The notes under the pieces: model-generated
What the model saw: only the letters and a program-made list of their open reading frames with translations
The model's database searches: none
What the model was told of the DNA's origin: nothing
Part shown: positions 1-64,000 of the stretch, one piece after another
How the letters are laid out: each line of letters begins with the position of its first letter
How positions within the stretch are numbered: position 1 is the stretch's first letter
Position numbers and translations under genes: made by a program
DNA from: a bacterium HR28
GTDB taxonomy: Bacteria > Chloroflexota > Chloroflexia > Thermomicrobiales > Thermomicrobiaceae
Direction of reading: 5' to 3'
Assembly (NCBI GenBank): GCA_002898255.1
Contig: BEIE01000002.1
Location: forward strand, 62,001-126,000
Length of the DNA: 64,000 nucleotides

Positions 1-632
1 TTCTCTGTCGCACAGAAAGTCGATGCAGTTTATATCACCATTGATATCTACCTTCTCTTCAACATGATAAAGCGTCATGTGCGTATTTTCGGACAAAGTA
101 GGCCTCACGCTCTTGGGCACAAATCCGGTGGAGGACCACTCCAAGCATCTGGGGACAACCGAGACACTTGGCCGACGACTGTACATCCTTACTTACAGTC
201 GGGCACCAGCATCCTGATATTCGGATCAACTTCGTCATGCAGCTCCCCCCACATTGTCAGATGGTGAACATACCGAAAACACGACTGGTCTTCCCCCTCC
301 GATTGCGTCTCTGGCAAATCCTGCTGCACGTATACTCATCACTCCAACAGTTTCTGCGAAACAGTGATCCTTACCACCCGCCATAATCACTCTCGGCTCG
401 CCGTGCAGTACCGCGGCTCCCTGGACGAGGGCCAAAGCGCCCGCCGATGGTCCTGCCACCCCGCGATCAGATCGCGGCATACTCCTGAGGTACCGGTAGA
501 TCCGGAGGCTGTAGCCACTTCTGGCGGACAACCTGGTCGCGTCAGACGAGCTCGGTCCACCGTTCCGAAGACCACGTGAAAGCGCTACAATGACCGCAGT
601 GAACCATCCGTACGACGAGAAAGGGAAGCACG
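1..632. other. No supported gene (left edge)
   Basis: No reading frame here has a convincing start, ribosome site and protein-like composition. The first 60 bases can be read as a short stretch with hydrophobic character, but it is too short to assign. The right end carries the leader of the next gene, with a GAAAGGGAAG ribosome site just before its ATG. Confidence 0.5.
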
Positions 633-1475
633 ATGGGCGATACGTTGCGAATCGGCTTGATCCAGATGAATTCACGGTCCGACAAGGCAGAGAACCTCGC
701 CGTCGCTGAACGCTTGATTGCCCAGGCGGCTGCACAAGGCGCGGAAGTTGTTGCACTCCCTGAGTATGTCAACTTCCTGGGTCCACGCGAACTTCATGAG
801 GCGAACGCTGAGCCGATCCCTGGCCCGACAACCGAGCGATTCGCCGCCGCAGCGCAGCGCTACGGCATCTACCTCCTCGGCGGCTCAATTCTCGAGCACT
901 CCGATGTCCCAGGGAAATACTTCAATACGAGCGTGCTCTTCGCACCGACTGGCGAGATTCTCGCTACCTATCGGAAGATTCACCTGTTCGATGTCGATCT
1001 CACCGGGAACGTCACGAGCAATGAGTCAGCGACGATTCTCGCCGGCGACCGTATCGTGACCGCGGAGATCGCTGGTCACACAGTTGGACTCACCATCTGC
1101 TATGATCTCCGTTTCCCCGAACTGTACCGACTACTCGCACTTGCCGGGGCCGAGCTCGTCTTTGTCCCTGCGGCATTCACTCTTTATACGGGGAAGGATC
1201 ACTGGCATGTCCTGCTCCGTGCCCGGGCCATCGAGAATCAGTACTACGTTGCTGCACCGGCACAGATCGGGCCACATGACCCTGGTCAGCAGTGCTATGG
1301 CCATGCACTCGTTGCTGACCCGTGGGGCACGGTCATCGCTGAGGCTGTCAACCGTGTCGGTGTCGTGGTGACGACGATTGACTTTGCCTACCTCCGAGAG
1401 GTCCGTGCCCGGCTTCCTTCGCTCGCTAACCGCCGCCCCGAGGTTTACGGAAGTCTGGCACTCGCACCCTCGTGA
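633..1475 (+). CDS. Carbon-nitrogen hydrolase (Nit1/omega-amidase-like)
   Basis: A 280-residue cytoplasmic enzyme of the nitrilase superfamily, which hydrolyses C-N bonds of amides through a Glu-Lys-Cys triad. The triad is visible: Glu44 in ALPEYVNF, Lys115 in YRKIHLFD and Cys156 in TICYDLRFPE. The YRKIHLFDVD and CYDLRFPELY signatures and the length fit the Nit1/Nit2 branch, whose members act on deaminated glutathione or 2-oxoacid amides. The ATG follows a purine-rich ribosome site (GAAAGGGAAG). The gene stands alone, with gene-poor DNA on both sides. The exact substrate cannot be read from sequence; the family assignment is secure. Confidence 0.93.
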   Translation: MGDTLRIGLIQMNSRSDKAENLAVAERLIAQAAAQGAEVVALPEYVNFLGPRELHEANAEPIPGPTTERFAAAAQRYGIYLLGGSILEHSDVPGKYFNTSVLFAPTGEILATYRKIHLFDVDLTGNVTSNESATILAGDRIVTAEIAGHTVGLTICYDLRFPELYRLLALAGAELVFVPAAFTLYTGKDHWHVLLRARAIENQYYVAAPAQIGPHDPGQQCYGHALVADPWGTVIAEAVNRVGVVVTTIDFAYLREVRARLPSLANRRPEVYGSLALAPS

Positions 1476-2548
1476 GGGCGGTCACCTGATACTGTGCAGG
1501 GACCATACTCAGCTTGACCAACCTACCTGCCGAGGTTGGATGCTGCTGAGCTGCGCCACTGACCCATGAACGGAGCGTCTGTCTCCGAGGACAACCGCTC
1601 TGTGCAAGGAGTCGTTGCGCAGTGTCGCACGCCGACGCATGCTATCGTCTCGGCAGGCTCAAAAGATGCGCATCTGCCGCGCTGCAGGAGCCGACTAGTG
1701 AAGGATGAGATACCGCAGCACCATCGACCAACCTTTGCACTGCCGACCCGGACGTGACTGCACTACTGGTTCGGCGGCAGCACATGACCGTCACGGATTG
1801 CGGAGCTCGGCATAGGCGCGAGGTTCGTCTCAGAGTCTTCACCGAGGTCGGCACGAGACGTAAAGATCCGTAGCCGTGCTTCCTTCCCGACTGGCGAGGG
1901 ATGGCCACGGAGGAATTTTCCACTGGGCTCGCTTCACGGCATGGTTCCGGAGAGGAAAGTTGTGCTCTATCCTGATATTGATATTGCAGTCCGTGTCCAA
2001 CTGGGATATGACGCATAGAGCGCCCCGACCCATCCCTCCTCTTCCAATCCCAAACGCACCTCCACTCCCCACGACCATCGCTCTTGTCGCCCAGCTTCGC
2101 CCCAGCAACTCGCAAGCCAGATCACACTCAACCACGAGGGCCACTGCTAAACCTTTGTCCGAGGCTTGCACAAGAACAGCGCATCAGTTGGGTCATACTG
2201 GTTGACGCTGCGTCCACACTTTCGCGCTCACCGCTCAGGTCAACACCCTGCTACACCTCATCGGCGGCAGTACTCCAGCAGTGGCTATTCTGCACACGAT
2301 TCACCGCCGGACGGACACCAACAGTTCCCCCACGGCGAACCAGCCGATCACAGGCTTCGCGACATGCTACCTTAGAGTTGTAGAGTTCCCTACGGTTCGC
2401 TCGCGCCTTCGCTTATGGCGGGAACTTTGCAGGGAAGAGATCCCCATCAGGCCATGCCCATAACGCCTTGTAGCATCGGACGTGATTGTAGATAAATTAT
2501 TCCATAGGCTATGCCCGCCTGTGGAGTCTTCTTCCCCTCTCACTGAAC
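1476..2548. other. Gene-poor interval
   Basis: About 1.07 kb lies between the amidase (+) and the Yip1 protein (-), which converge on it. Short open frames exist on both strands, but none has a good ribosome site or recognisable domain. I see no repeat array or tRNA. Confidence 0.5.
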
Positions 2549-3091
2549 TCACCTCGTCGCCACACCGAAGAGCACGCCGAGAAACACCATCGGCAGTACA
2601 ACGAAGATAAAGTACGCGATCCAGGAAACAATGGCAGTCAGGATCGCACGACCCGTCGAGAAATCGCACGCCTGCCGGATGGCAATAACACTAGCAACGA
2701 GGATCCAGACTGCGACGACAAATCCGATGATAGGTCCAATCACCGGCACGATACCGAGAACGCGGAGAACCCCCGGTGCTTGGGCAAAGCCGAGCGTCCG
2801 CAGCAGCTGGCCCCAGGTCGCCCGCGTCTCCGCCGTCGCAAAGACCTTCGCACCGATGAGGTACGCAATCCCCGCGTACAGCACGAACCCGATCACCGCG
2901 AAGATCGCACCAACAATCGCACCCAAAATGCCAGTATCTCGCAGACTGCCAATCCCGTTGGCAATGCTCGCCAGCACCACAATCGCCAGCGCGGTCCCAG
3001 TCGCCGCCTCGTCGTGCTCCACTGCCTCATACGCCTGCGGATCAAATCGCGCCACACCGATTGCCCGCTCAATCGCGCTCGCCGTTGCCAT
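2549..3091 (-). CDS. Yip1-domain integral membrane protein
   Basis: A 180-residue protein. The N-terminal 35 residues are soluble (ATASAIERAIGVARFDPQAY) and are followed by about five hydrophobic segments rich in Gly, Ala, Val and Ile. The pattern of a short cytoplasmic lead, GIGSLRDTGILGAIVGAI and a central LIGAKVFATAETRATWGQLL loop is typical of Yip1-family proteins in bacteria, whose function is unknown. The frame is open upstream, but the ATG at 3091 is preceded by GGAGGAAGAG and is the clear start. The gene is transcribed away from lplB, leaving a short divergent promoter region between them. Confidence 0.85.
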   Translation of the reverse strand: MATASAIERAIGVARFDPQAYEAVEHDEAATGTALAIVVLASIANGIGSLRDTGILGAIVGAIFAVIGFVLYAGIAYLIGAKVFATAETRATWGQLLRTLGFAQAPGVLRVLGIVPVIGPIIGFVVAVWILVASVIAIRQACDFSTGRAILTAIVSWIAYFIFVVLPMVFLGVLFGVATR

Positions 3092-3178
3092 CTCTTCCTC
3101 CTTCGGCTTCACACTTGCGCCTGACTTTTCCAGTTTCAAGAATAGAAGCTTGTTTGTCAATAGGGATCCGGCATACCT

Positions 3179-3580
3179 TTGTTGAACCTCGTGCAACTCC
3201 AGGCTCTCCCCAGAAAGCCTCCTGCTCTCGGAACGCTCGACGCTACACTTGAGTGGAAGCAGTTCGCGCTTCGCCGTGCTCCCGGGAGCGAGCGCATGCA
3301 CGGTGAATACAAGACACCAGGCGGAAAACTCGTACAGGTCGATCTTGACGTCGTCGACGGACACTTGCGCAACGTCCGCGTGACGGGAGACTTCTTCCTT
3401 GAGCCTCCTGAGGCGCTCGATGTCATTGCCGGGGCACTTGAGGGCGCTCCTGCCGACGCGAGCGAAGAGGAACTCGCCCACAGAATCGCACAGGCTCTCG
3501 AACGACTCGCTGGACGCGTTGAGCTTCTCGGTTTTTCCCCTGAGGCAGTCGCACGAGCAGCACGGAGGGCAATCTCGTGA
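3179..3580 (+). CDS. lplB: Lipoate-protein ligase accessory domain (LplB type)
   Basis: Up to 133 residues encoding the small C-terminal domain of lipoate-protein ligase as a separate protein. Recognisable parts are MHGEYKTPGGKLVQVDLDV and VTGDFFLEPPEALDVI, matching the domain found after LplA in larger ligases and as stand-alone LplB in Thermoplasma. The family role is to allow adenylation of lipoate by the LplA core. The stop codon overlaps the GTG start of the next gene (GTGA), implying translational coupling. The start is uncertain: TTG at 3179 keeps the whole open frame, while ATG at 3297 begins at the conserved HGEYK motif and would give about 94 residues. Confidence 0.82.
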   Translation: MLNLVQLQALPRKPPALGTLDATLEWKQFALRRAPGSERMHGEYKTPGGKLVQVDLDVVDGHLRNVRVTGDFFLEPPEALDVIAGALEGAPADASEEELAHRIAQALERLAGRVELLGFSPEAVARAARRAIS

Positions 3581-4356
3581 GCGAACTGGCACGCTGGCGG
3601 AAGTATCGCTGGCAGTTGATCTACGGTGAGGCTTTCGATCCGGCGATGCAGATGGCACTCGATGAAGTCCTGACTTACCGTGTGGGAAGAGGTGAGCGTC
3701 CGCCCACCTTGCGTTTTTGGGAGTGGACCGCACCCGCAGTCGTCATCGGTCGTTTCCAGTCGCTCCGCAACGAGGTCGATCTCGAGGAAGCGAACCGGTA
3801 CGGGATCACCGTCGTTCGCCGCATCACTGGCGGTGGGGCGATGCTGACCGAGCCCGGCCGCGTCATTACCTATTCCATCTATGCCCCACCCGAACTTGTC
3901 GCCGGAATGTCCTTCCAGGAGTCATACGCCTTCCTCGACGCCTGGGTCGTTGAGGCACTGCGAGCCCTGGGTATCGACGCCTGGTACCAGCCCATCAACG
4001 ACATTACCTCAGCCAACGGCAAGATCGGTGGCGCCGCTCAAGCTCGCCGCCACGGTGCAGTACTCCACCACACAACCATGGCCTACGACATCGATCCGGA
4101 AAAGGTACCGCGTGTTATTCGCATTGGTCGGGAGAAGTTGAGTGATAAGGGCGTCCGTAGCGCAGAGCGCCGGGTTGCACCGCTTCGCCAGCAGACGAAC
4201 CTCCCGCGCGAGACGATCCAGGAGTTCCTCATTCGAACGTTCGCTGAACGACACGGGCTCGAAGAAGGCGCCCTTCGTCCCGACGAGATCGACGAAGCGC
4301 GTGAGCTTGTTCGCACAAAGTTCGGCACCTGGGAGTGGACGGCAATCTTGCCCTGA
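3577..4356 (+). CDS. lplA: Lipoate-protein ligase A, catalytic subunit
   Basis: A 259-residue biotin/lipoate A/B ligase-fold enzyme that attaches lipoate to the lysine of E2 or GcvH proteins through lipoyl-AMP. The lipoate-binding RRITGGGA motif is at residues 81-88, and the catalytic-loop lysine is K149 in NGKIGGAAQ. The protein ends at KFGTWEWTAIL, where the accessory domain would follow in one-piece enzymes. That domain is supplied by the gene immediately upstream, whose TGA overlaps this GTG start. The two-gene form resembles the Thermoplasma LplA-LplB pair, although the gene order here is accessory first. Confidence 0.93.
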   Translation: MSELARWRKYRWQLIYGEAFDPAMQMALDEVLTYRVGRGERPPTLRFWEWTAPAVVIGRFQSLRNEVDLEEANRYGITVVRRITGGGAMLTEPGRVITYSIYAPPELVAGMSFQESYAFLDAWVVEALRALGIDAWYQPINDITSANGKIGGAAQARRHGAVLHHTTMAYDIDPEKVPRVIRIGREKLSDKGVRSAERRVAPLRQQTNLPRETIQEFLIRTFAERHGLEEGALRPDEIDEARELVRTKFGTWEWTAILP

Positions 4357-4359
4357 CAA

Positions 4360-4731
4360 TCACTGGAAAAGCTTCGAGCCCGTTCCACGTCGGCGACGTC
4401 CCTCTTCCAGGATCGCCGCAATCTCTGCTTTCGTGAACAAGCGCTCGCAAAACGTCGGCACCAGGCGCGCTCCGGGTCGTGGCCGCTGCATCCCGCGCAC
4501 AAGAACCCCGTGCTCGGTCTGGAGGATCAGAACGTCCTGCAGCTGCTCTTCGTCGATGAAGCGCCCGACCGCCCGCAGGATGTCCTCGTACCGATACACC
4601 AGGAGCTCGCCGCTCGCTGTCGCCACGCTTTCCTGATCGACCGAGGACGCTCGATCATTCGGCGGTGTGCCTTCCCGTTCTCTTTCCTCGGTTCGCGCTG
4701 CTGCACTTCGGCCAGTCAGCCGCCGCAGCAT
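4360..4731 (-). CDS. Small protein of unknown function, last gene of the ATPase-VWA operon
   Basis: A 123-residue protein that I do not recognise. Residues 1-40 are polar, low in complexity and probably disordered. Residues 41-123 look folded (GELLVYRYEDILRAVGRFID, then LQDVLILQTEHGVLVRGM) and end in a basic tail. The ATG at 4731 has an AAGGAGGG ribosome site and lies 17 bases after the VWA gene stop, so it is probably the fourth gene of that operon. Its 3' end abuts lplA, which converges from the other strand (4 bases between stops). Confidence 0.72.
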   Translation of the reverse strand: MLRRLTGRSAAARTEEREREGTPPNDRASSVDQESVATASGELLVYRYEDILRAVGRFIDEEQLQDVLILQTEHGVLVRGMQRPRPGARLVPTFCERLFTKAEIAAILEEGRRRRGTGSKLFQ

Positions 4732-4748
4732 ATGCCCTCCTTACCAAC

Positions 4749-6842
4749 CTACCGCAGACGAAACCGCTTGTTCACCACATAGTCCATGACGATGTACTCA
4801 CCAAGATGGTCGGGCGTCGCGAAGAAGGCACGTCCTTTGTTGATCCGTGTCATCTCGTTGACAAAGCTTGCCAAATAGGGGCTCCGTTCCAGCATGAAGG
4901 TATTGATCACAATCTCCTCGCGTGTACAGCGAGCGACCTCCTTCAAAGTCTCCTGGAAGGTCTGGTACGTCGGCGGATAGGAGAAGCGCACTTGCTCACC
5001 ATCGAAATAAGCAGTCGGTTCCCCATCCGTGATCAAGATGATCTGACGCGTCCCGCCGCGATGTCGCGAGAGCAATTGCCGCGCCAGCATGAATCCATGC
5101 TGCATGTTTGTCCCATAGTTGTATTCGTCCCAAGTGATGTGCGGCAGCTCCTCCGGCGTGAGCACCGAAGCCAGGTACGAGAAGCCGATGATGTACAGCG
5201 TGTCACGGGGAAATTGCGTCCGAATCAAGCTGTCCAGCGCCAATGCTACCTTCTTCGCCGCGAGGAAGCAGCCGTTGTAGAGCATCGACCGGCTCATGTC
5301 CACCATTAACACGGTTGCCGCACGACTCGTCGACTCCGTGCGGAAGACCTCAAAGTCAGCCGGCTGCAACCGCACCGGCGTCCCCGGTCCTTCTCGCTGC
5401 ACGGCATTCATAACTGTTCGCGGAAGGTGCAGCAAGAACGGGTCACCAAATTCGTAGGGCTTCGTCTCTTCGATCGGCTCCCCGCCACGCCCGCTCCGCT
5501 CGATCTGGTGTTGTCCGAAGCGGTCACGCTTCAGGTGTTGGAAGATCTCCCGAAGCGCCTTCTGTCCAATCTTCCGGATTGCTCGCGGCGTCAGTTCGTA
5601 CCCGCGTCGTGTCCGCTGGATGTACCCAGCCTCCTCGAGCAGTCGCGTGATCTGCCGCAGTGCCTCGAGCTGGGCAGCGAGCTCGTCACCGTACAGCTCA
5701 CGCAGCCGCTCCAGATCTACTCGCCCCAGATCGCGCCAGTCGCGCACCCCCTCGAGCTGCTCCTCGATCTCTTGCATGGCCCGCAACTGCTCCATGAGGC
5801 GCAGGGCCTGTCCCAGCGTGAGTTCCTCACTCCCGCTAAACGGCTGAGCCTGCCGATACGGGTTGTCTGGCATCAGCTGCCCGAGCAGCCGGCCCAGCTG
5901 TCGGAGCTCACGCTGAAGCTCGGGATCGCGGAGCGCTGCATCCAGTGCCTCTTCCAACTGCTGGCGCATCTCCGGCGGAAGTGAGTCCAACAGGCTCTGC
6001 ATCGCCGCCATCTGTCGCGCCAGGTGATCCAGCAGCTCCTCCACACTGTCGAAGTCGCGGCCGAAATAGTGACCCCAGCGATGCTTGAACCGTTCGATAT
6101 CTGGCTGCCCACCACGCGCATGCTCTTGCAAAAGCTCATTGAGGTCGCGCAGCATCTGCCGGAGCTCGCTAATCGCTTCCGGCGTCAGGTTCTGAATCGC
6201 CTGTTGGAGTCCCTGGAACGTCTGCTCCAGGATCTGTCGCTGCAGCGAAGCAAGGAGTTCCTGGAATTTACGCCGTGCCTCCGGGTCCATGAACTCGTAC
6301 TCGCTCAGCGCGCGGATCCGCCCAGCCGGATCTGGCGGCAGCTGGTCCAAGAAGGCTAGCTTCTGCTGCGCCATTCGCTCGAGCAGCCGCTGCAGCGCTG
6401 GATCGGGCGGACTCATCTCCTCCGCCCCCGTCTCGCCCGCGCTCTCGTTCTCTCCTTCTCGTGCTCCTTGCGCCTGCTGCTCTTGGGCGCGAGCCAGTCG
6501 TTCTCGTCCCTCTTGCACGCGCCGCTCGATCCCCGCCCGTTCGGTCTGGATGACATCCTCCAGTCGGCGAGTCAGATCCTCAAGCACCGACCCCGGGTCA
6601 TAGCGCTGCAGTAGCTGTCGTCTCTGCTCCCGGAGCTGCTCTAGGAGTTCCCGGAACCCCGGCATGCGGGCATCCGGCCGATCAATGCCCCACCGGAAGA
6701 GGCGCTGGAGAGCGCGATTGACGTCTCCTTCCGCCAGGAGGTCGTCGGCCATCGCCTCCAGGAGTTCCTCAGCGGTGAATGCGTCAATGTTCTGCGTTCC
6801 GTCCCAGCGAGAGTAGCGAAACCGGTATGGCGTGGTCTCCAT
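4749..6842 (-). CDS. VWA-domain protein (CoxE/BchD-like partner of a MoxR ATPase)
   Basis: A 697-residue soluble protein. The first about 450 residues are largely charged, Glu/Arg/Gln-rich and predicted helical or coiled coil, with several leucine- and arginine-rich repeats. The C-terminal about 200 residues form a von Willebrand A domain with a complete MIDAS start (Asp515-x-Ser517-x-Ser519 in VDMSRS), a TNMQHGF segment carrying the MIDAS threonine, and LITDGEPT. Such proteins act with MoxR/ChlI-type AAA+ ATPases to insert metals or remodel client proteins. Here the ATPase gene lies directly upstream with a 24-base gap. The client is not evident from the neighbourhood. Confidence 0.88.
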   Translation of the reverse strand: METTPYRFRYSRWDGTQNIDAFTAEELLEAMADDLLAEGDVNRALQRLFRWGIDRPDARMPGFRELLEQLREQRRQLLQRYDPGSVLEDLTRRLEDVIQTERAGIERRVQEGRERLARAQEQQAQGAREGENESAGETGAEEMSPPDPALQRLLERMAQQKLAFLDQLPPDPAGRIRALSEYEFMDPEARRKFQELLASLQRQILEQTFQGLQQAIQNLTPEAISELRQMLRDLNELLQEHARGGQPDIERFKHRWGHYFGRDFDSVEELLDHLARQMAAMQSLLDSLPPEMRQQLEEALDAALRDPELQRELRQLGRLLGQLMPDNPYRQAQPFSGSEELTLGQALRLMEQLRAMQEIEEQLEGVRDWRDLGRVDLERLRELYGDELAAQLEALRQITRLLEEAGYIQRTRRGYELTPRAIRKIGQKALREIFQHLKRDRFGQHQIERSGRGGEPIEETKPYEFGDPFLLHLPRTVMNAVQREGPGTPVRLQPADFEVFRTESTSRAATVLMVDMSRSMLYNGCFLAAKKVALALDSLIRTQFPRDTLYIIGFSYLASVLTPEELPHITWDEYNYGTNMQHGFMLARQLLSRHRGGTRQIILITDGEPTAYFDGEQVRFSYPPTYQTFQETLKEVARCTREEIVINTFMLERSPYLASFVNEMTRINKGRAFFATPDHLGEYIVMDYVVNKRFRLR

Positions 6843-6866
6843 GACACACCTCCTGGCAAGCGCGCC

Positions 6867-8267
6867 TCAGCTACGGTAGCGCGCTGGCCCGCGGCCACTG
6901 GCACGTTCTTTATTCAGACGCCGGTTCAGATGGAGGCCCTCAAGGACGAACTCTACCGCTGCCGCGACCAGAGCCGGATCACCAGTCGCCCCCAGCCGTT
7001 GCGCCGCCCGCCGCAGACTCTCAATGTGCGATACCTGGTGCACATACCGCATCGCCGGCTGCAAGTCAGACGCCTCGACCGTGAGTCCATTTTCAAAGGC
7101 GAGGAGAAGATCATCGAAGTCACGAACCGAGAAGTAGCGGTTGAAGGTCGCCGCTACCGCCCCATTAATCAATTTTTCGATGATCCGCTCTTCCTGCACC
7201 TCGCCCAACGTCTCGAACTCGAGTTTCCCAAGCGTCGAGGCAATGAGTGCAGGCAAGTCGCTGATCCGGGGTACGGCATGCTTCTCCCCGAGCCGGATCG
7301 CTCGCTTCACTGCATTACTCACCAGTGTCTCATAGTTCGCCACCGACATACGGGCACTCACGCCTGACCGCTGGCTGATATCCGGGCTGCGCCGAGCCAG
7401 GTGCGTGATTTCGGCAACAATCTCACGCATGTACTGCGGCACCGTCACCGTGATTCCCGGGACCTCCACTGGCGTTCGCTCTTGCTCCATGATCTGAATC
7501 TCGTGCTCAATCGTCCGTGGATAATGCGTCCGGATTTGCGCTCCAAAGCGATCCTTCAGCGGCGTGATGATCCGACCGCGGTTCGTATAGTCCTCCGGAT
7601 TGGCGCTCGCCACCACGAAAATGTCCAGCGGCAGGCGTACCCGATACCCGCGGATCTGGACATCACGCTCCTCCATGATGTTGAGCAACCCTACCTGGAT
7701 CCGCTCGGCAAGATCCGGGAGCTCATTGATGACGAAAATACCTCGGTTCGTCCGCGGGATTAGCCCATAGTGAATAGTCAATTCATCCGAAAGATATCGC
7801 CCCTCTGCCACTTTAATCGGATCGATCTCACCAATCAGATCAGCAATTGTGGTATCGGGCGTGGCCAACTTCTCAGCATAGCGTTCCTCGCGCCGAATCC
7901 ACGCGATGGGCGTTTCATCACCCATCTCGGCGATCAGATCACGCGCATACTTGGAAATCGGCGCAAATGGATTATCGTTCACTTCGCTTCCAGCGACGAT
8001 CGGAATTTCTTCATCAAGGAGATTTACCAGGAGCCGAGCCATCCGCGTCTTGGCCTGCCCACGCTCCCCCAGGAAGATGATGTCCTGCCCAGCCAGAATC
8101 GCGTTCTCCACCTGCGGGATCACCGTCTCCTCGTACCCGATAATCCCCTCGAAGATCGGTTCCCCCGCCTGGATCTTGGCAATCAGGTTCTTCCGCATCT
8201 CCTCCCGTACTGGAAGGACACGGTAACCGCTCTCGCGTAGCTCGCCCAGCGTTCGTGGCTTGTCCAT
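6867..8267 (-). CDS. MoxR/ChlI-like AAA+ ATPase
   Basis: A 466-residue ATPase of the helix-2-insert AAA+ clade (magnesium chelatase ChlI / MoxR). Walker A is GERGQAKT at residues 67-74. The Walker B region reads GIFVINELPDL, with Asn-Glu in place of the usual Asp-Glu, and FVVASANPEDY carries the sensor-1 asparagine. The family couples ATP hydrolysis to remodelling through a VWA partner, which is encoded next. The frame extends to 8354, but the ATG at 8267 follows GGAGGTCGAGGGTTAGG, and the following MDKPRTLGEL fits family N-termini. It starts 28 bases after the upstream P-loop ATPase gene. Confidence 0.9.
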   Translation of the reverse strand: MDKPRTLGELRESGYRVLPVREEMRKNLIAKIQAGEPIFEGIIGYEETVIPQVENAILAGQDIIFLGERGQAKTRMARLLVNLLDEEIPIVAGSEVNDNPFAPISKYARDLIAEMGDETPIAWIRREERYAEKLATPDTTIADLIGEIDPIKVAEGRYLSDELTIHYGLIPRTNRGIFVINELPDLAERIQVGLLNIMEERDVQIRGYRVRLPLDIFVVASANPEDYTNRGRIITPLKDRFGAQIRTHYPRTIEHEIQIMEQERTPVEVPGITVTVPQYMREIVAEITHLARRSPDISQRSGVSARMSVANYETLVSNAVKRAIRLGEKHAVPRISDLPALIASTLGKLEFETLGEVQEERIIEKLINGAVAATFNRYFSVRDFDDLLLAFENGLTVEASDLQPAMRYVHQVSHIESLRRAAQRLGATGDPALVAAAVEFVLEGLHLNRRLNKERASGRGPARYRS

Positions 8268-8295
8268 CCTAACCCTCGACCTCCGTGCGCTTGTT

Positions 8296-9204
8296 TCATC
8301 CCTGGTTCGCCTCTGGTGTCCCCTCAATCCTACTCTCCTCGTAGGCCCCGTCAACTTCTTCTGTTAACTTACGCGCACGAAGTTCTGCGAGCACCGCCCG
8401 GAAGGCGGCCAGTCCACGAATCCCCTGGGTAACCCACCGGGCCAGTTGCCGCTGCCGCCAGGCCAGCTGACGACTCGCCTCTTCAAGGGACAGACCAAAA
8501 CGCTCTGTCAGCGTCGCCAGGAACGCAGCTGGATAGACAGCCAAGGATGACCGCAGTGTTTCACGTCTGGCCAGTACATGCGTCGCGAGCTCGGCTCCAC
8601 GTACTCGGACAGCTTCTACGCAAACAACGCGACGAAGTAGGCCCTCGTTGGTGATACCCATCCCAAGCGTCACGACCACATCGATGGCGCGCAGGTGTTC
8701 AGTGGGCACCTCCAGAGGAAAGCCTTGCAACAACGAGAACACCTCTTCCGCGCCCTGCGCATGCACCGTCGCTCCCAAACGCCAACCCTCGGCCAACAAG
8801 GCAAAAACCCGTCGCACCCCTCTCCCCCAGAGGTAGATAGGCAAGTGGTCACTGATCTCGTTGACGAGGAGGTACGTCGTGCCAGGATCGTGGGTTGTGA
8901 CAAAGTCAAAGCGCTCGTACCAGCCACGCAGGTAGTACCGCTTCGTCTCAGGCGGAAGCAACTCCACTAACGCACTCAGGAGCGTTGTCTTCCCCGCTCC
9001 GTGTTCGCGTGCGGCAACGAGAACCGTTGCCCGCTGCTCGAGTGCCATCCAGAGGAAGGCAGCAGTCGCGGCATCAAGACTCCCTAGCCGGACCAGATCG
9101 ACCAGGGACAGGTCACTGCCAGAACCAACACCAAACCTTCCCCACCAGTCGGTTGAGGGGAAATGTGCAGCATCCTCTTCGCTAAAGCGCCACCGTCGTT
9201 CCAC
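8296..9204 (-). CDS. P-loop ATPase related to type II/IV secretion ATPases (VirB11/CpaF-like)
   Basis: A 302-residue protein with Walker A AREHGAGKT at residues 65-73, an aspartate/glutamate region around LLVNEISDHLP, and GATVHAQGAEEVFSLLQGFP. The last element resembles the ATxHA histidine segment of VirB11/CpaF-type secretion ATPases. It lacks the large N-terminal domain of true secretion ATPases and has an extra helical, arginine-rich C-terminus. It heads an operon with the MoxR and VWA genes. No pilin or secretion genes are nearby, so its task is probably something other than secretion; that is an inference. Confidence 0.75.
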   Translation of the reverse strand: MERRWRFSEEDAAHFPSTDWWGRFGVGSGSDLSLVDLVRLGSLDAATAAFLWMALEQRATVLVAAREHGAGKTTLLSALVELLPPETKRYYLRGWYERFDFVTTHDPGTTYLLVNEISDHLPIYLWGRGVRRVFALLAEGWRLGATVHAQGAEEVFSLLQGFPLEVPTEHLRAIDVVVTLGMGITNEGLLRRVVCVEAVRVRGAELATHVLARRETLRSSLAVYPAAFLATLTERFGLSLEEASRQLAWRQRQLARWVTQGIRGLAAFRAVLAELRARKLTEEVDGAYEESRIEGTPEANQG

Positions 9205-9217
9205 GCTCCCAACTATA

Positions 9218-9255
9218 CATGCCGGTGAGGCAGGTCAGCCCTCCTCACCGGCATG
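9218..9255. terminator. 13-bp perfect hairpin between citrate synthase and the ATPase operon
   Basis: Arms at 9218-9230 and 9243-9255 (CATGCCGGTGAGG and its exact complement) enclose a 12-base loop. The hairpin lies just downstream of gltA on the minus strand and just upstream of the ATPase operon. No T-run follows it in either direction. It may end gltA transcripts or be an operator for the operon. Confidence 0.6.
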
Positions 9256-9271
9256 GATCTTAAGGCGTCTC

Positions 9272-10384
9272 CTATCCACGCTGGTCGATCGGCACGTAAT
9301 GCCGATTGGTCGACCCCACATACTCCGCCCGCGGTCGAATCAGACGGTTGTCTGCCTGCTGTTCCAAAATGTGCGCTGTCCACCCGCTAATGCGGCTTGC
9401 GGCAAAGACCGGCGTCATCAGCTCCTTCTCAATCCCGAGATAGTGGTAAACCGACGCCGCATAGAAATCAACGTTGGGGAACAGTCCCTTCTCGCGTGCC
9501 ATCACGTCGGCAATGGCGACAGAAAGCTCATACCAGCGCAAGTCACCCCGCGCCTCACCAAGCCGCCGCGAGAGATCGCGTAGCCACTTCGCCCGCGGAT
9601 CCTCGCCCTTATACACGCGGTGCCCAAAGCCCATGATCCGTTCTTTCCGTGCCAGCTTTTCCTTAATATAGGGCTCCACCTGGTCAAGTGTCCCAATCTC
9701 TTCCAACATCTGCATGACCGCCGCATTCGCACCACCATGCAACGGTCCCTTCAGCGCCGCAATCGCCGCCGTGACCGCCGCATGCATATCCGCCAGCGTT
9801 GCTGCGACTACTCGTGCGGTAAAGGTCGAAGCGTTGAACTCGTGGTCCGCGTGGAGAACCAGAATCTTGTTCATCGCCTCCACTTCGAGCTCGCTGGGCT
9901 CACGGTCATGCAACGTGCGCAAGAACGCCCGAGCGGTGCTCATCTCGTCAACTGGCGGCACCACCGGCTCGAGACCACGACGCAGGCGAGCGATCGTGGC
10001 CACAATCGTTGGCACCTGCGCCACCAAACGCAGCCCCTTGGCAACAGCCGCCTCGCGCGCGACGGTATTCGGATCCTCCTCGTACCAGGCCAGTGCCGAG
10101 ACTGCTGTCCTCAAGAGATCCATCGGCACCGCCTGTGGCGCCCTAGCCAGCAGTTGGACAACTCCGTCCGGCAGCGCCCGTTGCACCGCGAGTTGCTGCT
10201 GCAGCGCCGCCAACTGCTCACGCGTCGGCAGTTCCCCATAGTACAGCAGGTAGACCACCTCTTCGTAGGACGCCTCGGCAGCCAGCTCGTCGATCTCGAT
10301 CCCTACATAGGCCAAGGTGCCATCGATGATCGAGCTGAGCCGCGTGGTTCCCGCCACAACCCCTTCCAGACCTCGAGCCACCAT
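9272..10384 (-). CDS. gltA: Citrate synthase
   Basis: A 370-residue type I citrate synthase of the short (about 370-380 residue) Gram-positive/archaeal form, condensing oxaloacetate and acetyl-CoA at entry to the TCA cycle. The catalytic histidines sit in LKGPLHGGAN and MGFGHRVYKGEDPRA, and the catalytic aspartate in FPNVDFYAASVY. HADHEFNAST is also conserved. The ATG at 10384 is preceded by GGAGGAGGAC. 2-Methylcitrate synthase is a close relative and cannot be fully excluded, but no prp genes are nearby. Confidence 0.95.
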   Translation of the reverse strand: MVARGLEGVVAGTTRLSSIIDGTLAYVGIEIDELAAEASYEEVVYLLYYGELPTREQLAALQQQLAVQRALPDGVVQLLARAPQAVPMDLLRTAVSALAWYEEDPNTVAREAAVAKGLRLVAQVPTIVATIARLRRGLEPVVPPVDEMSTARAFLRTLHDREPSELEVEAMNKILVLHADHEFNASTFTARVVAATLADMHAAVTAAIAALKGPLHGGANAAVMQMLEEIGTLDQVEPYIKEKLARKERIMGFGHRVYKGEDPRAKWLRDLSRRLGEARGDLRWYELSVAIADVMAREKGLFPNVDFYAASVYHYLGIEKELMTPVFAASRISGWTAHILEQQADNRLIRPRAEYVGSTNRHYVPIDQRG

Positions 10385-10408
10385 CGCCGTCCTCCTCCAC
10401 CCACATCG

Positions 10409-10443
10409 CTTGACGAAGCTGGACGTTCCTTGACGAAGCTGGA
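10409..10443. promoter_or_regulatory. Two direct 15-bp repeats upstream of citrate synthase (possible operator)
   Basis: CTTGACGAAGCTGGA occurs at 10409-10423 and again at 10429-10443, an exact repeat with a 20-bp period (about two helical turns). It lies 25-59 bases upstream of the gltA start codon. Same-face tandem repeats here fit a regulator site; no regulator gene is adjacent. Confidence 0.45.
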
Positions 10444-10976
10444 ACGCCCACCGCTACCTTTACCGCATGATGACTCCGGTGTAAAGCTCTTCAACAAGGT
10501 CAGCGATGACGCGGTCAGCACCCTGCAAGCACCAGCGTTCCCTCCGCCTCTCCATCCCACCGCAGAGGCTGGCTCCACCAGCGTCAGCCGCCCGTTGGAC
10601 GCAAGCACGCACAACGCGCTCTTCGTTAATATCGCTCTTCCACGACAGAGTCTTCCGCTTTCGACCGGAGTGAACGCCCGCAGGGAACGCTGACCTCCCC
10701 TTGCATCAGCGCTAGACTGCCACTTCACCTGGCGTGCGAGGAAAGCAACACTGTCGCCAATGTTGTCGAGGCGTCCACCGGCGTGTTCAACTTGCCCCAC
10801 AGAAGTCTCATGACGTGCCCGCACTTGACACGGGGCAAGGCACTCGTCTGCACTCGACGAGATGCACCGCACTTGCCGCGGGAAAAACGACCTCGTGACC
10901 TGTCTGATCAGCAACGCGAAAGCCGTCAGAAAGAATGAAAGAGAAAGCGACGGACAGTCTCAAAGGAGCAGTACCG
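10444..10976. other. Intergenic region between gltA and the TTQ-like cluster
   Basis: These bases separate the divergent gltA (-) and the first propeller gene (+), and hold the promoters of both. A TTGACA-like box near 10825 has no good -10 partner. No gene is supported. Confidence 0.5.
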
Positions 10977-12197
10977 ATGAGCCTTGTCGTGGACACCGTG
11001 CGTCAACCGCGCCACCTTCGCCTGGTAACCCTCGGGCTCAGTGTCCTCGCACTCCTCACGTCCCTTATCTGGCTCACCAACCGCAGTGAGCGATGGACGC
11101 TTGGCAGCTGGACCGATCACTCGGCAACAGGGAAGCCGATAGTCTTGGCCCAGACGAACTCCACATTCATTGCCATCGATCCGTACACCGGAACCGTCGT
11201 ATCCCAACATCCAGGTGGTGCCGCTCTCTTAGCTGCCAGTGCCAATGGCCAACAGGTGATCGCTGCGACCGACGATGAGCTCATTGTCTACCGGCTCCCT
11301 GACTGGGCAGTCGCGTATCGTTTGCCTCTCGATAACCAACTCCCGAACCTTTACCAACTCGCGACCTACCACCCTGATTTGCAACGGGCCAAGCCACGGC
11401 CGGTCACCTTGGAAGTTGATCCCACTGGACGCTACGCCGCTGTCGGTTTCGTCTCTATGGGCGAGCACCCTGATCCAGCCTTCCTGGACACTCCCCCGTG
11501 GATCCTCTGGGTCACTGCCGTTGACCTGCAGCATGGCACTTGGTTGCCTTGGATTCACCCCCTTCCTGGCACCGACTGGGTCTACATCGTCCCAACTCCC
11601 GAAAAACTGTTCCTCGCCGGTAGCCCCATTGCCGCCACGTCCCAACCGCTCTCTCTTGGGACACTCCTCGCGCTCGATCCGACTACCGGCCAGGTGCAGA
11701 GTCAGTTGACGCTTCCCGGGCTGTCACCTGTTCCCTTGAACACCTCTGAAGGGGGACGCCATCCACGTATCGCCGCAGTCCGTTTCTTCGGTGACCAGCT
11801 GCTGGTCGCCACTGAGCAGCTTGAGGTGTTCGTTGTCGATCCAGGCACGCTCCAGGTGACCCGTCAAGTCGCTCCGCTCAGCCCGACCATCCTGGTCCGG
11901 GGCGCACAGGTGTGGTTGACGACTGAGCGTCTCGTCGCGCTGACACAGACCTCTGAGTTGATCCAAGCCGACCTCGTCAGTGGGCAAATTGTCGCCCGCC
12001 GTTCCCTCCCAACAGACTGGACAGCCGAGCTCGTCACCTTCCTGCCTGACGAGCACGTTGCGCTGTTGCTCCTCTCCAATGGCCTTCCCGGCTGCCTAGT
12101 CCGTGTTCCGTTCCAGGGAGAGATCGAGCAGCTCCTCTGTGGTCTCGACACGAATCTCTACGAGCGCCGGTTCGCTGTGACCGGGGGGATCGGATGA
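10977..12197 (+). CDS. Membrane-anchored beta-propeller protein, heavy-chain-like 1
   Basis: A 406-residue protein with one N-terminal membrane helix (LVTLGLSVLALLTSLIWLT, about residues 16-35) and an extracytoplasmic domain of repeated WD/YVTN-like blades (FIAIDPYTGTVV, TLEVDPTGRYAAVGF, LLALDPTTGQVQ, VFVVDPGTLQV). The blade plan and position directly before an amine dehydrogenase light-chain-like gene suggest the role of the MauB/AauB heavy chain. Sequence identity to those is not obvious by eye, so this is an inference from context. Start chosen at 10977 because of AAAGGAGC upstream; the frame is open to 10935. Its TGA overlaps the ATG of the next leader (ATGATGA). It shares block PPWILWVTAVDLQHGTW and a late Cys pair with its two paralogues. 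Confidence 0.75.
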   Translation: MSLVVDTVRQPRHLRLVTLGLSVLALLTSLIWLTNRSERWTLGSWTDHSATGKPIVLAQTNSTFIAIDPYTGTVVSQHPGGAALLAASANGQQVIAATDDELIVYRLPDWAVAYRLPLDNQLPNLYQLATYHPDLQRAKPRPVTLEVDPTGRYAAVGFVSMGEHPDPAFLDTPPWILWVTAVDLQHGTWLPWIHPLPGTDWVYIVPTPEKLFLAGSPIAATSQPLSLGTLLALDPTTGQVQSQLTLPGLSPVPLNTSEGGRHPRIAAVRFFGDQLLVATEQLEVFVVDPGTLQVTRQVAPLSPTILVRGAQVWLTTERLVALTQTSELIQADLVSGQIVARRSLPTDWTAELVTFLPDEHVALLLLSNGLPGCLVRVPFQGEIEQLLCGLDTNLYERRFAVTGGIG

Positions 12198-12608
12198 TGA
12201 GATTGACCCGGCGCACCACTCTGCACCTTGAGCACCCTCGCCACTGCACTTGTCAACCTGCTTGTCCCGCTGCCAGCCAATGCCCAGCTCACCTGCAGCG
12301 ACTGGCGTTTCTGTGGTCACTGTGGCTGTCGCTGTACCTGCCGGGGCGGTGGTGACTCGACCTGTCCGTCCGGAAGCTCACCTGGAGGGGCGTGGTACGT
12401 CTGCTGCCGTGATACCCAAGGGCGCTTCTGGCTCGTCCGCTACCGCGATTGCTGCCGGCCCAGACAGCCAGGTGAGACATCCTGCCCCAGCCCGCTCAGT
12501 GGCTGCCCCTCCTCCTGTGCCTGCCAGGACGGTTGTCCCCAACCACATTGGTGCCCAACCGGCTACTGTGCCGTCTGTACCCAGACGCAGATCTGGGCAA
12601 CCTGTTGA
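12194..12608 (+). CDS. Amine dehydrogenase light-chain-like protein 1 (TTQ type), leader frameshifted
   Basis: The mature part (frame from 12228, 126 codons from a TTG) closely follows the methylamine dehydrogenase light chain. Matching elements are CSDWRFC, CTCRGGG, TCPSG, then Trp56 in GGAWYVCC, Asp74 in RYRDCC and Trp108 in HWC. The two tryptophans align with those that form tryptophan tryptophylquinone (betaTrp57 and betaTrp108 in Paracoccus). About 20 cysteines are present. Upstream, ATG at 12194/12197 overlaps the previous stop and opens a different frame encoding MMRLTRRTTLH, a twin-arginine start. The two frames join if one base is removed near 12224-12230, so the assembled gene has a one-base insertion within its Tat signal or is truly frameshifted. 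Confidence 0.82.
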
Positions 12609-12714
12609 TCAGGTGTGACCAATGACACTACTCGACCTTACCAACGCAGCCCCGTCGAACTCCACTGGAAAAAACCTCTTTTCGCCCACGTCTACTGCTG
12701 GCCATTCTGCGAGA

Positions 12715-12742
12715 GGTTGCTCGCGAAGCACCTGGAGCAACC
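12715..12742 (+). other. 8-bp hairpin between light-chain-like genes 1 and 2
   Basis: GGTTGCTC at 12715-12722 pairs with GAGCAACC at 12735-12742 across 12 bases, 107 bases after the light-chain 1 stop and 64 before the next start. It could be an RNA-processing or partial termination site that sets different expression of the pairs. Confidence 0.35.
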
Positions 12743-12805
12743 GGCGCTGTCTGCTGAGCAAGCTCACGTCCGTCGGAAAAGATAGAGCTAGGGAGAACTT
12801 TTCCG

Positions 12806-13252
12806 ATGTCGCACTGGAATGCTCCGATCGGTGCCGGCCGGGAAAAGCGTTCCACTCGGCGCAGCTGGGTGCAGCGCCTGGCTGTCGTGTTACTGGCCAT
12901 TGGGGCGACTTTCAGCGATCACCCGCCCCTCTCCGCCCAGGCGAACTGTGGCCAGTGGCACCGGTGCGGTATGTGTGGTTGTTTGTGCTCTTGCCTTGGC
13001 GGGAGCGATACCGCCTGCCCACCAGGAACGTCGCCAGGCGGCGCATGGTGGGTCTGCTGTTACGCGAGCGGCCGTTGGTGGTTGATTCGCTATCTCGACT
13101 GCTGTGGCCCGAAAAACAGCCAGCCTGCCTGCCCATCCGGCTGCTCCTGCAACCAGCGGTGTGGCCAGCCACCGGCCAACCAAAACTGGTGCCCGAACCC
13201 AGAAAGCAACGGAGCCTACTGTACCCGCGCCCAGGTCTGGTCACAGTGTTAA
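12806..13252 (+). CDS. Amine dehydrogenase light-chain-like protein 2 (TTQ type)
   Basis: A 148-residue secreted protein. The leader carries a Tat-like STRRSWVQRLAVVLLAIG (Arg18-Arg19) and is probably cleaved near SAQA-N (about residue 46). The mature part matches the MauA pattern: CGQWHRC, CSCLGGSD, ACPPG, Trp81 in GGAWWVCC, Asp98 in RYLDCCG and Trp128 in QNWC. Trp81 and Trp128 are the expected TTQ pair and Asp98 the expected catalytic base (betaAsp76 of Paracoccus). Position of betaAsp32 is a cysteine. The ATG has a GGGAGAAC ribosome site. It is followed 42 bases later by heavy-chain-like 2. Activity cannot be judged from sequence. Confidence 0.85.
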   Translation: MSHWNAPIGAGREKRSTRRSWVQRLAVVLLAIGATFSDHPPLSAQANCGQWHRCGMCGCLCSCLGGSDTACPPGTSPGGAWWVCCYASGRWWLIRYLDCCGPKNSQPACPSGCSCNQRCGQPPANQNWCPNPESNGAYCTRAQVWSQC

Positions 13253-13294
13253 CGCCGTGGTGAGAGCGAGGAAAGGCATGACGGGAGGAACTTT

Positions 13295-14596
13295 ATGAAA
13301 GCAGTCGCCACGCTCACTCCGTCTCTGAGGCCTAGTGCGCGAGGAGCCCTGGCTGCACTGGTCGTCTTGCTGCTGGCTCTCGCAGCACTGCTCTTCCTAC
13401 GCCCGCTCTCGGGCTCCCATCGAGCTTCGAGCGGATCGCTCGAAGCGGGTACTCCGCTTCTCCTCGCACCAGTCGGAGAAGCACCAAGCCCTTCCCTCGC
13501 CGTGCAGCACACCGGATTAGTACTCCTGGATGCCCGGACAGGCAGCGTCCGCAACCGTTTCACCTTCTCTGAGCCCAATGAGGTCATCCGCGGCTATCTC
13601 CTCCCAGGAGGAGTCCAGGTGCTCCTTTACCGTGCACCGCTGGAAACGAACGCGACCACATACCCGAGTCTCGAACTCTGGCGCGTGAGCCATTGGACAG
13701 TCGAGCGCAGCGTCCCTATCACCCCTGACATTGCACCCGTTCGCATCCTCGCTGCCCAGTATCCCTCAACGGCGGGCCAGACTCCCACTGTTCTTGATTT
13801 GGCCAGCGACCCGGCCGGCCACTGGGTGGCTGTGGCCTTTTGGTCCATGGCCACTCCATACTCTGACGGCACACGCAGCCAATTGGTCTGGGTCACTTCT
13901 CTTGACCTCCAAACAGGACAATGGGCACCATGGGTCTACCCACTCCCCTCAAGCCAGACGGTTTCGCTTCTTGCGTTGTCCGACCGTATCCTTGTGCTTG
14001 CCCACACTCTGCGCACCACCACGCGCCACACGGTTGCCAATCTTGTTTCCCTTGATCCCAGAAACGGGACGGTCCTCGCTGAGCTGCCGCTGGAAAGTTG
14101 GTCTGTGCAGGGCAAGCCGCTCGACGAGGACCCCTCGAGTCCTCACAACACTTTCTCCGCTGCCCTCGCGCCTCAGGTCTGGAACAATCGCATCCTGGTT
14201 GTCACCGATGACCTCGAACTCTTCCTCATCGACCCCAGGAGCCTGAGACTGGTAGAACACCGCCCACCGCTCGCCGATCGCCTCGTTGTCGGCGGTCGCC
14301 CGTACCTGATTGGAGACCTCCTCGTTCTTGTTGGTCAGTCGCTCTGGGTTCTCGACGTCAGCAACTGGCGAGTGATGACCACTTTTCCGTTACCAACCAT
14401 TCCGGAAGGGAACTGGTTACTCGCTGGCGTAGACACTGCGCAGCGGACAGCCTTCCTCCTTAACACGAAGGAAGGTTGCTTGCGGAACCTCGACCTGAGC
14501 AGCGGAACCCTCAGCGAGCCGTTGCACTGCAACCTCGCGCTCGATTACCCGGCTCCGCTCTTCGGCTGGCCAGCATTTGCCACCGGCGCGCCTTGA
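13295..14596 (+). CDS. Membrane-anchored beta-propeller protein, heavy-chain-like 2
   Basis: A 433-residue paralogue of the protein at 10977. An N-terminal membrane helix (ALAALVVLLLALAALLFL, about residues 18-35) leads into propeller blades. Family blocks shared by all three paralogues are LVWVTSLDLQTGQWAPW, DDLELFLIDPRSL and, near the end, GCLRNLDLSSGTLSEPLHC, a cysteine pair that may be a disulfide. The ATG follows GGGAGGAAC. Its order relative to its light chain (light then heavy) is opposite to pair 1. A heavy-chain role is inferred from context. Confidence 0.76.
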   Translation: MKAVATLTPSLRPSARGALAALVVLLLALAALLFLRPLSGSHRASSGSLEAGTPLLLAPVGEAPSPSLAVQHTGLVLLDARTGSVRNRFTFSEPNEVIRGYLLPGGVQVLLYRAPLETNATTYPSLELWRVSHWTVERSVPITPDIAPVRILAAQYPSTAGQTPTVLDLASDPAGHWVAVAFWSMATPYSDGTRSQLVWVTSLDLQTGQWAPWVYPLPSSQTVSLLALSDRILVLAHTLRTTTRHTVANLVSLDPRNGTVLAELPLESWSVQGKPLDEDPSSPHNTFSAALAPQVWNNRILVVTDDLELFLIDPRSLRLVEHRPPLADRLVVGGRPYLIGDLLVLVGQSLWVLDVSNWRVMTTFPLPTIPEGNWLLAGVDTAQRTAFLLNTKEGCLRNLDLSSGTLSEPLHCNLALDYPAPLFGWPAFATGAP

Positions 14597-14765
14597 GCTT
14601 TCGCCGGAATCGCTCGTGCCTTCCCTATGGACCTAGCCGCAGTCCACTTTGACCGGGGAACGGATGAGTTTCACCAAGCGGCACGGTCCATCCTTGATCT
14701 CGTGCTCTGGCCGCGCGTCGCGCGGGTACGGTGGGCAGCCAGCTTACTCTAGCCGACGCAGCGAG

Positions 14766-14791
14766 GGACACGCCCACTTTTGGGCGTGTCC
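14766..14791 (+). terminator. 11-bp hairpin after heavy-chain-like 2
   Basis: GGACACGCCCA (14766-14776), a CTTT loop and the exact complement at 14781-14791, 170 bases past the stop at 14596. No T-tract follows. It probably ends or attenuates the first two pairs, making pair 3 with MauE/MauD a separately controlled unit. The surrounding 14597-14930 interval has no gene. Confidence 0.6.
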
Positions 14792-14930
14792 ACCAACTGT
14801 CTCTGCACTGTGCCCTCTTCGATTTCATCGTGCAACCGAGAAGATGCGCCTGCGACGGCGTGCTGCCTGTCTGATTCCTCAACCGAGATACGTCAAAATT
14901 TGCGAGACGAGTAAGTAGGCAAGGTATGAG

Positions 14931-15353
14931 ATGAAGCGCCGCTCCCCTGCTCAGCAACACATCCTAACGACCCGGCGCGACTGGATGCGGAGACTCCTGG
15001 CAGCCTTTGCCGGGACTGTCGCATTTGTGACCCAACCAGCACCTATGGTGGCCCAGAGCTGTCAGGATTGGTTCCGCTGTAACCAGTGGGGGTGCCTCTG
15101 CTCATGTCGCGGTGGTAGCGATTATTCCTGTCCCCCGGGAACGACGAGCAGTACGCAAGCTTGGTTCTCCTGTTGTTACGATCAGGTTCGTCGCAAGCTC
15201 TTCCTCATCCGCTACATCGATTGCTGCCAATCGACTCCGCCGCCAGCCTGTCCTTCGGGGTGCTCCTGTGCCCGGGGGTCATATCAGCCGAACTGGTGCG
15301 GTAATGGACGTCACGTCGTCTGTACTCGCGCCGTACTGGTCAATGTGTGCTGA
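14931..15353 (+). CDS. Amine dehydrogenase light-chain-like protein 3 (TTQ type)
   Basis: A 140-residue secreted protein with a clear Tat leader, LTTRRDWMRRLLAAFAG (Arg15-Arg16), and likely cleavage around VAQS (residues 40-43). The mature part has CQDWFRC, CSCRGGSD, SCPPG, Trp78 in TQAWFSCC, Asp97 in RYIDCC and Trp122 in PNWC. Trp78 and Trp122 align with the TTQ tryptophans. The residue matching betaAsp32 of methylamine dehydrogenase is Trp53. Of the three light chains this one has the fewest extra cysteines. It lies 50 bases before the propeller-MauE fusion. Ribosome site is weak (AGGTATGAG). Confidence 0.85.
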   Translation: MKRRSPAQQHILTTRRDWMRRLLAAFAGTVAFVTQPAPMVAQSCQDWFRCNQWGCLCSCRGGSDYSCPPGTTSSTQAWFSCCYDQVRRKLFLIRYIDCCQSTPPPACPSGCSCARGSYQPNWCGNGRHVVCTRAVLVNVC

Positions 15354-15403
15354 AGGACGACCGCTCGCTGCTAAGACGAGTGCCATGAGAAAGGAGCCCA
15401 GCG

Positions 15404-17188
15404 ATGCAGATGAGTTGGCTGTACGCAACACCCCTGAGAGAGAGACGAACGGCGGTCATCGTCCCTCTGTTCTTGTCCATCATGCTCATACTTTTGAGTC
15501 TTGTCGCTTCCTCTGCTGCCCGCGTGTCGGGAACGTCCGCCGCGAACCCGATCCTCCTCAGCCCCGCCGGCACGGATGGACAAGAACTGCTCATCCTCGA
15601 TCCGCGCTCCGGTACCGTTCTCAACCGAATCCCAAACCAGAATTACGGAATTTACCAAGCCTTTGTGTCACCACGCGGAGACCGGGCGCTCATTGAGTAC
15701 GTCGAGGAACGAGAGGGAACGCCATCCATTCGACTTGAGCTGCGGACTCTTCCGGATTGGTCTCTCCTGGCACAGTTTCCGGTCGACTACACGATCCCAC
15801 CACTCGCGCCGCTCGCAGCCGAGGCACCCGCCGGGGCGAACCCGTCGCTCTTCACCGTTGCCTTCTCGAGTGACGGGGATCTTGCCGCGGTCGCCTTCTT
15901 CACCGGCCAAGACTGGCCGACCCTCGTGGTGACTACCCTGGACCTTGCCCACCAGCGGTGGGCTGACTGGGCTCTGACCGTTCCACGTTCCAGTTACGCC
16001 TGGCTCTTCCCATTAGAGACCCAACTTCTGGTTGTGTCCAGAGCGATGGTTCCGCTACTTTCGGGAGATCACGCCTCCATCTACTCCCTTGACCCAGTAA
16101 CCGGCGCTGTCCGCGCGGAGCTGGGTATCCGCCTGCACCGATCGCTGTTGCCCGAGCGGGGTCAAGACGTGCCGAGCACCTCGCCCGGAGTCATCGCGGT
16201 GCACCTCGATGGACCGTACCTCCGTATTCTGACGGATGATCTCACGCGGTTTAGCGTCGATGTTGGGACACTCACCCTTGTCCAAACCGATCCGGCTCTC
16301 TACGACGAACTCGCCGCTCTCAAGACCGTTTTCACTCCACACTACACCGTTGCCGCAGTGCGCCCTGACGAAATCGTCCTCATTGACAACCAGCGCTGGC
16401 AGATCACACAACAAACAAAACTTTCCTCCGACATTATGTCGTGGGAACTTGTGGGTCCCGACCCATCTCGGCCTGTTGTCTACATTGCCAGCGAGGAGGA
16501 TCAATGCCTCCGCACGCTGGACCTCTCCACCCTCGCGCTGTCCCAGCCACTTGTGTGTGCTTTATTCCTCCCCGTCGATTGGCGACACTTTTACGGTTGG
16601 CCTGATTACGCCCCAGGAGTCGTCCAGTCAGCACCTGTGCTCGCGACAACATCGTGGATGGAGAACCTTGCCTCTTTGGCTACCGCGGTCCTCGCAGCTA
16701 CTTTTGCTCTTGCGGCTCTCGGGAAAACTCTCGCCTGGCGCATAAGCGTCCAACAGCTCGGCACCATTGTCCCACAACTGAGCCGGCGAGCTAACCTGAT
16801 CCTTGCTGGACTGGTTGCCGCTGAGACAGGAACCACGGTTTTGTTGCTCTTGCCTGTGACCTCTCGTTTCGGCCTCGCCAGTGCAACAGGCCTTCTCCTC
16901 ATCTTTCTGGGTGTCTCTCTCTTCGCTGTCCGGCGGGTACCACTGCAGCCCTGCCCCTGCTTTGGGTCACTCGGTCCAGCCCTAACTGGCCGAGCCGTCA
17001 TCGTCCGTAACCTATTCCTCCTTGGCATCGCCTTCCTCGCGTGGTCACATCCTCAAGCTCCGATACTGCCCCAGATGCTTCTTGGCCTGCTGGCGGTGCT
17101 GGTCGCACTCAACGTCAGCCGCCTCGCAGCAGGGGTTACGGTCATTCGCACTGCAAGGAGGGGGACAACGTTCGATCATGCTGCCTGA
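15404..17188 (+). CDS. Beta-propeller (heavy-chain-like 3) fused to a MauE domain
   Basis: A 594-residue protein. It has an N-terminal membrane helix (about residues 18-36), an extracytoplasmic propeller to about residue 410 that is paralogous to the genes at 10977 and 13295 (shared LVVTTLDLAHQRWADW and QCLRTLDLSTLALSQPLVC), then about four membrane helices forming a MauE domain. The MauE signature CPCFG with redox-type Cys517 and Cys519 is followed by GRAVIVRN, as in the family. MauE and MauD are needed for stable, disulfide-bonded methylamine dehydrogenase light chain in Paracoccus and Methylobacterium. Here the maturation factor and the presumed structural partner are one polypeptide. The stop overlaps mauD. 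Confidence 0.82.
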   Translation: MQMSWLYATPLRERRTAVIVPLFLSIMLILLSLVASSAARVSGTSAANPILLSPAGTDGQELLILDPRSGTVLNRIPNQNYGIYQAFVSPRGDRALIEYVEEREGTPSIRLELRTLPDWSLLAQFPVDYTIPPLAPLAAEAPAGANPSLFTVAFSSDGDLAAVAFFTGQDWPTLVVTTLDLAHQRWADWALTVPRSSYAWLFPLETQLLVVSRAMVPLLSGDHASIYSLDPVTGAVRAELGIRLHRSLLPERGQDVPSTSPGVIAVHLDGPYLRILTDDLTRFSVDVGTLTLVQTDPALYDELAALKTVFTPHYTVAAVRPDEIVLIDNQRWQITQQTKLSSDIMSWELVGPDPSRPVVYIASEEDQCLRTLDLSTLALSQPLVCALFLPVDWRHFYGWPDYAPGVVQSAPVLATTSWMENLASLATAVLAATFALAALGKTLAWRISVQQLGTIVPQLSRRANLILAGLVAAETGTTVLLLLPVTSRFGLASATGLLLIFLGVSLFAVRRVPLQPCPCFGSLGPALTGRAVIVRNLFLLGIAFLAWSHPQAPILPQMLLGLLAVLVALNVSRLAAGVTVIRTARRGTTFDHAA

Positions 17189-17753
17189 TTGGCTTCCGTT
17201 GACTCTACTCGTGGTCACCTGGATCGCGCTGACAGCCGTCATTCGCATGACTGTCCAATTGGCCCAACGAGTAGGGCGACTCGAGCAGCTCGAGATGGAC
17301 GCACGAGGGCACGAGCAAGCAGTGCACGGCATCGGTGAGCCCGTGCCACCGCTTGCGGTCACCACCAGGGAGGGACACCAGCTCATCCTCGGCCAACCCC
17401 CTGTAGCCCCCGCTGTGGTGATTGCACTCAGCGGTCGCTGTCCGCCATGTCAGCCTTTCCGCGACCAACTGACAACACTCCTCGCTTGGCTTCGCCAATA
17501 CGGTGTGTTTCCAGTGCTCGCCCTGCCGACTGGTGAACCGCCCGAACAGTGGCCAGCAGGGTACGCATTCCTCACCGGAGAGAGCGCCCTTTCCGCACTT
17601 GGCCTCACGCAGTTCCCGTCATCCCTTCTGATTGATCGTGAAGGAATTCTGCGTGGCCGCGCACCTCTCCGGTCCCCTGAGGATCTCCTTGAGATCATCT
17701 CAATCGTCTTGCTCGGCCTCTCTCCAACTCAGGGAAGGACTGCCGCGCAATGA
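17178..17753 (+). CDS. mauD: MauD-like thioredoxin-fold disulfide protein
   Basis: A 191-residue membrane-anchored protein. The N-terminal helix is WLPLTLLVVTWIALTAVI, and a thioredoxin-like domain carries Cys88-Pro-Pro-Cys91 in ALSGRCPPCQPF. The GIGEPVPPLAVTTREG segment before it is characteristic of MauD. MauD is thought to form or isomerise the six disulfides of the amine dehydrogenase light chain. The frame is open to 17022, but the ATG at 17178 overlaps the end of the MauE fusion (11-base overlap) and starts with the membrane helix, so it is the likely start. With three light chains holding up to 20 cysteines each, one MauD/MauE set probably serves all. Confidence 0.85.
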   Translation: MLPDWLPLTLLVVTWIALTAVIRMTVQLAQRVGRLEQLEMDARGHEQAVHGIGEPVPPLAVTTREGHQLILGQPPVAPAVVIALSGRCPPCQPFRDQLTTLLAWLRQYGVFPVLALPTGEPPEQWPAGYAFLTGESALSALGLTQFPSSLLIDREGILRGRAPLRSPEDLLEIISIVLLGLSPTQGRTAAQ

Positions 17754-17821
17754 TTCCAAGTCTTCTGCCGCTCGCCGCAGCTTGTGGACTTGCAGCACTC
17801 TGGTCGCCTTGAGGCTACTCC

Positions 17822-18409
17822 ATGGTCGACGTGCTCGGCCCGACGATCCGACAATCAACTTTGTGGCGCCGCATCCAGCTGGCGCTCCTCCACTGTGGGG
17901 GTACAGTGCTGGGCGGTCTCTTTTGCGGCCTTCTGTTGCGTTGGCTTGGCCAGGTGCTGCTTCCCTTCGAGCTTGAGAGGACCGCTCATACCTGGCTAAC
18001 GGTCGTCGTGCTCGTCCTTGCCCTAGTCGCTGACCTGACGGTAGGCCGGTGGCGAACACGGAGCCTCATCCACCGTCAGGTCCCGCCTCGTCTCTTTGCA
18101 AGGGGAGCAGCATGTGCCAGCTTCGCGTGGGGTCTTGAGCTCGGGATTGGCCTGAGCACCCGCTGGCCTTCTCTCCAGCTTGTTGGGCTCGCAGCACTGT
18201 CTCTCCTGACCGGTAATCCGCTCAGCAGCGCTCTGCTCTTCGGTAGCTTTGGCTTGACACGTGGCCTCGCCACCATCACTGGAGCTTGGCTTCTCTGGGG
18301 CAGGCACACATCGCCAGGAGCCACCTGGCTGATAGCTGGCCAGCGTCGCCTACGACTCCTGCCTTCCCTCGCTGCTGTCGGCTGCATCACCCTCCTTGTC
18401 TACACTTAA
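17822..18409 (+). CDS. Integral membrane protein of unknown function in the TTQ-like cluster
   Basis: A 195-residue protein with about five to six hydrophobic segments (for example LLHCGGTVLGGLFCGLLLRW, LTVVVLVLALVADLTV and LQLVGLAALSLLTG) and a basic C-terminal loop. I do not recognise a family. Position after mauD suggests a membrane role in the same system, comparable in place to MauF of classical clusters, but no sequence match is claimed. The ATG follows TTGAGGCTACTCC. It begins 68 bases after mauD and ends just before the sigma factor. Confidence 0.68.
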   Translation: MVDVLGPTIRQSTLWRRIQLALLHCGGTVLGGLFCGLLLRWLGQVLLPFELERTAHTWLTVVVLVLALVADLTVGRWRTRSLIHRQVPPRLFARGAACASFAWGLELGIGLSTRWPSLQLVGLAALSLLTGNPLSSALLFGSFGLTRGLATITGAWLLWGRHTSPGATWLIAGQRRLRLLPSLAAVGCITLLVYT

Positions 18410-18443
18410 GGCAACGGCCCATGAAAAGGGGATCAAACAGGCG

Positions 18444-19193
18444 ATGCGACACGCAAAGACAACCCTCTGGGTTTTTGCGGCTTTCTACCTTGCTCTTCTT
18501 CTGACGTCTTGGTCCGTGACTGAATCCTCACTCGACTGCGAACCTCCTCGGTCCTGCCACCAGCATCCCCCACCTCCTCAAGCGAATCCCTGCCAACCCA
18601 GAATCGCCACCAAACGTCGCCGCAGAGAGGAGCAAAGCGAGCAAGACGACCTGTCGGAACGCGCGCTGATTGAGCAAGCCATCGCCGGCGATTCGCAGGC
18701 TTTCGGCTCTCTCGTGGAGCGTTATATGAGTACCGTGAAGGCGTACTTGACCCGACTCGGAGTACCCCAACCCGAGCACGACGATCTGGTTCAGGACGTA
18801 TTTACCAAAGCCTGGTCAGCTCGAGCTCAGCTTCGCGACGTCGAAGCATTCTCCCACTGGCTCTTGACCATCACCCGCCGCTGCTGGATCGACGCATTGC
18901 GCTCCCGCCACGCCGAACAGCGGGCTCTCGAGCGCTGGTTACGTGACCAACTCCGTTGCCCCGGGACACCCGACCCTTCCGACGAGGAAGTCGATCTCCT
19001 CCTCCGGGCGTTCGACGCGCTCCGCCCAGCCGATCGCGAGATACTGCTCCTCCGCTGGGAAGGAGATCGCTCCATCCAGGAACTCGCTTCCCTGCTCGGC
19101 ATCTCACCGACAGCAGCCCAGCGCCGAGCTCACCGCGCACTCTCTCGTCTGCGTGAAATGTTCACACGCTTGAGGCACCAGCCTGGATCGTGA
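18444..19193 (+). CDS. ECF-type RNA polymerase sigma factor with an N-terminal membrane-like segment
   Basis: Sigma-70 region 2 spans about residues 70-150 (FGSLVERYMSTVKAYL, HDDLVQDVFTKAW) and region 4 about residues 185-240 (LRPADREILLLRW, IQELASLLGISPTAAQRRAH). These domains direct RNA polymerase to specific promoters. The open frame extends upstream into a hydrophobic segment (TTLWVFAAFYLALLLTSW, residues 6-23) and a Pro/Cys-rich linker, which is unusual for a sigma factor. The ATG at 18444 has AAGGGG upstream. There is no ATG or GTG between this segment and region 2, so either the protein is membrane-tethered or the sigma factor starts at a rare codon. It may control the preceding cluster. 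Confidence 0.78.
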   Translation: MRHAKTTLWVFAAFYLALLLTSWSVTESSLDCEPPRSCHQHPPPPQANPCQPRIATKRRRREEQSEQDDLSERALIEQAIAGDSQAFGSLVERYMSTVKAYLTRLGVPQPEHDDLVQDVFTKAWSARAQLRDVEAFSHWLLTITRRCWIDALRSRHAEQRALERWLRDQLRCPGTPDPSDEEVDLLLRAFDALRPADREILLLRWEGDRSIQELASLLGISPTAAQRRAHRALSRLREMFTRLRHQPGS

Positions 19194-19611
19194 ATCAGCC
19201 ACGCACAGGCCACACAGCGCCACCCGGCGCGATTTCTCGCCCCCCCACCAGTCCTTGCAATTGGTCCGCCACGCTTTTCTCCTCACGACGCTCGTGATCG
19301 GTCACAGCTCTGGCACTCCGGTCTCCCAGACCACCGACCGTTCGTGGTGTTCGCCGTCGTCTCCGTTGTCTTCCTTCGCAAGGCTCTACGCCCCTGCCGC
19401 AGTCGTGGTCCGAGTACCCCGCGCACGGCTGCCCCGACCGGACGAAAGGCGTGCCGTGGACTTCGCAAGCACGCCCGACCCAGCTAATGGCTCGTGGGCT
19501 GAACCGCTCATACCTTGACGAACTCGAGTGAACCAGCGCCCTGCTGTCGTGCTGAGAAAGGCTGGTATACTCGCCCCAAGGTCCGTTCTGTCAACACGCC
19601 AGGGACGAAGC
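19194..19611. other. Gene-poor interval before the DoxX-type gene
   Basis: About 420 bases without a supported gene or clear hairpin. The end carries an AGGGACGAAG ribosome site for the next gene. Confidence 0.45.
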
Positions 19612-20703
19612 ATGAAGCACTCGCAACGGGCACATCGGTGGATTTTCGTAATCTCCTTCGCACTCGTCCTTGCGCTCTATCCCGCCAGTACGAGTGCGCA
19701 CGTGCGGTGGTTCGTGCCCGAAGGCCTGGAACTTCGTCCCCCTGAATGGCAGCTTTTCTGGCGCTGGCCAACAGCCGCTGTTGTTGCGACCAGCGCGCTT
19801 CTCTGGCTTGCCTTGCGCGCACTACAGCACCTGGTCGGGAGTCGTCATTGGCCGAATCCCCCACTGCTCGCCAGCATGGAACCCTGTGCCACACGCGTGT
19901 TAGCGCTACATGCCGGGATCAGCTTGGTCTGGTTCGCCTACTAGCGGGAACTCTTCGCGCCGCCGCTGACACTCCCAAACTCAGTGCTCGGCTGGCTGCT
20001 CCTGGCAGCGACTATTGTCGTGGCCTTCACCTTTATTTCAGGACTCTTTGACCGCGCCGGAGCACTTCTCTTGATCGTCCTGTACGGCCTTGCCTTCGTC
20101 GTGTTCCCTCCGGTCGCGGTGCTCGAGCAGCTGCACTTTCTCGGGATCGCGCTTGTACTGCTTGTCCTTGGTCAGACGATCCCACCTGTTCGAGTGGCAA
20201 GGCACCTTATCGGCTTGAGCCGGTACGAACGCCAGTCGGTCGCTGCGCTCCGCATCCTGACCGGTTCCGCATTGCTCATCACGGCATTCACCGAAAAGCT
20301 GCTCAACCCCGAACTCAGCACCGTCTTCCTTGCGCAGTACGCGCATTTCAACGTGTTGCGGAGTCTCTTCGGTTGGAGCTGGTTCTCAGACCGATTCTTT
20401 GGCGACCTTGCGGGCATCGTCGAGGCAACCATCGGGATCCTGCTCATCTCAGGTGTCCTCACCCGCGTCGTCATACTCGCGATGTGGGTCCCGTTTAACC
20501 TGACCGTGCCGCTCTTGCCACCCGTCGAGCTGCTCGGTCATCTCCCGATCTTCGGTATCACGTACCTCTTACTTCTCTACGGTTCTGGGGTATCTCCGCA
20601 GACAGCTCTGCGCTGGCTCCAGCCGGCGTTCACCGGGGAGCTCGCCGCAGCGCACCAGCGGCTTGGCGAAGATCCGACCACACAAAGAGACCACTCAACG
20701 TGA
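19612..20703 (+). pseudogene. DoxX-like membrane protein interrupted by an in-frame TAG
   Basis: One continuous frame is broken only by TAG at 19942-19944. The first part (110 codons) has a signal-like helix and the sequence AHVRWFVPEGLELRPPEW, then a second helix. After the TAG the same frame continues without a shift (RELFAPPLTLPNSVLGWLLL) for another 253 codons with about six membrane helices, including ALRILTGSALLITAFTEKLL and GIVEATIGILLISGVLTRVVI, which fit the DoxX/DoxD group. A single CAG-to-TAG change would explain it. Either the gene is inactive, two parts are made separately (an ATG/GTG restart such as GTG near 19984 is possible), or there is a sequencing error. Confidence 0.7.
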
Positions 20704-20714
20704 GAGACTGTCCC

Positions 20715-21008
20715 TCAGGCCGCTTCAGACCCGAATTCCGGTTCGAGCAATCCGAGCTCGGCAAGCACCAGCGCGCGATGCTTGCAGTAGCGGTAGTACG
20801 CACTCCCCGGACATGAGCAGAGAAGATCCCCGTCGAGGAACGTCACTTCGTAGGCTACGCCAGACTGGCTTGCGCTCGTCACCGCCCAGTGCCGCGGGTC
20901 ACCATTCAGACGATAAGCCCGAACTCCTTCACGGCGCGCCCGCTCCGCCATCCGCTGCCAAATGGCCAGATCAATCTCTCTCCACGACGATAGCCGCATC
21001 GTTGCCAC
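20715..21008 (-). CDS. SWIM zinc-finger protein
   Basis: A 97-residue protein with a complete SWIM zinc-binding motif: Cys64-x-Cys66, then Cys75-x-His77 (LLCSCPGSA and YCKHRAL). The N-terminal part forms a small beta domain (RAYRLNGDPRHWAVTSAS) typical of bacterial SWIM proteins. These motifs bind DNA or proteins, and the exact role is unknown. Its stop lies 11 bases from the converging DoxX-type gene. Confidence 0.85.
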   Translation of the reverse strand: MATMRLSSWREIDLAIWQRMAERARREGVRAYRLNGDPRHWAVTSASQSGVAYEVTFLDGDLLCSCPGSAYYRYCKHRALVLAELGLLEPEFGSEAA

Positions 21009-21288
21009 TCAACGCTCCAACATTCTGTCTAGTTCCCGTCCGCAAGTATACCAATCGCTGTCGCCGCGATGATGGCCGTCGCACAGCGTGCTCGCAGCAC
21101 GACAGCTGCACAGTGTTTCCGCAAGTTGTCCAAACAGAGACGGACACGAAAATTGGACAACACCACTGGAGGCCAGAGCCATCTCTCCGCAGCATGGTCC
21201 GTCAGGCCACGACTGCTCTTTGGCCGGCTTCTCACCGTTGGTGGTAGCATCGGCAAGAACGTACCGAGCCGAGGGTGAGGTCCTCACC

Positions 21289-21855
21289 GTGACACAGCTG
21301 CTGCCAACACTGCACCGTTTTACGATTGACGACCTCGAGCGGATGGTTACCGCCGGCATCCTGCGACCAGATGACCGCGTGGAACTTATCGAGGGAGAGC
21401 TCATCGATTTGGTTCCCATAAGCTGGCCCCACCAAGCGTGTGTCGATCGCTTGGCCGAATTATTTGTTCGCCACGTCGGTAGGCTGGCGATCGTTCGTAT
21501 TCAAGGGCCGATCCGCTTGAGCGAGCGTTCCCTCCCCCAGCCTGATCTTGCTTTGCTTCGCCCTCAACAAGACGATTACGCTGAAGCTGCACCCACCCCA
21601 GCCGATGTCCTCTTGATCGTTGAAGTGAGCGATACCACTCTTCCCTATGACAGGGATACGAAAGTGCCATTGTACGCCCGCTATGGTATCCCCGAGGTCT
21701 GGCTCGTGGACCTGACTGGCCAACGGGTTTTGCTCTTCCGAGCTCCCCATGCCGAGGGCTATCGCGACCAAGACGAACTGCGATCGTGGGATGTAGTATC
21801 CCCAGTTGCTTTTCCTGACCTCTCTATCCCCCTCACCAACATTCTGGCCCCATGA
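21289..21855 (+). CDS. Uma2-family (DUF820) PD-(D/E)XK protein
   Basis: A 188-residue protein of the Uma2 family, which has a restriction-endonuclease-like fold and is abundant in Chloroflexi and cyanobacteria. Visible elements are RPDDRVELIEGELIDL, a catalytic Asp in LPQPDLALLRP, Glu in LLIVEVSDTTLPYD and the following RDTKVPLYARYGIPEVWLVD. The frame is open to 21088, but the GTG at 21289 is preceded by GAGGGTGAGG and matches the usual start position before the FTIDDLERM segment. The natural role of the family is not established. Confidence 0.88.
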   Translation: MTQLLPTLHRFTIDDLERMVTAGILRPDDRVELIEGELIDLVPISWPHQACVDRLAELFVRHVGRLAIVRIQGPIRLSERSLPQPDLALLRPQQDDYAEAAPTPADVLLIVEVSDTTLPYDRDTKVPLYARYGIPEVWLVDLTGQRVLLFRAPHAEGYRDQDELRSWDVVSPVAFPDLSIPLTNILAP

Positions 21856-22277
21856 CCGGTTCCTTGAATGGCAACAGCGGAAATGCGCCGTTCACCCGTC
21901 TTTCCGCTCCATCCGTTGGCTTGGCCACGTGACAGCGTGTGAGCCCCAAGCGTCAGCTGGCCTTGCCAAGCGCAACCGCACAGCACCACTTCACTTCGGC
22001 GCGAGCATCACCTACAGTACCCTCGCACCGACCTCCCGTTTCTGGCGAGGTACACCGCGGTGCCCATGTCCATCGCACCCTCACTGTGAAACTTCCCCCG
22101 CCCGCAAGACCACTAGCTTGTGCTGCCCCCTCTGCCGACGGCCAGTCACCGAATAAGCGCCGCCACTCGGTTCAGTATGCCCCCGCCACATTCTGCACAC
22201 TTGTCCCCGAGCAGCGGATCAACCAGGTGACCCTCAGGTGAATACTGAGTCAACCAACACATCAGCGCCCCTCCACG
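21856..22277. other. Intergenic region upstream of lpdA
   Basis: About 420 bases without a supported gene. Long antisense open frames begin here but are shadows of the lpdA codon pattern. Confidence 0.45.
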
Positions 22278-22315
22278 GCAGGGTGGATGGAGATTGATCC
22301 CCACCCTGCTATACT
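22278..22315 (+). promoter_or_regulatory. Inverted repeat and -10-like box before lpdA
   Basis: GCAGGGTGG at 22278-22286 and its exact complement at 22301-22309 flank 14 bases, followed directly by TATACT at 22310-22315. The position 71 bases before the lpdA ATG suits an operator overlapping a promoter. No good -35 box is visible. Confidence 0.4.
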
Positions 22316-22385
22316 GCCCAGGAGAGGGCTCCGGGCTCGCTCCGGAGCGGCAATTCGACAGCGAGGGCCAGACGAGGAGGTCACC

Positions 22386-23795
22386 ATGGCGGTCGAGCAG
22401 CGCCAGGAATATGACGTCGTCTTCCTCGGCGGTGGCACCGGCGGCTATGTCGCGGCAATCCGCGCGGCACAGCTCGGCCTGAAGGTTGCCGTCGTCGAGA
22501 AGGACAAAGTCGGCGGTACCTGCCTCCACCGTGGCTGCATCCCGAGCAAGGCACTCCTCAAGAGCGCCGAACTCCTCGAGCAGGCACGCCGCGCCCGGGA
22601 GTTCGGGGTTCTTGTCGGCGAGGTGCAGGGTGATTACGCGACAGCGTTCCGGCGCAGCCAGCAAGTCGTCGAACAGCTCCACAAGGGGATCCACTTCCTC
22701 TTCCGAAAGCACGGCATCACCCTGATCCAGGGTGTCGGGCGGCTGACCGCCAACCGGACTGTCCTCGTCAATAGCGCAGATGGCCAGCATCAGGAGCTGC
22801 GTGGCCGCGCCATCGTCATCGACACCGGCTCTCGTCCCCGCCCCATTCCCGGTATCCCCTTTGACGGCGTTCGCGTCCTCAACAGCGACCACACGACCGC
22901 GGAGCTCGACTGGTATCCCAAGCGCGTCATCATTCGTGGCGGCGGTGCAACCGGCGTCGAGCATGCCACAATCTACCGTTCCTTCGGGGCTGAGGTGACG
23001 CTGGTAGGCCGCATCGTGCCGAATGAAGACGAAGAAGTCCAGCAACAGCTGATCCGTGCCTTCACCCGCAAGGGTATCCGTATCATCCCCGACTACCGGC
23101 CGACCGCCGAAGACTTCGACATTACCGAGGGCGGGGTGCGCATGCGGGTACGCAAGAGTGGGGCTCCCGAGGAGATCATCGAGGCCGATGCGCTCTTCGT
23201 CGCGCTGGGACGCGAGGGGAATATTGAGGACATCGGGCTCGAGGAGCTTGGCATCCGTACCAAGGACGGCTTTATTGTGACCGACGAGTACTTCCGCACG
23301 AACGTGGAAGGCGTGTACGCCATCGGCGATGTGCTTGGCATCCAGCAGCTCGCCCACACTGCCATGCACCAGGGGATCATCGCGGTGGAACACATTGCCG
23401 GCGAGAAGCCGTTGCCACTCGACTACCAGCGTGTTCCTGTGGTCACATACTGCCATCCAGAAATCGCCAGCCTGGGCCTCACCGAGCGGGAAGCGAAGGA
23501 GCAGGGTCGCGCCATCAAGGTCGGCAAGTTCCCCTTCCGCGCCAACGGGAAATCACTCATCGAGGGCGAGACCGATGGTTTTGTGAAGGTCATCGCCGAC
23601 GCCGAGACCAACGACATCATCGGTGTCCATATCATCGGCAATCACGCCACTGAACTGATCGCCGAGGTTGCGCTCGCCAAACTGCTGGAGGCTACGCCGT
23701 GGGAGATCGGCTTGTCGGTCCACCCGCACCCAACAGTCTCTGAAGTGATCGGCGAGGCCGCCTTGGCTGTCGACAACCTGGCGATCCATATTTGA
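22386..23795 (+). CDS. lpdA: Dihydrolipoamide dehydrogenase (E3)
   Basis: A 469-residue flavoprotein disulfide reductase that reoxidises dihydrolipoyl groups of 2-oxoacid dehydrogenase complexes or glycine cleavage, passing electrons to NAD. The FAD-binding FLGGGTGGYVAAIRAAQLG is at the N-terminus and the redox disulfide is Cys46-Cys51 in GGTCLHRGCIPSK. The NAD-binding IIRGGGATGVEHATIYRSFG and the C-terminal HPHPTVSE with the catalytic histidine are present. The ATG at 22386 follows GAGGAGGTCACC. It is alone rather than in a complex operon. It fits with the lipoate ligase and citrate synthase in this window. Confidence 0.95.
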   Translation: MAVEQRQEYDVVFLGGGTGGYVAAIRAAQLGLKVAVVEKDKVGGTCLHRGCIPSKALLKSAELLEQARRAREFGVLVGEVQGDYATAFRRSQQVVEQLHKGIHFLFRKHGITLIQGVGRLTANRTVLVNSADGQHQELRGRAIVIDTGSRPRPIPGIPFDGVRVLNSDHTTAELDWYPKRVIIRGGGATGVEHATIYRSFGAEVTLVGRIVPNEDEEVQQQLIRAFTRKGIRIIPDYRPTAEDFDITEGGVRMRVRKSGAPEEIIEADALFVALGREGNIEDIGLEELGIRTKDGFIVTDEYFRTNVEGVYAIGDVLGIQQLAHTAMHQGIIAVEHIAGEKPLPLDYQRVPVVTYCHPEIASLGLTEREAKEQGRAIKVGKFPFRANGKSLIEGETDGFVKVIADAETNDIIGVHIIGNHATELIAEVALAKLLEATPWEIGLSVHPHPTVSEVIGEAALAVDNLAIHI

Positions 23796-23894
23796 GCCGC
23801 GGGGTCTCCCCAACGCCGCTACCCAACGCGATAATGCGTTCATCACGATGCGTTGCGGTGCGGCGCTGCAGGTCTCTACCGAGGGGATGAGCCA

Positions 23895-25157
23895 ATGACG
23901 GCGATTGTCGAGGTACTCGGTGAACTGCTCGTTATCTTTGTCGCCGCAAAGGTCGGTGGCGAGATCTTCCTGCGACTGCGTCAACCCGCTGTCATTGGTG
24001 AAATCCTCGCTGGCATCCTGATCGGCCCCTTCGCGCTCGGACTCATTGGTGTCCCCGGGCATGAGATCCTTGCACTCTTCCACGAAGATGAAGCAGCGGC
24101 CCGCGAGGGGCTTACGCTTGTCTTAGAATCGATCGCCGAGCTCGGTGTGGTCATTCTCCTCTTCTACGTCGGACTGGAGACACGCCTCGCCGACCTCTTG
24201 CGCGTCGGTATTCGCTCTCTCCTTGTCGCCGTGCTCGGTGTGCTCGGTCCATTTATCGGCGGCACGGCGCTGATGCTCGCACTCGGCTACCCTTCTATGG
24301 AATCGATCTTCGTCGGTACCGTCCTCGTCGCGACGAGCGTCGGCATCACCGCACGTGTCCTCCGCGATGTTGGTGCTCTCGACTCCCGCGAGGCCCGCAT
24401 CATCCTGGGCGCTGCCGTATTCGACGACATCCTCGGGCTCTTGATGCTCACGATCGTCTCCGGAATTGCCGTTGACGGCAAGCTGCAAGTCGGACACGTG
24501 CTCTGGATCACCGTGCTAGCCCTCGGTTTCACCGCCGTAGTCGGCGGTCTCGGTGCACTCGCAATACGCCGCTTCTTCCCCCTTATCGTCGACCGCCTCC
24601 AAATCGAGCACGCGCCACTGGTTGTCGCGCTCGTGCTGATGCTGACACTCGCCTCAGTCGCTTCTGCCATCGGGCTGGCACCGATCGTCGGCGCGTTTCT
24701 TGCGGGAATGGCATTAGCCGAAGTCGCCGAGCGCTACCATCTTCACGAGCAAGCACTCCCGATTTACGCCTTCCTCGTCCCCTTCTTTTTCGTCGTGACC
24801 GGCGCCCGGGTCGATCCCCGCCTCTTCCTCCAAACCGAGACACTTTGGCTCGCGCTTGCGGTCACGGCAGTCGCCGTCTTCACCAAGGCAGCCGGTGCCG
24901 CGCTCGGGACGATCGGCTTTTCTCCTCGCTCTATGGCCGTCGTCGGCTTCGGTATGGTCCCCCGCGGCGAAGTGGGCCTCATCATCGCCTCGATCGGCCT
25001 TTCGCTCGGTGTTGTCGAACGCCCTCTCTTCTCCGTCGCAGTCGTTATGTCGATGCTTACCACGCTCTTCACTCCGCCCGTCCTGGTTTGGCTGCTGCGC
25101 CCGCTCATCGCCCAACGGCAGCGCGAGCTCGCTGGGCGCGTACCGGCCGGAGAGTAA
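23895..25157 (+). CDS. CPA2-family Na+/H+ (or K+/H+) antiporter
   Basis: A 420-residue membrane protein with about 12-13 helices. Early motifs LRQPAVIGEILAGILIGPFALGL and VILLFYVGLETRL are typical of CPA2 exchangers (NapA/KefB type). VFDDILGLLMLTIVSG holds the ion-binding acidic pair (Asp-Asp) of electrogenic members. It has no C-terminal TrkA-N domain, so it is a short NapA-like form. Start at 23895 after GAGGGGATGAG; the frame is open a little further. The gene follows lpdA by 99 bases. Confidence 0.9.
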   Translation: MTAIVEVLGELLVIFVAAKVGGEIFLRLRQPAVIGEILAGILIGPFALGLIGVPGHEILALFHEDEAAAREGLTLVLESIAELGVVILLFYVGLETRLADLLRVGIRSLLVAVLGVLGPFIGGTALMLALGYPSMESIFVGTVLVATSVGITARVLRDVGALDSREARIILGAAVFDDILGLLMLTIVSGIAVDGKLQVGHVLWITVLALGFTAVVGGLGALAIRRFFPLIVDRLQIEHAPLVVALVLMLTLASVASAIGLAPIVGAFLAGMALAEVAERYHLHEQALPIYAFLVPFFFVVTGARVDPRLFLQTETLWLALAVTAVAVFTKAAGAALGTIGFSPRSMAVVGFGMVPRGEVGLIIASIGLSLGVVERPLFSVAVVMSMLTTLFTPPVLVWLLRPLIAQRQRELAGRVPAGE

Positions 25158-25694
25158 CGATGCAACCCGTTGCCGACACAACAACCCTGGGCCCGGCTGA
25201 TTGCACTGGACCATGCCCATCGCCGCACGCTGTCTTTGCTCGCCATCTTGGCACTGGCGCTGTCCACTCTACGATGCTGCTTGACTTCTTCGCCACTGAC
25301 TGGAAGACCCTCGGTCTCATACAGCTCGCCGGACGCTGTTGGGGACGCCATTGGCTGTCGTGCGCGCTTCGCTGGCACGCTGCTCACGTGGCTGTGTATC
25401 AAGCCCCACTCCGTCAGACCGTCTCTCCCTTCACACAATGCGGCCAGCTTCGCAGGCCCTCCGACTCGCCGACCAGGCACACCATCTCCCGGCCACGACT
25501 GCTCTTGCTTGATTGCGTCTATCCGGAAGGCCAAGCACGTTGGTGGAACCCGCTTGACTGCGCCATTCCTCTCCTGCAAGCAACCTGGCATCACCCCGCT
25601 GTGATGCCTGAAGACATACTTGACCACCAAACGAGACATCGCTCAGTCAGAACGTCACTGTCGCGGAGACAACCACGTCCAAGGATAACCGCAA
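25158..25694. other. Gene-poor interval between antiporter and manA
   Basis: About 540 bases. One frame stays open across much of it, but only as an extension of a shadow frame of the antiporter, with composition unlike a real protein. I see no RNA gene or repeat. Confidence 0.45.
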
Positions 25695-26786
25695 ATGCCT
25701 GAGCGGCTTCCCGCCACACCGTTCCTGCTCGAGCCAGTCCTCGTGGAGCGCCCATGGGGTGACCAGCGGCTCGCGCGCCTCCTCGGGAAGCCAGCCCCGC
25801 TGGATCGCCGTATCGGTGAGTCGTGGGAGACGGCCAACGAGGCACGCGTCGCCTCCGGCCCACTCGCCGGTCGCACGCTCCATGAGCTTGTCGAGACCTT
25901 CGGCGAGACGATTCTCGGTCGTCGGGGCCTCGCCGCCAGCGCACCCTTCGGCGATTTCCCGCTCCTCATCAAGTTCATCGACGCGAACGACGTCCTCTCA
26001 GTCCAAGTCCATCCTGACGATGATCAGGCACTGCTACTCGGCCAACGGGGCAAGACCGAGGCCTGGCACATCCTCGCCGCTGAACCGGACGCCGAACTCA
26101 TCGTTGGACTGACCGAACCGCTCACGCCAGCCACGCTGCGTGCCCTCTTAGCCCAACGCAAACTGGCCAATCACCTTCGACGTCTTCCCGTCCAAGCCGG
26201 TGACACCGTTGTCGTGCCGGCCGGTACCCTCCACGCCATTGGAGCCGGGATCCTGTTGTACGAGATCCAGGAGCAATCGGATATCACCTATCGCTTCTAC
26301 GACTGGGATCGCGTCGACGCAGCGGGACACCCTCGCCCGCTGCATATCGAGGAAGGACTCGCCGTGCTACGGCCGGAGCGCCGCGCACAGCGCATCCAGC
26401 CGCTCGCGCTCGAGCCCTGGCGGATGATCCTCGCCGCTTGCCGTTACTTTCTCCTCGAGCGTTGGGACGTTCGCACCCACCAACGTCTCTCCTTTGTCCC
26501 CGATGAGACCTTTCGGCTGGCGAGCTGTATCAGCGGTGCCCTGACCATCGCGGCTGACGAGGGGCCGCCCCTTCCACTCTCGCTCGGCCAAACTGCGCTC
26601 ATCCCCGCGAGCTCGCACCGGATCACCGTGGAAGGATCTGGGACGCTTCTCGTCGCCAGCATCCCCGACCTCCGGACCGACGTGATCGCTCCTTTGCGCG
26701 CCGCCGGCCACGCCGATCCCAGCATCGTCCAACTCGGAGGGGAGACCGAAGATCTCGCTACCGCACTTCCTGTGGTCCACCCTTGA
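25695..26786 (+). CDS. manA: Mannose-6-phosphate isomerase, type I
   Basis: A 363-residue cupin metalloenzyme interconverting mannose-6-phosphate and fructose-6-phosphate. The zinc ligands are visible: Gln104 and His106 in LSVQVHPDD, Glu122 in GKTEAWHIL and His180 in PAGTLHAIG. The N-terminal LEPVLVERPWGDQRLARLLG and IGESWETANEA are conserved. The C-terminal cupin is present, so the gene is full length for the bacterial short form. It stands alone and converges with the catabolic operon on the other strand. Confidence 0.93.
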   Translation: MPERLPATPFLLEPVLVERPWGDQRLARLLGKPAPLDRRIGESWETANEARVASGPLAGRTLHELVETFGETILGRRGLAASAPFGDFPLLIKFIDANDVLSVQVHPDDDQALLLGQRGKTEAWHILAAEPDAELIVGLTEPLTPATLRALLAQRKLANHLRRLPVQAGDTVVVPAGTLHAIGAGILLYEIQEQSDITYRFYDWDRVDAAGHPRPLHIEEGLAVLRPERRAQRIQPLALEPWRMILAACRYFLLERWDVRTHQRLSFVPDETFRLASCISGALTIAADEGPPLPLSLGQTALIPASSHRITVEGSGTLLVASIPDLRTDVIAPLRAAGHADPSIVQLGGETEDLATALPVVHP

Positions 26787-26963
26787 AGGATCCCGGAAAC
26801 AGCGCCAACGGCGCACCGATTGTCCCAGACCAGCTCGAAGGACAGCTCGGCGAATGACCGTGTCGCCGGAAATGCGAAAGCGCTACCGACATGAAAAGCC
26901 ACACTGGCCCCGGCCGAAGCGACCGAGACCAGTGTAGGCCCTGAACCTTCACACCGAGCGTCT

Positions 26964-27914
26964 TTACTCCTCCGCCACCACCGGATTCTCCAGCGTCCCG
27001 ATCTTCTCCACGGTCACCCGCACCACGTCGCCCGGTCGGAGGAGTCGCTTGGGCTCGCGGACAAACCCGACGCCCGCCGGCGTCCCAGTCGCAATGACGT
27101 CACCCGGCTCGAGCGTCATGATCTGCGAGATGTAGGCAACGACGTGCGCCACGTCAAAGATCATCTCTCGTGTATTCGAGCGCTGCAGCACCTCGCCACT
27201 GACCTCGCAGGAGATCTCCAGCCCCTGCGGATCTGGAATCTCATCGGCCGTAACCACCCACGGACCCAGCGGCGTCGAACGGTCGAACGTTTTCCCTTGC
27301 ATCCACTGTCGACCGCGGAACTGGAAGTCGCGCATGGAGACGTCGTTGAGGATCGTGTAGCCTGCAACGTGCTCCAGTGCCTGCGCTTCAGGAATGTACC
27401 GCCCTACTTTGCCGATGACGACAGCCAGCTCCGCCTCGTAGTCCACCTGCTGGCTCACCCGAGGCAAGACAATCGGCTCCCCCGGACCGATCAGGGCGTT
27501 GGCGAACTTATTGAACAGCTCCGGATACTGTGGAATCGGCGAGTTGGTCTCCCGCGCGTGGTCGGCATAGTTGAGGCCCAGGCAGATAATCTTCCCCGGC
27601 CGTAGCAGCGGGGCACGTAGCCGTACGGCGGGGTCGCTCATTCGCGCCGCCAGCCCGCGTGCTACCGCCCCCTCTCCATCCCGCGCGAACTCCTCGCGCA
27701 CCCAGGCAGCAACCTCCGCGGCTCGTCCCAGTCCATCACGCGCCAGCAAGAGCACGAGATCTGGCGGACACTCTGCCTGTGCTCGACCCTCCGCATCAAC
27801 AACGCCACGCTGCCGCAGAAGCTCCACCCATCCACGGGAGATATCGAAGATCCATTCCCCCTCAACCACCCCAACACTTGTCCGACCACGCGCAGTGTAG
27901 GTGACCAGTCGCAT
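26964..27914 (-). CDS. Fumarylacetoacetate hydrolase family protein
   Basis: A 316-residue cytoplasmic enzyme of the FAH superfamily. Family members cleave C-C bonds of diketo acids, or isomerise and decarboxylate 2-hydroxyhepta-dienedioate-type intermediates. Recognisable motifs are ICLGLNYADHARE, metal-binding Glu residues in DYEAELAVVIGK, the GYTILNDVSMRDFQFRG block, and DVIATGTPAGVGF. The ATG at 27914 follows GGAAGGGAGGGG; the open frame extends further upstream without a better start. It is the last gene of a four-gene minus-strand operon, 20 bases after the dioxygenase gene. The substrate is unknown but a ring-cleavage product is likely. Confidence 0.92.
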   Translation of the reverse strand: MRLVTYTARGRTSVGVVEGEWIFDISRGWVELLRQRGVVDAEGRAQAECPPDLVLLLARDGLGRAAEVAAWVREEFARDGEGAVARGLAARMSDPAVRLRAPLLRPGKIICLGLNYADHARETNSPIPQYPELFNKFANALIGPGEPIVLPRVSQQVDYEAELAVVIGKVGRYIPEAQALEHVAGYTILNDVSMRDFQFRGRQWMQGKTFDRSTPLGPWVVTADEIPDPQGLEISCEVSGEVLQRSNTREMIFDVAHVVAYISQIMTLEPGDVIATGTPAGVGFVREPKRLLRPGDVVRVTVEKIGTLENPVVAEE

Positions 27915-27934
27915 GGCCCTCCCCTTCCGCAAAC

Positions 27935-28831
27935 TCACGTCCCGTCGCCGAAGCTCGCCGGTGGCGGCGCTTCCGTCCACACATTAAAAACCGCGGAGAG
28001 CTCCCCGCGCCAGATGCGTGGCGGCTCAAACCGATTCGGCAGCCGTGCGACGTCCGCTGTGATCTCGATCCGGTTCCCGGAAGGATCGCGCACATACAGG
28101 AACGAGTTCCCGCCCGGGCCATGCCGGCCGACTCCAGCCTCAATTCGCCAGCCAAAGCGTCCAAGCCGGTCGGCAAAGCGAACAACCTCGCTCACCCCGT
28201 TGACCAGAAACGCCACGTGATGCAGCTTGTTCCCCACTGAACCCTTCACGATCGCAATATCATGGTGGTTCTCCCCAACACGGATGAAAGAGAAAAGCCA
28301 CGGGTTGTCGGCATCCGGTGGAAGGAGCAGGTCAGAGAAGGCAAAACCAAGCTGCTCACAGTAGAAGCGCGTCGGCGTCTCCACGTCGTCCGCCAAAAAG
28401 GTGATGTGGTTGATATCCAGTGGCGCGTGCGCTGCAGCAGGGTTCCACTTCGTCGTGTGTGGGTAGCTTGTTCGCCCATCACGCACCATCACCTCGAACA
28501 CCTGCCCAGTGGGAACCGTGAGCCGAAACGCAGCCGCAATTCCCGGCTCAGGATTGCGCTCAATCGCACTGCACGCGATACCACGCGCCAAATACCGCTC
28601 CCGCGTCTCCTCGAGCTCGGACACACTCGCGACAGAAAACGCCATATGATCGAGTCCGACTCCACCTGGTCGCAATCCCAAATCGAAATGCTCATCGCCA
28701 CCGCAGCCCAGGTAGACTGTCTCCCCGTCACGCGCCAGCTCGATCAGCCCGAGAAGATCGCAATACCATCGTCGCGCCGCCTCAAGATCCTGTACTCGGA
28801 TCACCGCGTGATCGAACGCCAGGAGACTCAT
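27935..28831 (-). CDS. VOC-family extradiol dioxygenase (catechol 2,3-dioxygenase-like)
   Basis: A 298-residue protein with two vicinal-oxygen-chelate modules, as in type I extradiol dioxygenases. The C-terminal module holds a plausible iron triad: His in DINHITFLADD, His in KLHHVAFLVNG and Glu in GNRIEITADV. The first module starts with FDHAVIRVQDLEAARRWYCD. Such enzymes open catechol-type rings with O2, and an FAH hydrolase follows in the operon, consistent with a meta-cleavage pathway. The ring substrate is not identifiable. Confidence 0.9.
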   Translation of the reverse strand: MSLLAFDHAVIRVQDLEAARRWYCDLLGLIELARDGETVYLGCGGDEHFDLGLRPGGVGLDHMAFSVASVSELEETRERYLARGIACSAIERNPEPGIAAAFRLTVPTGQVFEVMVRDGRTSYPHTTKWNPAAAHAPLDINHITFLADDVETPTRFYCEQLGFAFSDLLLPPDADNPWLFSFIRVGENHHDIAIVKGSVGNKLHHVAFLVNGVSEVVRFADRLGRFGWRIEAGVGRHGPGGNSFLYVRDPSGNRIEITADVARLPNRFEPPRIWRGELSAVFNVWTEAPPPASFGDGT

Positions 28832-28846
28832 TGAGCACCTCCACGG

Positions 28847-29890
28847 TCAAATCCGTACGACAACCTTTCCAAACGTTTCCCCCGAATCGACCGCTCGCTG
28901 CGCCTCAGCGAGCTCCTCCAGCCCATACACCTGATGGATGACCGGTCGCAAGAGTCCCCGCGCTACAGCCGCTACCGCAGCTTCGAGATCGCGACGCTGC
29001 CCGGAAAGGTAAAAGTGCACGGTCGTCACGTTCCGATACAGCCACAGCAAATTTGTCGACAGCTCGACTCCACTGGTGCGCCCACACACCGCCACACGTG
29101 CGCCACGCTCCAGGAGCTCGTGAATGTGCGCCCACGTCGTCCTTCCCAACGTGTCGAAAAGTACCGTTGCACGGCCACCGAACGCGGCGCACACCTGCTG
29201 CGGCCATTTCTCATCCAGTAACGAAACCGCACCCTCCACCCCTACCTCCCTCAGCCGGGCGAGCTTCCAGGCGCTCCGCCCCACCCCGACCACGCGAGCT
29301 CCCCGGAGCGCCGCGATCTGCACCGCCGCAATCCCGGTGGCGCTCGTCGCTCCCATGACAACCACACGATCGCCCGGCCCGACGTCAGCACGGTTCACCA
29401 GTCCATGCCATGCGGTGACATAGGACACAGGCAAACAGCTTGCCGCCTCAAATCCCACCTCGTCCGGGAGCGGAACAACGTTACGTTCCGGGACGCACAC
29501 ATACTCCGCGTAACCACCCCAGCGATGGATACCGAGCAGTTGGTAGCTTTGGCACGTGTTCTCCGGTCGACGCGCCAAGCACGCGGGGCACTGTCCACAC
29601 GTCACAAACGTGAAGACAACGACGCGATCTCCAGGGCGGACACTCGTCACTCCCTCGCCAACCTCTTCCACCACCCCAGCCGCATCCGCCCCGCCGACGT
29701 GAGGGAACGGGAAGTCCGGGCCGGCGAACCCGAACCCCGTCTGACGGAACTCAATATCCAAGCGGTTCACCGAGGCCGCATGGACACGAACCAGCACTTC
29801 ACCTGGACGAGGCTGTGGCCGCGGAACCTCAGCGAGCTCCAGCACTTCCGGCCCGCCGAAGGAGCGGAACACCATCGCGCGCATCGCCAC
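28847..29890 (-). CDS. Zinc-type medium-chain alcohol dehydrogenase
   Basis: A 347-residue MDR-family oxidoreductase. The structural zinc site is complete: Cys98, Cys101, Cys104 and Cys113 in TCGQCPACLARRPENTC. The cofactor fold is seen at VVMGATSATGIAAVQIAALRG. The catalytic region has GGADAAGVVEEVGEGV. It likely oxidises an alcohol, or reduces an aldehyde or enone, with NAD(P). It is co-transcribed with the dioxygenase (15-base gap) and the amidohydrolase (6-base gap), so it probably works on an intermediate of the same pathway. Confidence 0.9.
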   Translation of the reverse strand: MAMRAMVFRSFGGPEVLELAEVPRPQPRPGEVLVRVHAASVNRLDIEFRQTGFGFAGPDFPFPHVGGADAAGVVEEVGEGVTSVRPGDRVVVFTFVTCGQCPACLARRPENTCQSYQLLGIHRWGGYAEYVCVPERNVVPLPDEVGFEAASCLPVSYVTAWHGLVNRADVGPGDRVVVMGATSATGIAAVQIAALRGARVVGVGRSAWKLARLREVGVEGAVSLLDEKWPQQVCAAFGGRATVLFDTLGRTTWAHIHELLERGARVAVCGRTSGVELSTNLLWLYRNVTTVHFYLSGQRRDLEAAVAAVARGLLRPVIHQVYGLEELAEAQRAVDSGETFGKVVVRI

Positions 29891-29896
29891 TTCCTC

Positions 29897-31264
29897 TCAC
29901 GCCTGCGCCTGCTCCGCCCGCTTCCGCTCGCGTGCCTCCAGCAGATAGTCGCGAGACGCCTCCACGAGCCTCCGCGCTCGCTCCCAATCAGCCAAAAGCT
30001 TCCCGTCCCGCTTCACAAACCGACCGTTCACGAGGACTGTTTCCACGTTCGAGACATCCGCACCCAGCACGACCGCTGCAACGGCATCGATCAGCGGAGC
30101 GAGGTTGACTGACCCCGCATTGATGACGATGACATCTGCCTTCTTACCCGGTGTGAGCGAGCCAATCCGGTCCTCTTGCAGCACCACATGCGCGCCGTTG
30201 ATCGTCGCCATCTTGAGGATGTCGCGGGCCGTCAGCACATCCTTCTTCACCGGCTCTGGCCGCTCCCAGGCCGCTTCATGCAGGCGCGCCCGCTCACAGG
30301 CGAAGGCGCAGCGCATCTCGGTGAACATGTCCCCTGGTACCGTCGTCACCACGTCAATGCTCAGACTCGGCCGCAAACCGTACTGCATCGCCTTCAGGAA
30401 CGGCGGCCAGCCGTGCCCCATTTGCATCTCCACCTGTGGCGCGATCGAAATCTTGCCGTCACTCTGGGCAACGAGCTGCCATTCCTCATCGGTGAAGTGA
30501 CAGCAGTGAATGTAGGTCGTGTTGGGATAAAGCAAGCCGAGCCGATTCAACCAGGAGACCATCTGCCACCGACCAGCCAGCCGCCCCATAGCGACGTGGA
30601 TCGTGATCGGGAGTGCCAAGTCTCGCGCCATCTCCCACTCGGCCCGCACCACCTCATCGGTGCAGAAGCCCGGGCCGCGCGTCGCGAGCGCCATGGTGAG
30701 TAGTCCCTTGTCACTGTTGAAGTACGTCTTGCGCACCCGCTCCACGTCCTCGCGGGGCGTGACAAGCGTGCTGTTGAACCAACAGGCCTGCAGCGACGTG
30801 TTCGGCGGACCGTATGCGTAGACCGCTCGAATGCCTGCGTCCTGTAACCCTTGGATCGCGGCGTCCGGATGCTCCGGCGTGTTATTGATATGTGACCAGT
30901 CCACAAGTGTCGTGATACCGGCGTTGAGACACTCTAGCGCCCCAGCCAAGTTGCTCGCGTAGACATCCTCCGGCCGGTAGAGCGGGGCGAACGTATCCAG
31001 CACCTCGATGAAGTAGTCCTCCAGCGTCGCGTCCGGCGCGCACCCACGGATCGCCGTTTCCCAAGTGTGCCGGTGCGTGTCGATGAAGCCAGGAAGCACG
31101 ATCTTCCCGGTTGCATCGATCACCTCGGCATCCGCGGCAGCAAGTCCCCGACCAACCTGGACGATTGTGTCCCCTTCAATGAGCACATCACCGCTGGGAA
31201 TATCACCAAGCCGGTCGTCCATCGTGAGCACGTACCCGTTGCGGATCAGCACGCGGTCTGCCAT
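29897..31264 (-). CDS. Amidohydrolase (AtzA/SsnA/deaminase subgroup)
   Basis: A 455-residue metal-dependent hydrolase. The first two metal ligands are His64-x-His66 in FIDTHRHTWE. Further ligand regions are LPITIHVAMG, YIHCCHFTDEEW and SIDVVTTVPGDMFTEM. It ends with the usual DVLTARDILKMATINGAHVV and GSLTPGKKADVIVI. Related enzymes remove amino or chloro groups from heterocycles such as triazines, guanine, cytosine or methylthioadenosine. The ATG at 31264 follows GAGGAGGTGC. It is the first gene of the operon, suggesting that a nitrogen heterocycle enters the pathway; that is an inference. Confidence 0.92.
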   Translation of the reverse strand: MADRVLIRNGYVLTMDDRLGDIPSGDVLIEGDTIVQVGRGLAAADAEVIDATGKIVLPGFIDTHRHTWETAIRGCAPDATLEDYFIEVLDTFAPLYRPEDVYASNLAGALECLNAGITTLVDWSHINNTPEHPDAAIQGLQDAGIRAVYAYGPPNTSLQACWFNSTLVTPREDVERVRKTYFNSDKGLLTMALATRGPGFCTDEVVRAEWEMARDLALPITIHVAMGRLAGRWQMVSWLNRLGLLYPNTTYIHCCHFTDEEWQLVAQSDGKISIAPQVEMQMGHGWPPFLKAMQYGLRPSLSIDVVTTVPGDMFTEMRCAFACERARLHEAAWERPEPVKKDVLTARDILKMATINGAHVVLQEDRIGSLTPGKKADVIVINAGSVNLAPLIDAVAAVVLGADVSNVETVLVNGRFVKRDGKLLADWERARRLVEASRDYLLEARERKRAEQAQA

Positions 31265-31464
31265 CGCAGCACCTCCTCGCGCCGTGCACGCTCCAGCGAT
31301 CACTCCCGGTTCCGAGGCACCGGATCCCAACACACATCGGCGGGATTTACACTCCAGCGTAGTGTGGAAATTCGCTCGCGTCAAGACCTAAACCGAACGG
31401 AGAGAGGCGTTCACCTGATGAGAGGGAGTGTCCGCTGACACGCGCAGCCACAGCCGCGCACACC

Positions 31465-31489
31465 GGTCAGCTGCTCACGACGGCTGACC
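31465..31489 (-). terminator. Weak hairpin downstream of the GlsB-type gene
   Basis: GGTCAGC at 31465-31471 and GCTGACC at 31483-31489 enclose 11 bases, 70 bases past the 3' end of the GlsB/YeaQ gene on the minus strand. No T-run follows. It lies between that gene and the promoter region of the amidohydrolase operon. Confidence 0.35.
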
Positions 31490-31558
31490 AGTCGCCTGGC
31501 CTCTTCCTACCCGGCGAGACGTTTCCGGCTATACCGGACGACACAAGGACAACGTCGC

Positions 31559-31819
31559 TCAGCGTCCACGCGTCACGAGGCGCACAACGGCAATCACAAT
31601 GACCGCCCCAATGGTCGCAACCACGATGCTGCCGATCAGTCCAGCACTGCCGCTGATACCAAGCAACGAGAAAAGGAACCCGCCAACGAAGGCGCCGACG
31701 AGCCCAAGGAGAAGATTCCCAACGATCCCCCGATCAGTCCCTGTCAGCTTGCCGGCCAACCAACCGGCGACCAAACCGACAATGATCCACCCGATGATCC
31801 CACCCGGCTGAAGCTCCAT
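31559..31819 (-). CDS. GlsB/YeaQ/YmgE-family small membrane protein
   Basis: An 86-residue protein of three hydrophobic segments rich in glycine, with the signature GIIGWIIVGLVAGWLAGKL and DRGIVGNLLLGLVGAFVGG. It matches the transglycosylase-associated / YeaQ family found in stress responses; the biochemical role is unknown. The ATG at 31819 follows GGAAGGGAACACGGCG; an upstream ATG in frame gives 19 extra residues with no better ribosome site. Confidence 0.9.
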   Translation of the reverse strand: MELQPGGIIGWIIVGLVAGWLAGKLTGTDRGIVGNLLLGLVGAFVGGFLFSLLGISGSAGLIGSIVVATIGAVIVIAVVRLVTRGR

Positions 31820-32890
31820 CGCCGTGTTCCCTTCCTGTTCTGCGGAGACGAACTCTCCGGAGCATACCGTTCCCAAGCCTGCTTGTCAACCTTTCAGGCA
31901 AAGCTCCCAGATCTCCCTCACCCCAGTTCGCCCAAAACCCCGTCCCACACACTGCCGCAGACCGCCTTGCGCAGGTCGACCTTGCAGACAGCGTCACCCT
32001 GCGGATCGGCGCGCAGCCCAGCCCCTATCCGCTACGCCCTCAGCACCGCACGGCCCGGCGGGTTCCTCGCACCGTCTCCCTGGACACAACGACTCTGCCG
32101 GGTCGTCTTGACTTCCGCCGCGCGGCGACACAGCACGGGAAACCAGACCTGTGCTTCGCGGAACCTCCAGCACACCACCCTGCCCGTCACACCAGCACCC
32201 GGGCAAGCCCAGCCGAGTGACAGCCCCAAGGCGACGCTCGTCACCAGCGCCACGGGAAGGATGCTGGCAAGTCCCTCGGGACTCGCCGCAGGGCGCAGCA
32301 ACCAGCCCGCTCCCCTCCCACCACACACCAGCTCGCCGCCGCGCGTTACCTGTCACGGACATCAAGACTCGAGCCCGGCTCCGCCAGGCACTCAATCAAC
32401 GCATCCTGCGGCCGCACCGACTGAAGCGCCCGACAGCGGCAACTCCTGCAGCGCGACTCACCTGTCCCCTACTATTTCTCGTCACCCAGCGTTAGCCTCA
32501 AGCGTTACTCGTTCCACGCCGGAACTGCAACCCCTAGCACCTATCATTTCACTCTGTCATAGTCCCTCCTTTATCCCCGAAAATAGATAGCTACATCAAA
32601 AGAATAAAACTCCACCTACTCTGCACCTGATCATCGACCCTCTTGCACAAACCGAACTACACCTTCAAGGGCTTTCCTATCTCGCCTCCACTCCCTCGCG
32701 AACCATCCCAAGGACACCACTGCGCCGCTTACCGAGGCATCACGCGAACCATACGACCGCCAAAACCGTTCTAAAGTCCTCGCCTTTTTGGTATTCTTCG
32801 TACCGTCGATTCGAGGCTTCACAGCGATACTTGTCGCTTACTGTCCGCCTGTCCCGCCGAGGATCCACATCCCTACGTAGGAGACCACTG
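31820..32890. other. Gene-poor interval with an AT-rich patch
   Basis: About 1.07 kb lies between divergent genes. Composition changes from GC-rich in the left part to AT-rich around 32560-32625, unlike the surroundings. I looked for a CRISPR array or leader because a CARF protein follows, and found no regular repeat. No gene is supported. Confidence 0.5.
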
Positions 32891-34366
32891 ATGAACATCG
32901 CGACTGCCCCAATGAACCGCGTGCTCCTCGTCTCCACCCTCGGCAACCGCGACGTTACCGTGGATGGTCAACTCATCCCCCAGGATGACTTTCGTACCGC
33001 CTGCGAAGCACTCCTCGCCGAACTTGAGCATGACCGCTCTGCCGTCCTCACTCGTCTCGGCGCTCCTATTCTCGAACGCATCGTGACCTGGATCCTCGAC
33101 CGTCACGCTGACCCTGACTATCGACCTCAGCTTCGTATCTACCTCATTGCCAGCGACCAAGAAGACAAGCGCTTTCGCCACACCGATACCATCCCGGCCG
33201 CGCGCCTCCTCCAAGCCTGGCTGCCCCACGTCTTCGACAACGGCAGCATTGAGCGTGTCAGCCTCTGGCGGATTGACACCAATCCTGCAGACTACGACGA
33301 CGCGGTCCGCTTTTACCGCTTACTTATCGGCCAGCGTGCTTTGCCCGATCCACGCGAATTTGCCGCTATCTACCTGAATCCCACCGGTGGTACCCCGGCT
33401 CTCTCCTTCGGTCTCCTCACCGTGCTCGCTCCCTTTTTCGGCGAGCGCACAGTCGTCATCTACATGCCGGCACGCACCTTACGCCCTACCCCACTCGACG
33501 TCGGGGCCACCTACCGCCAGTTTCAGGCGCTCGATGACGCAATGCGTGCCATCGAACGGTACGACTTCGCTCACGCTGCCCACCTACTCCGTGTTGCCAT
33601 GGCTCCTCTGCCACTCTACGCGTTCGCTGAGGTCCTCGCATACCGCCTCGCCTTTGACTTTCGGCGGGCCCTGCAGCGCCTGGAAGGAACAGTCATCCCC
33701 GCGAGCCGCGGTACCTTGCGTCAGCTGGCACGGCGTGAGCAGGACACCCTGCACCGACTCCTCTCTGATGCCGAGACGCTGGAACAGGCGCGCGAGCCGG
33801 TGCCCGACCGCTACCCAGCCCTGCTGGCTGAACTCTATGGCTCAGCCTCGATCGCTTGGGAACAAGAGCGTTACGCCGATTTCCTCGCCCGTGTCTTTCG
33901 CTTCGAGGAAGCGCTCCTCCGCTGGGCCGTCGAGCACTGCCTGCGCTTACCCACCGGCGTTGACCGGGACGACCGGGGTCGTCCACGCTCCCTCCCCGCA
34001 TTTCAAGCTGGCATCGCCGGCGACCCAGACCTGGCCCAGCATGTCGCTGCGAGCCCGTTCGACCCAACGCGCCCACCGACACGTGACCTGCTCCGCCACC
34101 TCCTCAGCCTACCCCGTCTCGCCGACGATCCCGTCGCGCGGACAGTTCGCGAGAGTTCACTAGCGCTCGACTCCTTGAGCCAGCTTCGCAACCGCAGTAT
34201 TGTCGCGCATGGGTTTGCGCCGGTCTCACGGGAGGAGATCGAGGCACGCTGTCCAAATCCGCTGGAGATCCTCGGTCGGTTAGTCACCGCAACAGGCTAT
34301 GATGCGACGGTACACCCGCTCGCAATGAGCCAGCAGGGGTTGTGCGCCGAATTACGACGCCTGTAG
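32891..34366 (+). CDS. CARF-HEPN protein (Csm6/Csx1-like RNase)
   Basis: A 491-residue protein. The N-terminal Rossmann-like domain has NRVLLVSTLGNRD (residues 9-21) and the CARF signature NPTGGTPALSF near residue 162. The C-terminal helical domain ends in RNRSIVAHG, where Arg433 (or Arg435) and His440 form the R-x(4-6)-H active site of HEPN ribonucleases. Csm6/Csx1 proteins bind cyclic oligoadenylate made by a type III CRISPR complex and then degrade RNA. No cas10, csm or cmr genes or repeat array are in the window, so it is an orphan or linked to a distant locus. Start chosen for GTAGGAGACC before the ATG; the frame is open to 32831. Confidence 0.82.
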   Translation: MNIATAPMNRVLLVSTLGNRDVTVDGQLIPQDDFRTACEALLAELEHDRSAVLTRLGAPILERIVTWILDRHADPDYRPQLRIYLIASDQEDKRFRHTDTIPAARLLQAWLPHVFDNGSIERVSLWRIDTNPADYDDAVRFYRLLIGQRALPDPREFAAIYLNPTGGTPALSFGLLTVLAPFFGERTVVIYMPARTLRPTPLDVGATYRQFQALDDAMRAIERYDFAHAAHLLRVAMAPLPLYAFAEVLAYRLAFDFRRALQRLEGTVIPASRGTLRQLARREQDTLHRLLSDAETLEQAREPVPDRYPALLAELYGSASIAWEQERYADFLARVFRFEEALLRWAVEHCLRLPTGVDRDDRGRPRSLPAFQAGIAGDPDLAQHVAASPFDPTRPPTRDLLRHLLSLPRLADDPVARTVRESSLALDSLSQLRNRSIVAHGFAPVSREEIEARCPNPLEILGRLVTATGYDATVHPLAMSQQGLCAELRRL

Positions 34367-34472
34367 CGGAATGCGCGTATGGTGGTGCTCATCTCCTGTA
34401 TGATGACAGTGACACCACCCTGGACAATGGAAGCTTCACAAACTGTCACCGCATCAGCGCTATAGTGTACCT

Positions 34473-34490
34473 AATCCCCTTCGGGGGATT
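34473..34490 (+). terminator. Hairpin with TTCG loop after the CARF-HEPN gene
   Basis: AATCCCC-TTCG-GGGGATT at 34473-34490, a 7-bp perfect stem with the very stable UUCG-type loop, 107 bases after the stop. It has no long T-run. It occurs once, so it is not a CRISPR repeat. Confidence 0.5.
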
Positions 34491-34651
34491 GTGCCTCCCT
34501 TCTCTCCACGCAAACCCCGGGCAAACTTTCTCGCAGCGCAGTGAGCTCACTTGGCAAACCGGAAACGGTGGTACACTGTGTGTAACATTCGTGACGTCGG
34601 ACAACCAGCACAGTGGCGCATGGCCGGTTACGCAGTGCACGAGGAGGACAC

Positions 34652-34939
34652 ATGACCTCGTGGGGCACGTGAGAGGACTTCCATTTCGAAGACGACCAGC
34701 CGTGCACTCACGACGCCTCCGCACCTATCTTCACTCACCACGGAGTTGAACTTCGCGCTGCACATGAAGCGGGGTTTAAAGCAGCCTTCGCACGAGCTGA
34801 CTGCTTTATCGATCTCGCGAATCTGACACGCGGCAGCCTCCCGTATCCCACAGGTAGCAGCCAATTCTTTGTCTCACCCGACTCCGACTTCCATTTTCTC
34901 GAGCTGGAACTCTTGGCACACGGGCATGGCCGGTTATGA
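34652..34939 (+). pseudogene. Upstream part of a phosphatase-like locus, broken by an in-frame TGA
   Basis: A strong ribosome site (GAGGAGGACAC) precedes ATG at 34652, but the seventh codon is TGA (34670-34672, after MTSWGT). The same frame then stays open for 88 codons with protein-like sequence (HHGVELRAAHEAGFKAAFAR, ADCFIDLANLTRG, FFVSPDSDFHFLELELLAHG) and stops at 34937-34939, overlapping the ATG of the Cys-phosphatase-like gene (ATGA). No alternative ATG or GTG follows the TGA. A TGG-to-TGA change is the simplest explanation. The CFIDL region may be the N-terminal half of the same phosphatase fold. Confidence 0.5.
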
Positions 34940-35205
34940 CCGACCCTACTCCGCCTGAACTGGCCGGATCGCACAGCGCCAAGCGTTCCCCTGACTTTTT
35001 GGACACACTTATGGGAATTCTTGCCCCGGGCATTACTGTCTTCGCGTGTGTTGGTGGGCATGGACGCACAGGCACAGCGCTCGCAGTCATGCTGATCGCT
35101 GCTGGCATGGCTCCAGAAGATGCAATTGCCTACGTGCGACAAAAGCATTGTCGCAGTGCAACCGAAACTCCGGGGCAGACGCAATATCTGTTGCATCTCC
35201 GCTGA
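34936..35205 (+). CDS. Small Cys-based (dual-specificity-like) phosphatase domain protein
   Basis: An 89-residue protein with the C-x5-R phosphatase loop: Cys38-Val-Gly-Gly-His-Gly-Arg44-Thr-Gly in VFACVGGHGRTGTALAVML. The following helices (MAPEDAIAYVRQKHC, ETPGQTQYLL) fit the C-terminal half of a dual-specificity phosphatase. It is shorter than a full domain (about 140-150 residues). The missing N-terminal strands, including the general-acid loop, may lie in the overlapping upstream frame. Activity as encoded is therefore doubtful. It lies 570 bases downstream of the CARF-HEPN gene. Confidence 0.66.
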   Translation: MTDPTPPELAGSHSAKRSPDFLDTLMGILAPGITVFACVGGHGRTGTALAVMLIAAGMAPEDAIAYVRQKHCRSATETPGQTQYLLHLR

Positions 35206-36140
35206 AATGGAGTGGTTCCACGGCCTCCGCTGGTCGCTCGACGGGTGAGCTCAACGGTCAGATGAATCGCCCGGACAAGCCAGCCTCGGCCTGTTGCCCC
35301 AGTCAGCTATCCTTGCCGCGTCTCATTCATGAGGACAGCGCCGTAATTGGCGCGCCATTCTTCATCGCTCGAGGACGGCCATAAGTCGCCCCCGGTCATG
35401 CTTGCCCGCCCACTCAACAACGCCAGCACTATACCATCGATTCTGTTTGCTGTAGGTAGGCTCCCTGTGCTGCTCAATCTGACCGGATACGGTCACAGCG
35501 GATCCCTTTCTGTCGGTGGGAGAGCTCCACCCTCTTAACCGAACATCCCTCCTCAGTTGCCCGCTGATTCTCCAGTTCGGTGCAGGCGACACAATCCCTA
35601 CTCACTCTTCTCACCAGGGTCTCGAACCCCTCCCCTTTAAGCAAAATAACAGCAAAGAAGGACAACGCCTGGCACCCAATTCCAGGCAGGCCACAATTGG
35701 CCTTCGTCCGGTCGCAGCCAACCGCGCTGAAAACCTGTCTGGCAGCTCCGCAATAAGGTTGTGTCCATCGTCCACAGCAGGATCAGCATCGCAAAACGAA
35801 AACCCCCTCGAAGCAATCCACCACGCTCTAAAACGCTCCGCGACCGCCGCTGATGCTCGCGATCTGCGAGCCAGCAAGACAATGCCAGCCATTCCTCAAT
35901 TACAGCACCTCACTGCTCTCTACTGCCTTACTCCCAGCTGATAGAGCCTTACACCATGTACTTCAGCCATCGGTCTCCTCATCTTCAATTAGACCTTTCT
36001 CAAGCAATGCGCTGTCAGCGCTGTGTATGCCGAAAGCCTTAACCCCGCCATTGCCCTCCTTCACCTTCTACGCGTTCACAGCCCATCCCCAATCCTCAAA
36101 ATTCAGCACTCGGACACTCTCTCAAAGCCCTTGTATCCCC
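35206..36140. other. Gene-poor interval, possible decayed sequence
   Basis: About 930 bases between the phosphatase-like gene and the Cas1-like fragment. Codon composition suggests degraded genes rather than designed spacers, but no domain could be recognised on either strand. No regular repeats of CRISPR size were found by eye. Confidence 0.4.
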
Positions 36141-36386
36141 GACCCCGATCGCGGTGTCCGTTTGACACCGGACGGCCTGCGCTCCTTCCTTGCCACCTGG
36201 GAGCAGTGGTGGGATCGTCCCGTCTCGGTGGCCGGCACTCAGCGGCCCGCCCGCGACATCCTCTTCGAGCAGGCACGTCGACTCGCCCGCGTCCTGCGAG
36301 CACCAGCCGAGCCCTACCTCACCGTTCCCATCGAGGCCTGGTTGCAGCTCCCCGTCGGGTTCTTCACGACCAGCGAGCAGCCGTGA
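36141..36386 (+). pseudogene. Possible C-terminal remnant of Cas1
   Basis: About 81 codons reading RGVRLTPDGLRSFLATWEQW, then RPARDILFEQARRLARVL and EPYLTVPIEAW. The order GVRLTxDGxRxF ... Rxx(L)xxQARxLARVL ... Y resembles the last 70-80 residues of the Cas1 integrase. The frame upstream does not look like Cas1, and the N-terminal and catalytic (Glu, His, Asp) regions are missing. If correct, this is what remains of an adaptation module near the CARF-HEPN gene. Other families ending in an Arg-rich helix are possible. Confidence 0.42.
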
Positions 36387-36862
36387 GCCTCTGGAGTCGA
36401 CCGCACCACCAGGCGTCATGCTCCTTCGGCGCTTCCAACTCGCCCAAAGAAACCGTTCACCGCCTGTAGCCACGCGCGCCCACGCAGCTTCCCGCAACGT
36501 GCGTCCATCCCCCTCGCCGGGCCACCGTCTGGCGCACCCCTGCCTAACTGTCCACGTCGTGACCACGGGAGCCCATTTCGTGAAACAGCATGGGCAGAGC
36601 AGACCGGACGATGCCGGCAGACCGCACCAGGCTCATGAGGCAGATCAGACGTACACCGTGGGCGGCTCGACCCAGGCGGCTTCCCGCGCAGGCCATCCCG
36701 GTGCTTGATCACGCGCGTCTCCCGAGGGACACGCGGCATGCGGTGTCCGCGCAGCGCGGCAAGATGTCACCCAGCACGTGCGCCGCATGCAGCGGCTCCC
36801 CACGATGCGCTACCATACAGCGCCGGCAAGAGTGGGACGCTACGCCGGAAGGGGAACGGTCG
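36387..36862. other. Gene-poor interval before the lipoprotein gene
   Basis: About 480 bases with no supported gene. An AAGGGGAACG ribosome site near its end serves the next gene. Confidence 0.45.
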
Positions 36863-37318
36863 ATGAACCGCCGGAGCTTCCTGACACTCCTCGCTGGAGG
36901 GACGATACTCCTCTTCGGTTGTCGCCGTCAGCAGCAAGCTGGCAACAACTCGGCCAGCCAGGCCAATACACCAGCGGCCGAGACGCCAGCTGCTCAAACC
37001 GGCAGCAGCGCGTCCTACGAGCTCATCCCCGTTTGGGAGATGCACCAGGTGCCCAAGTATCCTGGCTCCGAACCCGGCGAGCTCTCCCCACTGGCGACTC
37101 AGATCCAGAACGGAGGCACGCTCAGCTTCGCCGTCCCCGACCCGGCTGACAAAGTGCTGGAGTTTTACCGCACCGCCTTACCCGCTCTAGGCTGGACGTT
37201 GCAGCCAGCGCCAGCGAGCGCCATCGCCGCCAAACGCGGCGACGCTGCCCTGACCGTAGTGGTCAAGGGCAGTGAACACGGCACCACCGTCCTGCTCATG
37301 CTCACCGACGCGGCATAA
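36863..37318 (+). CDS. Secreted lipoprotein of unknown function
   Basis: A 151-residue protein. The N-terminus MNRRSFLTLLAGGTILLFGC combines a twin-arginine pair with a lipobox, so Cys20 is probably lipidated after export. A low-complexity Ala/Thr/Gln linker follows to about residue 48. A compact domain then contains MHQVPKYPGSEPGELS, VLEFYRTALPALGWTL and VVVKGSEHGTTVLLMLTD. The pattern of strand, YRTALPALGW helix and strand recurs in small secreted Chloroflexi proteins that I cannot name. The gene is alone. Confidence 0.83.
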   Translation: MNRRSFLTLLAGGTILLFGCRRQQQAGNNSASQANTPAAETPAAQTGSSASYELIPVWEMHQVPKYPGSEPGELSPLATQIQNGGTLSFAVPDPADKVLEFYRTALPALGWTLQPAPASAIAAKRGDAALTVVVKGSEHGTTVLLMLTDAA

Positions 37319-38239
37319 GCCGCGCCATACTGTCAGCCATACCACGCAGCTTCGGACATCCCCCTCGTCATGCCGGCTCGTTGTCCTCTCATGCCCCGTA
37401 CCCAGCGCAGCAAGCCCTGTTCAGCTCCGCGACCTTCGCATGAACACGCTTGTTGTGCCTCGTGCACCGCGGTCTCGTGTCCACCCTAGCCGCGGGGGCC
37501 CTCGACCGCGCATCTCATGTCCAGCCGAACAGCGCTCAGTGCGTCCCACGAGAGGTTCCCACGCGCCCACCAGCTCGTCCGTTCCCCGCAGCACCCGAAG
37601 TCCTCGGGATTGGGTCGTCCCCGTTGCGCCTCTGTCCGTGGGCAACGCTGTGAATTGACCTGACCTTCATCTCCCGCTCGGGCGTTGGCGCGCAGCCGTT
37701 TGCCGCGCCGCTGTTCCGACGTTCCCCTACCTTTGCCCTCGCGGCTTCGCTCCCACCCCAAACTCCGTCCGGGCTCACCCAAGCGAGGGATCACCTTGTC
37801 CACCAGCCTCCTCCCGTCGCTCGACGACCGTTGTGCTGTCCACGCTGGCTGCTCACCGCATCTGGTGACGGACGACGTTGTCTCCGGCGCACCCTCCCTG
37901 CCCAGCCGCATCCCCAACCCACTCCCGATCGCCGCTCTACGATGACCCGGCCCGCCCTTTTGTGCCGATGCCAGAGCACCGCCTTCTTGTCCAAGGACGC
38001 GGATGCCTGAGAACACTTACGAGCACTCAGGACACTCCCCAGCTTCCGCGCGCTGCGCCCTCCTCACCGTATCGTCCCGAGCTGTGGAGTCGGCTGCTCT
38101 GGTTAGGCCCTTGCCACGCTCCGCCGTGTCCCCCTGTATCCTCCCTGCGCCCTCGCTGTCGACGCACGCCGTAATCACCGACCGCACCGGTTCGCTCGGT
38201 GTGACCAGGTGCAGATCTCTCCAACAGTCGTGCAGCCAC
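37319..38239. other. Gene-poor interval
   Basis: About 920 bases without a supported gene. Short open frames on both strands lack ribosome sites and protein-like composition. Confidence 0.45.
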
Positions 38240-38280
38240 GGGAACACCAGTGTTCCCGCCCTTCGCGTGCAATAGCACGC
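38240..38280 (+). promoter_or_regulatory. Two adjacent inverted repeats upstream of the M48 peptidase
   Basis: GGGAACAC-CA-GTGTTCCC occupies 38240-38257 (8-bp perfect arms), and GCGTGC-AATA-GCACGC occupies 38265-38280 (6-bp arms). They lie 47-87 bases before the GTG start. The near-palindromic first site looks like a dimeric repressor operator; the second could be a hairpin in the leader RNA. Confidence 0.45.
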
Positions 38281-38326
38281 TGGAGTGTCTGTTCCCCGTT
38301 ATCCGGTGTCTCGAAAGGAGGTTCAG

Positions 38327-39787
38327 GTGGAAGACACCGCCCAAAGCAAGGCCGGTCTCGTTGTGTTACTCCTTCTCCTTCCAGTGCTGATCTGGATCAC
38401 CGGCTGGTATACACGTCATCATCTCAACCAGTTCATCGTCGACATTGCCGAGGCAGAGTTCGGCCCACTGACCGCGCGTCAGCGTGAGCGCATTCACCTC
38501 AGTGTCCTGTGCCAGGATCCGGAAGTCTCCAAAGAGGATATCTGCTTTTACTACCAGGCCGGCGGCTGGCTTCAGTGGGGGAGCTTCCTGAGCGCGGTAG
38601 GCGGGCTCGGCCTCCTGTGGTTTGTCAACCACCAGGCGAACCAGTCGCGCAACCACTATGAGCAGCTGCCACAGCGTTTCCGCCAAGCAGTCCAGGCCGC
38701 TGGTCTTGGCGCAGGGTGCCTTGGGGTCACCCTCACCGTCCTACTGGCCGGCGCGCTGGCACTCGTTATGGTAATCATTGCCGAGCGCATCTGGGTCGGT
38801 CTCCTGATTGGCATCGTGATCGTCGGCGGCGCTGCCGCTCTCTCGACAGCTTCCGCCGCACTCTCCTGGGGCAAACCGCTTGAACACACCGAAATCGCGT
38901 CTATCATCGGCTGGGACGATGCGCCCCGGCTCTGGCGACTCATCCATGAGGTTGCTCAAGATATTGGCACCTCGCCCCCAGACAACCTCATCCTCACCCT
39001 CGATCCGTCCTGTTACGCGGTCGAGGTTCCAGTGACGACGCCTGATGGCCAACTGGATGGCCGCACACTGTGCCTCTCACTTGGCTTGCTTTATCTCTTT
39101 GACGAGCGGGAGCTCCGGGCAGTCATCGCCCACGAACTCGCCCACTTCCATGGCGAGGACACTCGCTATAGCCGCGAATATGCGCCGACGTTTCGTGCGG
39201 CTGCCGACGCGCTCGAGAACCTCCGACAATCCCTTGGGCGTGATCTCCGCGCACTGGGAGTCCTGCCACTGCTCCCCATCTTCGCTTTTACCATTGAGCG
39301 TTTTGCCCACGTCACCGCTGAGCACTCACGTGAGCGGGAGTTCCTTGCCGACGAGACCGCTGCACACGTTGCGGGCTCAACAGCCATTGCCACGGCATTG
39401 GCAAAAGTCGCCGTCGCCGCAATCACCTGGCGCGTCTACCTGCGGCAGTTTCTCGAAGACCCCGATGATGCACCCCCAGCGGCGAGTGCCTTCGCTTGGC
39501 TGAGCGCACGCATTCTCGATGAGTTCTTGCCACCCCCTTGGCTAGCAACAGGGAAGACGCCGCACCCCATCGATACCCATCCGCCGCTCGAGGCCCGCTT
39601 CGAAGCCCTCGGACTCACCTTGCAGGAGGTGTGGCTCAACGTTAAACCCGCGCCCGTGGCCGCAGCAACACTTGTCCCCGACATCGTAGAGCTCGAGGCT
39701 GAGCTCTTTGCCCACTTCCAGACACTCACCGATCTTCTGCGTCGTGTGCTAAAGGCAAAGGAGACCCAGTCTTCCTCAACACAGTAA
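38327..39787 (+). CDS. M48-family membrane metallopeptidase
   Basis: A 486-residue protein. An N-terminal helix (LVVLLLLLPVLIWITGWYT) is followed by a soluble stretch, two to three more membrane helices (residues about 90-185) and a zinc peptidase domain. HELAH is at residues 269-273 and the third ligand is in EREFLADETAA. M48 enzymes (HtpX/Ste24 type) degrade damaged membrane proteins. The start is GTG at 38327 after GAAAGGAGG; the frame is open a little upstream. A strong hairpin follows the stop. Confidence 0.92.
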   Translation: MEDTAQSKAGLVVLLLLLPVLIWITGWYTRHHLNQFIVDIAEAEFGPLTARQRERIHLSVLCQDPEVSKEDICFYYQAGGWLQWGSFLSAVGGLGLLWFVNHQANQSRNHYEQLPQRFRQAVQAAGLGAGCLGVTLTVLLAGALALVMVIIAERIWVGLLIGIVIVGGAAALSTASAALSWGKPLEHTEIASIIGWDDAPRLWRLIHEVAQDIGTSPPDNLILTLDPSCYAVEVPVTTPDGQLDGRTLCLSLGLLYLFDERELRAVIAHELAHFHGEDTRYSREYAPTFRAAADALENLRQSLGRDLRALGVLPLLPIFAFTIERFAHVTAEHSREREFLADETAAHVAGSTAIATALAKVAVAAITWRVYLRQFLEDPDDAPPAASAFAWLSARILDEFLPPPWLATGKTPHPIDTHPPLEARFEALGLTLQEVWLNVKPAPVAAATLVPDIVELEAELFAHFQTLTDLLRRVLKAKETQSSSTQ

Positions 39788-39794
39788 AGCGCAC

Positions 39795-39818
39795 GGGGCT
39801 GAGGAACTCCTCAGCCCC
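39795..39818 (+). terminator. 10-bp hairpin after the M48 peptidase
   Basis: GGGGCTGAGG (39795-39804), AACT loop, exact complement at 39809-39818, starting 7 bases after the stop. It is followed by GAGATCTTCCTT, only a weak pyrimidine run. Confidence 0.72.
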
Positions 39819-39823
39819 GAGAT

Positions 39824-39922
39824 CTTCCTTCCCACCCCTTAGTGCACCATCTTCATAGGCGATCAGGTGGGCACGAGGGCTTGACCAGCCCCAAAAACTT
39901 CCTTCCCACGCCTTCGTGCACC
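39824..39922. repeat. Pair of 25-bp imperfect direct repeats
   Basis: The 25-base segments at 39824-39848 and 39898-39922 differ at two positions (both begin CTTCCTTCCCAC and end GTGCACC). They are 74 bases apart in phase, within the roughly 400-base gene-free stretch after the M48 gene (39788-40192). Function unknown. Confidence 0.5.
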
Positions 39923-40192
39923 GGGACCCATTCGCTACGCGCGAACGTCATGCTGATCTCGCTGGATACGACCGGGCTCGGTGCCCGTGACGACGTCCTA
40001 ACTACGCCTCCTCAAACGCGCTGCCCCTCTTCTCGCCCGCTCGACGGGGCCCCGTGTCAGGCGAACACCGGACTCTCCCCGCAAGATGCGGCTTGCTGCA
40101 CGCAACGCCCCACCGACCCGACACCGTGCGCCAATTGTCAAGGCATCTCCCTCATCCTCAATAAAGCGCGGAAGCATGTTCACTCGCTTCGT

Positions 40193-41071
40193 TCAGCTGT
40201 CGCCCGCCAACGCGCGGTAGACCAGCGCCAGCGCCGAGTGATCGTGCTCGCCGAGTCCGCGCGCCAGCATACTGTCGAAGAGTGCTGCGACCTGCTGCGT
40301 CGCCAGGAGCGGCACCGACTGCTCCCGCGCCAGGTTCTGGGCAATCCGCAAGTCCTTCCTGTGCAGTCGCGCCCGGAACCCTGGCGCAAAAGCACCCTCC
40401 AACATCCGCTGGCCATGCACTTCAAGCACCCGGCTGTGCGCAAACCCCCCAAGCAGCGCCTGCCGCACTCGTGCCGGGTCGACCCCAGCTTTCTCGGCCA
40501 GCAGCAAAGCCTCCGCCACCGCTTGGATGGTCAACGCCACCACCACCTGGTTGCAGGCTTTCGTCACCTGCCCAGCCCCAGGTCCGCCCACGTGGACAAT
40601 GTTCTTCCCCATCGCCTGGAAAATGGGTAACGCACGCTGGAATGCCGCTTCCGAGCCACCGACCATGATCGAGAGCGTGCCTTGTTCGGCGCCGATCTGC
40701 CCGCCGGAGACAGGAGCATCGAGCGCTTCCACCCCACGCTCCGCAAATGCAGCGTGCAGCTTACGCGCAACTGACGGATCGATCGTCGACATGTCGATAA
40801 AGAGACTTCCTGGTTGGATTCCCTCAATGACCCCGTTCGGGCCCAGCGCAACCTCCTCTACCTCAGGTGAGTCCGGGAGCATCGTGATGACAACCGTACT
40901 CTGTTCGGCCACCTCCCGTGGCGAGCTCGCCCCCTGCGCACCCTGTTCGACGAACGCCTCAATCTTGCGCCGGTCACGCGTGTAGACGGTCAACGGAAAA
41001 CCAGCGCGCAGAAGATTGCGCGCCATTGGCTGCCCCATAATCCCCAGCCCAATAAATCCCACTCGTTCCAT
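40193..41071 (-). CDS. NAD(P)-dependent beta-hydroxyacid dehydrogenase (GarR/3-hydroxyisobutyrate dehydrogenase-like)
   Basis: A 292-residue enzyme. The Rossmann fold starts at VGFIGLGIMGQPMARNLLRAG, the substrate-binding block is EALDAPVSGGQIGAEQGTLS, and the catalytic lysine is in GAGQVTKACNQVVVALT. It probably reduces tartronate semialdehyde to glycerate or oxidises 3-hydroxyisobutyrate; sequence alone does not settle which. The ATG at 41071 has GAAAGGTGG upstream; three codons of open frame precede it (GTG GTT GTG). It stands alone. Confidence 0.9.
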   Translation of the reverse strand: MERVGFIGLGIMGQPMARNLLRAGFPLTVYTRDRRKIEAFVEQGAQGASSPREVAEQSTVVITMLPDSPEVEEVALGPNGVIEGIQPGSLFIDMSTIDPSVARKLHAAFAERGVEALDAPVSGGQIGAEQGTLSIMVGGSEAAFQRALPIFQAMGKNIVHVGGPGAGQVTKACNQVVVALTIQAVAEALLLAEKAGVDPARVRQALLGGFAHSRVLEVHGQRMLEGAFAPGFRARLHRKDLRIAQNLAREQSVPLLATQQVAALFDSMLARGLGEHDHSALALVYRALAGDS

Positions 41072-41243
41072 CACAACCACCTTTCGTCATTGCCTCCCAG
41101 CCACCCCTCATAACCCAATCGCCGCCCACCGGCAAGGGGCTTACGCATATCGTTTGCAACCGACGGGGCGTCAGACCACGAGGCGGTGTTCTCTCCATCA
41201 AAGGGATCACCTCAACATCGCAAAAGCGGTGTGAGTGATCCTT

Positions 41244-41266
41244 TGGCCCGCCCTTCTGGCGGGCCA
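41244..41266 (-). terminator. 9-bp hairpin between the HsdR_N-like gene and the reductase gene
   Basis: TGGCCCGCC (41244-41252), five-base loop, GGCGGGCCA (41258-41266), 70 bases beyond the 3' end of the minus-strand gene at 41336 and upstream of the reductase start. It likely ends the former transcript. No T-run. Confidence 0.6.
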
Positions 41267-41335
41267 TAAACCCCGTCTCTGTCCTGTTGCTGTCGGCTTT
41301 CAAGAATCCAACCCCACCATGAACAACGCATGAGA

Positions 41336-42244
41336 TCACCGCTCCACAAGCACGTGCGCCGGATCGACTCCCACAGCCTGGCAGAGCCGCCTTGCATGTC
41401 TCACACATTCCATGGCACTCAAGTTCAAGTCAAGCCATAATCCATTCGAGGTCTGGAACGGTACCCTAAATTTCGCACCATCTTGCTGAAACGGCTCACA
41501 ATTAACAATATACCTCACCGATTTCAGGTGAACTGATATTGGCGCCAGCTCAGGTCGTAGTTTGCCTTGGCTAACCAACCACTCAGCAACAGTGACGAGT
41601 AAACCCCTCCATGTGGGCCCCATCTTCGTCCTTGGCTCACAGCGCGTACCATCGGGAAACACAACTAAACGGGGAGGCTGCTCAAAAACGCGCGGCCGTA
41701 GGGCCGTTAGTGGGATCAGCGCTGACTTCGAGGGCGCTGATCGAGCTTCCTCGCTAACCACCCACCACCGTCTCCAGAATACCCGGGCCAAGCGGAGGGC
41801 CGACTCGGGGATCGGCTGCTGGGTGCTACCGAGATCCACCTGACAAACGGGACTCCTCAAGTTATAGGGCTCGGCAATGAGCCACCGCAGACCATCAGTT
41901 ATGCCAACATATTTCGGTTCCCTCTCTTCCCTCCTGAGCTCCCACGCATATCCCACTACCGCCGAGGAGGCCAACTCCAACTTGCTGCCTAGACTCCTGG
42001 CCTCCAGGCCAATCGCCGGTCGGCCGTCGCTTCGGTTGAGTACGTAATCAACCTTCGCACCGTTATTCGTTCGCACTTCAACCCGCACTAAAAATGGGTC
42101 CTCAAGCAGCCAGCCGAACGCCCTCAGTAACGGCTCAATGAGCGATATCCTCGTCTGTGCCTCATTCTGCTCTAGTACGTCCTTGTATTTCTCCACCCGC
42201 TCACGAACCTGCTCGATCACCTGTATAAGGTGCTCAAGATCCAT
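41336..42244 (-). CDS. HsdR N-terminal-domain-like protein (type I restriction-type nuclease fold)
   Basis: A 302-residue protein. Residues 1-160 follow the HsdR_N pattern of a helical lead (EQVRERVEKYKDVLEQNEAQ), TRISLIEPLLRAFGW, then Asp66 in AKVDYVLN and Glu81-x-Arg83 in AIGLEARSLGSKLE. In active PD-(D/E)xK nucleases the third residue is lysine; here it is arginine. A second domain (residues about 170-302) is unassigned. No hsdM, hsdS or helicase is nearby, so it is not a complete restriction system. A decayed paralogue lies about 0.6 kb upstream, where Lys is kept. Ribosome site is GGAGGAGG before ATG (42244). Confidence 0.75.
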   Translation of the reverse strand: MDLEHLIQVIEQVRERVEKYKDVLEQNEAQTRISLIEPLLRAFGWLLEDPFLVRVEVRTNNGAKVDYVLNRSDGRPAIGLEARSLGSKLELASSAVVGYAWELRREEREPKYVGITDGLRWLIAEPYNLRSPVCQVDLGSTQQPIPESALRLARVFWRRWWVVSEEARSAPSKSALIPLTALRPRVFEQPPRLVVFPDGTRCEPRTKMGPTWRGLLVTVAEWLVSQGKLRPELAPISVHLKSVRYIVNCEPFQQDGAKFRVPFQTSNGLWLDLNLSAMECVRHARRLCQAVGVDPAHVLVER

Positions 42245-42766
42245 ACCCGGCCCTCCTCCAACCTCTACTCGACCCGTAACCCATCCCTTCGTATGTACCC
42301 GTGTAACTACTGAATATGCTGGAACATATCATCACTTCTGTGTATTCAACTTCTGTGCATTCACTAATGATGCAATAAATCGTATTTTGTATCCGCGCCT
42401 CCACAAGCTGATGTTCTCATTCACTCTGCTCGTATATCGCCGCCCCTGCACAAGGTGACCCTGGTGAAACGAAGGTTTGTCAGTGGACAGGATGACCGTA
42501 TCCACTTTACGGGAGAACAGCGTTGGGCAGTATACACAAATTTGAACATGTCTCCCACACAAACGGTGTTGGGCTTACTGTTGCTAACCCGGAGGTCGTT
42601 GCAACACTGCTCGAGAAGCCTACTCGATCGCGGCAGGGGTGAACAGGATACCGCATATACTTACCGACCGAGAAGGACATCCAATCTGGTAAGGCATTAC
42701 AGAGGATCGCTCCGACACGATAATAAGGAAAGCTACTCCGTCGAACAAGGCACCAACGACCAGCAT
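42245..42766. other. AT-richer gene-poor interval
   Basis: About 520 bases with lower GC than the neighbours (for example 42310-42440). No gene is supported. It carries the promoter of the HsdR_N-like gene. Confidence 0.4.
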
Positions 42767-42865
42767 GACTGATCCAGGGCTTCCTCATTGACGTCGACGG
42801 TGTCCTCCACGTCGATGGAGACCCTATCCCCGGCGCGGCCGAGGCCCGGCAGCCCCTCCGCGTCC
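42767..42865 (+). pseudogene. Duplicated 5' fragment of the HAD-hydrolase gene
   Basis: Positions 42767-42845 match 47684-47762 with two mismatches in 79 bases, and weaker similarity continues for about 20 bases. The fragment encodes the HAD start (LIQGFLIDVDGVLHVDGDPI) with its catalytic aspartates, then becomes unrelated. There is no start codon region or rest of the gene. It is a copy of part of the gene 4.9 kb downstream, in the same orientation. Confidence 0.8.
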
Positions 42866-42869
42866 GCGG

Positions 42870-43193
42870 GACTTCCTAAATTCGTTCTCGTCTGTTGCCC
42901 AATTTGACCTAACAAGAGCGACTCCTCAAGGTTATGCGGTTCCCTAGTCACCCACCGGACACCATCACTTACGCTGCGTACCGGGACACCTTCCCTACTC
43001 GCCCAAGATTCTCGGCATAAACAACTGCCGTCGCAGAGACCGGCTCCAACTTCGCTCCCAAACTCTTCCCATCCAGCAGAATGGCTGGCCACTGTCTCCG
43101 CAGAGCACATAACCCATCGCTTTTGTCTTCACCTCGACCTGCCCCGTGCGGGGTCTCCGAGTGGCCAGCCCACCGCTCACCACCAGGGGTCAC
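42870..43193 (-). pseudogene. Decayed paralogue of the HsdR_N-like gene
   Basis: Three minus-strand frames together mirror residues about 54-130 of the gene at 41336: VEVKTKAMGYVLCGDSGQP, then PAILLDGKSLGAKLEP and AVVYAENLGRVGKVSRYAA, then VSDGVRWVTREPHNLEESLL. The intact protein reads VEVRTNNGAKVDYVLN, PAIGLEARSLGSKLEL and ITDGLRWLIAEPYNLRS at the same places. At least two frameshifts separate the pieces and both ends are missing. The fragment is directly followed by the HAD-gene scrap. Confidence 0.68.
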
Positions 43194-43431
43194 TCACCGA
43201 CACCCCCACCTGCTTCTTTTTTTCACCGAAGCATAACCAAAACTGCCTTGCCTGCTCTCGAACTACTGAACCCTGTGCATTCTATAAATTGCCAGATATT
43301 AACACAGATTGTACGCGAATACTATGACTGGTAGCGAATACTCAGACCATCTTTCACTGCAGCAACGATCCTCTCGGGCTTCTTGCTATATATGTCAGAA
43401 GAACTCATGCTTCTCGCCGCACAACCGAGCT

Positions 43432-44748
43432 CTATGCGGACGGCGGGCGCGCCACGCGGTCGGGCACGTCAGGAAAGGAGGCAATAACGACGTTTCCAAA
43501 TTCCTGCTGCACGCGATCGACCCTGCGGATGAAGACGGTCAACACCGGTCCCTGTGTTTCCGGATCAATACGATAACGCCCCGTTGGTCCTTCAAAGTCC
43601 AGTGAACCAAGTGCCGCCAGAAATGCTTCACGAGAAAAATCCCCCGGAAGCTTCGATAACGCTTCTTCCAACGCTCGTGCGAAGATGTACCCGTTGTAGG
43701 CCGTGACACCAGGGAAAACCCCGTATCGCTGTCGGAAACTCGAGACGAAGTTTTGCATCTCCACTGTCTGCACATACGGTGAGTAATGGAACGAAGTAAT
43801 AATTCCCTCTGCTGCTTCCCCCTGTTCGGGTAAGACCGGCTCGTCCGTAAGCCATCCCGACCCGATCAGTGGCACTTGTCCCTTCAGACCAAAATCTTCC
43901 CACTGCGTCACAAATCGCAGTGCATCGGCCCCCGCAAACCAGGCCCATACGGCGTCGGCTCCAAAGCCGCTCACCTGTTGCAGGTACGGAGCGAAGTCGA
44001 CTGTGTCGAGCGGAACATAGATCTCTCCAACGATCTCCCCTCCCAGTTCACGAAAACGATTCATGAATCCGGATGCGTGCTCTCGCCCTCCTGCATGGTC
44101 GGTTGCCAACACAGCGACACGTCGATACCCCAGCGTCGAATATGCGTAGTCACCCATCGGATAGTTGAGTTGCCCGTTCGCGTACGAGGTCCGCCAGATA
44201 TAGGGACTCTTCAGTTGAGGATCAAAAATGAGTCGATGCGGGCCGGCTGTGGTGCCGATCAGTGGCACACCAGCCTCGTGAACGAGATCCCGCACGGCAT
44301 ACAGAACCGTCGACTTCAGGATGCCAGCCAGAATGTCGACTTGATCCCGTTGGACAAGCTTCAGCGCTTTATTAAGACCGTCATCAACTGACTGTCCCTC
44401 GTCTTCGACAAGGAGCTCGATCGGGAACGAACCTAACTGGCCACCCCGCGACTCGATCAACAGTGTGGTAGCCCGTACGTGTTCCTGCCCGAGCGCCGCA
44501 TAGACTCCTGTCAACTGCACCAGCAGCCCAACCTTGATTGGTCTCTTCACTGCAGCGGGTGTCGTCGTCCCGCGAGTAGGCAACGGCGTCGGTTCGAGGT
44601 TCGCCGCTGGCGTGGGACTCGGTATACCTCCTGCAGTCGGCGAAGCCGGTACTGGGGACGGTGATCCTCCACTACCTCGACAACTCAGAAGTAGCGCGCC
44701 CGTCGCGGCCAGCGCTAAACCAAACAACTTCCTCCGCGTCGTTCCCAT
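43432..44748 (-). CDS. ABC transporter substrate-binding lipoprotein (branched-chain amino acid/amide type)
   Basis: A 438-residue secreted binding protein. The leader MGTTRRKLFGLALAATGALL has a Tat pair and the lipobox LLSC (Cys23). A Pro/Thr-rich linker to about residue 68 precedes the periplasmic-binding fold, which starts at IKVGLLVQLTGVYAALGQEH and includes VDILAGILKSTVLYAVRDLV and VTAYNGYIFARALEEAL. This type captures amides, amino acids or urea for HAAT-family ABC importers. No permease or ATPase genes are adjacent. The ATG at 44748 follows AGAAGGGGGAGC; the frame is open upstream. Confidence 0.9.
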   Translation of the reverse strand: MGTTRRKLFGLALAATGALLLSCRGSGGSPSPVPASPTAGGIPSPTPAANLEPTPLPTRGTTTPAAVKRPIKVGLLVQLTGVYAALGQEHVRATTLLIESRGGQLGSFPIELLVEDEGQSVDDGLNKALKLVQRDQVDILAGILKSTVLYAVRDLVHEAGVPLIGTTAGPHRLIFDPQLKSPYIWRTSYANGQLNYPMGDYAYSTLGYRRVAVLATDHAGGREHASGFMNRFRELGGEIVGEIYVPLDTVDFAPYLQQVSGFGADAVWAWFAGADALRFVTQWEDFGLKGQVPLIGSGWLTDEPVLPEQGEAAEGIITSFHYSPYVQTVEMQNFVSSFRQRYGVFPGVTAYNGYIFARALEEALSKLPGDFSREAFLAALGSLDFEGPTGRYRIDPETQGPVLTVFIRRVDRVQQEFGNVVIASFPDVPDRVARPPSA

Positions 44749-44796
44749 TGCTCCCCCTTCTGTTCGGCTGACTCCGCTGCCATCGAACATCAGCAT

Positions 44797-45327
44797 GGTC
44801 TCTCCCCGGGCTAACTCCGCTGGGAACTTGAGGAGTCTCCGGTCTTCACCAGACCCACCCCCGAGCCGCTTACAGCTCGCAGCCCGAAACTTTCCTCACC
44901 TTAAGACCTTGCAAGATGATTTACTCATCAATTTACGACGCTCTTCTCGAGTCGTCAAGTGTCTCGAGCAGTGCCCGACGATCTCTCGTTGGGCTCCCCA
45001 ACTATTGGCCTACGCCCTCGTCATCGTCACGTGCCTTGGGCTATTCACAACAGCACGGACGCCCTCGACTCCGTCCGACGCACTCTGCGCTTCACACCCG
45101 CATCGAGGCCTATCCGGACCAGCACCCTCCTTTCTCGTCCTCTCACGTCTATCTGCCACGCTGGCACCTTGTGCGAATCGCACGAGGGCAACGAACACCA
45201 AGAGCCAATCTCCCTGCACGACTAGCCAAGATCGGCTAGAAGTACAGGCCCCGGCATCGCCGTAGACGCAGTCGGGAAGGATCACGCCTGCCGTAGCAGG
45301 CGCTAACCGATGACGGAGGGAGGGATC
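44797..45327. other. Divergent intergenic region
   Basis: About 530 bases between the binding-protein gene (-) and the chemoreceptor gene (+), holding promoters of both. No gene or strong hairpin is supported. Confidence 0.45.
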
Positions 45328-47415
45328 ATGACGTTGACGGTTCGCCAGCGGATTACCGGACTCCTGCTTGCTCTCGCGGTGATCGTTCTCGCGGCCGGTG
45401 GTTTCAGCTGGTTCGCTGCGCTGCAAGCTCAGGAAAGAACGCGACTCCTCCAGCAAGAGCTCACGACGCTCGCGGTTGTCTCCGATGCTTCGCGAGCCAT
45501 GGTGCAACTCCGCGCCGATGTTGTCTCTCACATCGCCGCTGCACTCGATGACGAAACCAAACAGGAGATTGAAAACAAGATCGTGTCGACGACACAAGCC
45601 ATCGCGGCCGACCTGGATACGCTCCAACAGTCACGCCTCTCCCCGGAACAGCAACAATCGGTCGCCCAACTACGGCAGGCCTGGGAGGACTACTGGACGG
45701 CAGCGAGTCAGGCGCTGCAGCTCAGCCGCCAACGCGCCATCGTCAATGCGCAACAGCAGTTGACGCAGGAAGCTGAACCTCGTTACATGACTCTACTGAA
45801 CACTGTTAGACAACTTGAGCAGAGTATCCAGAGTGAGACCGATCAGTTCGCGAGTGAGTCCGCTACTAGTCTGTCGGCAATTCAGTGGGTCGTAGCCGTC
45901 GCAACCTTGATCGCATTGGTTGCAGTCTTCCTCGGCACTCTCTTTCTCCAACCAATTCTGCGAACCATCGGCGCACTCGCCTCAGCCAGCGAGCGTCTGG
46001 CTGATCGTGAACTCGCTGTCCTCGTGTCTGCCTTGAACCGCATGGCCAACGGCGATCTCACTGCAAGCGTCGCAGTCGAAGCCCAGAGACTTCCTGCCAA
46101 GGGCCACGACGAGCTCGCACGCACTGCCCGAGCGTTCAATCGCATGCTTGAGCAACTCCATCATGTCGCCGAGGCGTTCTCCCGCGCTCGTACCGGATTG
46201 GAACAACTCGTCGGGGACGTGCAGCAAGGCAGTGTACGTGTCCATCACGCCGGGGATGAGGTTCGGCAACTCGCCACACAACTTGACACTGGCATCCGCT
46301 CAGTGACGTCAGCAATTTCTGAAGTCGCTCGCGGTTCCGCCCAGCAAGCAGAAGAAATCAGCGGAGCCAGCACCATCATCGAGGATATGCAGCGCACCGT
46401 CTCCGCAGTCGCTCGCGCCGCTCACGAGCAGGGACGCGCGCTGCGCGAGGCTGCCGAACTTGCTCGTGCAGTCGCCCTGCACATGCGCGAGGTCGAGGAG
46501 CACGCTCGCAGCGTCAGTGCCCGTGCGGGTGATAACGCCGCCCAAGCAACCGACGGTGATCGCACGGTCACCGAAACACTTGCCGCCATGGAACAGGTAC
46601 GGGCACAAGTAGAACAGACAGCGCGCACTGTCAGCTCTTTGGGCGACCGTTCGCAGCAGATCGGCGAGATTGTCCGTGTCATCCAGGAAATCACAGAGCA
46701 GACGAACCTCTTAGCACTCAACGCGGCCATCGAGGCAGCGCGCGCTGGTGAGGCAGGCAAGGGCTTCGCTGTCGTGGCGGAGGAAGTTCGCAAGCTAGCC
46801 GAGCGTTCCTCTCAGTCCACCGGTGAGATCAGCCGCATGGTTACCGATATTCAACGTACCGTCGCCGAAACGGTCACGGCCATGACGGAGAGCGCTTCTG
46901 CCGTCGAGGAACTCGCCACAAAGGCTCGGGCCGTGGCGGCTGCCTTCCAGCGCATTCACCAGGGTGCGGTAGCTATCGCCGCTGCAAACCAGGAGCTCCA
47001 ACGTTCGCTCGTCACCAGCACTCAGTACAGCGGTCAGCTGCGCGAGGCTCTCGAGAACACCGCTGCTATCGCCGAAGAGAACGCCGCAGCTGCTGCTCAA
47101 CTGAGTGGTAGCGCAGAGCGCGTCCGCAGTGCAGTCCAGCGGGTCTCAGCGATTGCCGAACAGCACGCTGCTGCCGCCGAGGAAGTCTCGAGTGCCGCCG
47201 AGCAGATGGAAGCTCGCGTGCGCGATGTCGCCACTGCTGCCGAACATCTTGTCCAGCTCGCGGCCGACCTGACCGACTCCCTTGCTCGGTTCCAACTCGG
47301 TCAGACCGAACAAGTGTCGGTGTACTTTGACAAGTCAGCTTCGCAACTCACCACGCCGTCGCAATTACCGTCTCCCCATCGCGTTCGGAGTTCTGAACTC
47401 ACGCCCGTTTCGTGA
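45328..47415 (+). CDS. Methyl-accepting chemotaxis protein
   Basis: A 695-residue transmembrane receptor. TM1 ([20 protein letters not shown]) is followed by a helical extracytoplasmic sensor of about 145 residues, TM2 ([20 protein letters not shown]), a HAMP domain, and a long coiled coil. The signalling tip is [19 protein letters not shown] and [18 protein letters not shown], the hairpin contacted by CheA/CheW. The sensor is a four-helix-bundle type with many Gln residues, so the ligand is unknown. No che genes are in the window. The ATG at 45328 follows GGAGGGAGGG; another ATG at 45310 is possible. A 15-bp hairpin follows. Confidence 0.93.
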
Positions 47416-47431
47416 GGAGCCCCGCTCAATC

Positions 47432-47467
47432 CAGTCGTGGCCGCGCGACCTTGCGCGGCCACGACTG
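47432..47467 (+). terminator. 15-bp perfect hairpin after the chemoreceptor gene
   Basis: CAGTCGTGGCCGCGC at 47432-47446, a six-base loop and the exact complement at 47453-47467, 16 bases after the stop. Very stable; no T-tract. Confidence 0.78.
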
Positions 47468-47643
47468 TCCCACTCCACCGAGATGAACCTTCCCAGACGC
47501 CAGTACCAGTGGTGAGACGAACGAATGCTTTCAGGAATATCCCCAGCTCACCCTGCCGCTGTGCTGCCTATCCATCCGATCGATCTCCTGCCGATCCGCT
47601 TGGACTGCGGGCGGCTACACTTTCGATCAGCAAGAGCAGAGGA

Positions 47644-48456
47644 ATGGAGGCTGGCCTCCCTATGGTACCTATCGAGTCAGCGCGACTGATCCAGGGCTTC
47701 CTCATTGACGTCGACGGTGTCCTCCACGTCGATGGAGACCCCATCCCCGGTGCGGCCGAGGCGCTGCAGCGCCTCAACGCCCTCGGTATCCCCTACGTGC
47801 TCCTCACCAACACCACCATCCGTACCCGCCGCCAACTCGGGGAACTCCTCCGCACACTCGGCTTTCCTGTGAGTGACGACCAGCTCGTTACCGCTGGCGC
47901 AGCCACAGCTGCCTACCTCCGTACCCACTATCCTGACCAGCGGTGCTTCCTCCTCGTCGAAGGTGACGTCCGCGAGGAGTTTGCCGGAATTCCTCTTGTC
48001 GAGGACGACAGTGCCACCGTCGTCGTGCTCGGCGGCGCAGGCAGCGTCTACACCTACGACCGCTTGAACCTGGCCTTCCGCCTGCTTCTCCGTGGCGCGC
48101 ACTTCGTCGCCATGCACCGCAACCTCGTCTGGGAACGCCGCGATGGCCTTGCCCTTGATACCGGCGCCTTCCTGATGGGACTCGAAGCCGCCACCGGTCG
48201 CCAGGCTCACCTTGTCGGTAAACCTTCCCCCGACTTCTTCCAAGCCGGGCTCGCTCGCCTTGGACTCCCACCGGAGCGCGTCGCCATGGTCGGTGACAGT
48301 CTTACCGCCGATATTGCGCCGGCCCAAGCACTCGGCATGACCGGTATCCTCGTCCAAACCGGACGTTTCCGCCCAAGTGACCTGGAGACCGGCCAACCTG
48401 ACGTCCTCCTCCCGTCATTCGCCGAGCTCCCCACCTGGCTCACAAGCGCGCATTGA
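47644..48456 (+). CDS. HAD-superfamily hydrolase, subclass IIA (NagD-like)
   Basis: A 270-residue phosphatase. Motif I is FLIDVDGVLHVDGDPIPGA, motif II is YVLLTNTTIRT, and motifs III/IV are seen in LVGKPSPDFF and VAMVGDSLTADI. This pattern belongs to the IIA group with a C2b cap, which includes NagD and phosphoglycolate phosphatases acting on small phosphate esters. The ATG at 47644 follows CAGAGGA; a second ATG at 47662 is also possible. The first about 80 bases after residue 14 are duplicated at 42767. Confidence 0.92.
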   Translation: MEAGLPMVPIESARLIQGFLIDVDGVLHVDGDPIPGAAEALQRLNALGIPYVLLTNTTIRTRRQLGELLRTLGFPVSDDQLVTAGAATAAYLRTHYPDQRCFLLVEGDVREEFAGIPLVEDDSATVVVLGGAGSVYTYDRLNLAFRLLLRGAHFVAMHRNLVWERRDGLALDTGAFLMGLEAATGRQAHLVGKPSPDFFQAGLARLGLPPERVAMVGDSLTADIAPAQALGMTGILVQTGRFRPSDLETGQPDVLLPSFAELPTWLTSAH

Positions 48457-48640
48457 CCAGCGGACGCTTTCTCGCTTCCCAACCCTCGCCGCAGCTACCC
48501 TGGCGCATCCTCCGCGCACCGCCAACCACTACGCGGCACCACGAAGGCTATCGCTGGTCAACACCTCCCGCTGGGAACTCGCCAAACTACTGGAGCATGA
48601 CCCATCGCACTCCCTCGACCGCCACTCCGGCAATACCTTG

Positions 48641-49960
48641 TCAGGGACGAACTGCGGCTTCCGCCCGGAGCGACAAGATCGCCTCCGCAGCACGCAGCCC
48701 ACTCTCAATCGCTCCGTGCACCGTCGACGGACGCTCCACGCTCGCATGCTCGCCAGCGAAGACCAGTCGTCCACCAATGACGGAACGGAAACGCGCTCGC
48801 AGGCCAGCCCCACCTGGTGGCACCACCGAGTATCCCCCACGGCACCACGGATCGTTCGTCCAGTCGATCACTACACCCCGGCGCACTGCTCCACCCAGGT
48901 CGACACCCAATACCGCACCTAAAGCCTGGACGACCTCACGGATCGCAGAGTCGACAGGGAGCTTCCCGAGCCGCTGTGCATCGCTTCCGCCGGTAAGCAG
49001 GCTGAAGACCGGCTCGGGCGCTGCGAAGCCGAGCCCCGGACGCTCCCAGATACCATGCGGGCGTGTCACAAATAGACACCCAATCTCTGGTCCCCACGGA
49101 TCATGCGCAAACTCCACGACCACCTTCAGCGACCGGCCGGGATCAAGTCGTTCGATCGCTTCGCTCAGTTCTTCCGGAAGCTCAGGCGAGAACTCGACTG
49201 TTCCCGCTTGCAGCACGCCGAGGGGGAGTGCGACCACCACCCAGCGCCCCCAGTGCTCACCGTCTGACGCCAGCACACGAACTCCCTCAGCGTTCCACTC
49301 GACGCGCTCAACCACACAGCCGAGCCGGACACGCTCTCCAAGCTCAGCCGCCATCCGGTCCGCCAGCGCTTGTTCTCCCTCGGCAATCCGCCAGTTGCGT
49401 AGCCCATCGCCTTCGTAGGTTGCTTCGATCTCACCGTAAACACTAATCTCCTCCAGATCGGCAGACCAGCCGATCGCCGCAAGGGCCTGCCACAGCTCCC
49501 AAAGTTCCGGAGTGACATGAATTCCTTGCTCCGTCGCCCACCAACGAAGCGCCGTGGCTAAGTTCGTGTCAGGTCGCCCGGTCCTGTACCATGCCTCCGC
49601 AGCCTGCCCAAGCGGTGCAAAGATCCCCTCCCCAACCGGGCGCGAGAGGTCTACGGAGGGCATCACACGACCATTGATCCCCACGTACCGTCGGTCTTGG
49701 CTGGGGTCATCCAGCGCGCGAAGCCCGTATCGCTCGAGGAACCGCCAGGTAATTACCCGGTCGCCGTGGATGAACTCAGCTCCCAGTTCCACTGGAAACG
49801 GGCCATACTCGAAGCTTGTCCAAAGTCGCCCTCCAACTCGGTCGCGTGCTTCCAGCAGTTCCACCTCGACGCCCGCTTGCTGCAGTCGCCACGCTGCCGC
49901 AAGCCCAGCAATTCCTCCCCCAAGAACCAGCACCCGATCCGGTATCGCGTGCTCGCCCAC
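48641..49960 (-). CDS. Flavin-dependent amine oxidase
   Basis: A 439-residue FAD oxidoreductase. The N-terminal RVLVLGGGIAGLAAAWRLQQ and LLEARDRVGGRLWT bind FAD, and the C-terminal RLVFAGEHASVERPSTVHGA closes the flavin site. The overall plan matches monoamine/polyamine oxidases, which deaminate amines outside or inside the cell using O2. No signal peptide is seen, so it is probably cytoplasmic. The start is likely the GTG at 49960, placed six bases after AAAGGAGG; open frame continues upstream to 49999. A relation to the TTQ-like locus is possible only in a general sense. Confidence 0.9.
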   Translation of the reverse strand: MGEHAIPDRVLVLGGGIAGLAAAWRLQQAGVEVELLEARDRVGGRLWTSFEYGPFPVELGAEFIHGDRVITWRFLERYGLRALDDPSQDRRYVGINGRVMPSVDLSRPVGEGIFAPLGQAAEAWYRTGRPDTNLATALRWWATEQGIHVTPELWELWQALAAIGWSADLEEISVYGEIEATYEGDGLRNWRIAEGEQALADRMAAELGERVRLGCVVERVEWNAEGVRVLASDGEHWGRWVVVALPLGVLQAGTVEFSPELPEELSEAIERLDPGRSLKVVVEFAHDPWGPEIGCLFVTRPHGIWERPGLGFAAPEPVFSLLTGGSDAQRLGKLPVDSAIREVVQALGAVLGVDLGGAVRRGVVIDWTNDPWCRGGYSVVPPGGAGLRARFRSVIGGRLVFAGEHASVERPSTVHGAIESGLRAAEAILSLRAEAAVRP

Positions 49961-50050
49961 CACACTCCTCCTTTCCGCACTCCCCGTGCGGCTCATCATA
50001 GCCCTTCAGTGTGATGCGAGCACGCGTGTTTCGGCAACCTGCTGCCCTTC

Positions 50051-50760
50051 TCACCCCAGCATTGCCAGCGTCAGCATGCCTACGACCAGCGGCCCACCGA
50101 GCCACATCACCAACCCACCAAAGACCTGGTCAGCCAGCAGACGAGAGGGTTCCGCGATCTCCAATAAGTAGTGATGGCACAGCACGCCCGGCCAAAAGGT
50201 CACGAGATCCCAGAAATGCTCGATTGTGTTCCACCAAGTACTCGGGACACGGCTCGCCTGGCATCGCTGTGAAAGCACCGTCGTACCGGTGGCGCCCCGA
50301 CAACCAGCCACCGGTACAGGAGCGCCCCAAGAAAGAAGGTGATGTGCTCCAGATCATGCAGCCAGCGCCGGGTTCGGGCTGCATCGTACAGTGGCGAGGA
50401 ATGCCACGCTCACAGTGACACATTCCCGGCCACGAGCGCGACCGTCAGTCGCGTTGCCTGATTCAGCAGCCGCCGTACCAGTTGCCAACCGCAACGCGGT
50501 AATGACCACCTGGCCATCGTCAGCGGCCAACCTGCCAAGAGCAACGGTGCTGCTTACAGCAGCGCCAGATGTTGCATATGTGCCAAGAGAAAAGCCCACC
50601 GAGCTCGTCCAGCGGCGAGAGGAGGTCGGGGCAAAACCAAGCAGCCGCCAACACGCCTTCAAAGCAGTCCAAAAGGCAATCCCTTTGCCGGAAATCCGTC
50701 CTGATCCAAAAAGTTCACCGGTGGCCATTCCTACCAGAACAGTGAGCACAGGGAAGTGCC
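50051..50760 (-). pseudogene. Decayed cytochrome oxidase assembly protein CtaG (caa3 type)
   Basis: One minus-strand frame carries FLLAHMQHLALL, a TAA at 50554-50556, then AAPLLLAGWPLTM, followed by a TGA at 50410-50412 and AWHSSPLYDAARTRRWLHDL and EHITFFLGALLYRWLVVG. After a frameshift near 50270 another frame gives EHFWDLVTFWPGVLCHHYLL and RLLADQVFGGLVMWLGGPL. The order HM-QH, PLL-G-PL, WH-P-LYDAA, H-EH and ADQ-GG-MW is the CtaG_caa3 pattern. Two stops and a shift make it a pseudogene. It lies immediately downstream of the transporter gene. Confidence 0.75.
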
Positions 50761-50866
50761 TTGTCCAGCTGCCTAGATCGAGCAAGACCGTTACCGGCAG
50801 CCAGATCCATGGCTCCGCCCTGTTCTGTGCTCCCTTGAGCGATGGCAACCGCCGGCCACTCGTTGG

Positions 50867-51706
50867 TCATACACTTCGCCGACTATACGACCAGGCAAGC
50901 GCAATCCCGGTGAACAGCCCTCCTCCGACAATATTGCCCAGTGTTGCCGGCACCTGATTCCACACCCACCAGGTACCCAGACTAAGCGGTGCTCCAGCCA
51001 GCATCCCAGCCGGGATGACGAACATGTTGACGACTGAGTGTTCATACCCTAGCCCGAAGAACGTCATGATCGGGAGCCACATCGCCACGACCTTGCCGAC
51101 TGTCGAACGCGAGCTGAAGCCCAGCATGGTGCCAATTGTTACCAGCCAGTTCGCAAGCACCGCCTTGGTGAAGGCCGTCAGCCAACCGCGCCACTCTGCC
51201 TCCGCATAGGCTACTGTCTTGCTCAAAGCGAGTTGGCGCAGCTGCTCCCCAACCGCACCAGCGTCATGGCTCCACCATCCTGTGAGAGAAGCCACGGCAA
51301 GTACAGCAAAACTCGCGCCACCTACCAGATTGCCGAGATAGACCCACCACCAGTTGCGCCCAACCGCTCCAGCATCTACACGCCCTACATACCAACCCGC
51401 CGGAAGGAGAGCAAAGTTGCCGGTCGCGAGCTCCATACCCAACAACACCAGGATGCAGAACCCCACTGGGAAAATCATGGCACCGACAATGCGTGGCAAC
51501 CCCTGTGCCCAGGCCGTCACCGCGAGCAGCGTTGCTGCAGCCAGCAGCGCACCGCTCAGTGCTCCCCGCACCACCATTGGTGCAACCGCCAGCCGAGCCT
51601 TCTGCTCGCTTGCCTCAAGTGCCGCCGCCACCAGGTCGTAGGGACTCACTGCGTCAGTAGCCAATCTGGCCACCGCTTCTCCTTGAACCGTTGCCTGCTC
51701 TCGCAT
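50867..51706 (-). CDS. Formate/nitrite transporter family channel
   Basis: A 279-residue FNT protein with six membrane helices. The conserved GMELATGNFALL helix break and LVTIGTMLGFSS with the second half-helix ANWLVT are visible, together with MTFFGLGYEHSVVNMFVIPAG, the typical HSVVNMF histidine motif. FNT channels carry formate, nitrite or hydrosulfide. The ATG at 51706 follows GAGGGGGCAGCC. It is the only intact gene between two oxidase-related remnants on the same strand, suggesting it was part of a respiratory locus. Confidence 0.92.
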   Translation of the reverse strand: MREQATVQGEAVARLATDAVSPYDLVAAALEASEQKARLAVAPMVVRGALSGALLAAATLLAVTAWAQGLPRIVGAMIFPVGFCILVLLGMELATGNFALLPAGWYVGRVDAGAVGRNWWWVYLGNLVGGASFAVLAVASLTGWWSHDAGAVGEQLRQLALSKTVAYAEAEWRGWLTAFTKAVLANWLVTIGTMLGFSSRSTVGKVVAMWLPIMTFFGLGYEHSVVNMFVIPAGMLAGAPLSLGTWWVWNQVPATLGNIVGGGLFTGIALAWSYSRRSV

Positions 51707-51733
51707 GGCTGCCCCCTCGCTCTTGTCGAACAA

Positions 51734-52059
51734 CGACGCCAGCCACGTTGGCGACGCCTCTGTACCGCGAAGCGGATTGCTTGGCGGCCCAGAACTGAGT
51801 ACCTACAGCTGACCACCTTCTCAAGCGGTATGGAGACGACAAACAGCCTTCTCCCCGCTTGCCAAACAAATCGATAGCCCTTGAGTTTTCTGTCGAATTC
51901 CTTGTGCTTGATCCTACCTGATGACCCCACCCAGCGTAGATCAGCCTGCACGCCGGTTCGATGGGAAGATGGAAGCAACTCGGAAGACTCCTAGACCCTC
52001 ACCTGGGCACAGCGAGCCGGTAATCCCCTTGTCACTGACTGCCACTGATTTCAGCTCAC
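51734..52059. other. Interval between transporter gene and oxidase remnant
   Basis: About 330 bases without a supported gene; possibly more decayed sequence of the oxidase locus. Confidence 0.4.
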
Positions 52060-52661
52060 GCTGAGGTAAGACAAAGTCGTCGAAACCTGTGACTGAAGCA
52101 GGCGCCAAGCGGCCAAGACCACGCGGAGGACCAAAATCAGGAGTCTAAGGAACGTTATGCCGAGGAGCAGCAGGAACGGCACGGGCCTACTGAGCCAGCC
52201 CCTGCCAAGCTGCGATGGGCCCGGCTTGCTGAACAAGGCACACTCTGGAATCCAGACAGCAAAAACGCAAAGACGAACCCTATAGCACCAATCGCGTCGG
52301 GCCCCTCCAGCCGACGCGCAAGAGAGCTACTCACCCAACCCGCGACTCTACCCAGCGTATGGAAGAGAGTCGCCCAGGTAAAGCCCACACCCCCAAAGAG
52401 ATACTAGGAGCAGAAAAATGCTGGCACCCACAAGGTGTTGTGCATCACGTTGTTGATCACAATTGTTCCGTCGAGCACTGCGGCAACGCCCCCGACAATC
52501 CAACCCCACAGTCCGTCCAGAATGACGATGACAGGAACTGACCAACGCACTGCGATCCATACAGAAGGCCAAGACTCCCCACAATGATGACGAAGAAGCC
52601 CGGAACACCACCGTATCAGAACCGACCCTCCCAATACGGTGTCATGGTCACGACTGGACAA
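52060..52661 (-). pseudogene. Decayed haem-copper oxidase subunit I (C-terminal part)
   Basis: Minus-strand fragments in different frames reassemble a subunit I end: GWIVGGVAAVLDGTIVINN, VMHNTLWVPA (the HNT-WVPxHFH region, but the HFH itself is damaged), GVGFTWATLFHTLGRVAGW, then IGAIGFVFAFLLSGFQSVP. The upstream part with the haem and copper histidines is missing or scrambled. The HNTLWVPA motif is closest to short (b(o/a)3-like) oxidases. It is separated by the transporter gene from the CtaG remnant on the same strand. Confidence 0.62.
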
Positions 52662-52759
52662 AGTTCTAGTAGCTGCAGAACTTGTCGCGCCGGACGACTG
52701 CTCGCAACTGCACCATGCGCAGCGTCGCGAGCATCACAGGAGTAGGCCTGTTATTCGTA

Positions 52760-53932
52760 CTACTGGAGCAGATACCGCCGCATCCGCTCAATCGCCTCAA
52801 GCAGATTCTCCAACGAGTTTGCGAAGGAGAGACGTAAATATCCCTCGCCGTACCGCCCGAACGCCGTTCCCGCCAGCGCGGCAACGCCTGCCTGCTCGAG
52901 GAGTTCCCGGGCCAACGTCTCCGCCGACCGCCCCGTACCAGTGATGTTGGGAAAGACATAGAACGCCCCGGCCGGCAACGTGCAGCGTACGCCGGGAAGG
53001 CTGTTTAGCCCCTCCACTACCGCGTCCCGACGTCGCCGGAATTCTGCAACCATTTTCTCCACCGGCTCCTGCGGCCCCCGCAGCGCCGCGAGCCCAGCCC
53101 GTTGCGTGAATCCAGGCACGCACGAATGACAATTCACCGCCAGCCGCACGAGGTGCTCGGCCAGCCAGCGCGGTGCTACTCCAAAGCCAAGTCGCCAACC
53201 GGTCATCGCATACGTCTTGGAGAACCCATCAAGGATCACCGTTCGTTCCGCCATCCCCGGTAGGCTGGCAATGCTCAGTACCTCACCCTCGTAAACGATC
53301 CGCCGATAGATCTCATCAGAAAGCACCATGAAGTCGAATTCCTGCGCCAGGCGCGCTAACTCCTCGAGTGCCTCCCGACCGACCACCGCTCCCGTCGGGT
53401 TATGCGGCGAGTTCACGATCACCAGTCGCGTGCGCTTCGTCACCAGTCGGCGGAGCTCCTCTGGATCGAACGCAAACCCAAACTCCTCACGCAGCGGGAG
53501 CGGCACCGGCGTGGCACCAGCAAAACGGATGACCGACTCATAGATCGGAAATCCCGGATCGGGATAAATCACCTCGGCACCACTTTCCGCCAGCGCAAGG
53601 ATGGTGAAGAACATAATCGGTTTCCCGCCAGGGGTCACAACAACCTGCTCGGGATCGACCGGGATCCCACGCGTCTTGCTCACCTCTTCGGCGATTGCCG
53701 CACGGAGTTCCGGCAGTCCCGCCGCCGGCGTGTAATGCGTGTCCCCCGCCCGCAGCGCCTCAACCGCCGCCTCGACGATGTGCGACGGCGTGTCGAAATC
53801 CGGCTCCCCGATCTCCAAGTGGATGATCGAACGCCCTTGGGCCTCGAGCGCCCGGGCCCGGGCAAGCACTTCAAACGCGCTCTCTGTCCCCAGCCTGCTC
53901 ATTCGTTCCGCGAGCAACTCCCGGAGTTCCAC
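52760..53932 (-). CDS. Class I/II aminotransferase (aspartate aminotransferase-like)
   Basis: A 390-residue PLP enzyme. The PLP-binding lysine is in LDGFSKTYAMTGWRLGF. VNSPHNPTGAVV and VLSDEIYRRIVYEGE hold the conserved Asn, Asp and Tyr, and FANSLENLLEAIERM ends the protein. IHLEIGEPDFDTPSHI is the N-terminal signature of the Igamma/AspC-like group. It probably transaminates aspartate or other amino acids with 2-oxoglutarate. The start is GTG after GGAAAGGAGAAC. The gene is alone. Confidence 0.93.
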   Translation of the reverse strand: MELRELLAERMSRLGTESAFEVLARARALEAQGRSIIHLEIGEPDFDTPSHIVEAAVEALRAGDTHYTPAAGLPELRAAIAEEVSKTRGIPVDPEQVVVTPGGKPIMFFTILALAESGAEVIYPDPGFPIYESVIRFAGATPVPLPLREEFGFAFDPEELRRLVTKRTRLVIVNSPHNPTGAVVGREALEELARLAQEFDFMVLSDEIYRRIVYEGEVLSIASLPGMAERTVILDGFSKTYAMTGWRLGFGVAPRWLAEHLVRLAVNCHSCVPGFTQRAGLAALRGPQEPVEKMVAEFRRRRDAVVEGLNSLPGVRCTLPAGAFYVFPNITGTGRSAETLARELLEQAGVAALAGTAFGRYGEGYLRLSFANSLENLLEAIERMRRYLLQ

Positions 53933-54221
53933 TGGTGTTCTCCTTTCCCGGCCACCCCGCTGCGCTCCGACGATCCATTACTCCTCAGCATGCCATCATC
54001 GCATGCTCGTGCGTCTTCAGCGAGCCTTGCAGGACAAACTTGCCTCTCGCTCCCTCCGCTTGCCCGGACGCGAGGCCGAATCCTTTGGGCATTGCCTTGT
54101 TTTCGATTTTCCGTGGGATAGTCGGCTTGCCACTACGGCTAACGTCACGCATACTCCACACGAGTGTGCGCCGCGGCTGGCCGCAACCAGCCCGCTTGGT
54201 GGAGTGGAGGAGGGAGACGGA

Positions 54222-54431
54222 ATGCGCCGTGACCTGGTACTCGCCCTCATCGTGCCGATCCTTTCGGTCGCCATCGCGGTCGCCATCATTGTTGCCATTG
54301 GCGAGACGCTCCTCTTCGTCCGCGAGATGACGCACGACCGCTGGCCACCGGTCTTCGTCGGCACGGTGATCATGATCGCCTTTACACTTCTCGCCTGGCT
54401 ACTCTCCCGGCGACCATCGACGGCACGCTGA
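54222..54431 (+). CDS. Small two-helix membrane protein
   Basis: A 69-residue protein with two hydrophobic segments (LVLALIVPILSVAIAVAIIV and VFVGTVIMIAFTLLAWLL) separated by a short charged loop MTHDRWPP. I do not recognise a family. The ribosome site GGAGGAGGGAGACGG before ATG is very strong, which supports it as a gene. The gap to mutS (54432-54812) holds nothing I can identify. Confidence 0.72.
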   Translation: MRRDLVLALIVPILSVAIAVAIIVAIGETLLFVREMTHDRWPPVFVGTVIMIAFTLLAWLLSRRPSTAR

Positions 54432-54812
54432 GTCTTGCTCGCCAACTCGTCCCAACCTCGACCGCCGCTCTCATCCAGAGTCGCCCCGGGACCCACCCCT
54501 CGGGGCATGTTCCCTTTTGTACGCCCGCCAACCTCTCACCAACACTGAAGCGGCGGAAGATCCTTGTTCACGTTCCACCGATCACCGAGGCCACGCTGCC
54601 AAGTGACGAACGTTCCAGAATGACAGGGTAGTTCCCGACCATTCCTGCCCTCATCCCGGCGATGCGGCGCGGCACCCTCGCGTCTCCCCTCCCACCCCGC
54701 CCCCGAATCGCCGCAGTTACCGTTGCCAGCCAGTCACTCTACCCCCTCGCCTTCGTATCCTTGACCCTGACGACGCGGACCGAACGACGGGGGAGGGAAA
54801 GGACAGTTACCC

Positions 54813-57470
54813 ATGACCAACAGCGTACCGTCCACCGAGCCGCGGACCCGTCGATCGCGAATGCGTGAGGCAGAGGAACTCGTCCCCTCACGTCGACAGT
54901 ATCTTCGCCTCAAGGCCCAATACCCCAATGCCATCCTGCTCTACCGGCTCGGCGATTTCTATGAGGCGTTCGATCAGGACGCTGAGATTGTCGCCCGTGA
55001 CGCTCGCATCACGCTTACCTCGCGCTCTTTCGGGCGCAACGGCCGTGTCCCGATGGCTGGAATCCCCCACCACGCGCTTCACCACTATCTCGGGAGACTG
55101 CTCGCCGCCGGTCACACCGTCGCCATTGCCGAGCAGCTGAGCGAGCCGGGGCGTGGACTCGTCGAGCGTGCCGTCACGCGCGTCCTTACACCGGGGACGG
55201 TCGCCGAAGCTGCCCTTCTCCCCGCTACTGAGAATTGCTATCTCGCTGCTGTTGCTTTCCTAGGAGATCGCATCGGCCTGGCGTGGGTCGATGTCAGTAC
55301 CGGCGAGTTCGCGACCATGGAACTCGCCGGCCGAGACCGGATGGAACTCCTTGCCGAAGAGTTCGCCCGCCTCGCACCAGCCGAGTGCCTTGTTCCCGAG
55401 ACCTTCGAGGGAACGCTTCCACCCGCAGGCCGTCTCACTCGCCTCGAACCGTGGCACTTCGACCCCGACCGTGCCGCCCAACGCCTCCGTACGCTCTTCG
55501 GCGTCCAATCGCTCGCACCCTTCGGCTGCGAGCATGCTCCCGCTGCCCTCGCAGCCGCTGGTGCGATTGTCGCCTATCTCGAACGAACGAATCCCTCCCT
55601 TGTGTCCCTGCTTACCAGCCTGCGCACAGAGCTCCCCGCGTACCGCGTCGGACTGGACGCGGCAACGCGCCGCAACTTGGAACTCACCAGGAGCTTGCGT
55701 ACCGGTGGAACACGCGGCAGTCTGCTTGGGATCCTCGACCTCACCTGCACGCCGATGGGAGCTCGCGCGCTCCGCCGTCTTGTCAGCGAGCCCATCCGTG
55801 ACCTCGTCGAACTCCGTCGCCGCCAGGACTTTGTCGCCACACTCGTCGCGAGCCCCGAACTCCGTCATCGGCTAGCCCAGATCCTGCTCGGTGCTGGCGA
55901 TCTGGAGCGGCTGACAAGCCGGATCGTGCAGGGTACCGCCTCTGTCCGCGACTTCCTCACCCTGCGTCAGGCACTCGCGACTGCCGAGGCGCTCGTGGGT
56001 ACGCTCCGGGCTACCTCACATGAGCCGTTACGGGCCTTCGCCGAGACGGCTGGTTCCTGTAACGACTTGGCCGCACTCTTGGAACGAGCGATCGTCGAAG
56101 ATGAAGAGGGTGCGCGAATCCGTCCCGGCTTCTGTCCGGAACTCGATGCCGAACTCGCTGCCATCCAGGAGACACGCCGCTTCCTTGCAACGCTCGAGCA
56201 GCGCGAACGCGAACGCACCGGTATTCGCTCGCTCAAGGTCGGATACAATAAGGTGTTCGGGTACTACATTGAGGTCACGCGCCCCCACCTCCACCGGGTT
56301 CCGCCCGAGTACGTGCGGAAACAGACAGTCGCAACAGGTGAGCGCTTCATAACTCCGGAACTCAAGGACGCGGAAGCGCGACTCCTCGCGGCCGAAGCGC
56401 GGATCGCCGCACTCGAGCGTTCCGCGCTCGAGCGACTGACGCGCGAGGTTACCTGCCGCACTGGAGCAGTGTTGCATCTTGCTCGTTGGATCGCACAGCT
56501 CGATGCCTTTCGCGCTCTCGCGGAAGTGGCAGCACGGTACGGCTGGGTACGCCCAGAATTGGAGGAGAGCGACACGCTTGAGATCATAGGCGGTCGCCAC
56601 CCGGTCGTCGAAGCAACGCTCGACGACCACCCCTTCGTTCCCAACGACTGCCAGCTCGGCGGGGAGGGACCACAAATACTCCTGGTCACTGGTCCCAACA
56701 TGGGTGGCAAGAGTACGTATCTGCGCCAGGTGGCCCTGATCGTGCTTCTTGCGCAAATCGGCTCCTTCGTCCCCGCCCAACGCGCGCGGATCGGTCTTGT
56801 CGACCGTATCTTCAGTCGCATCGGCGCCCATGACGATCTCCCCGGAGGCCAGAGCACGTTTATGGTTGAGATGATCGAGACGGCAACCATCCTCCGCCAG
56901 GCCACTCGACGCAGTCTTGTGATCCTCGACGAGGTTGGACGTGGCACCGCAACGCAGGACGGCCTCGCTATTGCCCGCGCTGTCCTTGAAGATCTCCACG
57001 ATCGCGTCGGTGCCCGCACCCTCTTCGCAACCCACTTTCTCGAACTGACCGCTCTGACCTCCGAACTCCCACGGGTCGCAAACGTCCACGTCGCCGCAAT
57101 CGAGCGCGACGGCCGTGTCGTCTTCCTCTACCGTGTCCTCCCCGGCCCCGCCGACCGCGCATACGGCATCCATGTTGCCCGTCTAGCAGGTCTCCCATCC
57201 TGGGTCGCAGACCGCGCTGAGACACTCCTCAGCGCTCCACCCAGTGCAGTCACCGTTGCGCAGCAAGAGAACGAGCAGCCCTGTTTCGCAGAGGCCCGTG
57301 GTCCTCGTCAGCTTCCGTTACCCGGTTTTCCCGACAGGTCAGCCGCTGCGCAGGCACTTGCTCGAGAACTCCTCGCGCTCGACCTGAACCAGCTCTCGCC
57401 TCGGCAAGCGCTCGACTGGCTCTTTCAGCAGCAGGCACGTCTACGTGGCATCACCACTCTCCAGGCTTGA
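54813..57470 (+). CDS. mutS: DNA mismatch repair protein MutS
   Basis: An 885-residue mismatch sensor. The mismatch-wedging Phe-x-Glu motif is F49-Y50-E51 in RLGDFYEAF. Connector, core and clamp domains follow in normal order. The ATPase domain has Walker A GPNMGGKST at residues 627-635, then GAHDDLPGGQSTFMVEM and LVILDEVGRGTATQDG. Length is normal for MutS1. The ATG follows GGGGGAGGGAAAGG. mutL starts 3 bases after its stop, a classical operon. Confidence 0.97.
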   Translation: MTNSVPSTEPRTRRSRMREAEELVPSRRQYLRLKAQYPNAILLYRLGDFYEAFDQDAEIVARDARITLTSRSFGRNGRVPMAGIPHHALHHYLGRLLAAGHTVAIAEQLSEPGRGLVERAVTRVLTPGTVAEAALLPATENCYLAAVAFLGDRIGLAWVDVSTGEFATMELAGRDRMELLAEEFARLAPAECLVPETFEGTLPPAGRLTRLEPWHFDPDRAAQRLRTLFGVQSLAPFGCEHAPAALAAAGAIVAYLERTNPSLVSLLTSLRTELPAYRVGLDAATRRNLELTRSLRTGGTRGSLLGILDLTCTPMGARALRRLVSEPIRDLVELRRRQDFVATLVASPELRHRLAQILLGAGDLERLTSRIVQGTASVRDFLTLRQALATAEALVGTLRATSHEPLRAFAETAGSCNDLAALLERAIVEDEEGARIRPGFCPELDAELAAIQETRRFLATLEQRERERTGIRSLKVGYNKVFGYYIEVTRPHLHRVPPEYVRKQTVATGERFITPELKDAEARLLAAEARIAALERSALERLTREVTCRTGAVLHLARWIAQLDAFRALAEVAARYGWVRPELEESDTLEIIGGRHPVVEATLDDHPFVPNDCQLGGEGPQILLVTGPNMGGKSTYLRQVALIVLLAQIGSFVPAQRARIGLVDRIFSRIGAHDDLPGGQSTFMVEMIETATILRQATRRSLVILDEVGRGTATQDGLAIARAVLEDLHDRVGARTLFATHFLELTALTSELPRVANVHVAAIERDGRVVFLYRVLPGPADRAYGIHVARLAGLPSWVADRAETLLSAPPSAVTVAQQENEQPCFAEARGPRQLPLPGFPDRSAAAQALARELLALDLNQLSPRQALDWLFQQQARLRGITTLQA

Positions 57471-57473
57471 GAC

Positions 57474-59204
57474 ATGGTATCCCGGCCTGTCGCACCTCGC
57501 CGATCAATCCGCGTCCTTCCCCCAGCAATCGCCGCCCGCATCGCGGCCGGTGAGGTGATCGAACGCCCCGCCTCCGTCGTCAAGGAACTCGTTGAGAATG
57601 CGCTTGATGCCGCTGCTTCTCACATCCGCATCCACATCCGCGGCGCCGGTTTGCTTGAAATCCGCGTCAGTGACGACGGCTACGGCATCCCGCCCGACGA
57701 GCTCCCACTTGCCGTCCAGCGACACGCCACAAGCAAGCTCCCTCACGACGACCTTGAACAGATCGAGACGCTCGGCTTCCGCGGTGAGGCGTTACCGAGC
57801 ATTGCGGCAGTGGCTGAGCTCGCGATCGCCAGCGCAACAGTCGATACACCTTTTGGTCGCCGCCTCACGCTCTCTCGCGGAGAGATCGTCGCTGATGAGC
57901 TGGTCGCCCACCCTCCAGGCACCACCGTCATCGTCCGTCGGCTCTTTGAGAATGTCCCCGCACGCCTTGCCGCCACCCGTAACGAACGCGCCGAGGTCGC
58001 CGAGATCGTCCGCGTCGTACGTCGCCTTGCCATTGCTGCGCCAGCGGTACGCTTTGCACTCTGGCTCGAAGACCGGCTTGCGCTCCAGACAACTGGTACT
58101 GGCGAGCTTTCGACGACGCTCATCGAGCTCTATGGCCCTACCCTTGCGGACGCGCTCCGCTCGCTTGGGCCGCTGGAGGTTGCCGGTGCTCGGCTTACAG
58201 GTCTCGTCTCTAGCCCTGACCTGACACGCTCCAATCGCAACCACCTCCACATCATCGTCAACGGCCGTTGGACACAGCCACGAACTCTCCTCGCCTCCCT
58301 CGAGGCAGCCTACCGTCCGCTTCTCCCACGCGGGCGACATCCTATCCTTGCACTTGTCATCGACGTTGATCCGCGTGCCGTCGACGTCAACATCCACCCG
58401 GCCAAACTGGAAGTGAGGCTGCACGCCGAGCGGGAGATCGGCCAAGCCGCCAGCGAACTCCTGCGCAGCGTCCTCGCCCGTACTCCTCGTCGTTTCGTGT
58501 TCACTCCGCCGACCCAGCTCCTTGATCCCCTCCGCAGCACCGCTGCCGTCAGCGAACCAGACACACAATATGACGAAGAGTCCCCGGACGCGCCAATCGT
58601 CACTCCAGCATTTCCGCCCTTGCAACTTCTCGGACAACTCCAGAAGCGGCTGATCCTCCTTGAGGGGCCAGACGCACTCTATCTCGTCGATCAGCACCGA
58701 GCCCACGAGCGAATCCTTTATGAACGACTGCGTGACGCCCAGGCCACGCAACCCGACCTTGCTGTCCTTCCCGAGCCGATTTTGATCGACGTCCGGCCGG
58801 CCGATGTGGAACGGTTTGCCAGTTGGCTCGATCGTCTCGCCACGCTCGGCTTCCACTGCGAACCGTTCGGCCCTCGCTCCTTCCTCCTTCGCTCGATCCC
58901 GACGCTTCCTGGCGTCGTGCCCGGCTCTGACCCACTAGCCGGTATCGGTGAACCCGAGGAACTTGCGCCCAGCTTGCTTACGCTTCTCGATGAGTCCGAC
59001 GCGAATGAGGACTGGCGCGACCGCTTTCTTGTTCAGCTCGCCTGCCGCACCGCCGTTCGCCGTGGCAGACCGCTCTCCCGTCCAGCCTTGCGTGCGCTCG
59101 TCGAAGCCCTCGGGCAGACCAGCGCGCCGGCAGTATGCCCGCACGGCTCACCAATCGTCCTGCGCGTTGAGGCTGATGCCCTCGCCTCCCAATTCCGCTG
59201 GTGA
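57474..59204 (+). CDS. mutL: DNA mismatch repair protein MutL
   Basis: A 576-residue GHKL ATPase coordinating mismatch repair. N-terminal motifs are AGEVIERPASVVKELVENAL, DDGYGIPPDEL and GFRGEALPSIA. The C-terminal domain carries the metal-binding endonuclease motif DQHRAHERILYE (from Asp406), a variant of DQHAxxExxxxE, and CPHGSP near the end. This indicates a nicking MutL as in organisms lacking MutH. It is co-transcribed with mutS. Confidence 0.96.
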   Translation: MVSRPVAPRRSIRVLPPAIAARIAAGEVIERPASVVKELVENALDAAASHIRIHIRGAGLLEIRVSDDGYGIPPDELPLAVQRHATSKLPHDDLEQIETLGFRGEALPSIAAVAELAIASATVDTPFGRRLTLSRGEIVADELVAHPPGTTVIVRRLFENVPARLAATRNERAEVAEIVRVVRRLAIAAPAVRFALWLEDRLALQTTGTGELSTTLIELYGPTLADALRSLGPLEVAGARLTGLVSSPDLTRSNRNHLHIIVNGRWTQPRTLLASLEAAYRPLLPRGRHPILALVIDVDPRAVDVNIHPAKLEVRLHAEREIGQAASELLRSVLARTPRRFVFTPPTQLLDPLRSTAAVSEPDTQYDEESPDAPIVTPAFPPLQLLGQLQKRLILLEGPDALYLVDQHRAHERILYERLRDAQATQPDLAVLPEPILIDVRPADVERFASWLDRLATLGFHCEPFGPRSFLLRSIPTLPGVVPGSDPLAGIGEPEELAPSLLTLLDESDANEDWRDRFLVQLACRTAVRRGRPLSRPALRALVEALGQTSAPAVCPHGSPIVLRVEADALASQFRW

Positions 59205-59496
59205 CCCACCAAGCCCCGCCGGACCAAGGAACGCAACAGACGCCCCTGCTGAACTCAGCAGGCACACAACCAAAGCGCAGATCCTCAGTGCGCGAAATAC
59301 CCCAAGGTGAAGAAGTACAGACGCCAGGATGCGTATCAGCGTTCCGTAGGTGCGCTGTACGGTCTCGTCTGTCGCTCAACGCTGTCGCGACAGCGCGTCA
59401 GTCCCCATGTGAACAACCAACTCCTGACCTCTCCAAACACATCCCGAAACAATGGATGTGCTGGCCGACCCGATCATTTGGAAGGGAGGGGAAGCG

Positions 59497-60759
59497 TCAC
59501 GCCGTCTCGTCGTATGCTCGGAAAACCGCGACTGCGTTCTGCCCTCCGAAGCCGAAGGCGTTAGCCATAGCGACTCGCACTGGCATCGGCCGCGCCACGT
59601 TTGGGACGTAATCAAGGTCACATTCCGGATCGGGATTTTCCAAGTTAATCGTTGGTGGAACCACCCCGTCACGGATCGCGAGCACACAGACAGCCCCTGA
59701 TACCGCACCGGCTGCCCCGACCAGGTGCCCAATCATGCTCTTCGGCGAACTAATTGCCACGCGATAGGCATACTCACCGAACACTGCCTTGATCGCTTTG
59801 GTCTCCGTGACATCATTGAGCGGCGTCGACGTTCCGTGAGCGCAGATGTAGTCCACGTCTTCGGGTTGGATCTGGGCGTCCCGCAATGCCAGGCGCATCG
59901 CTCGTGCGGCACCAAGGCCATCGGGATCTGGGGCGCTGATGTGGTACGCGTCGCCGGTCACTGCCCCACCGGCGAGCTCGCAATAGATCCGCGCGCCGCG
60001 TCGCCGCGCGTGTTCCTCAGTCTCGAGCACCATCACCGCGCACCCTTCGCCGAACACGAACCCGTCACGATCACGATCGAACGGTCGACTTGCCTTCTGG
60101 GGCTCCTCGTTCCGGCGCGAGAGTGCGCCCATGTTGGCAAAGGCCGTCACTGCAACCGGCGTAATCCCGGCCTCTGTGCCTCCAGCGATCATGACATCGA
60201 CCTCACCCAGCCGGAGCAGACGCAGCGCATCGACAAAGGCCTGCGTGCCCGCTGCACACGCCGCAACCGACGCCATGATCGGCCCCGTGATCCCGTAGAC
60301 GATCGAGATCTGGCAGGCAGCCATGTTTGGCGCGAACATCGGCACGAAAAAGGGGCTCACCCGATTGGGACCCCGCTGGTAGAACGTCACGACTTCGCGC
60401 TCCATCGTCTGGATGCCGCCGCCTCCGGTGTTTAGCATCACACCGATCCGGTCAGCATTCTCGCGTGTGATCTGGAGCCCTGCATCACGGATCGCCTCTC
60501 CGGCAGCAGCAACCGCAAACTGCGAGAAACGATCCATCCGGCGAGCTGCTTTGAAGTCCATGAACTCTCGCGGATCAAAACCCTTTACTTCAGCTGCGAT
60601 CTGGACTTCAAGGTTGCTGGGATCAAAGCTCTGGATTCGGTCGATCCCCGACTCGCCAGCCAAAAGCCGGCGCCAGAGCGTCGGGACGTCCAACCCGAGT
60701 GGCGTGATCGCCCCGAGTCCGGTCACCACGACGCGGTGCACAGTCGCCCCCTCGTCCAC
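59497..60759 (-). CDS. fabF: 3-oxoacyl-ACP synthase II
   Basis: A 420-residue thiolase-fold condensing enzyme extending acyl-ACP with malonyl-ACP. The active-site cysteine is Cys168 in ASVAACAAGTQAF. The two histidines are in CAHGTSTPLNDVTETK and SPKSMIGHLVGAAGA. RVVVTGLGAITPLG begins the protein. The GTG start at 60759 lies 4 bases after the fabD stop, so the two are translated as a unit. fabG and acpP are not here. Confidence 0.95.
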   Translation of the reverse strand: MDEGATVHRVVVTGLGAITPLGLDVPTLWRRLLAGESGIDRIQSFDPSNLEVQIAAEVKGFDPREFMDFKAARRMDRFSQFAVAAAGEAIRDAGLQITRENADRIGVMLNTGGGGIQTMEREVVTFYQRGPNRVSPFFVPMFAPNMAACQISIVYGITGPIMASVAACAAGTQAFVDALRLLRLGEVDVMIAGGTEAGITPVAVTAFANMGALSRRNEEPQKASRPFDRDRDGFVFGEGCAVMVLETEEHARRRGARIYCELAGGAVTGDAYHISAPDPDGLGAARAMRLALRDAQIQPEDVDYICAHGTSTPLNDVTETKAIKAVFGEYAYRVAISSPKSMIGHLVGAAGAVSGAVCVLAIRDGVVPPTINLENPDPECDLDYVPNVARPMPVRVAMANAFGFGGQNAVAVFRAYDETA

Positions 60760-60763
60760 TTAC

Positions 60764-61717
60764 TCACGGTTCAAACCCCAAATCGCGCATCGAATAGGCT
60801 TCGGCATCACGTTGGATCTTCCGCACAAGTCCGGTTAAGACCTGTCCCGGCCCGACCTCAAGGAACGTCGTCACTCCGCGGTTCGCCATCTCTCGCACAC
60901 TGGAGGTCCACTGTACTGGCTGCGCCACCTGACAAGCGAGTTCCCGGCGAATCTCCTCGACCGTCGACAAAATCTTCCCTGTCACGTTGGCCACGATCGG
61001 AATGTCCGGCTCCCGCAGCGGAATACGGGCAAGGAGTTCCGCCAGCGCTTGGGCCACCCGCTCCATCAGCGGCGAGTGCGACGCGACCGTAACGCCAAGG
61101 CGCACCACACGTTTCGCACCACGTTCTTGGGCCAACTCCATCGCACGCTGCAGCGCACGCTCCTCACCCGAGATCACCAGTTGTCCCGGGGAGTTGTCGT
61201 TAGCCACGACCACAAGCCCCATTTCACTCGCCTGCCGGCAGACGTCTTCCAGCGCCTCCCGCGCAAGGCCAATGACCGCCGCCATCCCCCCTGGTCGCTC
61301 GAGACTCGCCTCTCGCATCAGTCGGCCACGCTCGCGCACCAAGCGTAAAGCGTCCTCGAACCGCAAAGCGTTCGCGGCCACCAGCGCGGTGAATTCGCCC
61401 AAACTATGGCCAGCGACGATGGTCGGTTGCAGAGACGCGCCCAACTCCCGCAAACGCTCGCGTAACGCCTCGAGGTATGCCAAGCTGACTGTCAGGATCG
61501 CCGGCTGCGCGTTCGCAGTGTCCGCCAGTTCCTCCGCCGGCCCCTCAAAGCACAGGCGACGCAACGGCATTCCCAGCACCTCTTCGGCCTGGGCGAAGAT
61601 CCGCCGCGCGGCGTCCGAAATCTGATGTACTCGTTGTCCCATTCCCACATGTTGGCTTCCCTGCCCTGGAAAGAGCAGCGCCAGTCGCCTCTGCAACAAC
61701 CCTCCTAACTCCATCAT
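60764..61717 (-). CDS. fabD: Malonyl-CoA:ACP transacylase
   Basis: A 317-residue enzyme loading malonyl groups on ACP. The nucleophile is Ser105 in VAGHSLGEFTA, and FPGQGSQHVGMG is the N-terminal signature. The catalytic histidine is in VTVASHSPLMERV and FLEVGPGQVLTGLV is near the end. Full length for the family. It is the first gene of the fabD-fabF unit and is transcribed divergently from phoX. Confidence 0.96.
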   Translation of the reverse strand: MMELGGLLQRRLALLFPGQGSQHVGMGQRVHQISDAARRIFAQAEEVLGMPLRRLCFEGPAEELADTANAQPAILTVSLAYLEALRERLRELGASLQPTIVAGHSLGEFTALVAANALRFEDALRLVRERGRLMREASLERPGGMAAVIGLAREALEDVCRQASEMGLVVVANDNSPGQLVISGEERALQRAMELAQERGAKRVVRLGVTVASHSPLMERVAQALAELLARIPLREPDIPIVANVTGKILSTVEEIRRELACQVAQPVQWTSSVREMANRGVTTFLEVGPGQVLTGLVRKIQRDAEAYSMRDLGFEP

Positions 61718-62244
61718 CGCACCTCACCCTCGCCCACCCCGCTGTCTACTGTTGCCGTATCGTAGCACATGCTCGCTCGTTCCGTACCCTTGACCATCTT
61801 CCCGTACCCACCACACAGCATCACCCCAGAATCAGGAGAGATGAAGCATTCCTCCCTCTGTACGCTTCGCTGTCGTATCGATCTCACGCCAACGCGAATG
61901 TGCCAGGTCGTTCTCTCACACAAACCACGAAGGCCTATCTCTGGATCTCGCAACGCGATGTCTCACCTGAGAAAAGGGACGGTCTCACGTCCAGACTACC
62001 CCACTCGCTTCTGGACCGAAGTAATGGCACTCTGCTCCGACCAGCAGCGACACAGCAAACCACGCCCCGGTGGTAATACCCCGGTTCTGCTCGCGCAAAC
62101 AGTCATTCCCAGCGGTGCTCCCTGAGCACTGGCTATGAGTACAGTGGCGACGCGTACGTAACGATTTCTTCACCGATTCCGTTTCTCAGTGCCGTATATC
62201 GATCCTGGCATGAACGCGTGCGGTGCTCGAATAGGAGGTTACCG
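61718..62244. other. Divergent intergenic region fabD-phoX
   Basis: About 530 bases holding the promoters of fabD and phoX. No gene is supported. AGGAGGTTACCG directly before the phoX ATG is a strong ribosome site. Confidence 0.5.
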
Positions 62245-64000
62245 ATGGCCAACCGGTTCACCCTACCACTGACCCCTGCCGTCGCTGCCTGGCTCCAGAA
62301 GTGCCGCTGGGCCTGTGGTGAGAAGTGTTTCACCGACACCTGCAACCACAGTGAGAACAGCACCTTCGAGGCTATCTTGGCGCAGCGATTGAGTCGCCGC
62401 TCGGCTCTCCGCGGTGCCGCGGGTGTCGCCCTCGTCCTCGCCCTCGGCCAAGCAGGGCTCGGTCGTGCCGAGGCCAGTAACCGCGGTCGTCTTACCTTCC
62501 GACCGATCACCCTGAACACCGATGACCAAGTCACGGTCCCCGACGGCTATGCTTCACAGGTAGTCATCCGTTGGGGTGACCCGCTCCACCGCTGGGGGCC
62601 GGAGTTCCGTCTCGATTCGCAGTCGCCGGAGGCGCAAGCCCAACAATTTGGGTACAACGCTGACTTCGTCGGCTTCTTTCCGTTGCCGTTCCGCTCCACC
62701 AGTGCCGCCAACGGCCTCCTCGCCGTAAACCACGAATACACCAACCCCGAGCTGATGTTCCCCAACTACCGCGAGGGCGATCCCGAAGCCTGGCAGGTCG
62801 CGGTAGAGCTCGAGGCCCACGGCGTGACCATCATTGAAATCATGCAGCGTGGTCGCGGGAACTGGGTCTACATCCCAGGCTCGCGCTACAACCGGCGCAT
62901 TACTGGCACCACACGTATCGAACTCACCGGCCCTGCAGCCGGCTCCGATTGGTTAAAGACAAGCGCAGATCCCACCGGTACCATCGTGTATGGCACCCTC
63001 AACAACTGCGCTGGTGGGAAGACCCCATGGGGTACCCTGTTGACCTGCGAGGAGAACTTCCACCAGTACTTCGGCAATCTTGACGGGCTTGACGCGACCG
63101 ATCCGCGCGTCGCGATCCACAAGCGCTATGGTCTTCCCAGCGGGCGCTCCGAGCGCGTTTGGGAGCGCTTCGACCGCCGCTTTGACATTGCCCGCGAGCC
63201 GAATGAACCCTTCCGCTTCGGCTGGGTCGTCGAGATCGACCCCTACGATCCCACCTTTGTCCCCAAGAAACGGACTGCACTCGGTCGCTTTAAGCACGAG
63301 GCCGCGACCGTAGTCATCAACCGAGATGGTCGCGCCGTGGTGTATTCCGGTGACGACGAACGCTTCGAATACGTCTACAAGTTTGTCAGTGACGGCCGCT
63401 TCGATCCCAACAACCGCCAAGCCAACTTCACTCTCCTCGACCGGGGCACGCTCTACGTCGCTCGATTTAACCCAGACGGCACTGGTGACTGGCTTCCACT
63501 TGTCTACGGCGAAGGTCCGCTCACTGAAGCCAACGGCTTCACCTCTCAGGCCGACGTGCTCATCAACACCCGCCGTGCCGCTGACCTTTTGGGCGCCACC
63601 AAGATGGATCGGCCGGAAGATATTGAGACCAACCCGGTCAATGGTCGCGTCTACATCGTCTGCACCAACAATACCCGTCGCAACTGGAACCAGATCGATC
63701 CAGCCAACCCACGCGGCAACAACCGGCACGGACACATCATCGAACTCATCGAGGCCGACGGTGATTACGCCGCCACGCGTTTCACCTGGGAAATCTTCCT
63801 CTTGTGCGGCGATCCGGCGAACCCGGACGACCTCGTTTTCGCAGCTGGCTTCGATCCGAGCCAAATCAGCCCAATCTCTTGCCCAGACAACATCACCTTC
63901 GATGCCTGGGGAAATATGTGGATCGCAACCGATGGCCAACCTGGCACCTTCCGCCGCAACGACGGCATCTATGCTGTCCCCACTTCCGGTAGTGAGCGCG
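62245..64000 (+). CDS. phoX: PhoX-family alkaline phosphatase, 3' end outside the window
   Basis: At least 585 residues; the frame is still open at the right edge. A twin-arginine signal is LSRRSALRGAAGVALVLALG (Arg51-Arg52), preceded by an unusually long, Cys-containing 45-residue N-region. The DUF839/PhoX core is seen in LLAVNHEYTNPELMFPNYRE, GGKTPWGTLLTCEENFHQYF, FGWVVEIDPYDP, TALGRFKHEAA, VYSGDDERFEYVYKFV and RPEDIETNPVNGRVYIVCTN. PhoX enzymes are secreted Ca/Fe phosphomonoesterases used in phosphate scarcity. Start is the ATG after AGGAGGTTACCG. Confidence 0.92.
   Translation, partial: MANRFTLPLTPAVAAWLQKCRWACGEKCFTDTCNHSENSTFEAILAQRLSRRSALRGAAGVALVLALGQAGLGRAEASNRGRLTFRPITLNTDDQVTVPDGYASQVVIRWGDPLHRWGPEFRLDSQSPEAQAQQFGYNADFVGFFPLPFRSTSAANGLLAVNHEYTNPELMFPNYREGDPEAWQVAVELEAHGVTIIEIMQRGRGNWVYIPGSRYNRRITGTTRIELTGPAAGSDWLKTSADPTGTIVYGTLNNCAGGKTPWGTLLTCEENFHQYFGNLDGLDATDPRVAIHKRYGLPSGRSERVWERFDRRFDIAREPNEPFRFGWVVEIDPYDPTFVPKKRTALGRFKHEAATVVINRDGRAVVYSGDDERFEYVYKFVSDGRFDPNNRQANFTLLDRGTLYVARFNPDGTGDWLPLVYGEGPLTEANGFTSQADVLINTRRAADLLGATKMDRPEDIETNPVNGRVYIVCTNNTRRNWNQIDPANPRGNNRHGHIIELIEADGDYAATRFTWEIFLLCGDPANPDDLVFAAGFDPSQISPISCPDNITFDAWGNMWIATDGQPGTFRRNDGIYAVPTSGSER

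Follow-up and report, generated by a model that had tools for sequence, protein, structure and literature searches.

A divergent mau-type locus with several light/heavy chain pairs and no detectable MauG in Thermomicrobium

Among protein-derived cofactors, TTQ is a textbook example of one whose biogenesis depends on a dedicated enzyme, the di-haem protein MauG. A locus in a hot-spring bacterium of the genus Thermomicrobium, for which an initial annotation proposed three light/heavy chain pairs accompanied by maturation factors, raises the question of whether it encodes amine dehydrogenases that carry this cofactor. The window analysed here is a stretch of 64,000 nucleotides from contig BEIE01000002.1 of a 3.12-Mb genome (8 contigs, estimated to be 99.6% complete), whose close relatives are Thermomicrobium sp. 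CFH 73360 (L016/L025) and Bacterium HR27 (L024). The genes of the locus all lie on the forward strand between citrate synthase and an ECF sigma factor, a setting kept across Thermomicrobium. Judged by its gene content, the locus is a complete but very divergent mauFBEDA set.

Three genes encode MADH light-chain-like proteins, namely La (12194..12608), Lb (12806..13252) and Lc (14931..15353), of which Lb and Lc carry a Tat-type signal. The Pfam HMM search that the initial annotation had suggested as a check placed all of them above the curated PF02975 cut-off of 25 bits (27.7, 38.1 and 42.3 bits for La, Lb and Lc, respectively), which excludes the first of the two refuting conditions set there, a lack of any match to the light-chain family. 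These are the only PF02975 places in the whole 3.12-Mb genome, and the family was absent from the 14 control genomes searched. A chance match to the light-chain family was ruled out, because the scores exceed the cut-off and are confined to one locus. Moreover, the matches of the light chains among PDB sequences were exclusively AADH/MADH light chains (E 1.3e-12 for Lb against the AADH light chain). A light-chain AF2 model was of poor quality (pLDDT 57); its best PDB matches were AADH/MADH light chains at Z 5.3. None of the proteins reached the cut-off of 196.85 for the TIGR02659 equivalog (methylamine dehydrogenase small subunit), the best score being 49.9 bits for Lc.

Next, the light chains were aligned to P. 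denitrificans MauA, whose numbering is used for light-chain residues. The results showed that Trp57, Asp76, Trp108 and the canonical cysteines are retained in La, Lb and Lc, with the cysteine equivalence near Cys86/Cys88 being ambiguous in the alignment. The two tryptophans named in the initial annotation, Trp81 and Trp128, are the counterparts of Trp57 and Trp108 in the protein at 12806 (Lb). The annotation was thus right about the tryptophans and the canonical cysteines, but its "catalytic aspartate" is one of two: the active-site pair Asp32 and Asp76 is present in none of the three light chains, which keep Asp76 alone and have Cys (La), Cys (Lb) or Trp (Lc) at position 32. Among 17 Chloroflexota sequences, Trp57 and Asp76 were found in all and Trp108 in 16, while position 32 was occupied by C, W, Q, H, G, S, R or N and in no case by D. 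The single loss of Trp108 observed was in Lb of HR27, where Leu takes its place (QNLCPN; L021:2201-2518); this may be an assembly error. Each light chain of the window contains 16-20 cysteines; Cys34 is an extra cysteine in all Thermomicrobium sequences and Cys60 in 17/17 Chloroflexota sequences, and Cys109 is replaced by Ser in a light chain of the Thermomicrobium genome G123. Changes of Asp32 in MADH, reportedly studied by Jones in 2005, are said to impair both TTQ formation and substrate affinity. The natural loss of a residue tied to these two functions points to a different active site.

As read in the assembly, La is probably broken in the window strain. The ATG at 12194, where the initial annotation placed its first secreted protein, overlaps the H1 stop, but its frame runs into a stop codon and differs from that of the mature light chain. 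The mature frame (12285-12608) opens at TTG 12228 at the earliest, without a twin-arginine n-region, and secretion from a TTG 12228 signal peptide lacking a positive n-region is unlikely. The CFH 73360 strain keeps the ancestral start of the La signal peptide (MTRLSRRTTLLGTLSALATALVNL), relative to which 5 nt have been deleted inside the signal peptide in the window. La of that strain has its own, separate deletion of 44 nt, and a remnant alone is left in G124; the lesions in these three strains are independent losses. Because the mature La codons are still at a dN/dS of 0.08, the loss looks recent. Three intact pairs were therefore ruled out by the La frameshift: two heavy/light pairs of the annotation's three are intact, but in the pair of H1 and La, which is probably decaying in the window strain, the light chain is probably defective.

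Each light chain adjoins one of three paralogous, membrane-anchored beta-propellers, as the initial annotation described, and its gene order (heavy-light, light-heavy, light-heavy) was also correct. H1 (10977..12197), the intact, MADH/AADH heavy-chain-like partner of La, adjoins it in the window, in CFH 73360 and in T. roseum. H2 (13295..14596) is the partner of Lb, and H3 (15404..17188), in which the propeller spans about 15404-16650, is that of Lc. An N-terminal hydrophobic segment is found in all three propellers, and H1 and H3 are 27-30% identical to H2. No match to PF06433 (MADH/AADH heavy chain) was found in H1, H2 or H3 up to E 1, and H1 gave a weak PQQ_2 match. A profile of the heavy-chain family retrieved nothing specific from PDB sequences; compared with MauB/AauB by hhalign, it matched at E 2.6e-13, versus a probability of 5.5% for a PQQ sugar-dehydrogenase control. 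H2, the sole propeller folded, gave an AF2 model with a pLDDT of 80.1, whose top structural matches were AADH/MADH heavy chains (Z 24.3, rmsd 3.5, 311 aligned). AADH/MADH heavy chains and QHNDH beta filled the best 23 structural rows (Z 24.3 to 21.7), and unrelated propellers followed from Z 21.7 down; in the top rows, the lead over generic propellers is some 2-3 Z units, which is moderate but consistent. Taken together, the model and the profile match assign H2 to the MADH-type propeller fold. With dN/dS values of 0.24-0.27, H1, H2, H3 and MauF are under purifying selection.

Among the maturation genes, a MauD-like thioredoxin-fold protein with a CPPC motif is encoded downstream (17178..17753), its ATG at 17178 overlapping the 3' end of H3-MauE, and its family matched MauD with an hhalign E of 1.9e-27, using a profile that left out the window copy and contains relatives 43-59% identical to it. 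MauE, which had been listed as another factor downstream, has no gene of its own here and instead forms the C-terminal domain of H3 (PF07291 E 3.4e-15, residues 419-547, at about 16658-17044), a fusion retained in five other Thermomicrobium genomes. The last gene (17822..18409), left unnamed in the initial annotation, encodes an integral membrane protein of 195 aa that we assign to MauF by similarity: it matched P. denitrificans MauF in hhalign (probability 97.8, E 7.8e-13) and has the QVP..R block in common with it, while three unrelated proteins of the Paracoccus region, as negative controls, gave E 0.34-0.96. In three carrier genomes outside the genus (G029, G091 and G375), MauE-, MauD-, light-chain-, MauF- and propeller-like genes are clustered as separate genes; the G091 light chain is frameshifted.

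We then examined the genomes for MauG. An HMM search with PF03150 found no protein of the MauG/CCP family in the source genome, in Thermomicrobium G119 (62% complete), G120, G122, G123 and G124, or in G091, and P. denitrificans MauG as a protein query found none in the source genome, G120, G122, G124, G091 and G375. The MauG query matched in G029 alone, on a contig other than that of the light chain. The search method works, since HMM matches arise in control genomes and in G029. In all, MauG was undetectable in 8/9 carrier genomes examined (one of them 62% complete), and in two of the three Chloroflexota carriers outside Thermomicrobium. In MADH, the initial hydroxylation of Trp is regarded as autocatalytic, while MauG is held to introduce the second oxygen and to form the cross-link (PMC7876137). 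Cofactor formation in this system must be either MauG-independent or absent. Electron acceptors are possible, as the source genome has four blue-copper places and four CBB3-type cytochrome c places.

To see how the locus varies, we surveyed further genomes. PF02975 is rare in the phylum, occurring in 8/158 genomes of the class and 5/400 of a phylum sample; in plasmid records, it was found at 35 places in 31 records, with T. roseum alone accounting for five. A search for related loci among genome contigs returned two. The T. roseum DSM 5159 megaplasmid (NC_011961, L028) carries the same locus, also between citrate synthase and a sigma factor. It differs in having more copies (five light-chain places and six propellers); just one of its light chains bears that name in the genome record, and one La copy is frameshifted. 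Sister species thus have varying copy numbers and repeated decay. A fourth propeller type, common to T. roseum and G122, has no adjoining light chain (L028:11305-12675; L017:7382-8779). In Thermomicrobium sp. CFH 73360, both MauD and Lb are frameshifted (L016:9024-9679 and 13503-13948). The distance matrices of light and heavy chains were correlated over 15 pairs (Mantel r 0.87; permutation within genomes, which groups the data coarsely, gave P 0.014), and so were those of the Lc-H3 pairs only (r 0.62, permutation P 0.0006). This co-variation supports cognate pairs rather than exchangeable subunits. Together with the copy number in sister species, it backs the family of paired quinoproteins that the initial annotation suggested; nothing in the results speaks for or against its alternative, a multi-subunit assembly. 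Our literature search found no link between Thermomicrobium and methylamine dehydrogenase, and neither "amine" nor "methylamine" occurs in the T. roseum genome paper (PMC2615216).

Comparison with characterized systems places the locus close to, yet apart from, each of them. The P. denitrificans mau operon (mauFBEDA, amicyanin, mauJ and mauG; NC_008688, L029) has its MauA, MauB fold, MauE, MauD and MauF all matched here. The light chains have Trp57, Trp108, Asp76 and the canonical cysteines in common with P. denitrificans MauA, but lack Asp32 and possess extra cysteines (34, 60 and C-terminal). Unlike that operon, the Thermomicrobium locus holds A and B in several paired copies, its heavy chains are TM-anchored and one of them carries MauE as a fusion, and there is neither an amicyanin gene in the cluster nor MauG in the genome. 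AADH (aauBEDA; P. aeruginosa RW109 plasmid, L030; Alcaligenes faecalis structures) provides the best PDB match of the light chain and the top structural rows for H2, and its RW109 cluster is likewise without mauG in the region compared; however, it has a single A/B pair, Asp at position 32 and a separate MauE. The beta propeller of QHNDH, an enzyme with a CTQ cofactor, is among the best fold matches to H2. The QHNDH gamma subunit contains thioether cross-links and depends on QhpD/QhpG (PMC7876137), whereas the light chains here match PF02975. Membership of the QHNDH group was ruled out, as Pfam/NCBIfam scans of the cluster found PF02975 light chains and no QHNDH gamma family.

Several neighbouring genes were also inspected. 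The ECF sigma factor gene (18444..19193; Sigma70_r2 E 1.1e-14) lies directly after mauF in a synteny conserved in the genus, and is a possible regulator. Its product has an N-terminal hydrophobic segment followed in frame by a Pro-rich and Arg-rich linker and is possibly membrane-tethered; a similar pattern was seen in G122, G124, HR27 and T. roseum. Near the broken light chain of G091, two propellers (L023:2311-3756 and 5128-6570) carry an N-terminal part of about 100 aa before the TM segment and lie each directly behind an ECF sigma gene, possibly representing an anti-sigma/sensor architecture. A DoxX-like gene in the window (19528-20703) is split by an in-frame TAG (19942-19944) where relatives, with a single ORF of about 362 aa, have Gln. 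Elsewhere in the window, a flavin amine oxidase family protein (PF01593; 48644-49999) is unlinked to the locus.

What, then, does the locus encode? The light-chain HMM matches, the profile and fold of the heavy chain, and MauE, MauD and MauF all sustain the kinship with TTQ amine dehydrogenases that the initial annotation claimed. Its further step, function as amine dehydrogenases, is more doubtful: the genome lacks MauG, the light chains have lost Asp32, and none of the proteins lies over the NCBIfam equivalog cut-off. Because all mauFBEDA core parts are present, a quinoprotein dehydrogenase is the best reading, and we hold with moderate confidence that the locus is a divergent operon of the mau type and encodes a small family of such enzymes, paired and facing outward. 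In our best reading, they would make up an expanded, membrane-anchored group of tryptophylquinone dehydrogenases, in which the cofactor either arises independently of MauG or does not form. The heavy chain would be a TM-anchored, outward-facing propeller, on which a cognate light chain, exported via its Tat-type signal and assisted by MauE/MauD in forming its many disulfides, would dock. Trp57 and Trp108 would then be converted to tryptophylquinone, which may oxidise amines with Asp76 as base and pass electrons to a blue copper protein or a c-type cytochrome. Against this reading stand the absence of MauG, the replacement of Asp32, the lack of PF06433 matches, TIGR02659 scores far under the cut-off, and the loss of key residues or reading frames in single strains. 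More tentatively, the locus may represent a Chloroflexota family that makes its tryptophylquinone with neither MauG nor Asp32, and in which several pairs share one maturation set with a heavy-chain-fused MauE.

The absence of MauG and the loss of Asp32 would also fit pairs that keep the MADH scaffold without a tryptophylquinone and work as a disulfide-rich module with an envelope or sensory role, which may be connected with the ECF sigma factor encoded directly downstream; the two related G091 propellers with their N-terminal parts, each after an ECF sigma gene, point the same way. We regard this as rather unlikely: position 32 varies freely, whereas Trp57, Trp108 and Asp76 persist in different paralogues and genera, mauE, mauD and mauF are all retained, and a protein acting as a scaffold alone would have no use for the Trp pair. 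The lesions in La (in the window, CFH 73360, G124 and T. roseum), in MauD and Lb of CFH 73360 and in the DoxX-like gene of the window might instead mark a formerly functional TTQ-type amine dehydrogenase system being lost copy by copy in the genus. Such lesions, however, strike single copies or strains rather than the whole set everywhere, seven genes of the window locus (H1, H2, Lb, Lc, H3-MauE, MauD and MauF) are intact, and dN/dS is well below 1 in the tested intact genes and even in mature La, which makes general decay improbable. Finally, maturation of a TTQ amine dehydrogenase could depend on a highly diverged substitute for MauG encoded away from the locus, such as the two-domain CBB3-type cytochrome c on contig 1 (1038810-1039355), also present in sister genomes. 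This seems very improbable, as the candidate belongs to another cytochrome c family and shows no linkage to the locus; its distance of no more than about 3 kb from a blue copper gene suggests that it functions in respiration.

Overall, the tryptophylquinone dehydrogenase reading draws attention to natural relatives that keep the rest of the mau core, although MauG is undetectable in all but one of the carrier genomes examined and one of the two active-site aspartates is no longer constrained. Should the quinone form in them, another route to make a TTQ-type cofactor exists; otherwise, the scaffold has taken on a new role. With its paired copies, the genus also provides a natural set of thermostable proteins in which substrate divergence could be tested.

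Follow-up and report, generated by a model that had tools for sequence, protein, structure and literature searches.

Divergent MauA-family light chains in Thermomicrobium lack Asp32, carry additional cysteines and may retain a TTQ-type cofactor

Three light-chain genes of the methylamine dehydrogenase (MADH) type lie in the window, the whole 64,000-nucleotide stretch of DNA that was analyzed here (positions 62001-126000 of contig 2 of genome G000, which measures 3.12 Mb), and encode proteins in which the aspartate at site 32 of MauA is replaced and to which cysteines have been added. Judged by their sequences, these proteins are best read as a diverged MauA-family variant that belongs to PF02975 and lies outside the MADH light-chain equivalog. 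The overall explanation that we favor, namely, that divergent MauA-family light chains hold extra disulfides and would form a TTQ-type cofactor with neither Asp32 nor an enzyme of the MauG family, has in our estimate about an even chance of being correct. The window's own genus served as the set for comparison and was taken as Thermomicrobium from the cluster that it has in common with T. roseum DSM 5159.

All three proteins (P1, P2, and P3; Table 1) exceeded the curated cut-off of 25 bits for PF02975 (Me-amine-dh_L), with scores of 27.7, 38.1, and 42.3 bits, respectively, and fell far below the cut-off of 196.85 bits for TIGR02659, the MADH light-chain equivalog (24.5, 33.8, and 49.9). In common with MauA of Paracoccus denitrificans, each of the three possesses Trp57, Asp76, Trp108, and Thr122, along with the canonical cysteines; P2 and P3 also have the twin-arginine leader, and relatives of MauE, MauD, and MauF are encoded nearby. 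The window proteins differ from MauA, however, in the absence of Asp32, Asn104, and Tyr119, in a shortened loop 92-105, and in the presence of 16-20 cysteines versus 12. The best PDB match of P2 is an AauA-type light chain (1.3e-12), and the placement of light chains beside MauE and MauD relatives without an adjacent MauG resembles the aau cluster of RW109, but AauA-type proteins have C39-C83, mostly Asp32, an AauB heavy chain, and downstream monoheme cytochromes, none of which was found here. In the phylogenetic tree, the Thermomicrobium light chains, together with that of a distant Chloroflexota relative (G247), are split from all the canonical sequences listed by a long branch (support 100/99). 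The PF02975 profile gave no match in 392 Planctomycetota genomes, and a single Planctomycetota sequence (L031), a divergent pattern match, was below the family cut-off and was rejected as a family member.

Table 1. Genes and codons of the light-chain cluster, in window coordinates
Feature	Position	Strand	Remarks
H1, propeller-like protein	10935..12197	+	Adjoins light chain 1; weak PQQ_2 match only
P1, light chain 1	12194..12608	+	ATG 12194/12197 is the probable native start and overlaps the stop of H1
P1, intact frame	12228-12608	+	20 Cys in mature part
P1, site-32 codon	12321-12323		TGT = Cys; predicted partner Cys 12534-12536
P2, light chain 2	12806..13252	+	Twin-arginine signal; 18 Cys
P2, site-32 codon	12974-12976		TGT = Cys; predicted partner Cys 13160-13162
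H2, propeller-like protein	13295..14596	+	Homologous to H1 and H3 by tblastn/alignment; without Pfam match
P3, light chain 3	14931..15353	+	Twin-arginine signal; 16 Cys
P3, site-32 codon	15087-15089		TGG = Trp
H3, propeller-like protein	15404..17188	+	C-terminal MauE membrane domain fused (PF07291, 56.9 bits)
MauD-like membrane-anchored thioredoxin-fold protein	17181..17753	+	CPPC
MauF-like membrane protein	17822..18409	+	hhalign against P. denitrificans MauF: probability 90.7, E 1.2e-6
ECF-type sigma factor	18396..19193	+	Syntenic in genus; membership in the light-chain system uncertain

Other genomes of the genus carry the light-chain cluster as well, and a P3-type light chain was found in all seven Thermomicrobium genomes that yielded light chains. 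The orthologous cluster of T. roseum DSM 5159 (NC_011961.1; WP_143714793.1 and four further copies) shows the same cysteine patterns, includes the fusion of a propeller to MauE (annotated there as MauE/DoxX family), and adjoins a citrate synthase gene, as it does here; it differs in having five light-chain copies, one of them frameshifted, compared with the three in the window. Of the T. roseum copies, the PLSDB gene table gives the NCBI label "methylamine dehydrogenase light chain" to only one, and no paper on Thermomicrobium light chains was found in the literature searched.

The preliminary description of this DNA had read Cys, Cys, and Trp at site 32 of P1, P2, and P3 and had noted that Asp76 was kept; the codons agree with the former reading, and Asp76 is present in 15 of 15 sequences of the genus. 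P3 aligns with Paracoccus MauA without a gap over about positions 23-86 (from C23 to about C86), and the reading at site 32 is thus not an alignment artefact. An alignment with MauA, AauA, and relatives, the check that had been proposed, confirmed the loss: among 15 Thermomicrobium light chains, found by profile in six genus genomes and T. roseum, none has aspartate at this site, which is occupied by Cys (6), Trp (3), Ser (2), or Gln, Gly, His, and Arg (1 each), and the protein of G247 has His. Among the light chains listed from Proteobacteria and Myxococcota, Asp32 is found in 103 of 111, the others having Ser (7) or Gly (1), and the difference from the genus exceeds chance. These 111 canonical sequences are a sample obtained by a DNA pattern scan of genomes, and the pattern demanded C46, P47, G49, W57, C61, Y74, D76, C77, and C78, which means that these residues are conserved in the canonical set by design; Asp32, W26, Trp108, and T/S122 were no part of the pattern. 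Given that site 32 is variable in the genus, no new residue has taken the place of Asp32, and C32 was rejected as a conserved new catalytic residue; residue 32 is best read as free to vary, apart from the putative C32 disulfide in proteins of the P1 and P2 types. A candidate replacement carboxylate that was considered is Asp43, which is invariant in the genus and also occurs in G247.

Asp32 and Asp76 are both reportedly critical in MADH, and the need for Asp32 in TTQ formation had been a premise of the earlier work on this locus. That premise is weakened by eight canonical-type light chains of Gammaproteobacteria (L021, L037, L066, L073, L080, L088, L108, and L114) that have Ser or Gly at site 32 and, like the window proteins, keep Trp57, Asp76, and Trp108, but are otherwise canonical and AauA-like and are located elsewhere in the tree, in two separate places (two Gammaproteobacterial clades). 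The Asp32-less proteobacterial loci for which flanks were available are aau-type operons, with relatives of AauB, AauE, AauD, and cytochromes; a tblastn search with AauB/MauB gave matches at five such loci and no match at the window locus. One of the eight, L108 (Ser32), is directly followed by a MauG homologue (39.8% identity, E 5e-79). The two tree positions, together with L108 beside MauG, indicate that loss of Asp32 is natural, took place on at least two occasions, and can coexist with a MauG operon. Asp32, absent in 8 of the 111 listed canonical sequences, is hence no strict criterion for a TTQ amine dehydrogenase. A strict link between loss of Asp32 and loss of MauG was also rejected, given L108 and the lack of a nearby diheme ORF at most Asp32-bearing loci.

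The light-chain genes turn over fast, and the intact ones are under purifying selection. The start of P1 had previously been placed at 12228, which is not native: compared with the sister genome G174, five bases (TCGGT) are missing between 12224 and 12225, a deletion that breaks the Tat signal peptide by putting it in a different frame from the mature part, so that P1 may not be exported. In G174 itself, the P1 copy has lost 62 bases and the P2 copy has a two-base frameshift; for any single frameshift or deletion among these copies, an assembly error is possible. Comparison of P3 with its counterpart in G182 gave a dN of 0.12 with saturated dS, that is, strong purifying selection, and comparison of P1 with G174 gave a dN/dS of 0.08.

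The cluster retains accessory genes of the mauE/D/F type, which in P. denitrificans are needed for export of the light chain and formation of its disulfides, and departs from the MauA system in other components. No MauB-type heavy chain was detectable: PF06433 (MauB/AauB-type heavy chain) had no match in the genome of the window, in a search run without a positive control, and the profile comparison of the propellers with MauB and AauB gave a probability of 4%, with no detectable relation. No amicyanin was seen in the cluster, the cluster proteins that were scanned gave no cupredoxin match, and the cluster proteins contain no CxxCH heme motif; five cytochrome c matches are located in the genome outside the cluster. 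Rfam searches found nothing in 8000-22000.

The presence of a TTQ-type cofactor in these proteins appears to us nearly, if not quite, an even matter. Within the genus, Trp57 and Asp76 are conserved in 15/15 sequences, Trp108 in 14/15 (one P2-type copy, in G400, has Leu at 108), and Thr122 in 14-15/15. Outside Cys, Gly, and Pro, the residues common to the Thermomicrobium and canonical groups are nearly only W26, W57, Y74, D76, W108, and T/S122, and because four of these six make up the cofactor (Trp57 and Trp108) and catalytic (Asp76 and Thr122) set of MADH, their conservation argues for a retained Trp57-Trp108 cofactor. W26, however, is equally conserved and is no part of TTQ, so that conservation of the tryptophans may be structural. 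A role of MauG in TTQ formation has been described (PMC6405878). The CCP_MauG family (PF03150) had no match in any of the seven genus genomes, that of the window included, or in G247, with a positive E. coli control, and was likewise missing from two Asp32-bearing genomes whose completeness is not stated. The earlier proposal that the cofactor, if made, is formed by another route is strengthened by this absence throughout the genus.

The same observations bear on an alternative that we regard as a serious possibility, if short of probable: no quinone would be formed, and the MauA fold, stapled by disulfides, would serve as a subunit for structure or binding within a propeller complex, with Trp57 and Trp108 kept for packing. 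Such a role would suit a genus that has no MauG family and has lost Asp32 as well as Asn104, Tyr119, and loop 92-105, the last three conserved in Proteobacteria; a cluster without a redox partner gene, with multiple and often broken light-chain copies and with propellers unrelated in sequence to MauB/AauB; and a non-cofactor tryptophan, W26, that is just as conserved. It is harder to reconcile with the invariance of Asp76 and Thr122 in addition to the tryptophans, when few other residues outside Cys, Gly, and Pro are common to the two groups, and with the strong purifying selection.

The extra cysteines most likely form disulfides, as suggested by even cysteine counts and by a co-presence test in which C38-C86 served as the positive control. 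Extra cysteines in all three light chains had been reported before, and this holds, although the list was incomplete: C34 (in P3 as well), C60 (where MauA has Ser60), C130, and, just before C88, a third Cys in the segment A-C-P-S-G-C-x-C are added in P1, P2, and P3, whereas C32 and a partner loop Cys are added in P1 and P2 only. The C-x-C-x-C-x-C run of P1 and P2 had been described as an addition, which is correct for C32 and C34 but not for C36 and C38, both normal MauA cysteines. Canonical light chains mostly contain 14 cysteines, some 12 or 10, and the count is even in 110 of 112 sampled family sequences, the two exceptions being L128, with its N-terminus cut, and the very divergent L031; in the genus, odd counts occur in four copies, each after loss of one cysteine. 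The disulfides of MADH include C36-C121 and C38-C86, and in the canonical sequences listed, C38 and C86 are both present in 98, both missing in 13, and never discordant (for C39 and C83, the corresponding numbers are 102, 9, and 0). Among the 15 Thermomicrobium sequences, C32 and the loop Cys, located 4-6 residues after C88, are both present in 6 and both missing in 9, again with no discordant case, which amounts to about two independent events. One T. roseum copy of the P1 type has Trp32 and lacks the loop Cys, and the pair thus went together within this type. Among the added cysteines, the test gave a partner for C32 only. All spatial statements made here draw on homology and on this co-presence.

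Two further proposals of the preliminary description are disfavored by parity and co-presence. A different crosslink in place of TTQ, for example, a CTQ-like Cys-Trp thioether via C32, would draw on the position of C32, at which the MADH residue lies at the cofactor. It also has precedent, CTQ being known in QHNDH, LodA, and GoxA (PMC7876137). Nevertheless, we consider it very improbable, given that residue 32 is not conserved, with C32 found in only 6 of 15 sequences and not in P3, that C32 co-varies perfectly with the loop Cys, and that total cysteine numbers are even. Binding of a metal by the C-x-C-x-C-x-C run, to which the dense CxC spacing in P1 and P2 would lend itself, is similarly far-fetched, because C36 and C38 belong to canonical disulfides (C38-C86 was recovered by co-presence), the paired gain and loss of the remaining cysteines, the variable site 32, and the even counts fit disulfides, and the MauE/D/F relatives are kept in the cluster.

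Under the explanation with extra disulfides and a TTQ-type cofactor, the light chains would be exported proteins that make up a divergent branch of the MauA family, observed here in Thermomicrobium and in a single, distantly related Chloroflexota genome. Each light chain adjoins a propeller-like protein, and the cluster shares a putative disulfide-forming set of the MauE/MauD/MauF type. With the extra cysteines paired, 8 disulfides are predicted in P3, 9 in P2, and 10 in P1; in P1 and P2, C32 would bond the Cys that follows C88 by 4-6 residues and lies in the shortened loop leading to Trp108. Trp57 and Trp108, with Asp76 and Thr122, would then form the TTQ-type cofactor of a membrane-associated dehydrogenase, in a process that involves neither Asp32 nor a MauG-family enzyme. 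Taken with all its particulars, this proposal has a thermophile form a Trp57-Trp108 cofactor of the TTQ type with neither Asp32 nor a MauG-family enzyme, within a complex of propellers of which the third carries a fused MauE; it is tentative, and we would place it somewhat under an even chance.

A natural family in which both tryptophans and Asp76 persist, without Asp32 or a MauG relative, offers a direct way to ask what the cofactor needs. The proteobacterial proteins without Asp32, including one from a MauG operon, provide a simpler second test of the need for Asp32, and cofactor formation in a genus devoid of MauG becomes a testable question.

Relative to G174, another genome of the genus, protein 1, the first of the MauA-like light chains in the window, carries a 5-base deletion within 12194-12230 that puts its Tat signal out of frame, so that translation in the native gene probably began elsewhere than at TTG 12228. 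Across all aligned Thermomicrobium light chains, Asp43 (Leu in MauA) and Arg73 are invariant, the former recurring in the distant Chloroflexota relative G247 (L015 7194-7643) and the latter showing invariance limited to the genus; a new functional role is conceivable for each of the two residues.

The propeller-MauE fusion of the window is also present in G174, G182, G166, and T. roseum, and the ECF sigma factor is a constant neighbor of the light-chain cluster. In G247, the Cys-rich protein beside the second MauE-MauD pair possesses a twin-arginine leader and is not recognizable as a light chain. The Pseudohongiella MauG homologue matches P. denitrificans MauG at 39.8%.

Features of the light-chain loci and their neighborhoods
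Locus	Coordinates	Feature
Window	15404-17188	Propeller-like protein fused to MauE membrane domain
Window	18396-19193	ECF sigma factor with N-terminal membrane-like extension
L137 (T. roseum, NC_011961.1)	2898-18100	Tandem light-chain/propeller array
L108 (Pseudohongiella)	5905-7939	Adjoining Ser32 AauA-like light chain, cytochrome, and MauG homologue
L015 (G247)	13658-15281	Second MauE-MauD pair and adjoining Cys-rich protein

The orthologous T. roseum locus is a birth-and-death array of heavy/light cassettes, in which five light-chain copies, one of them frameshifted, and several propeller copies are arranged in tandem, along with a duplicated DoxX-type gene pair.
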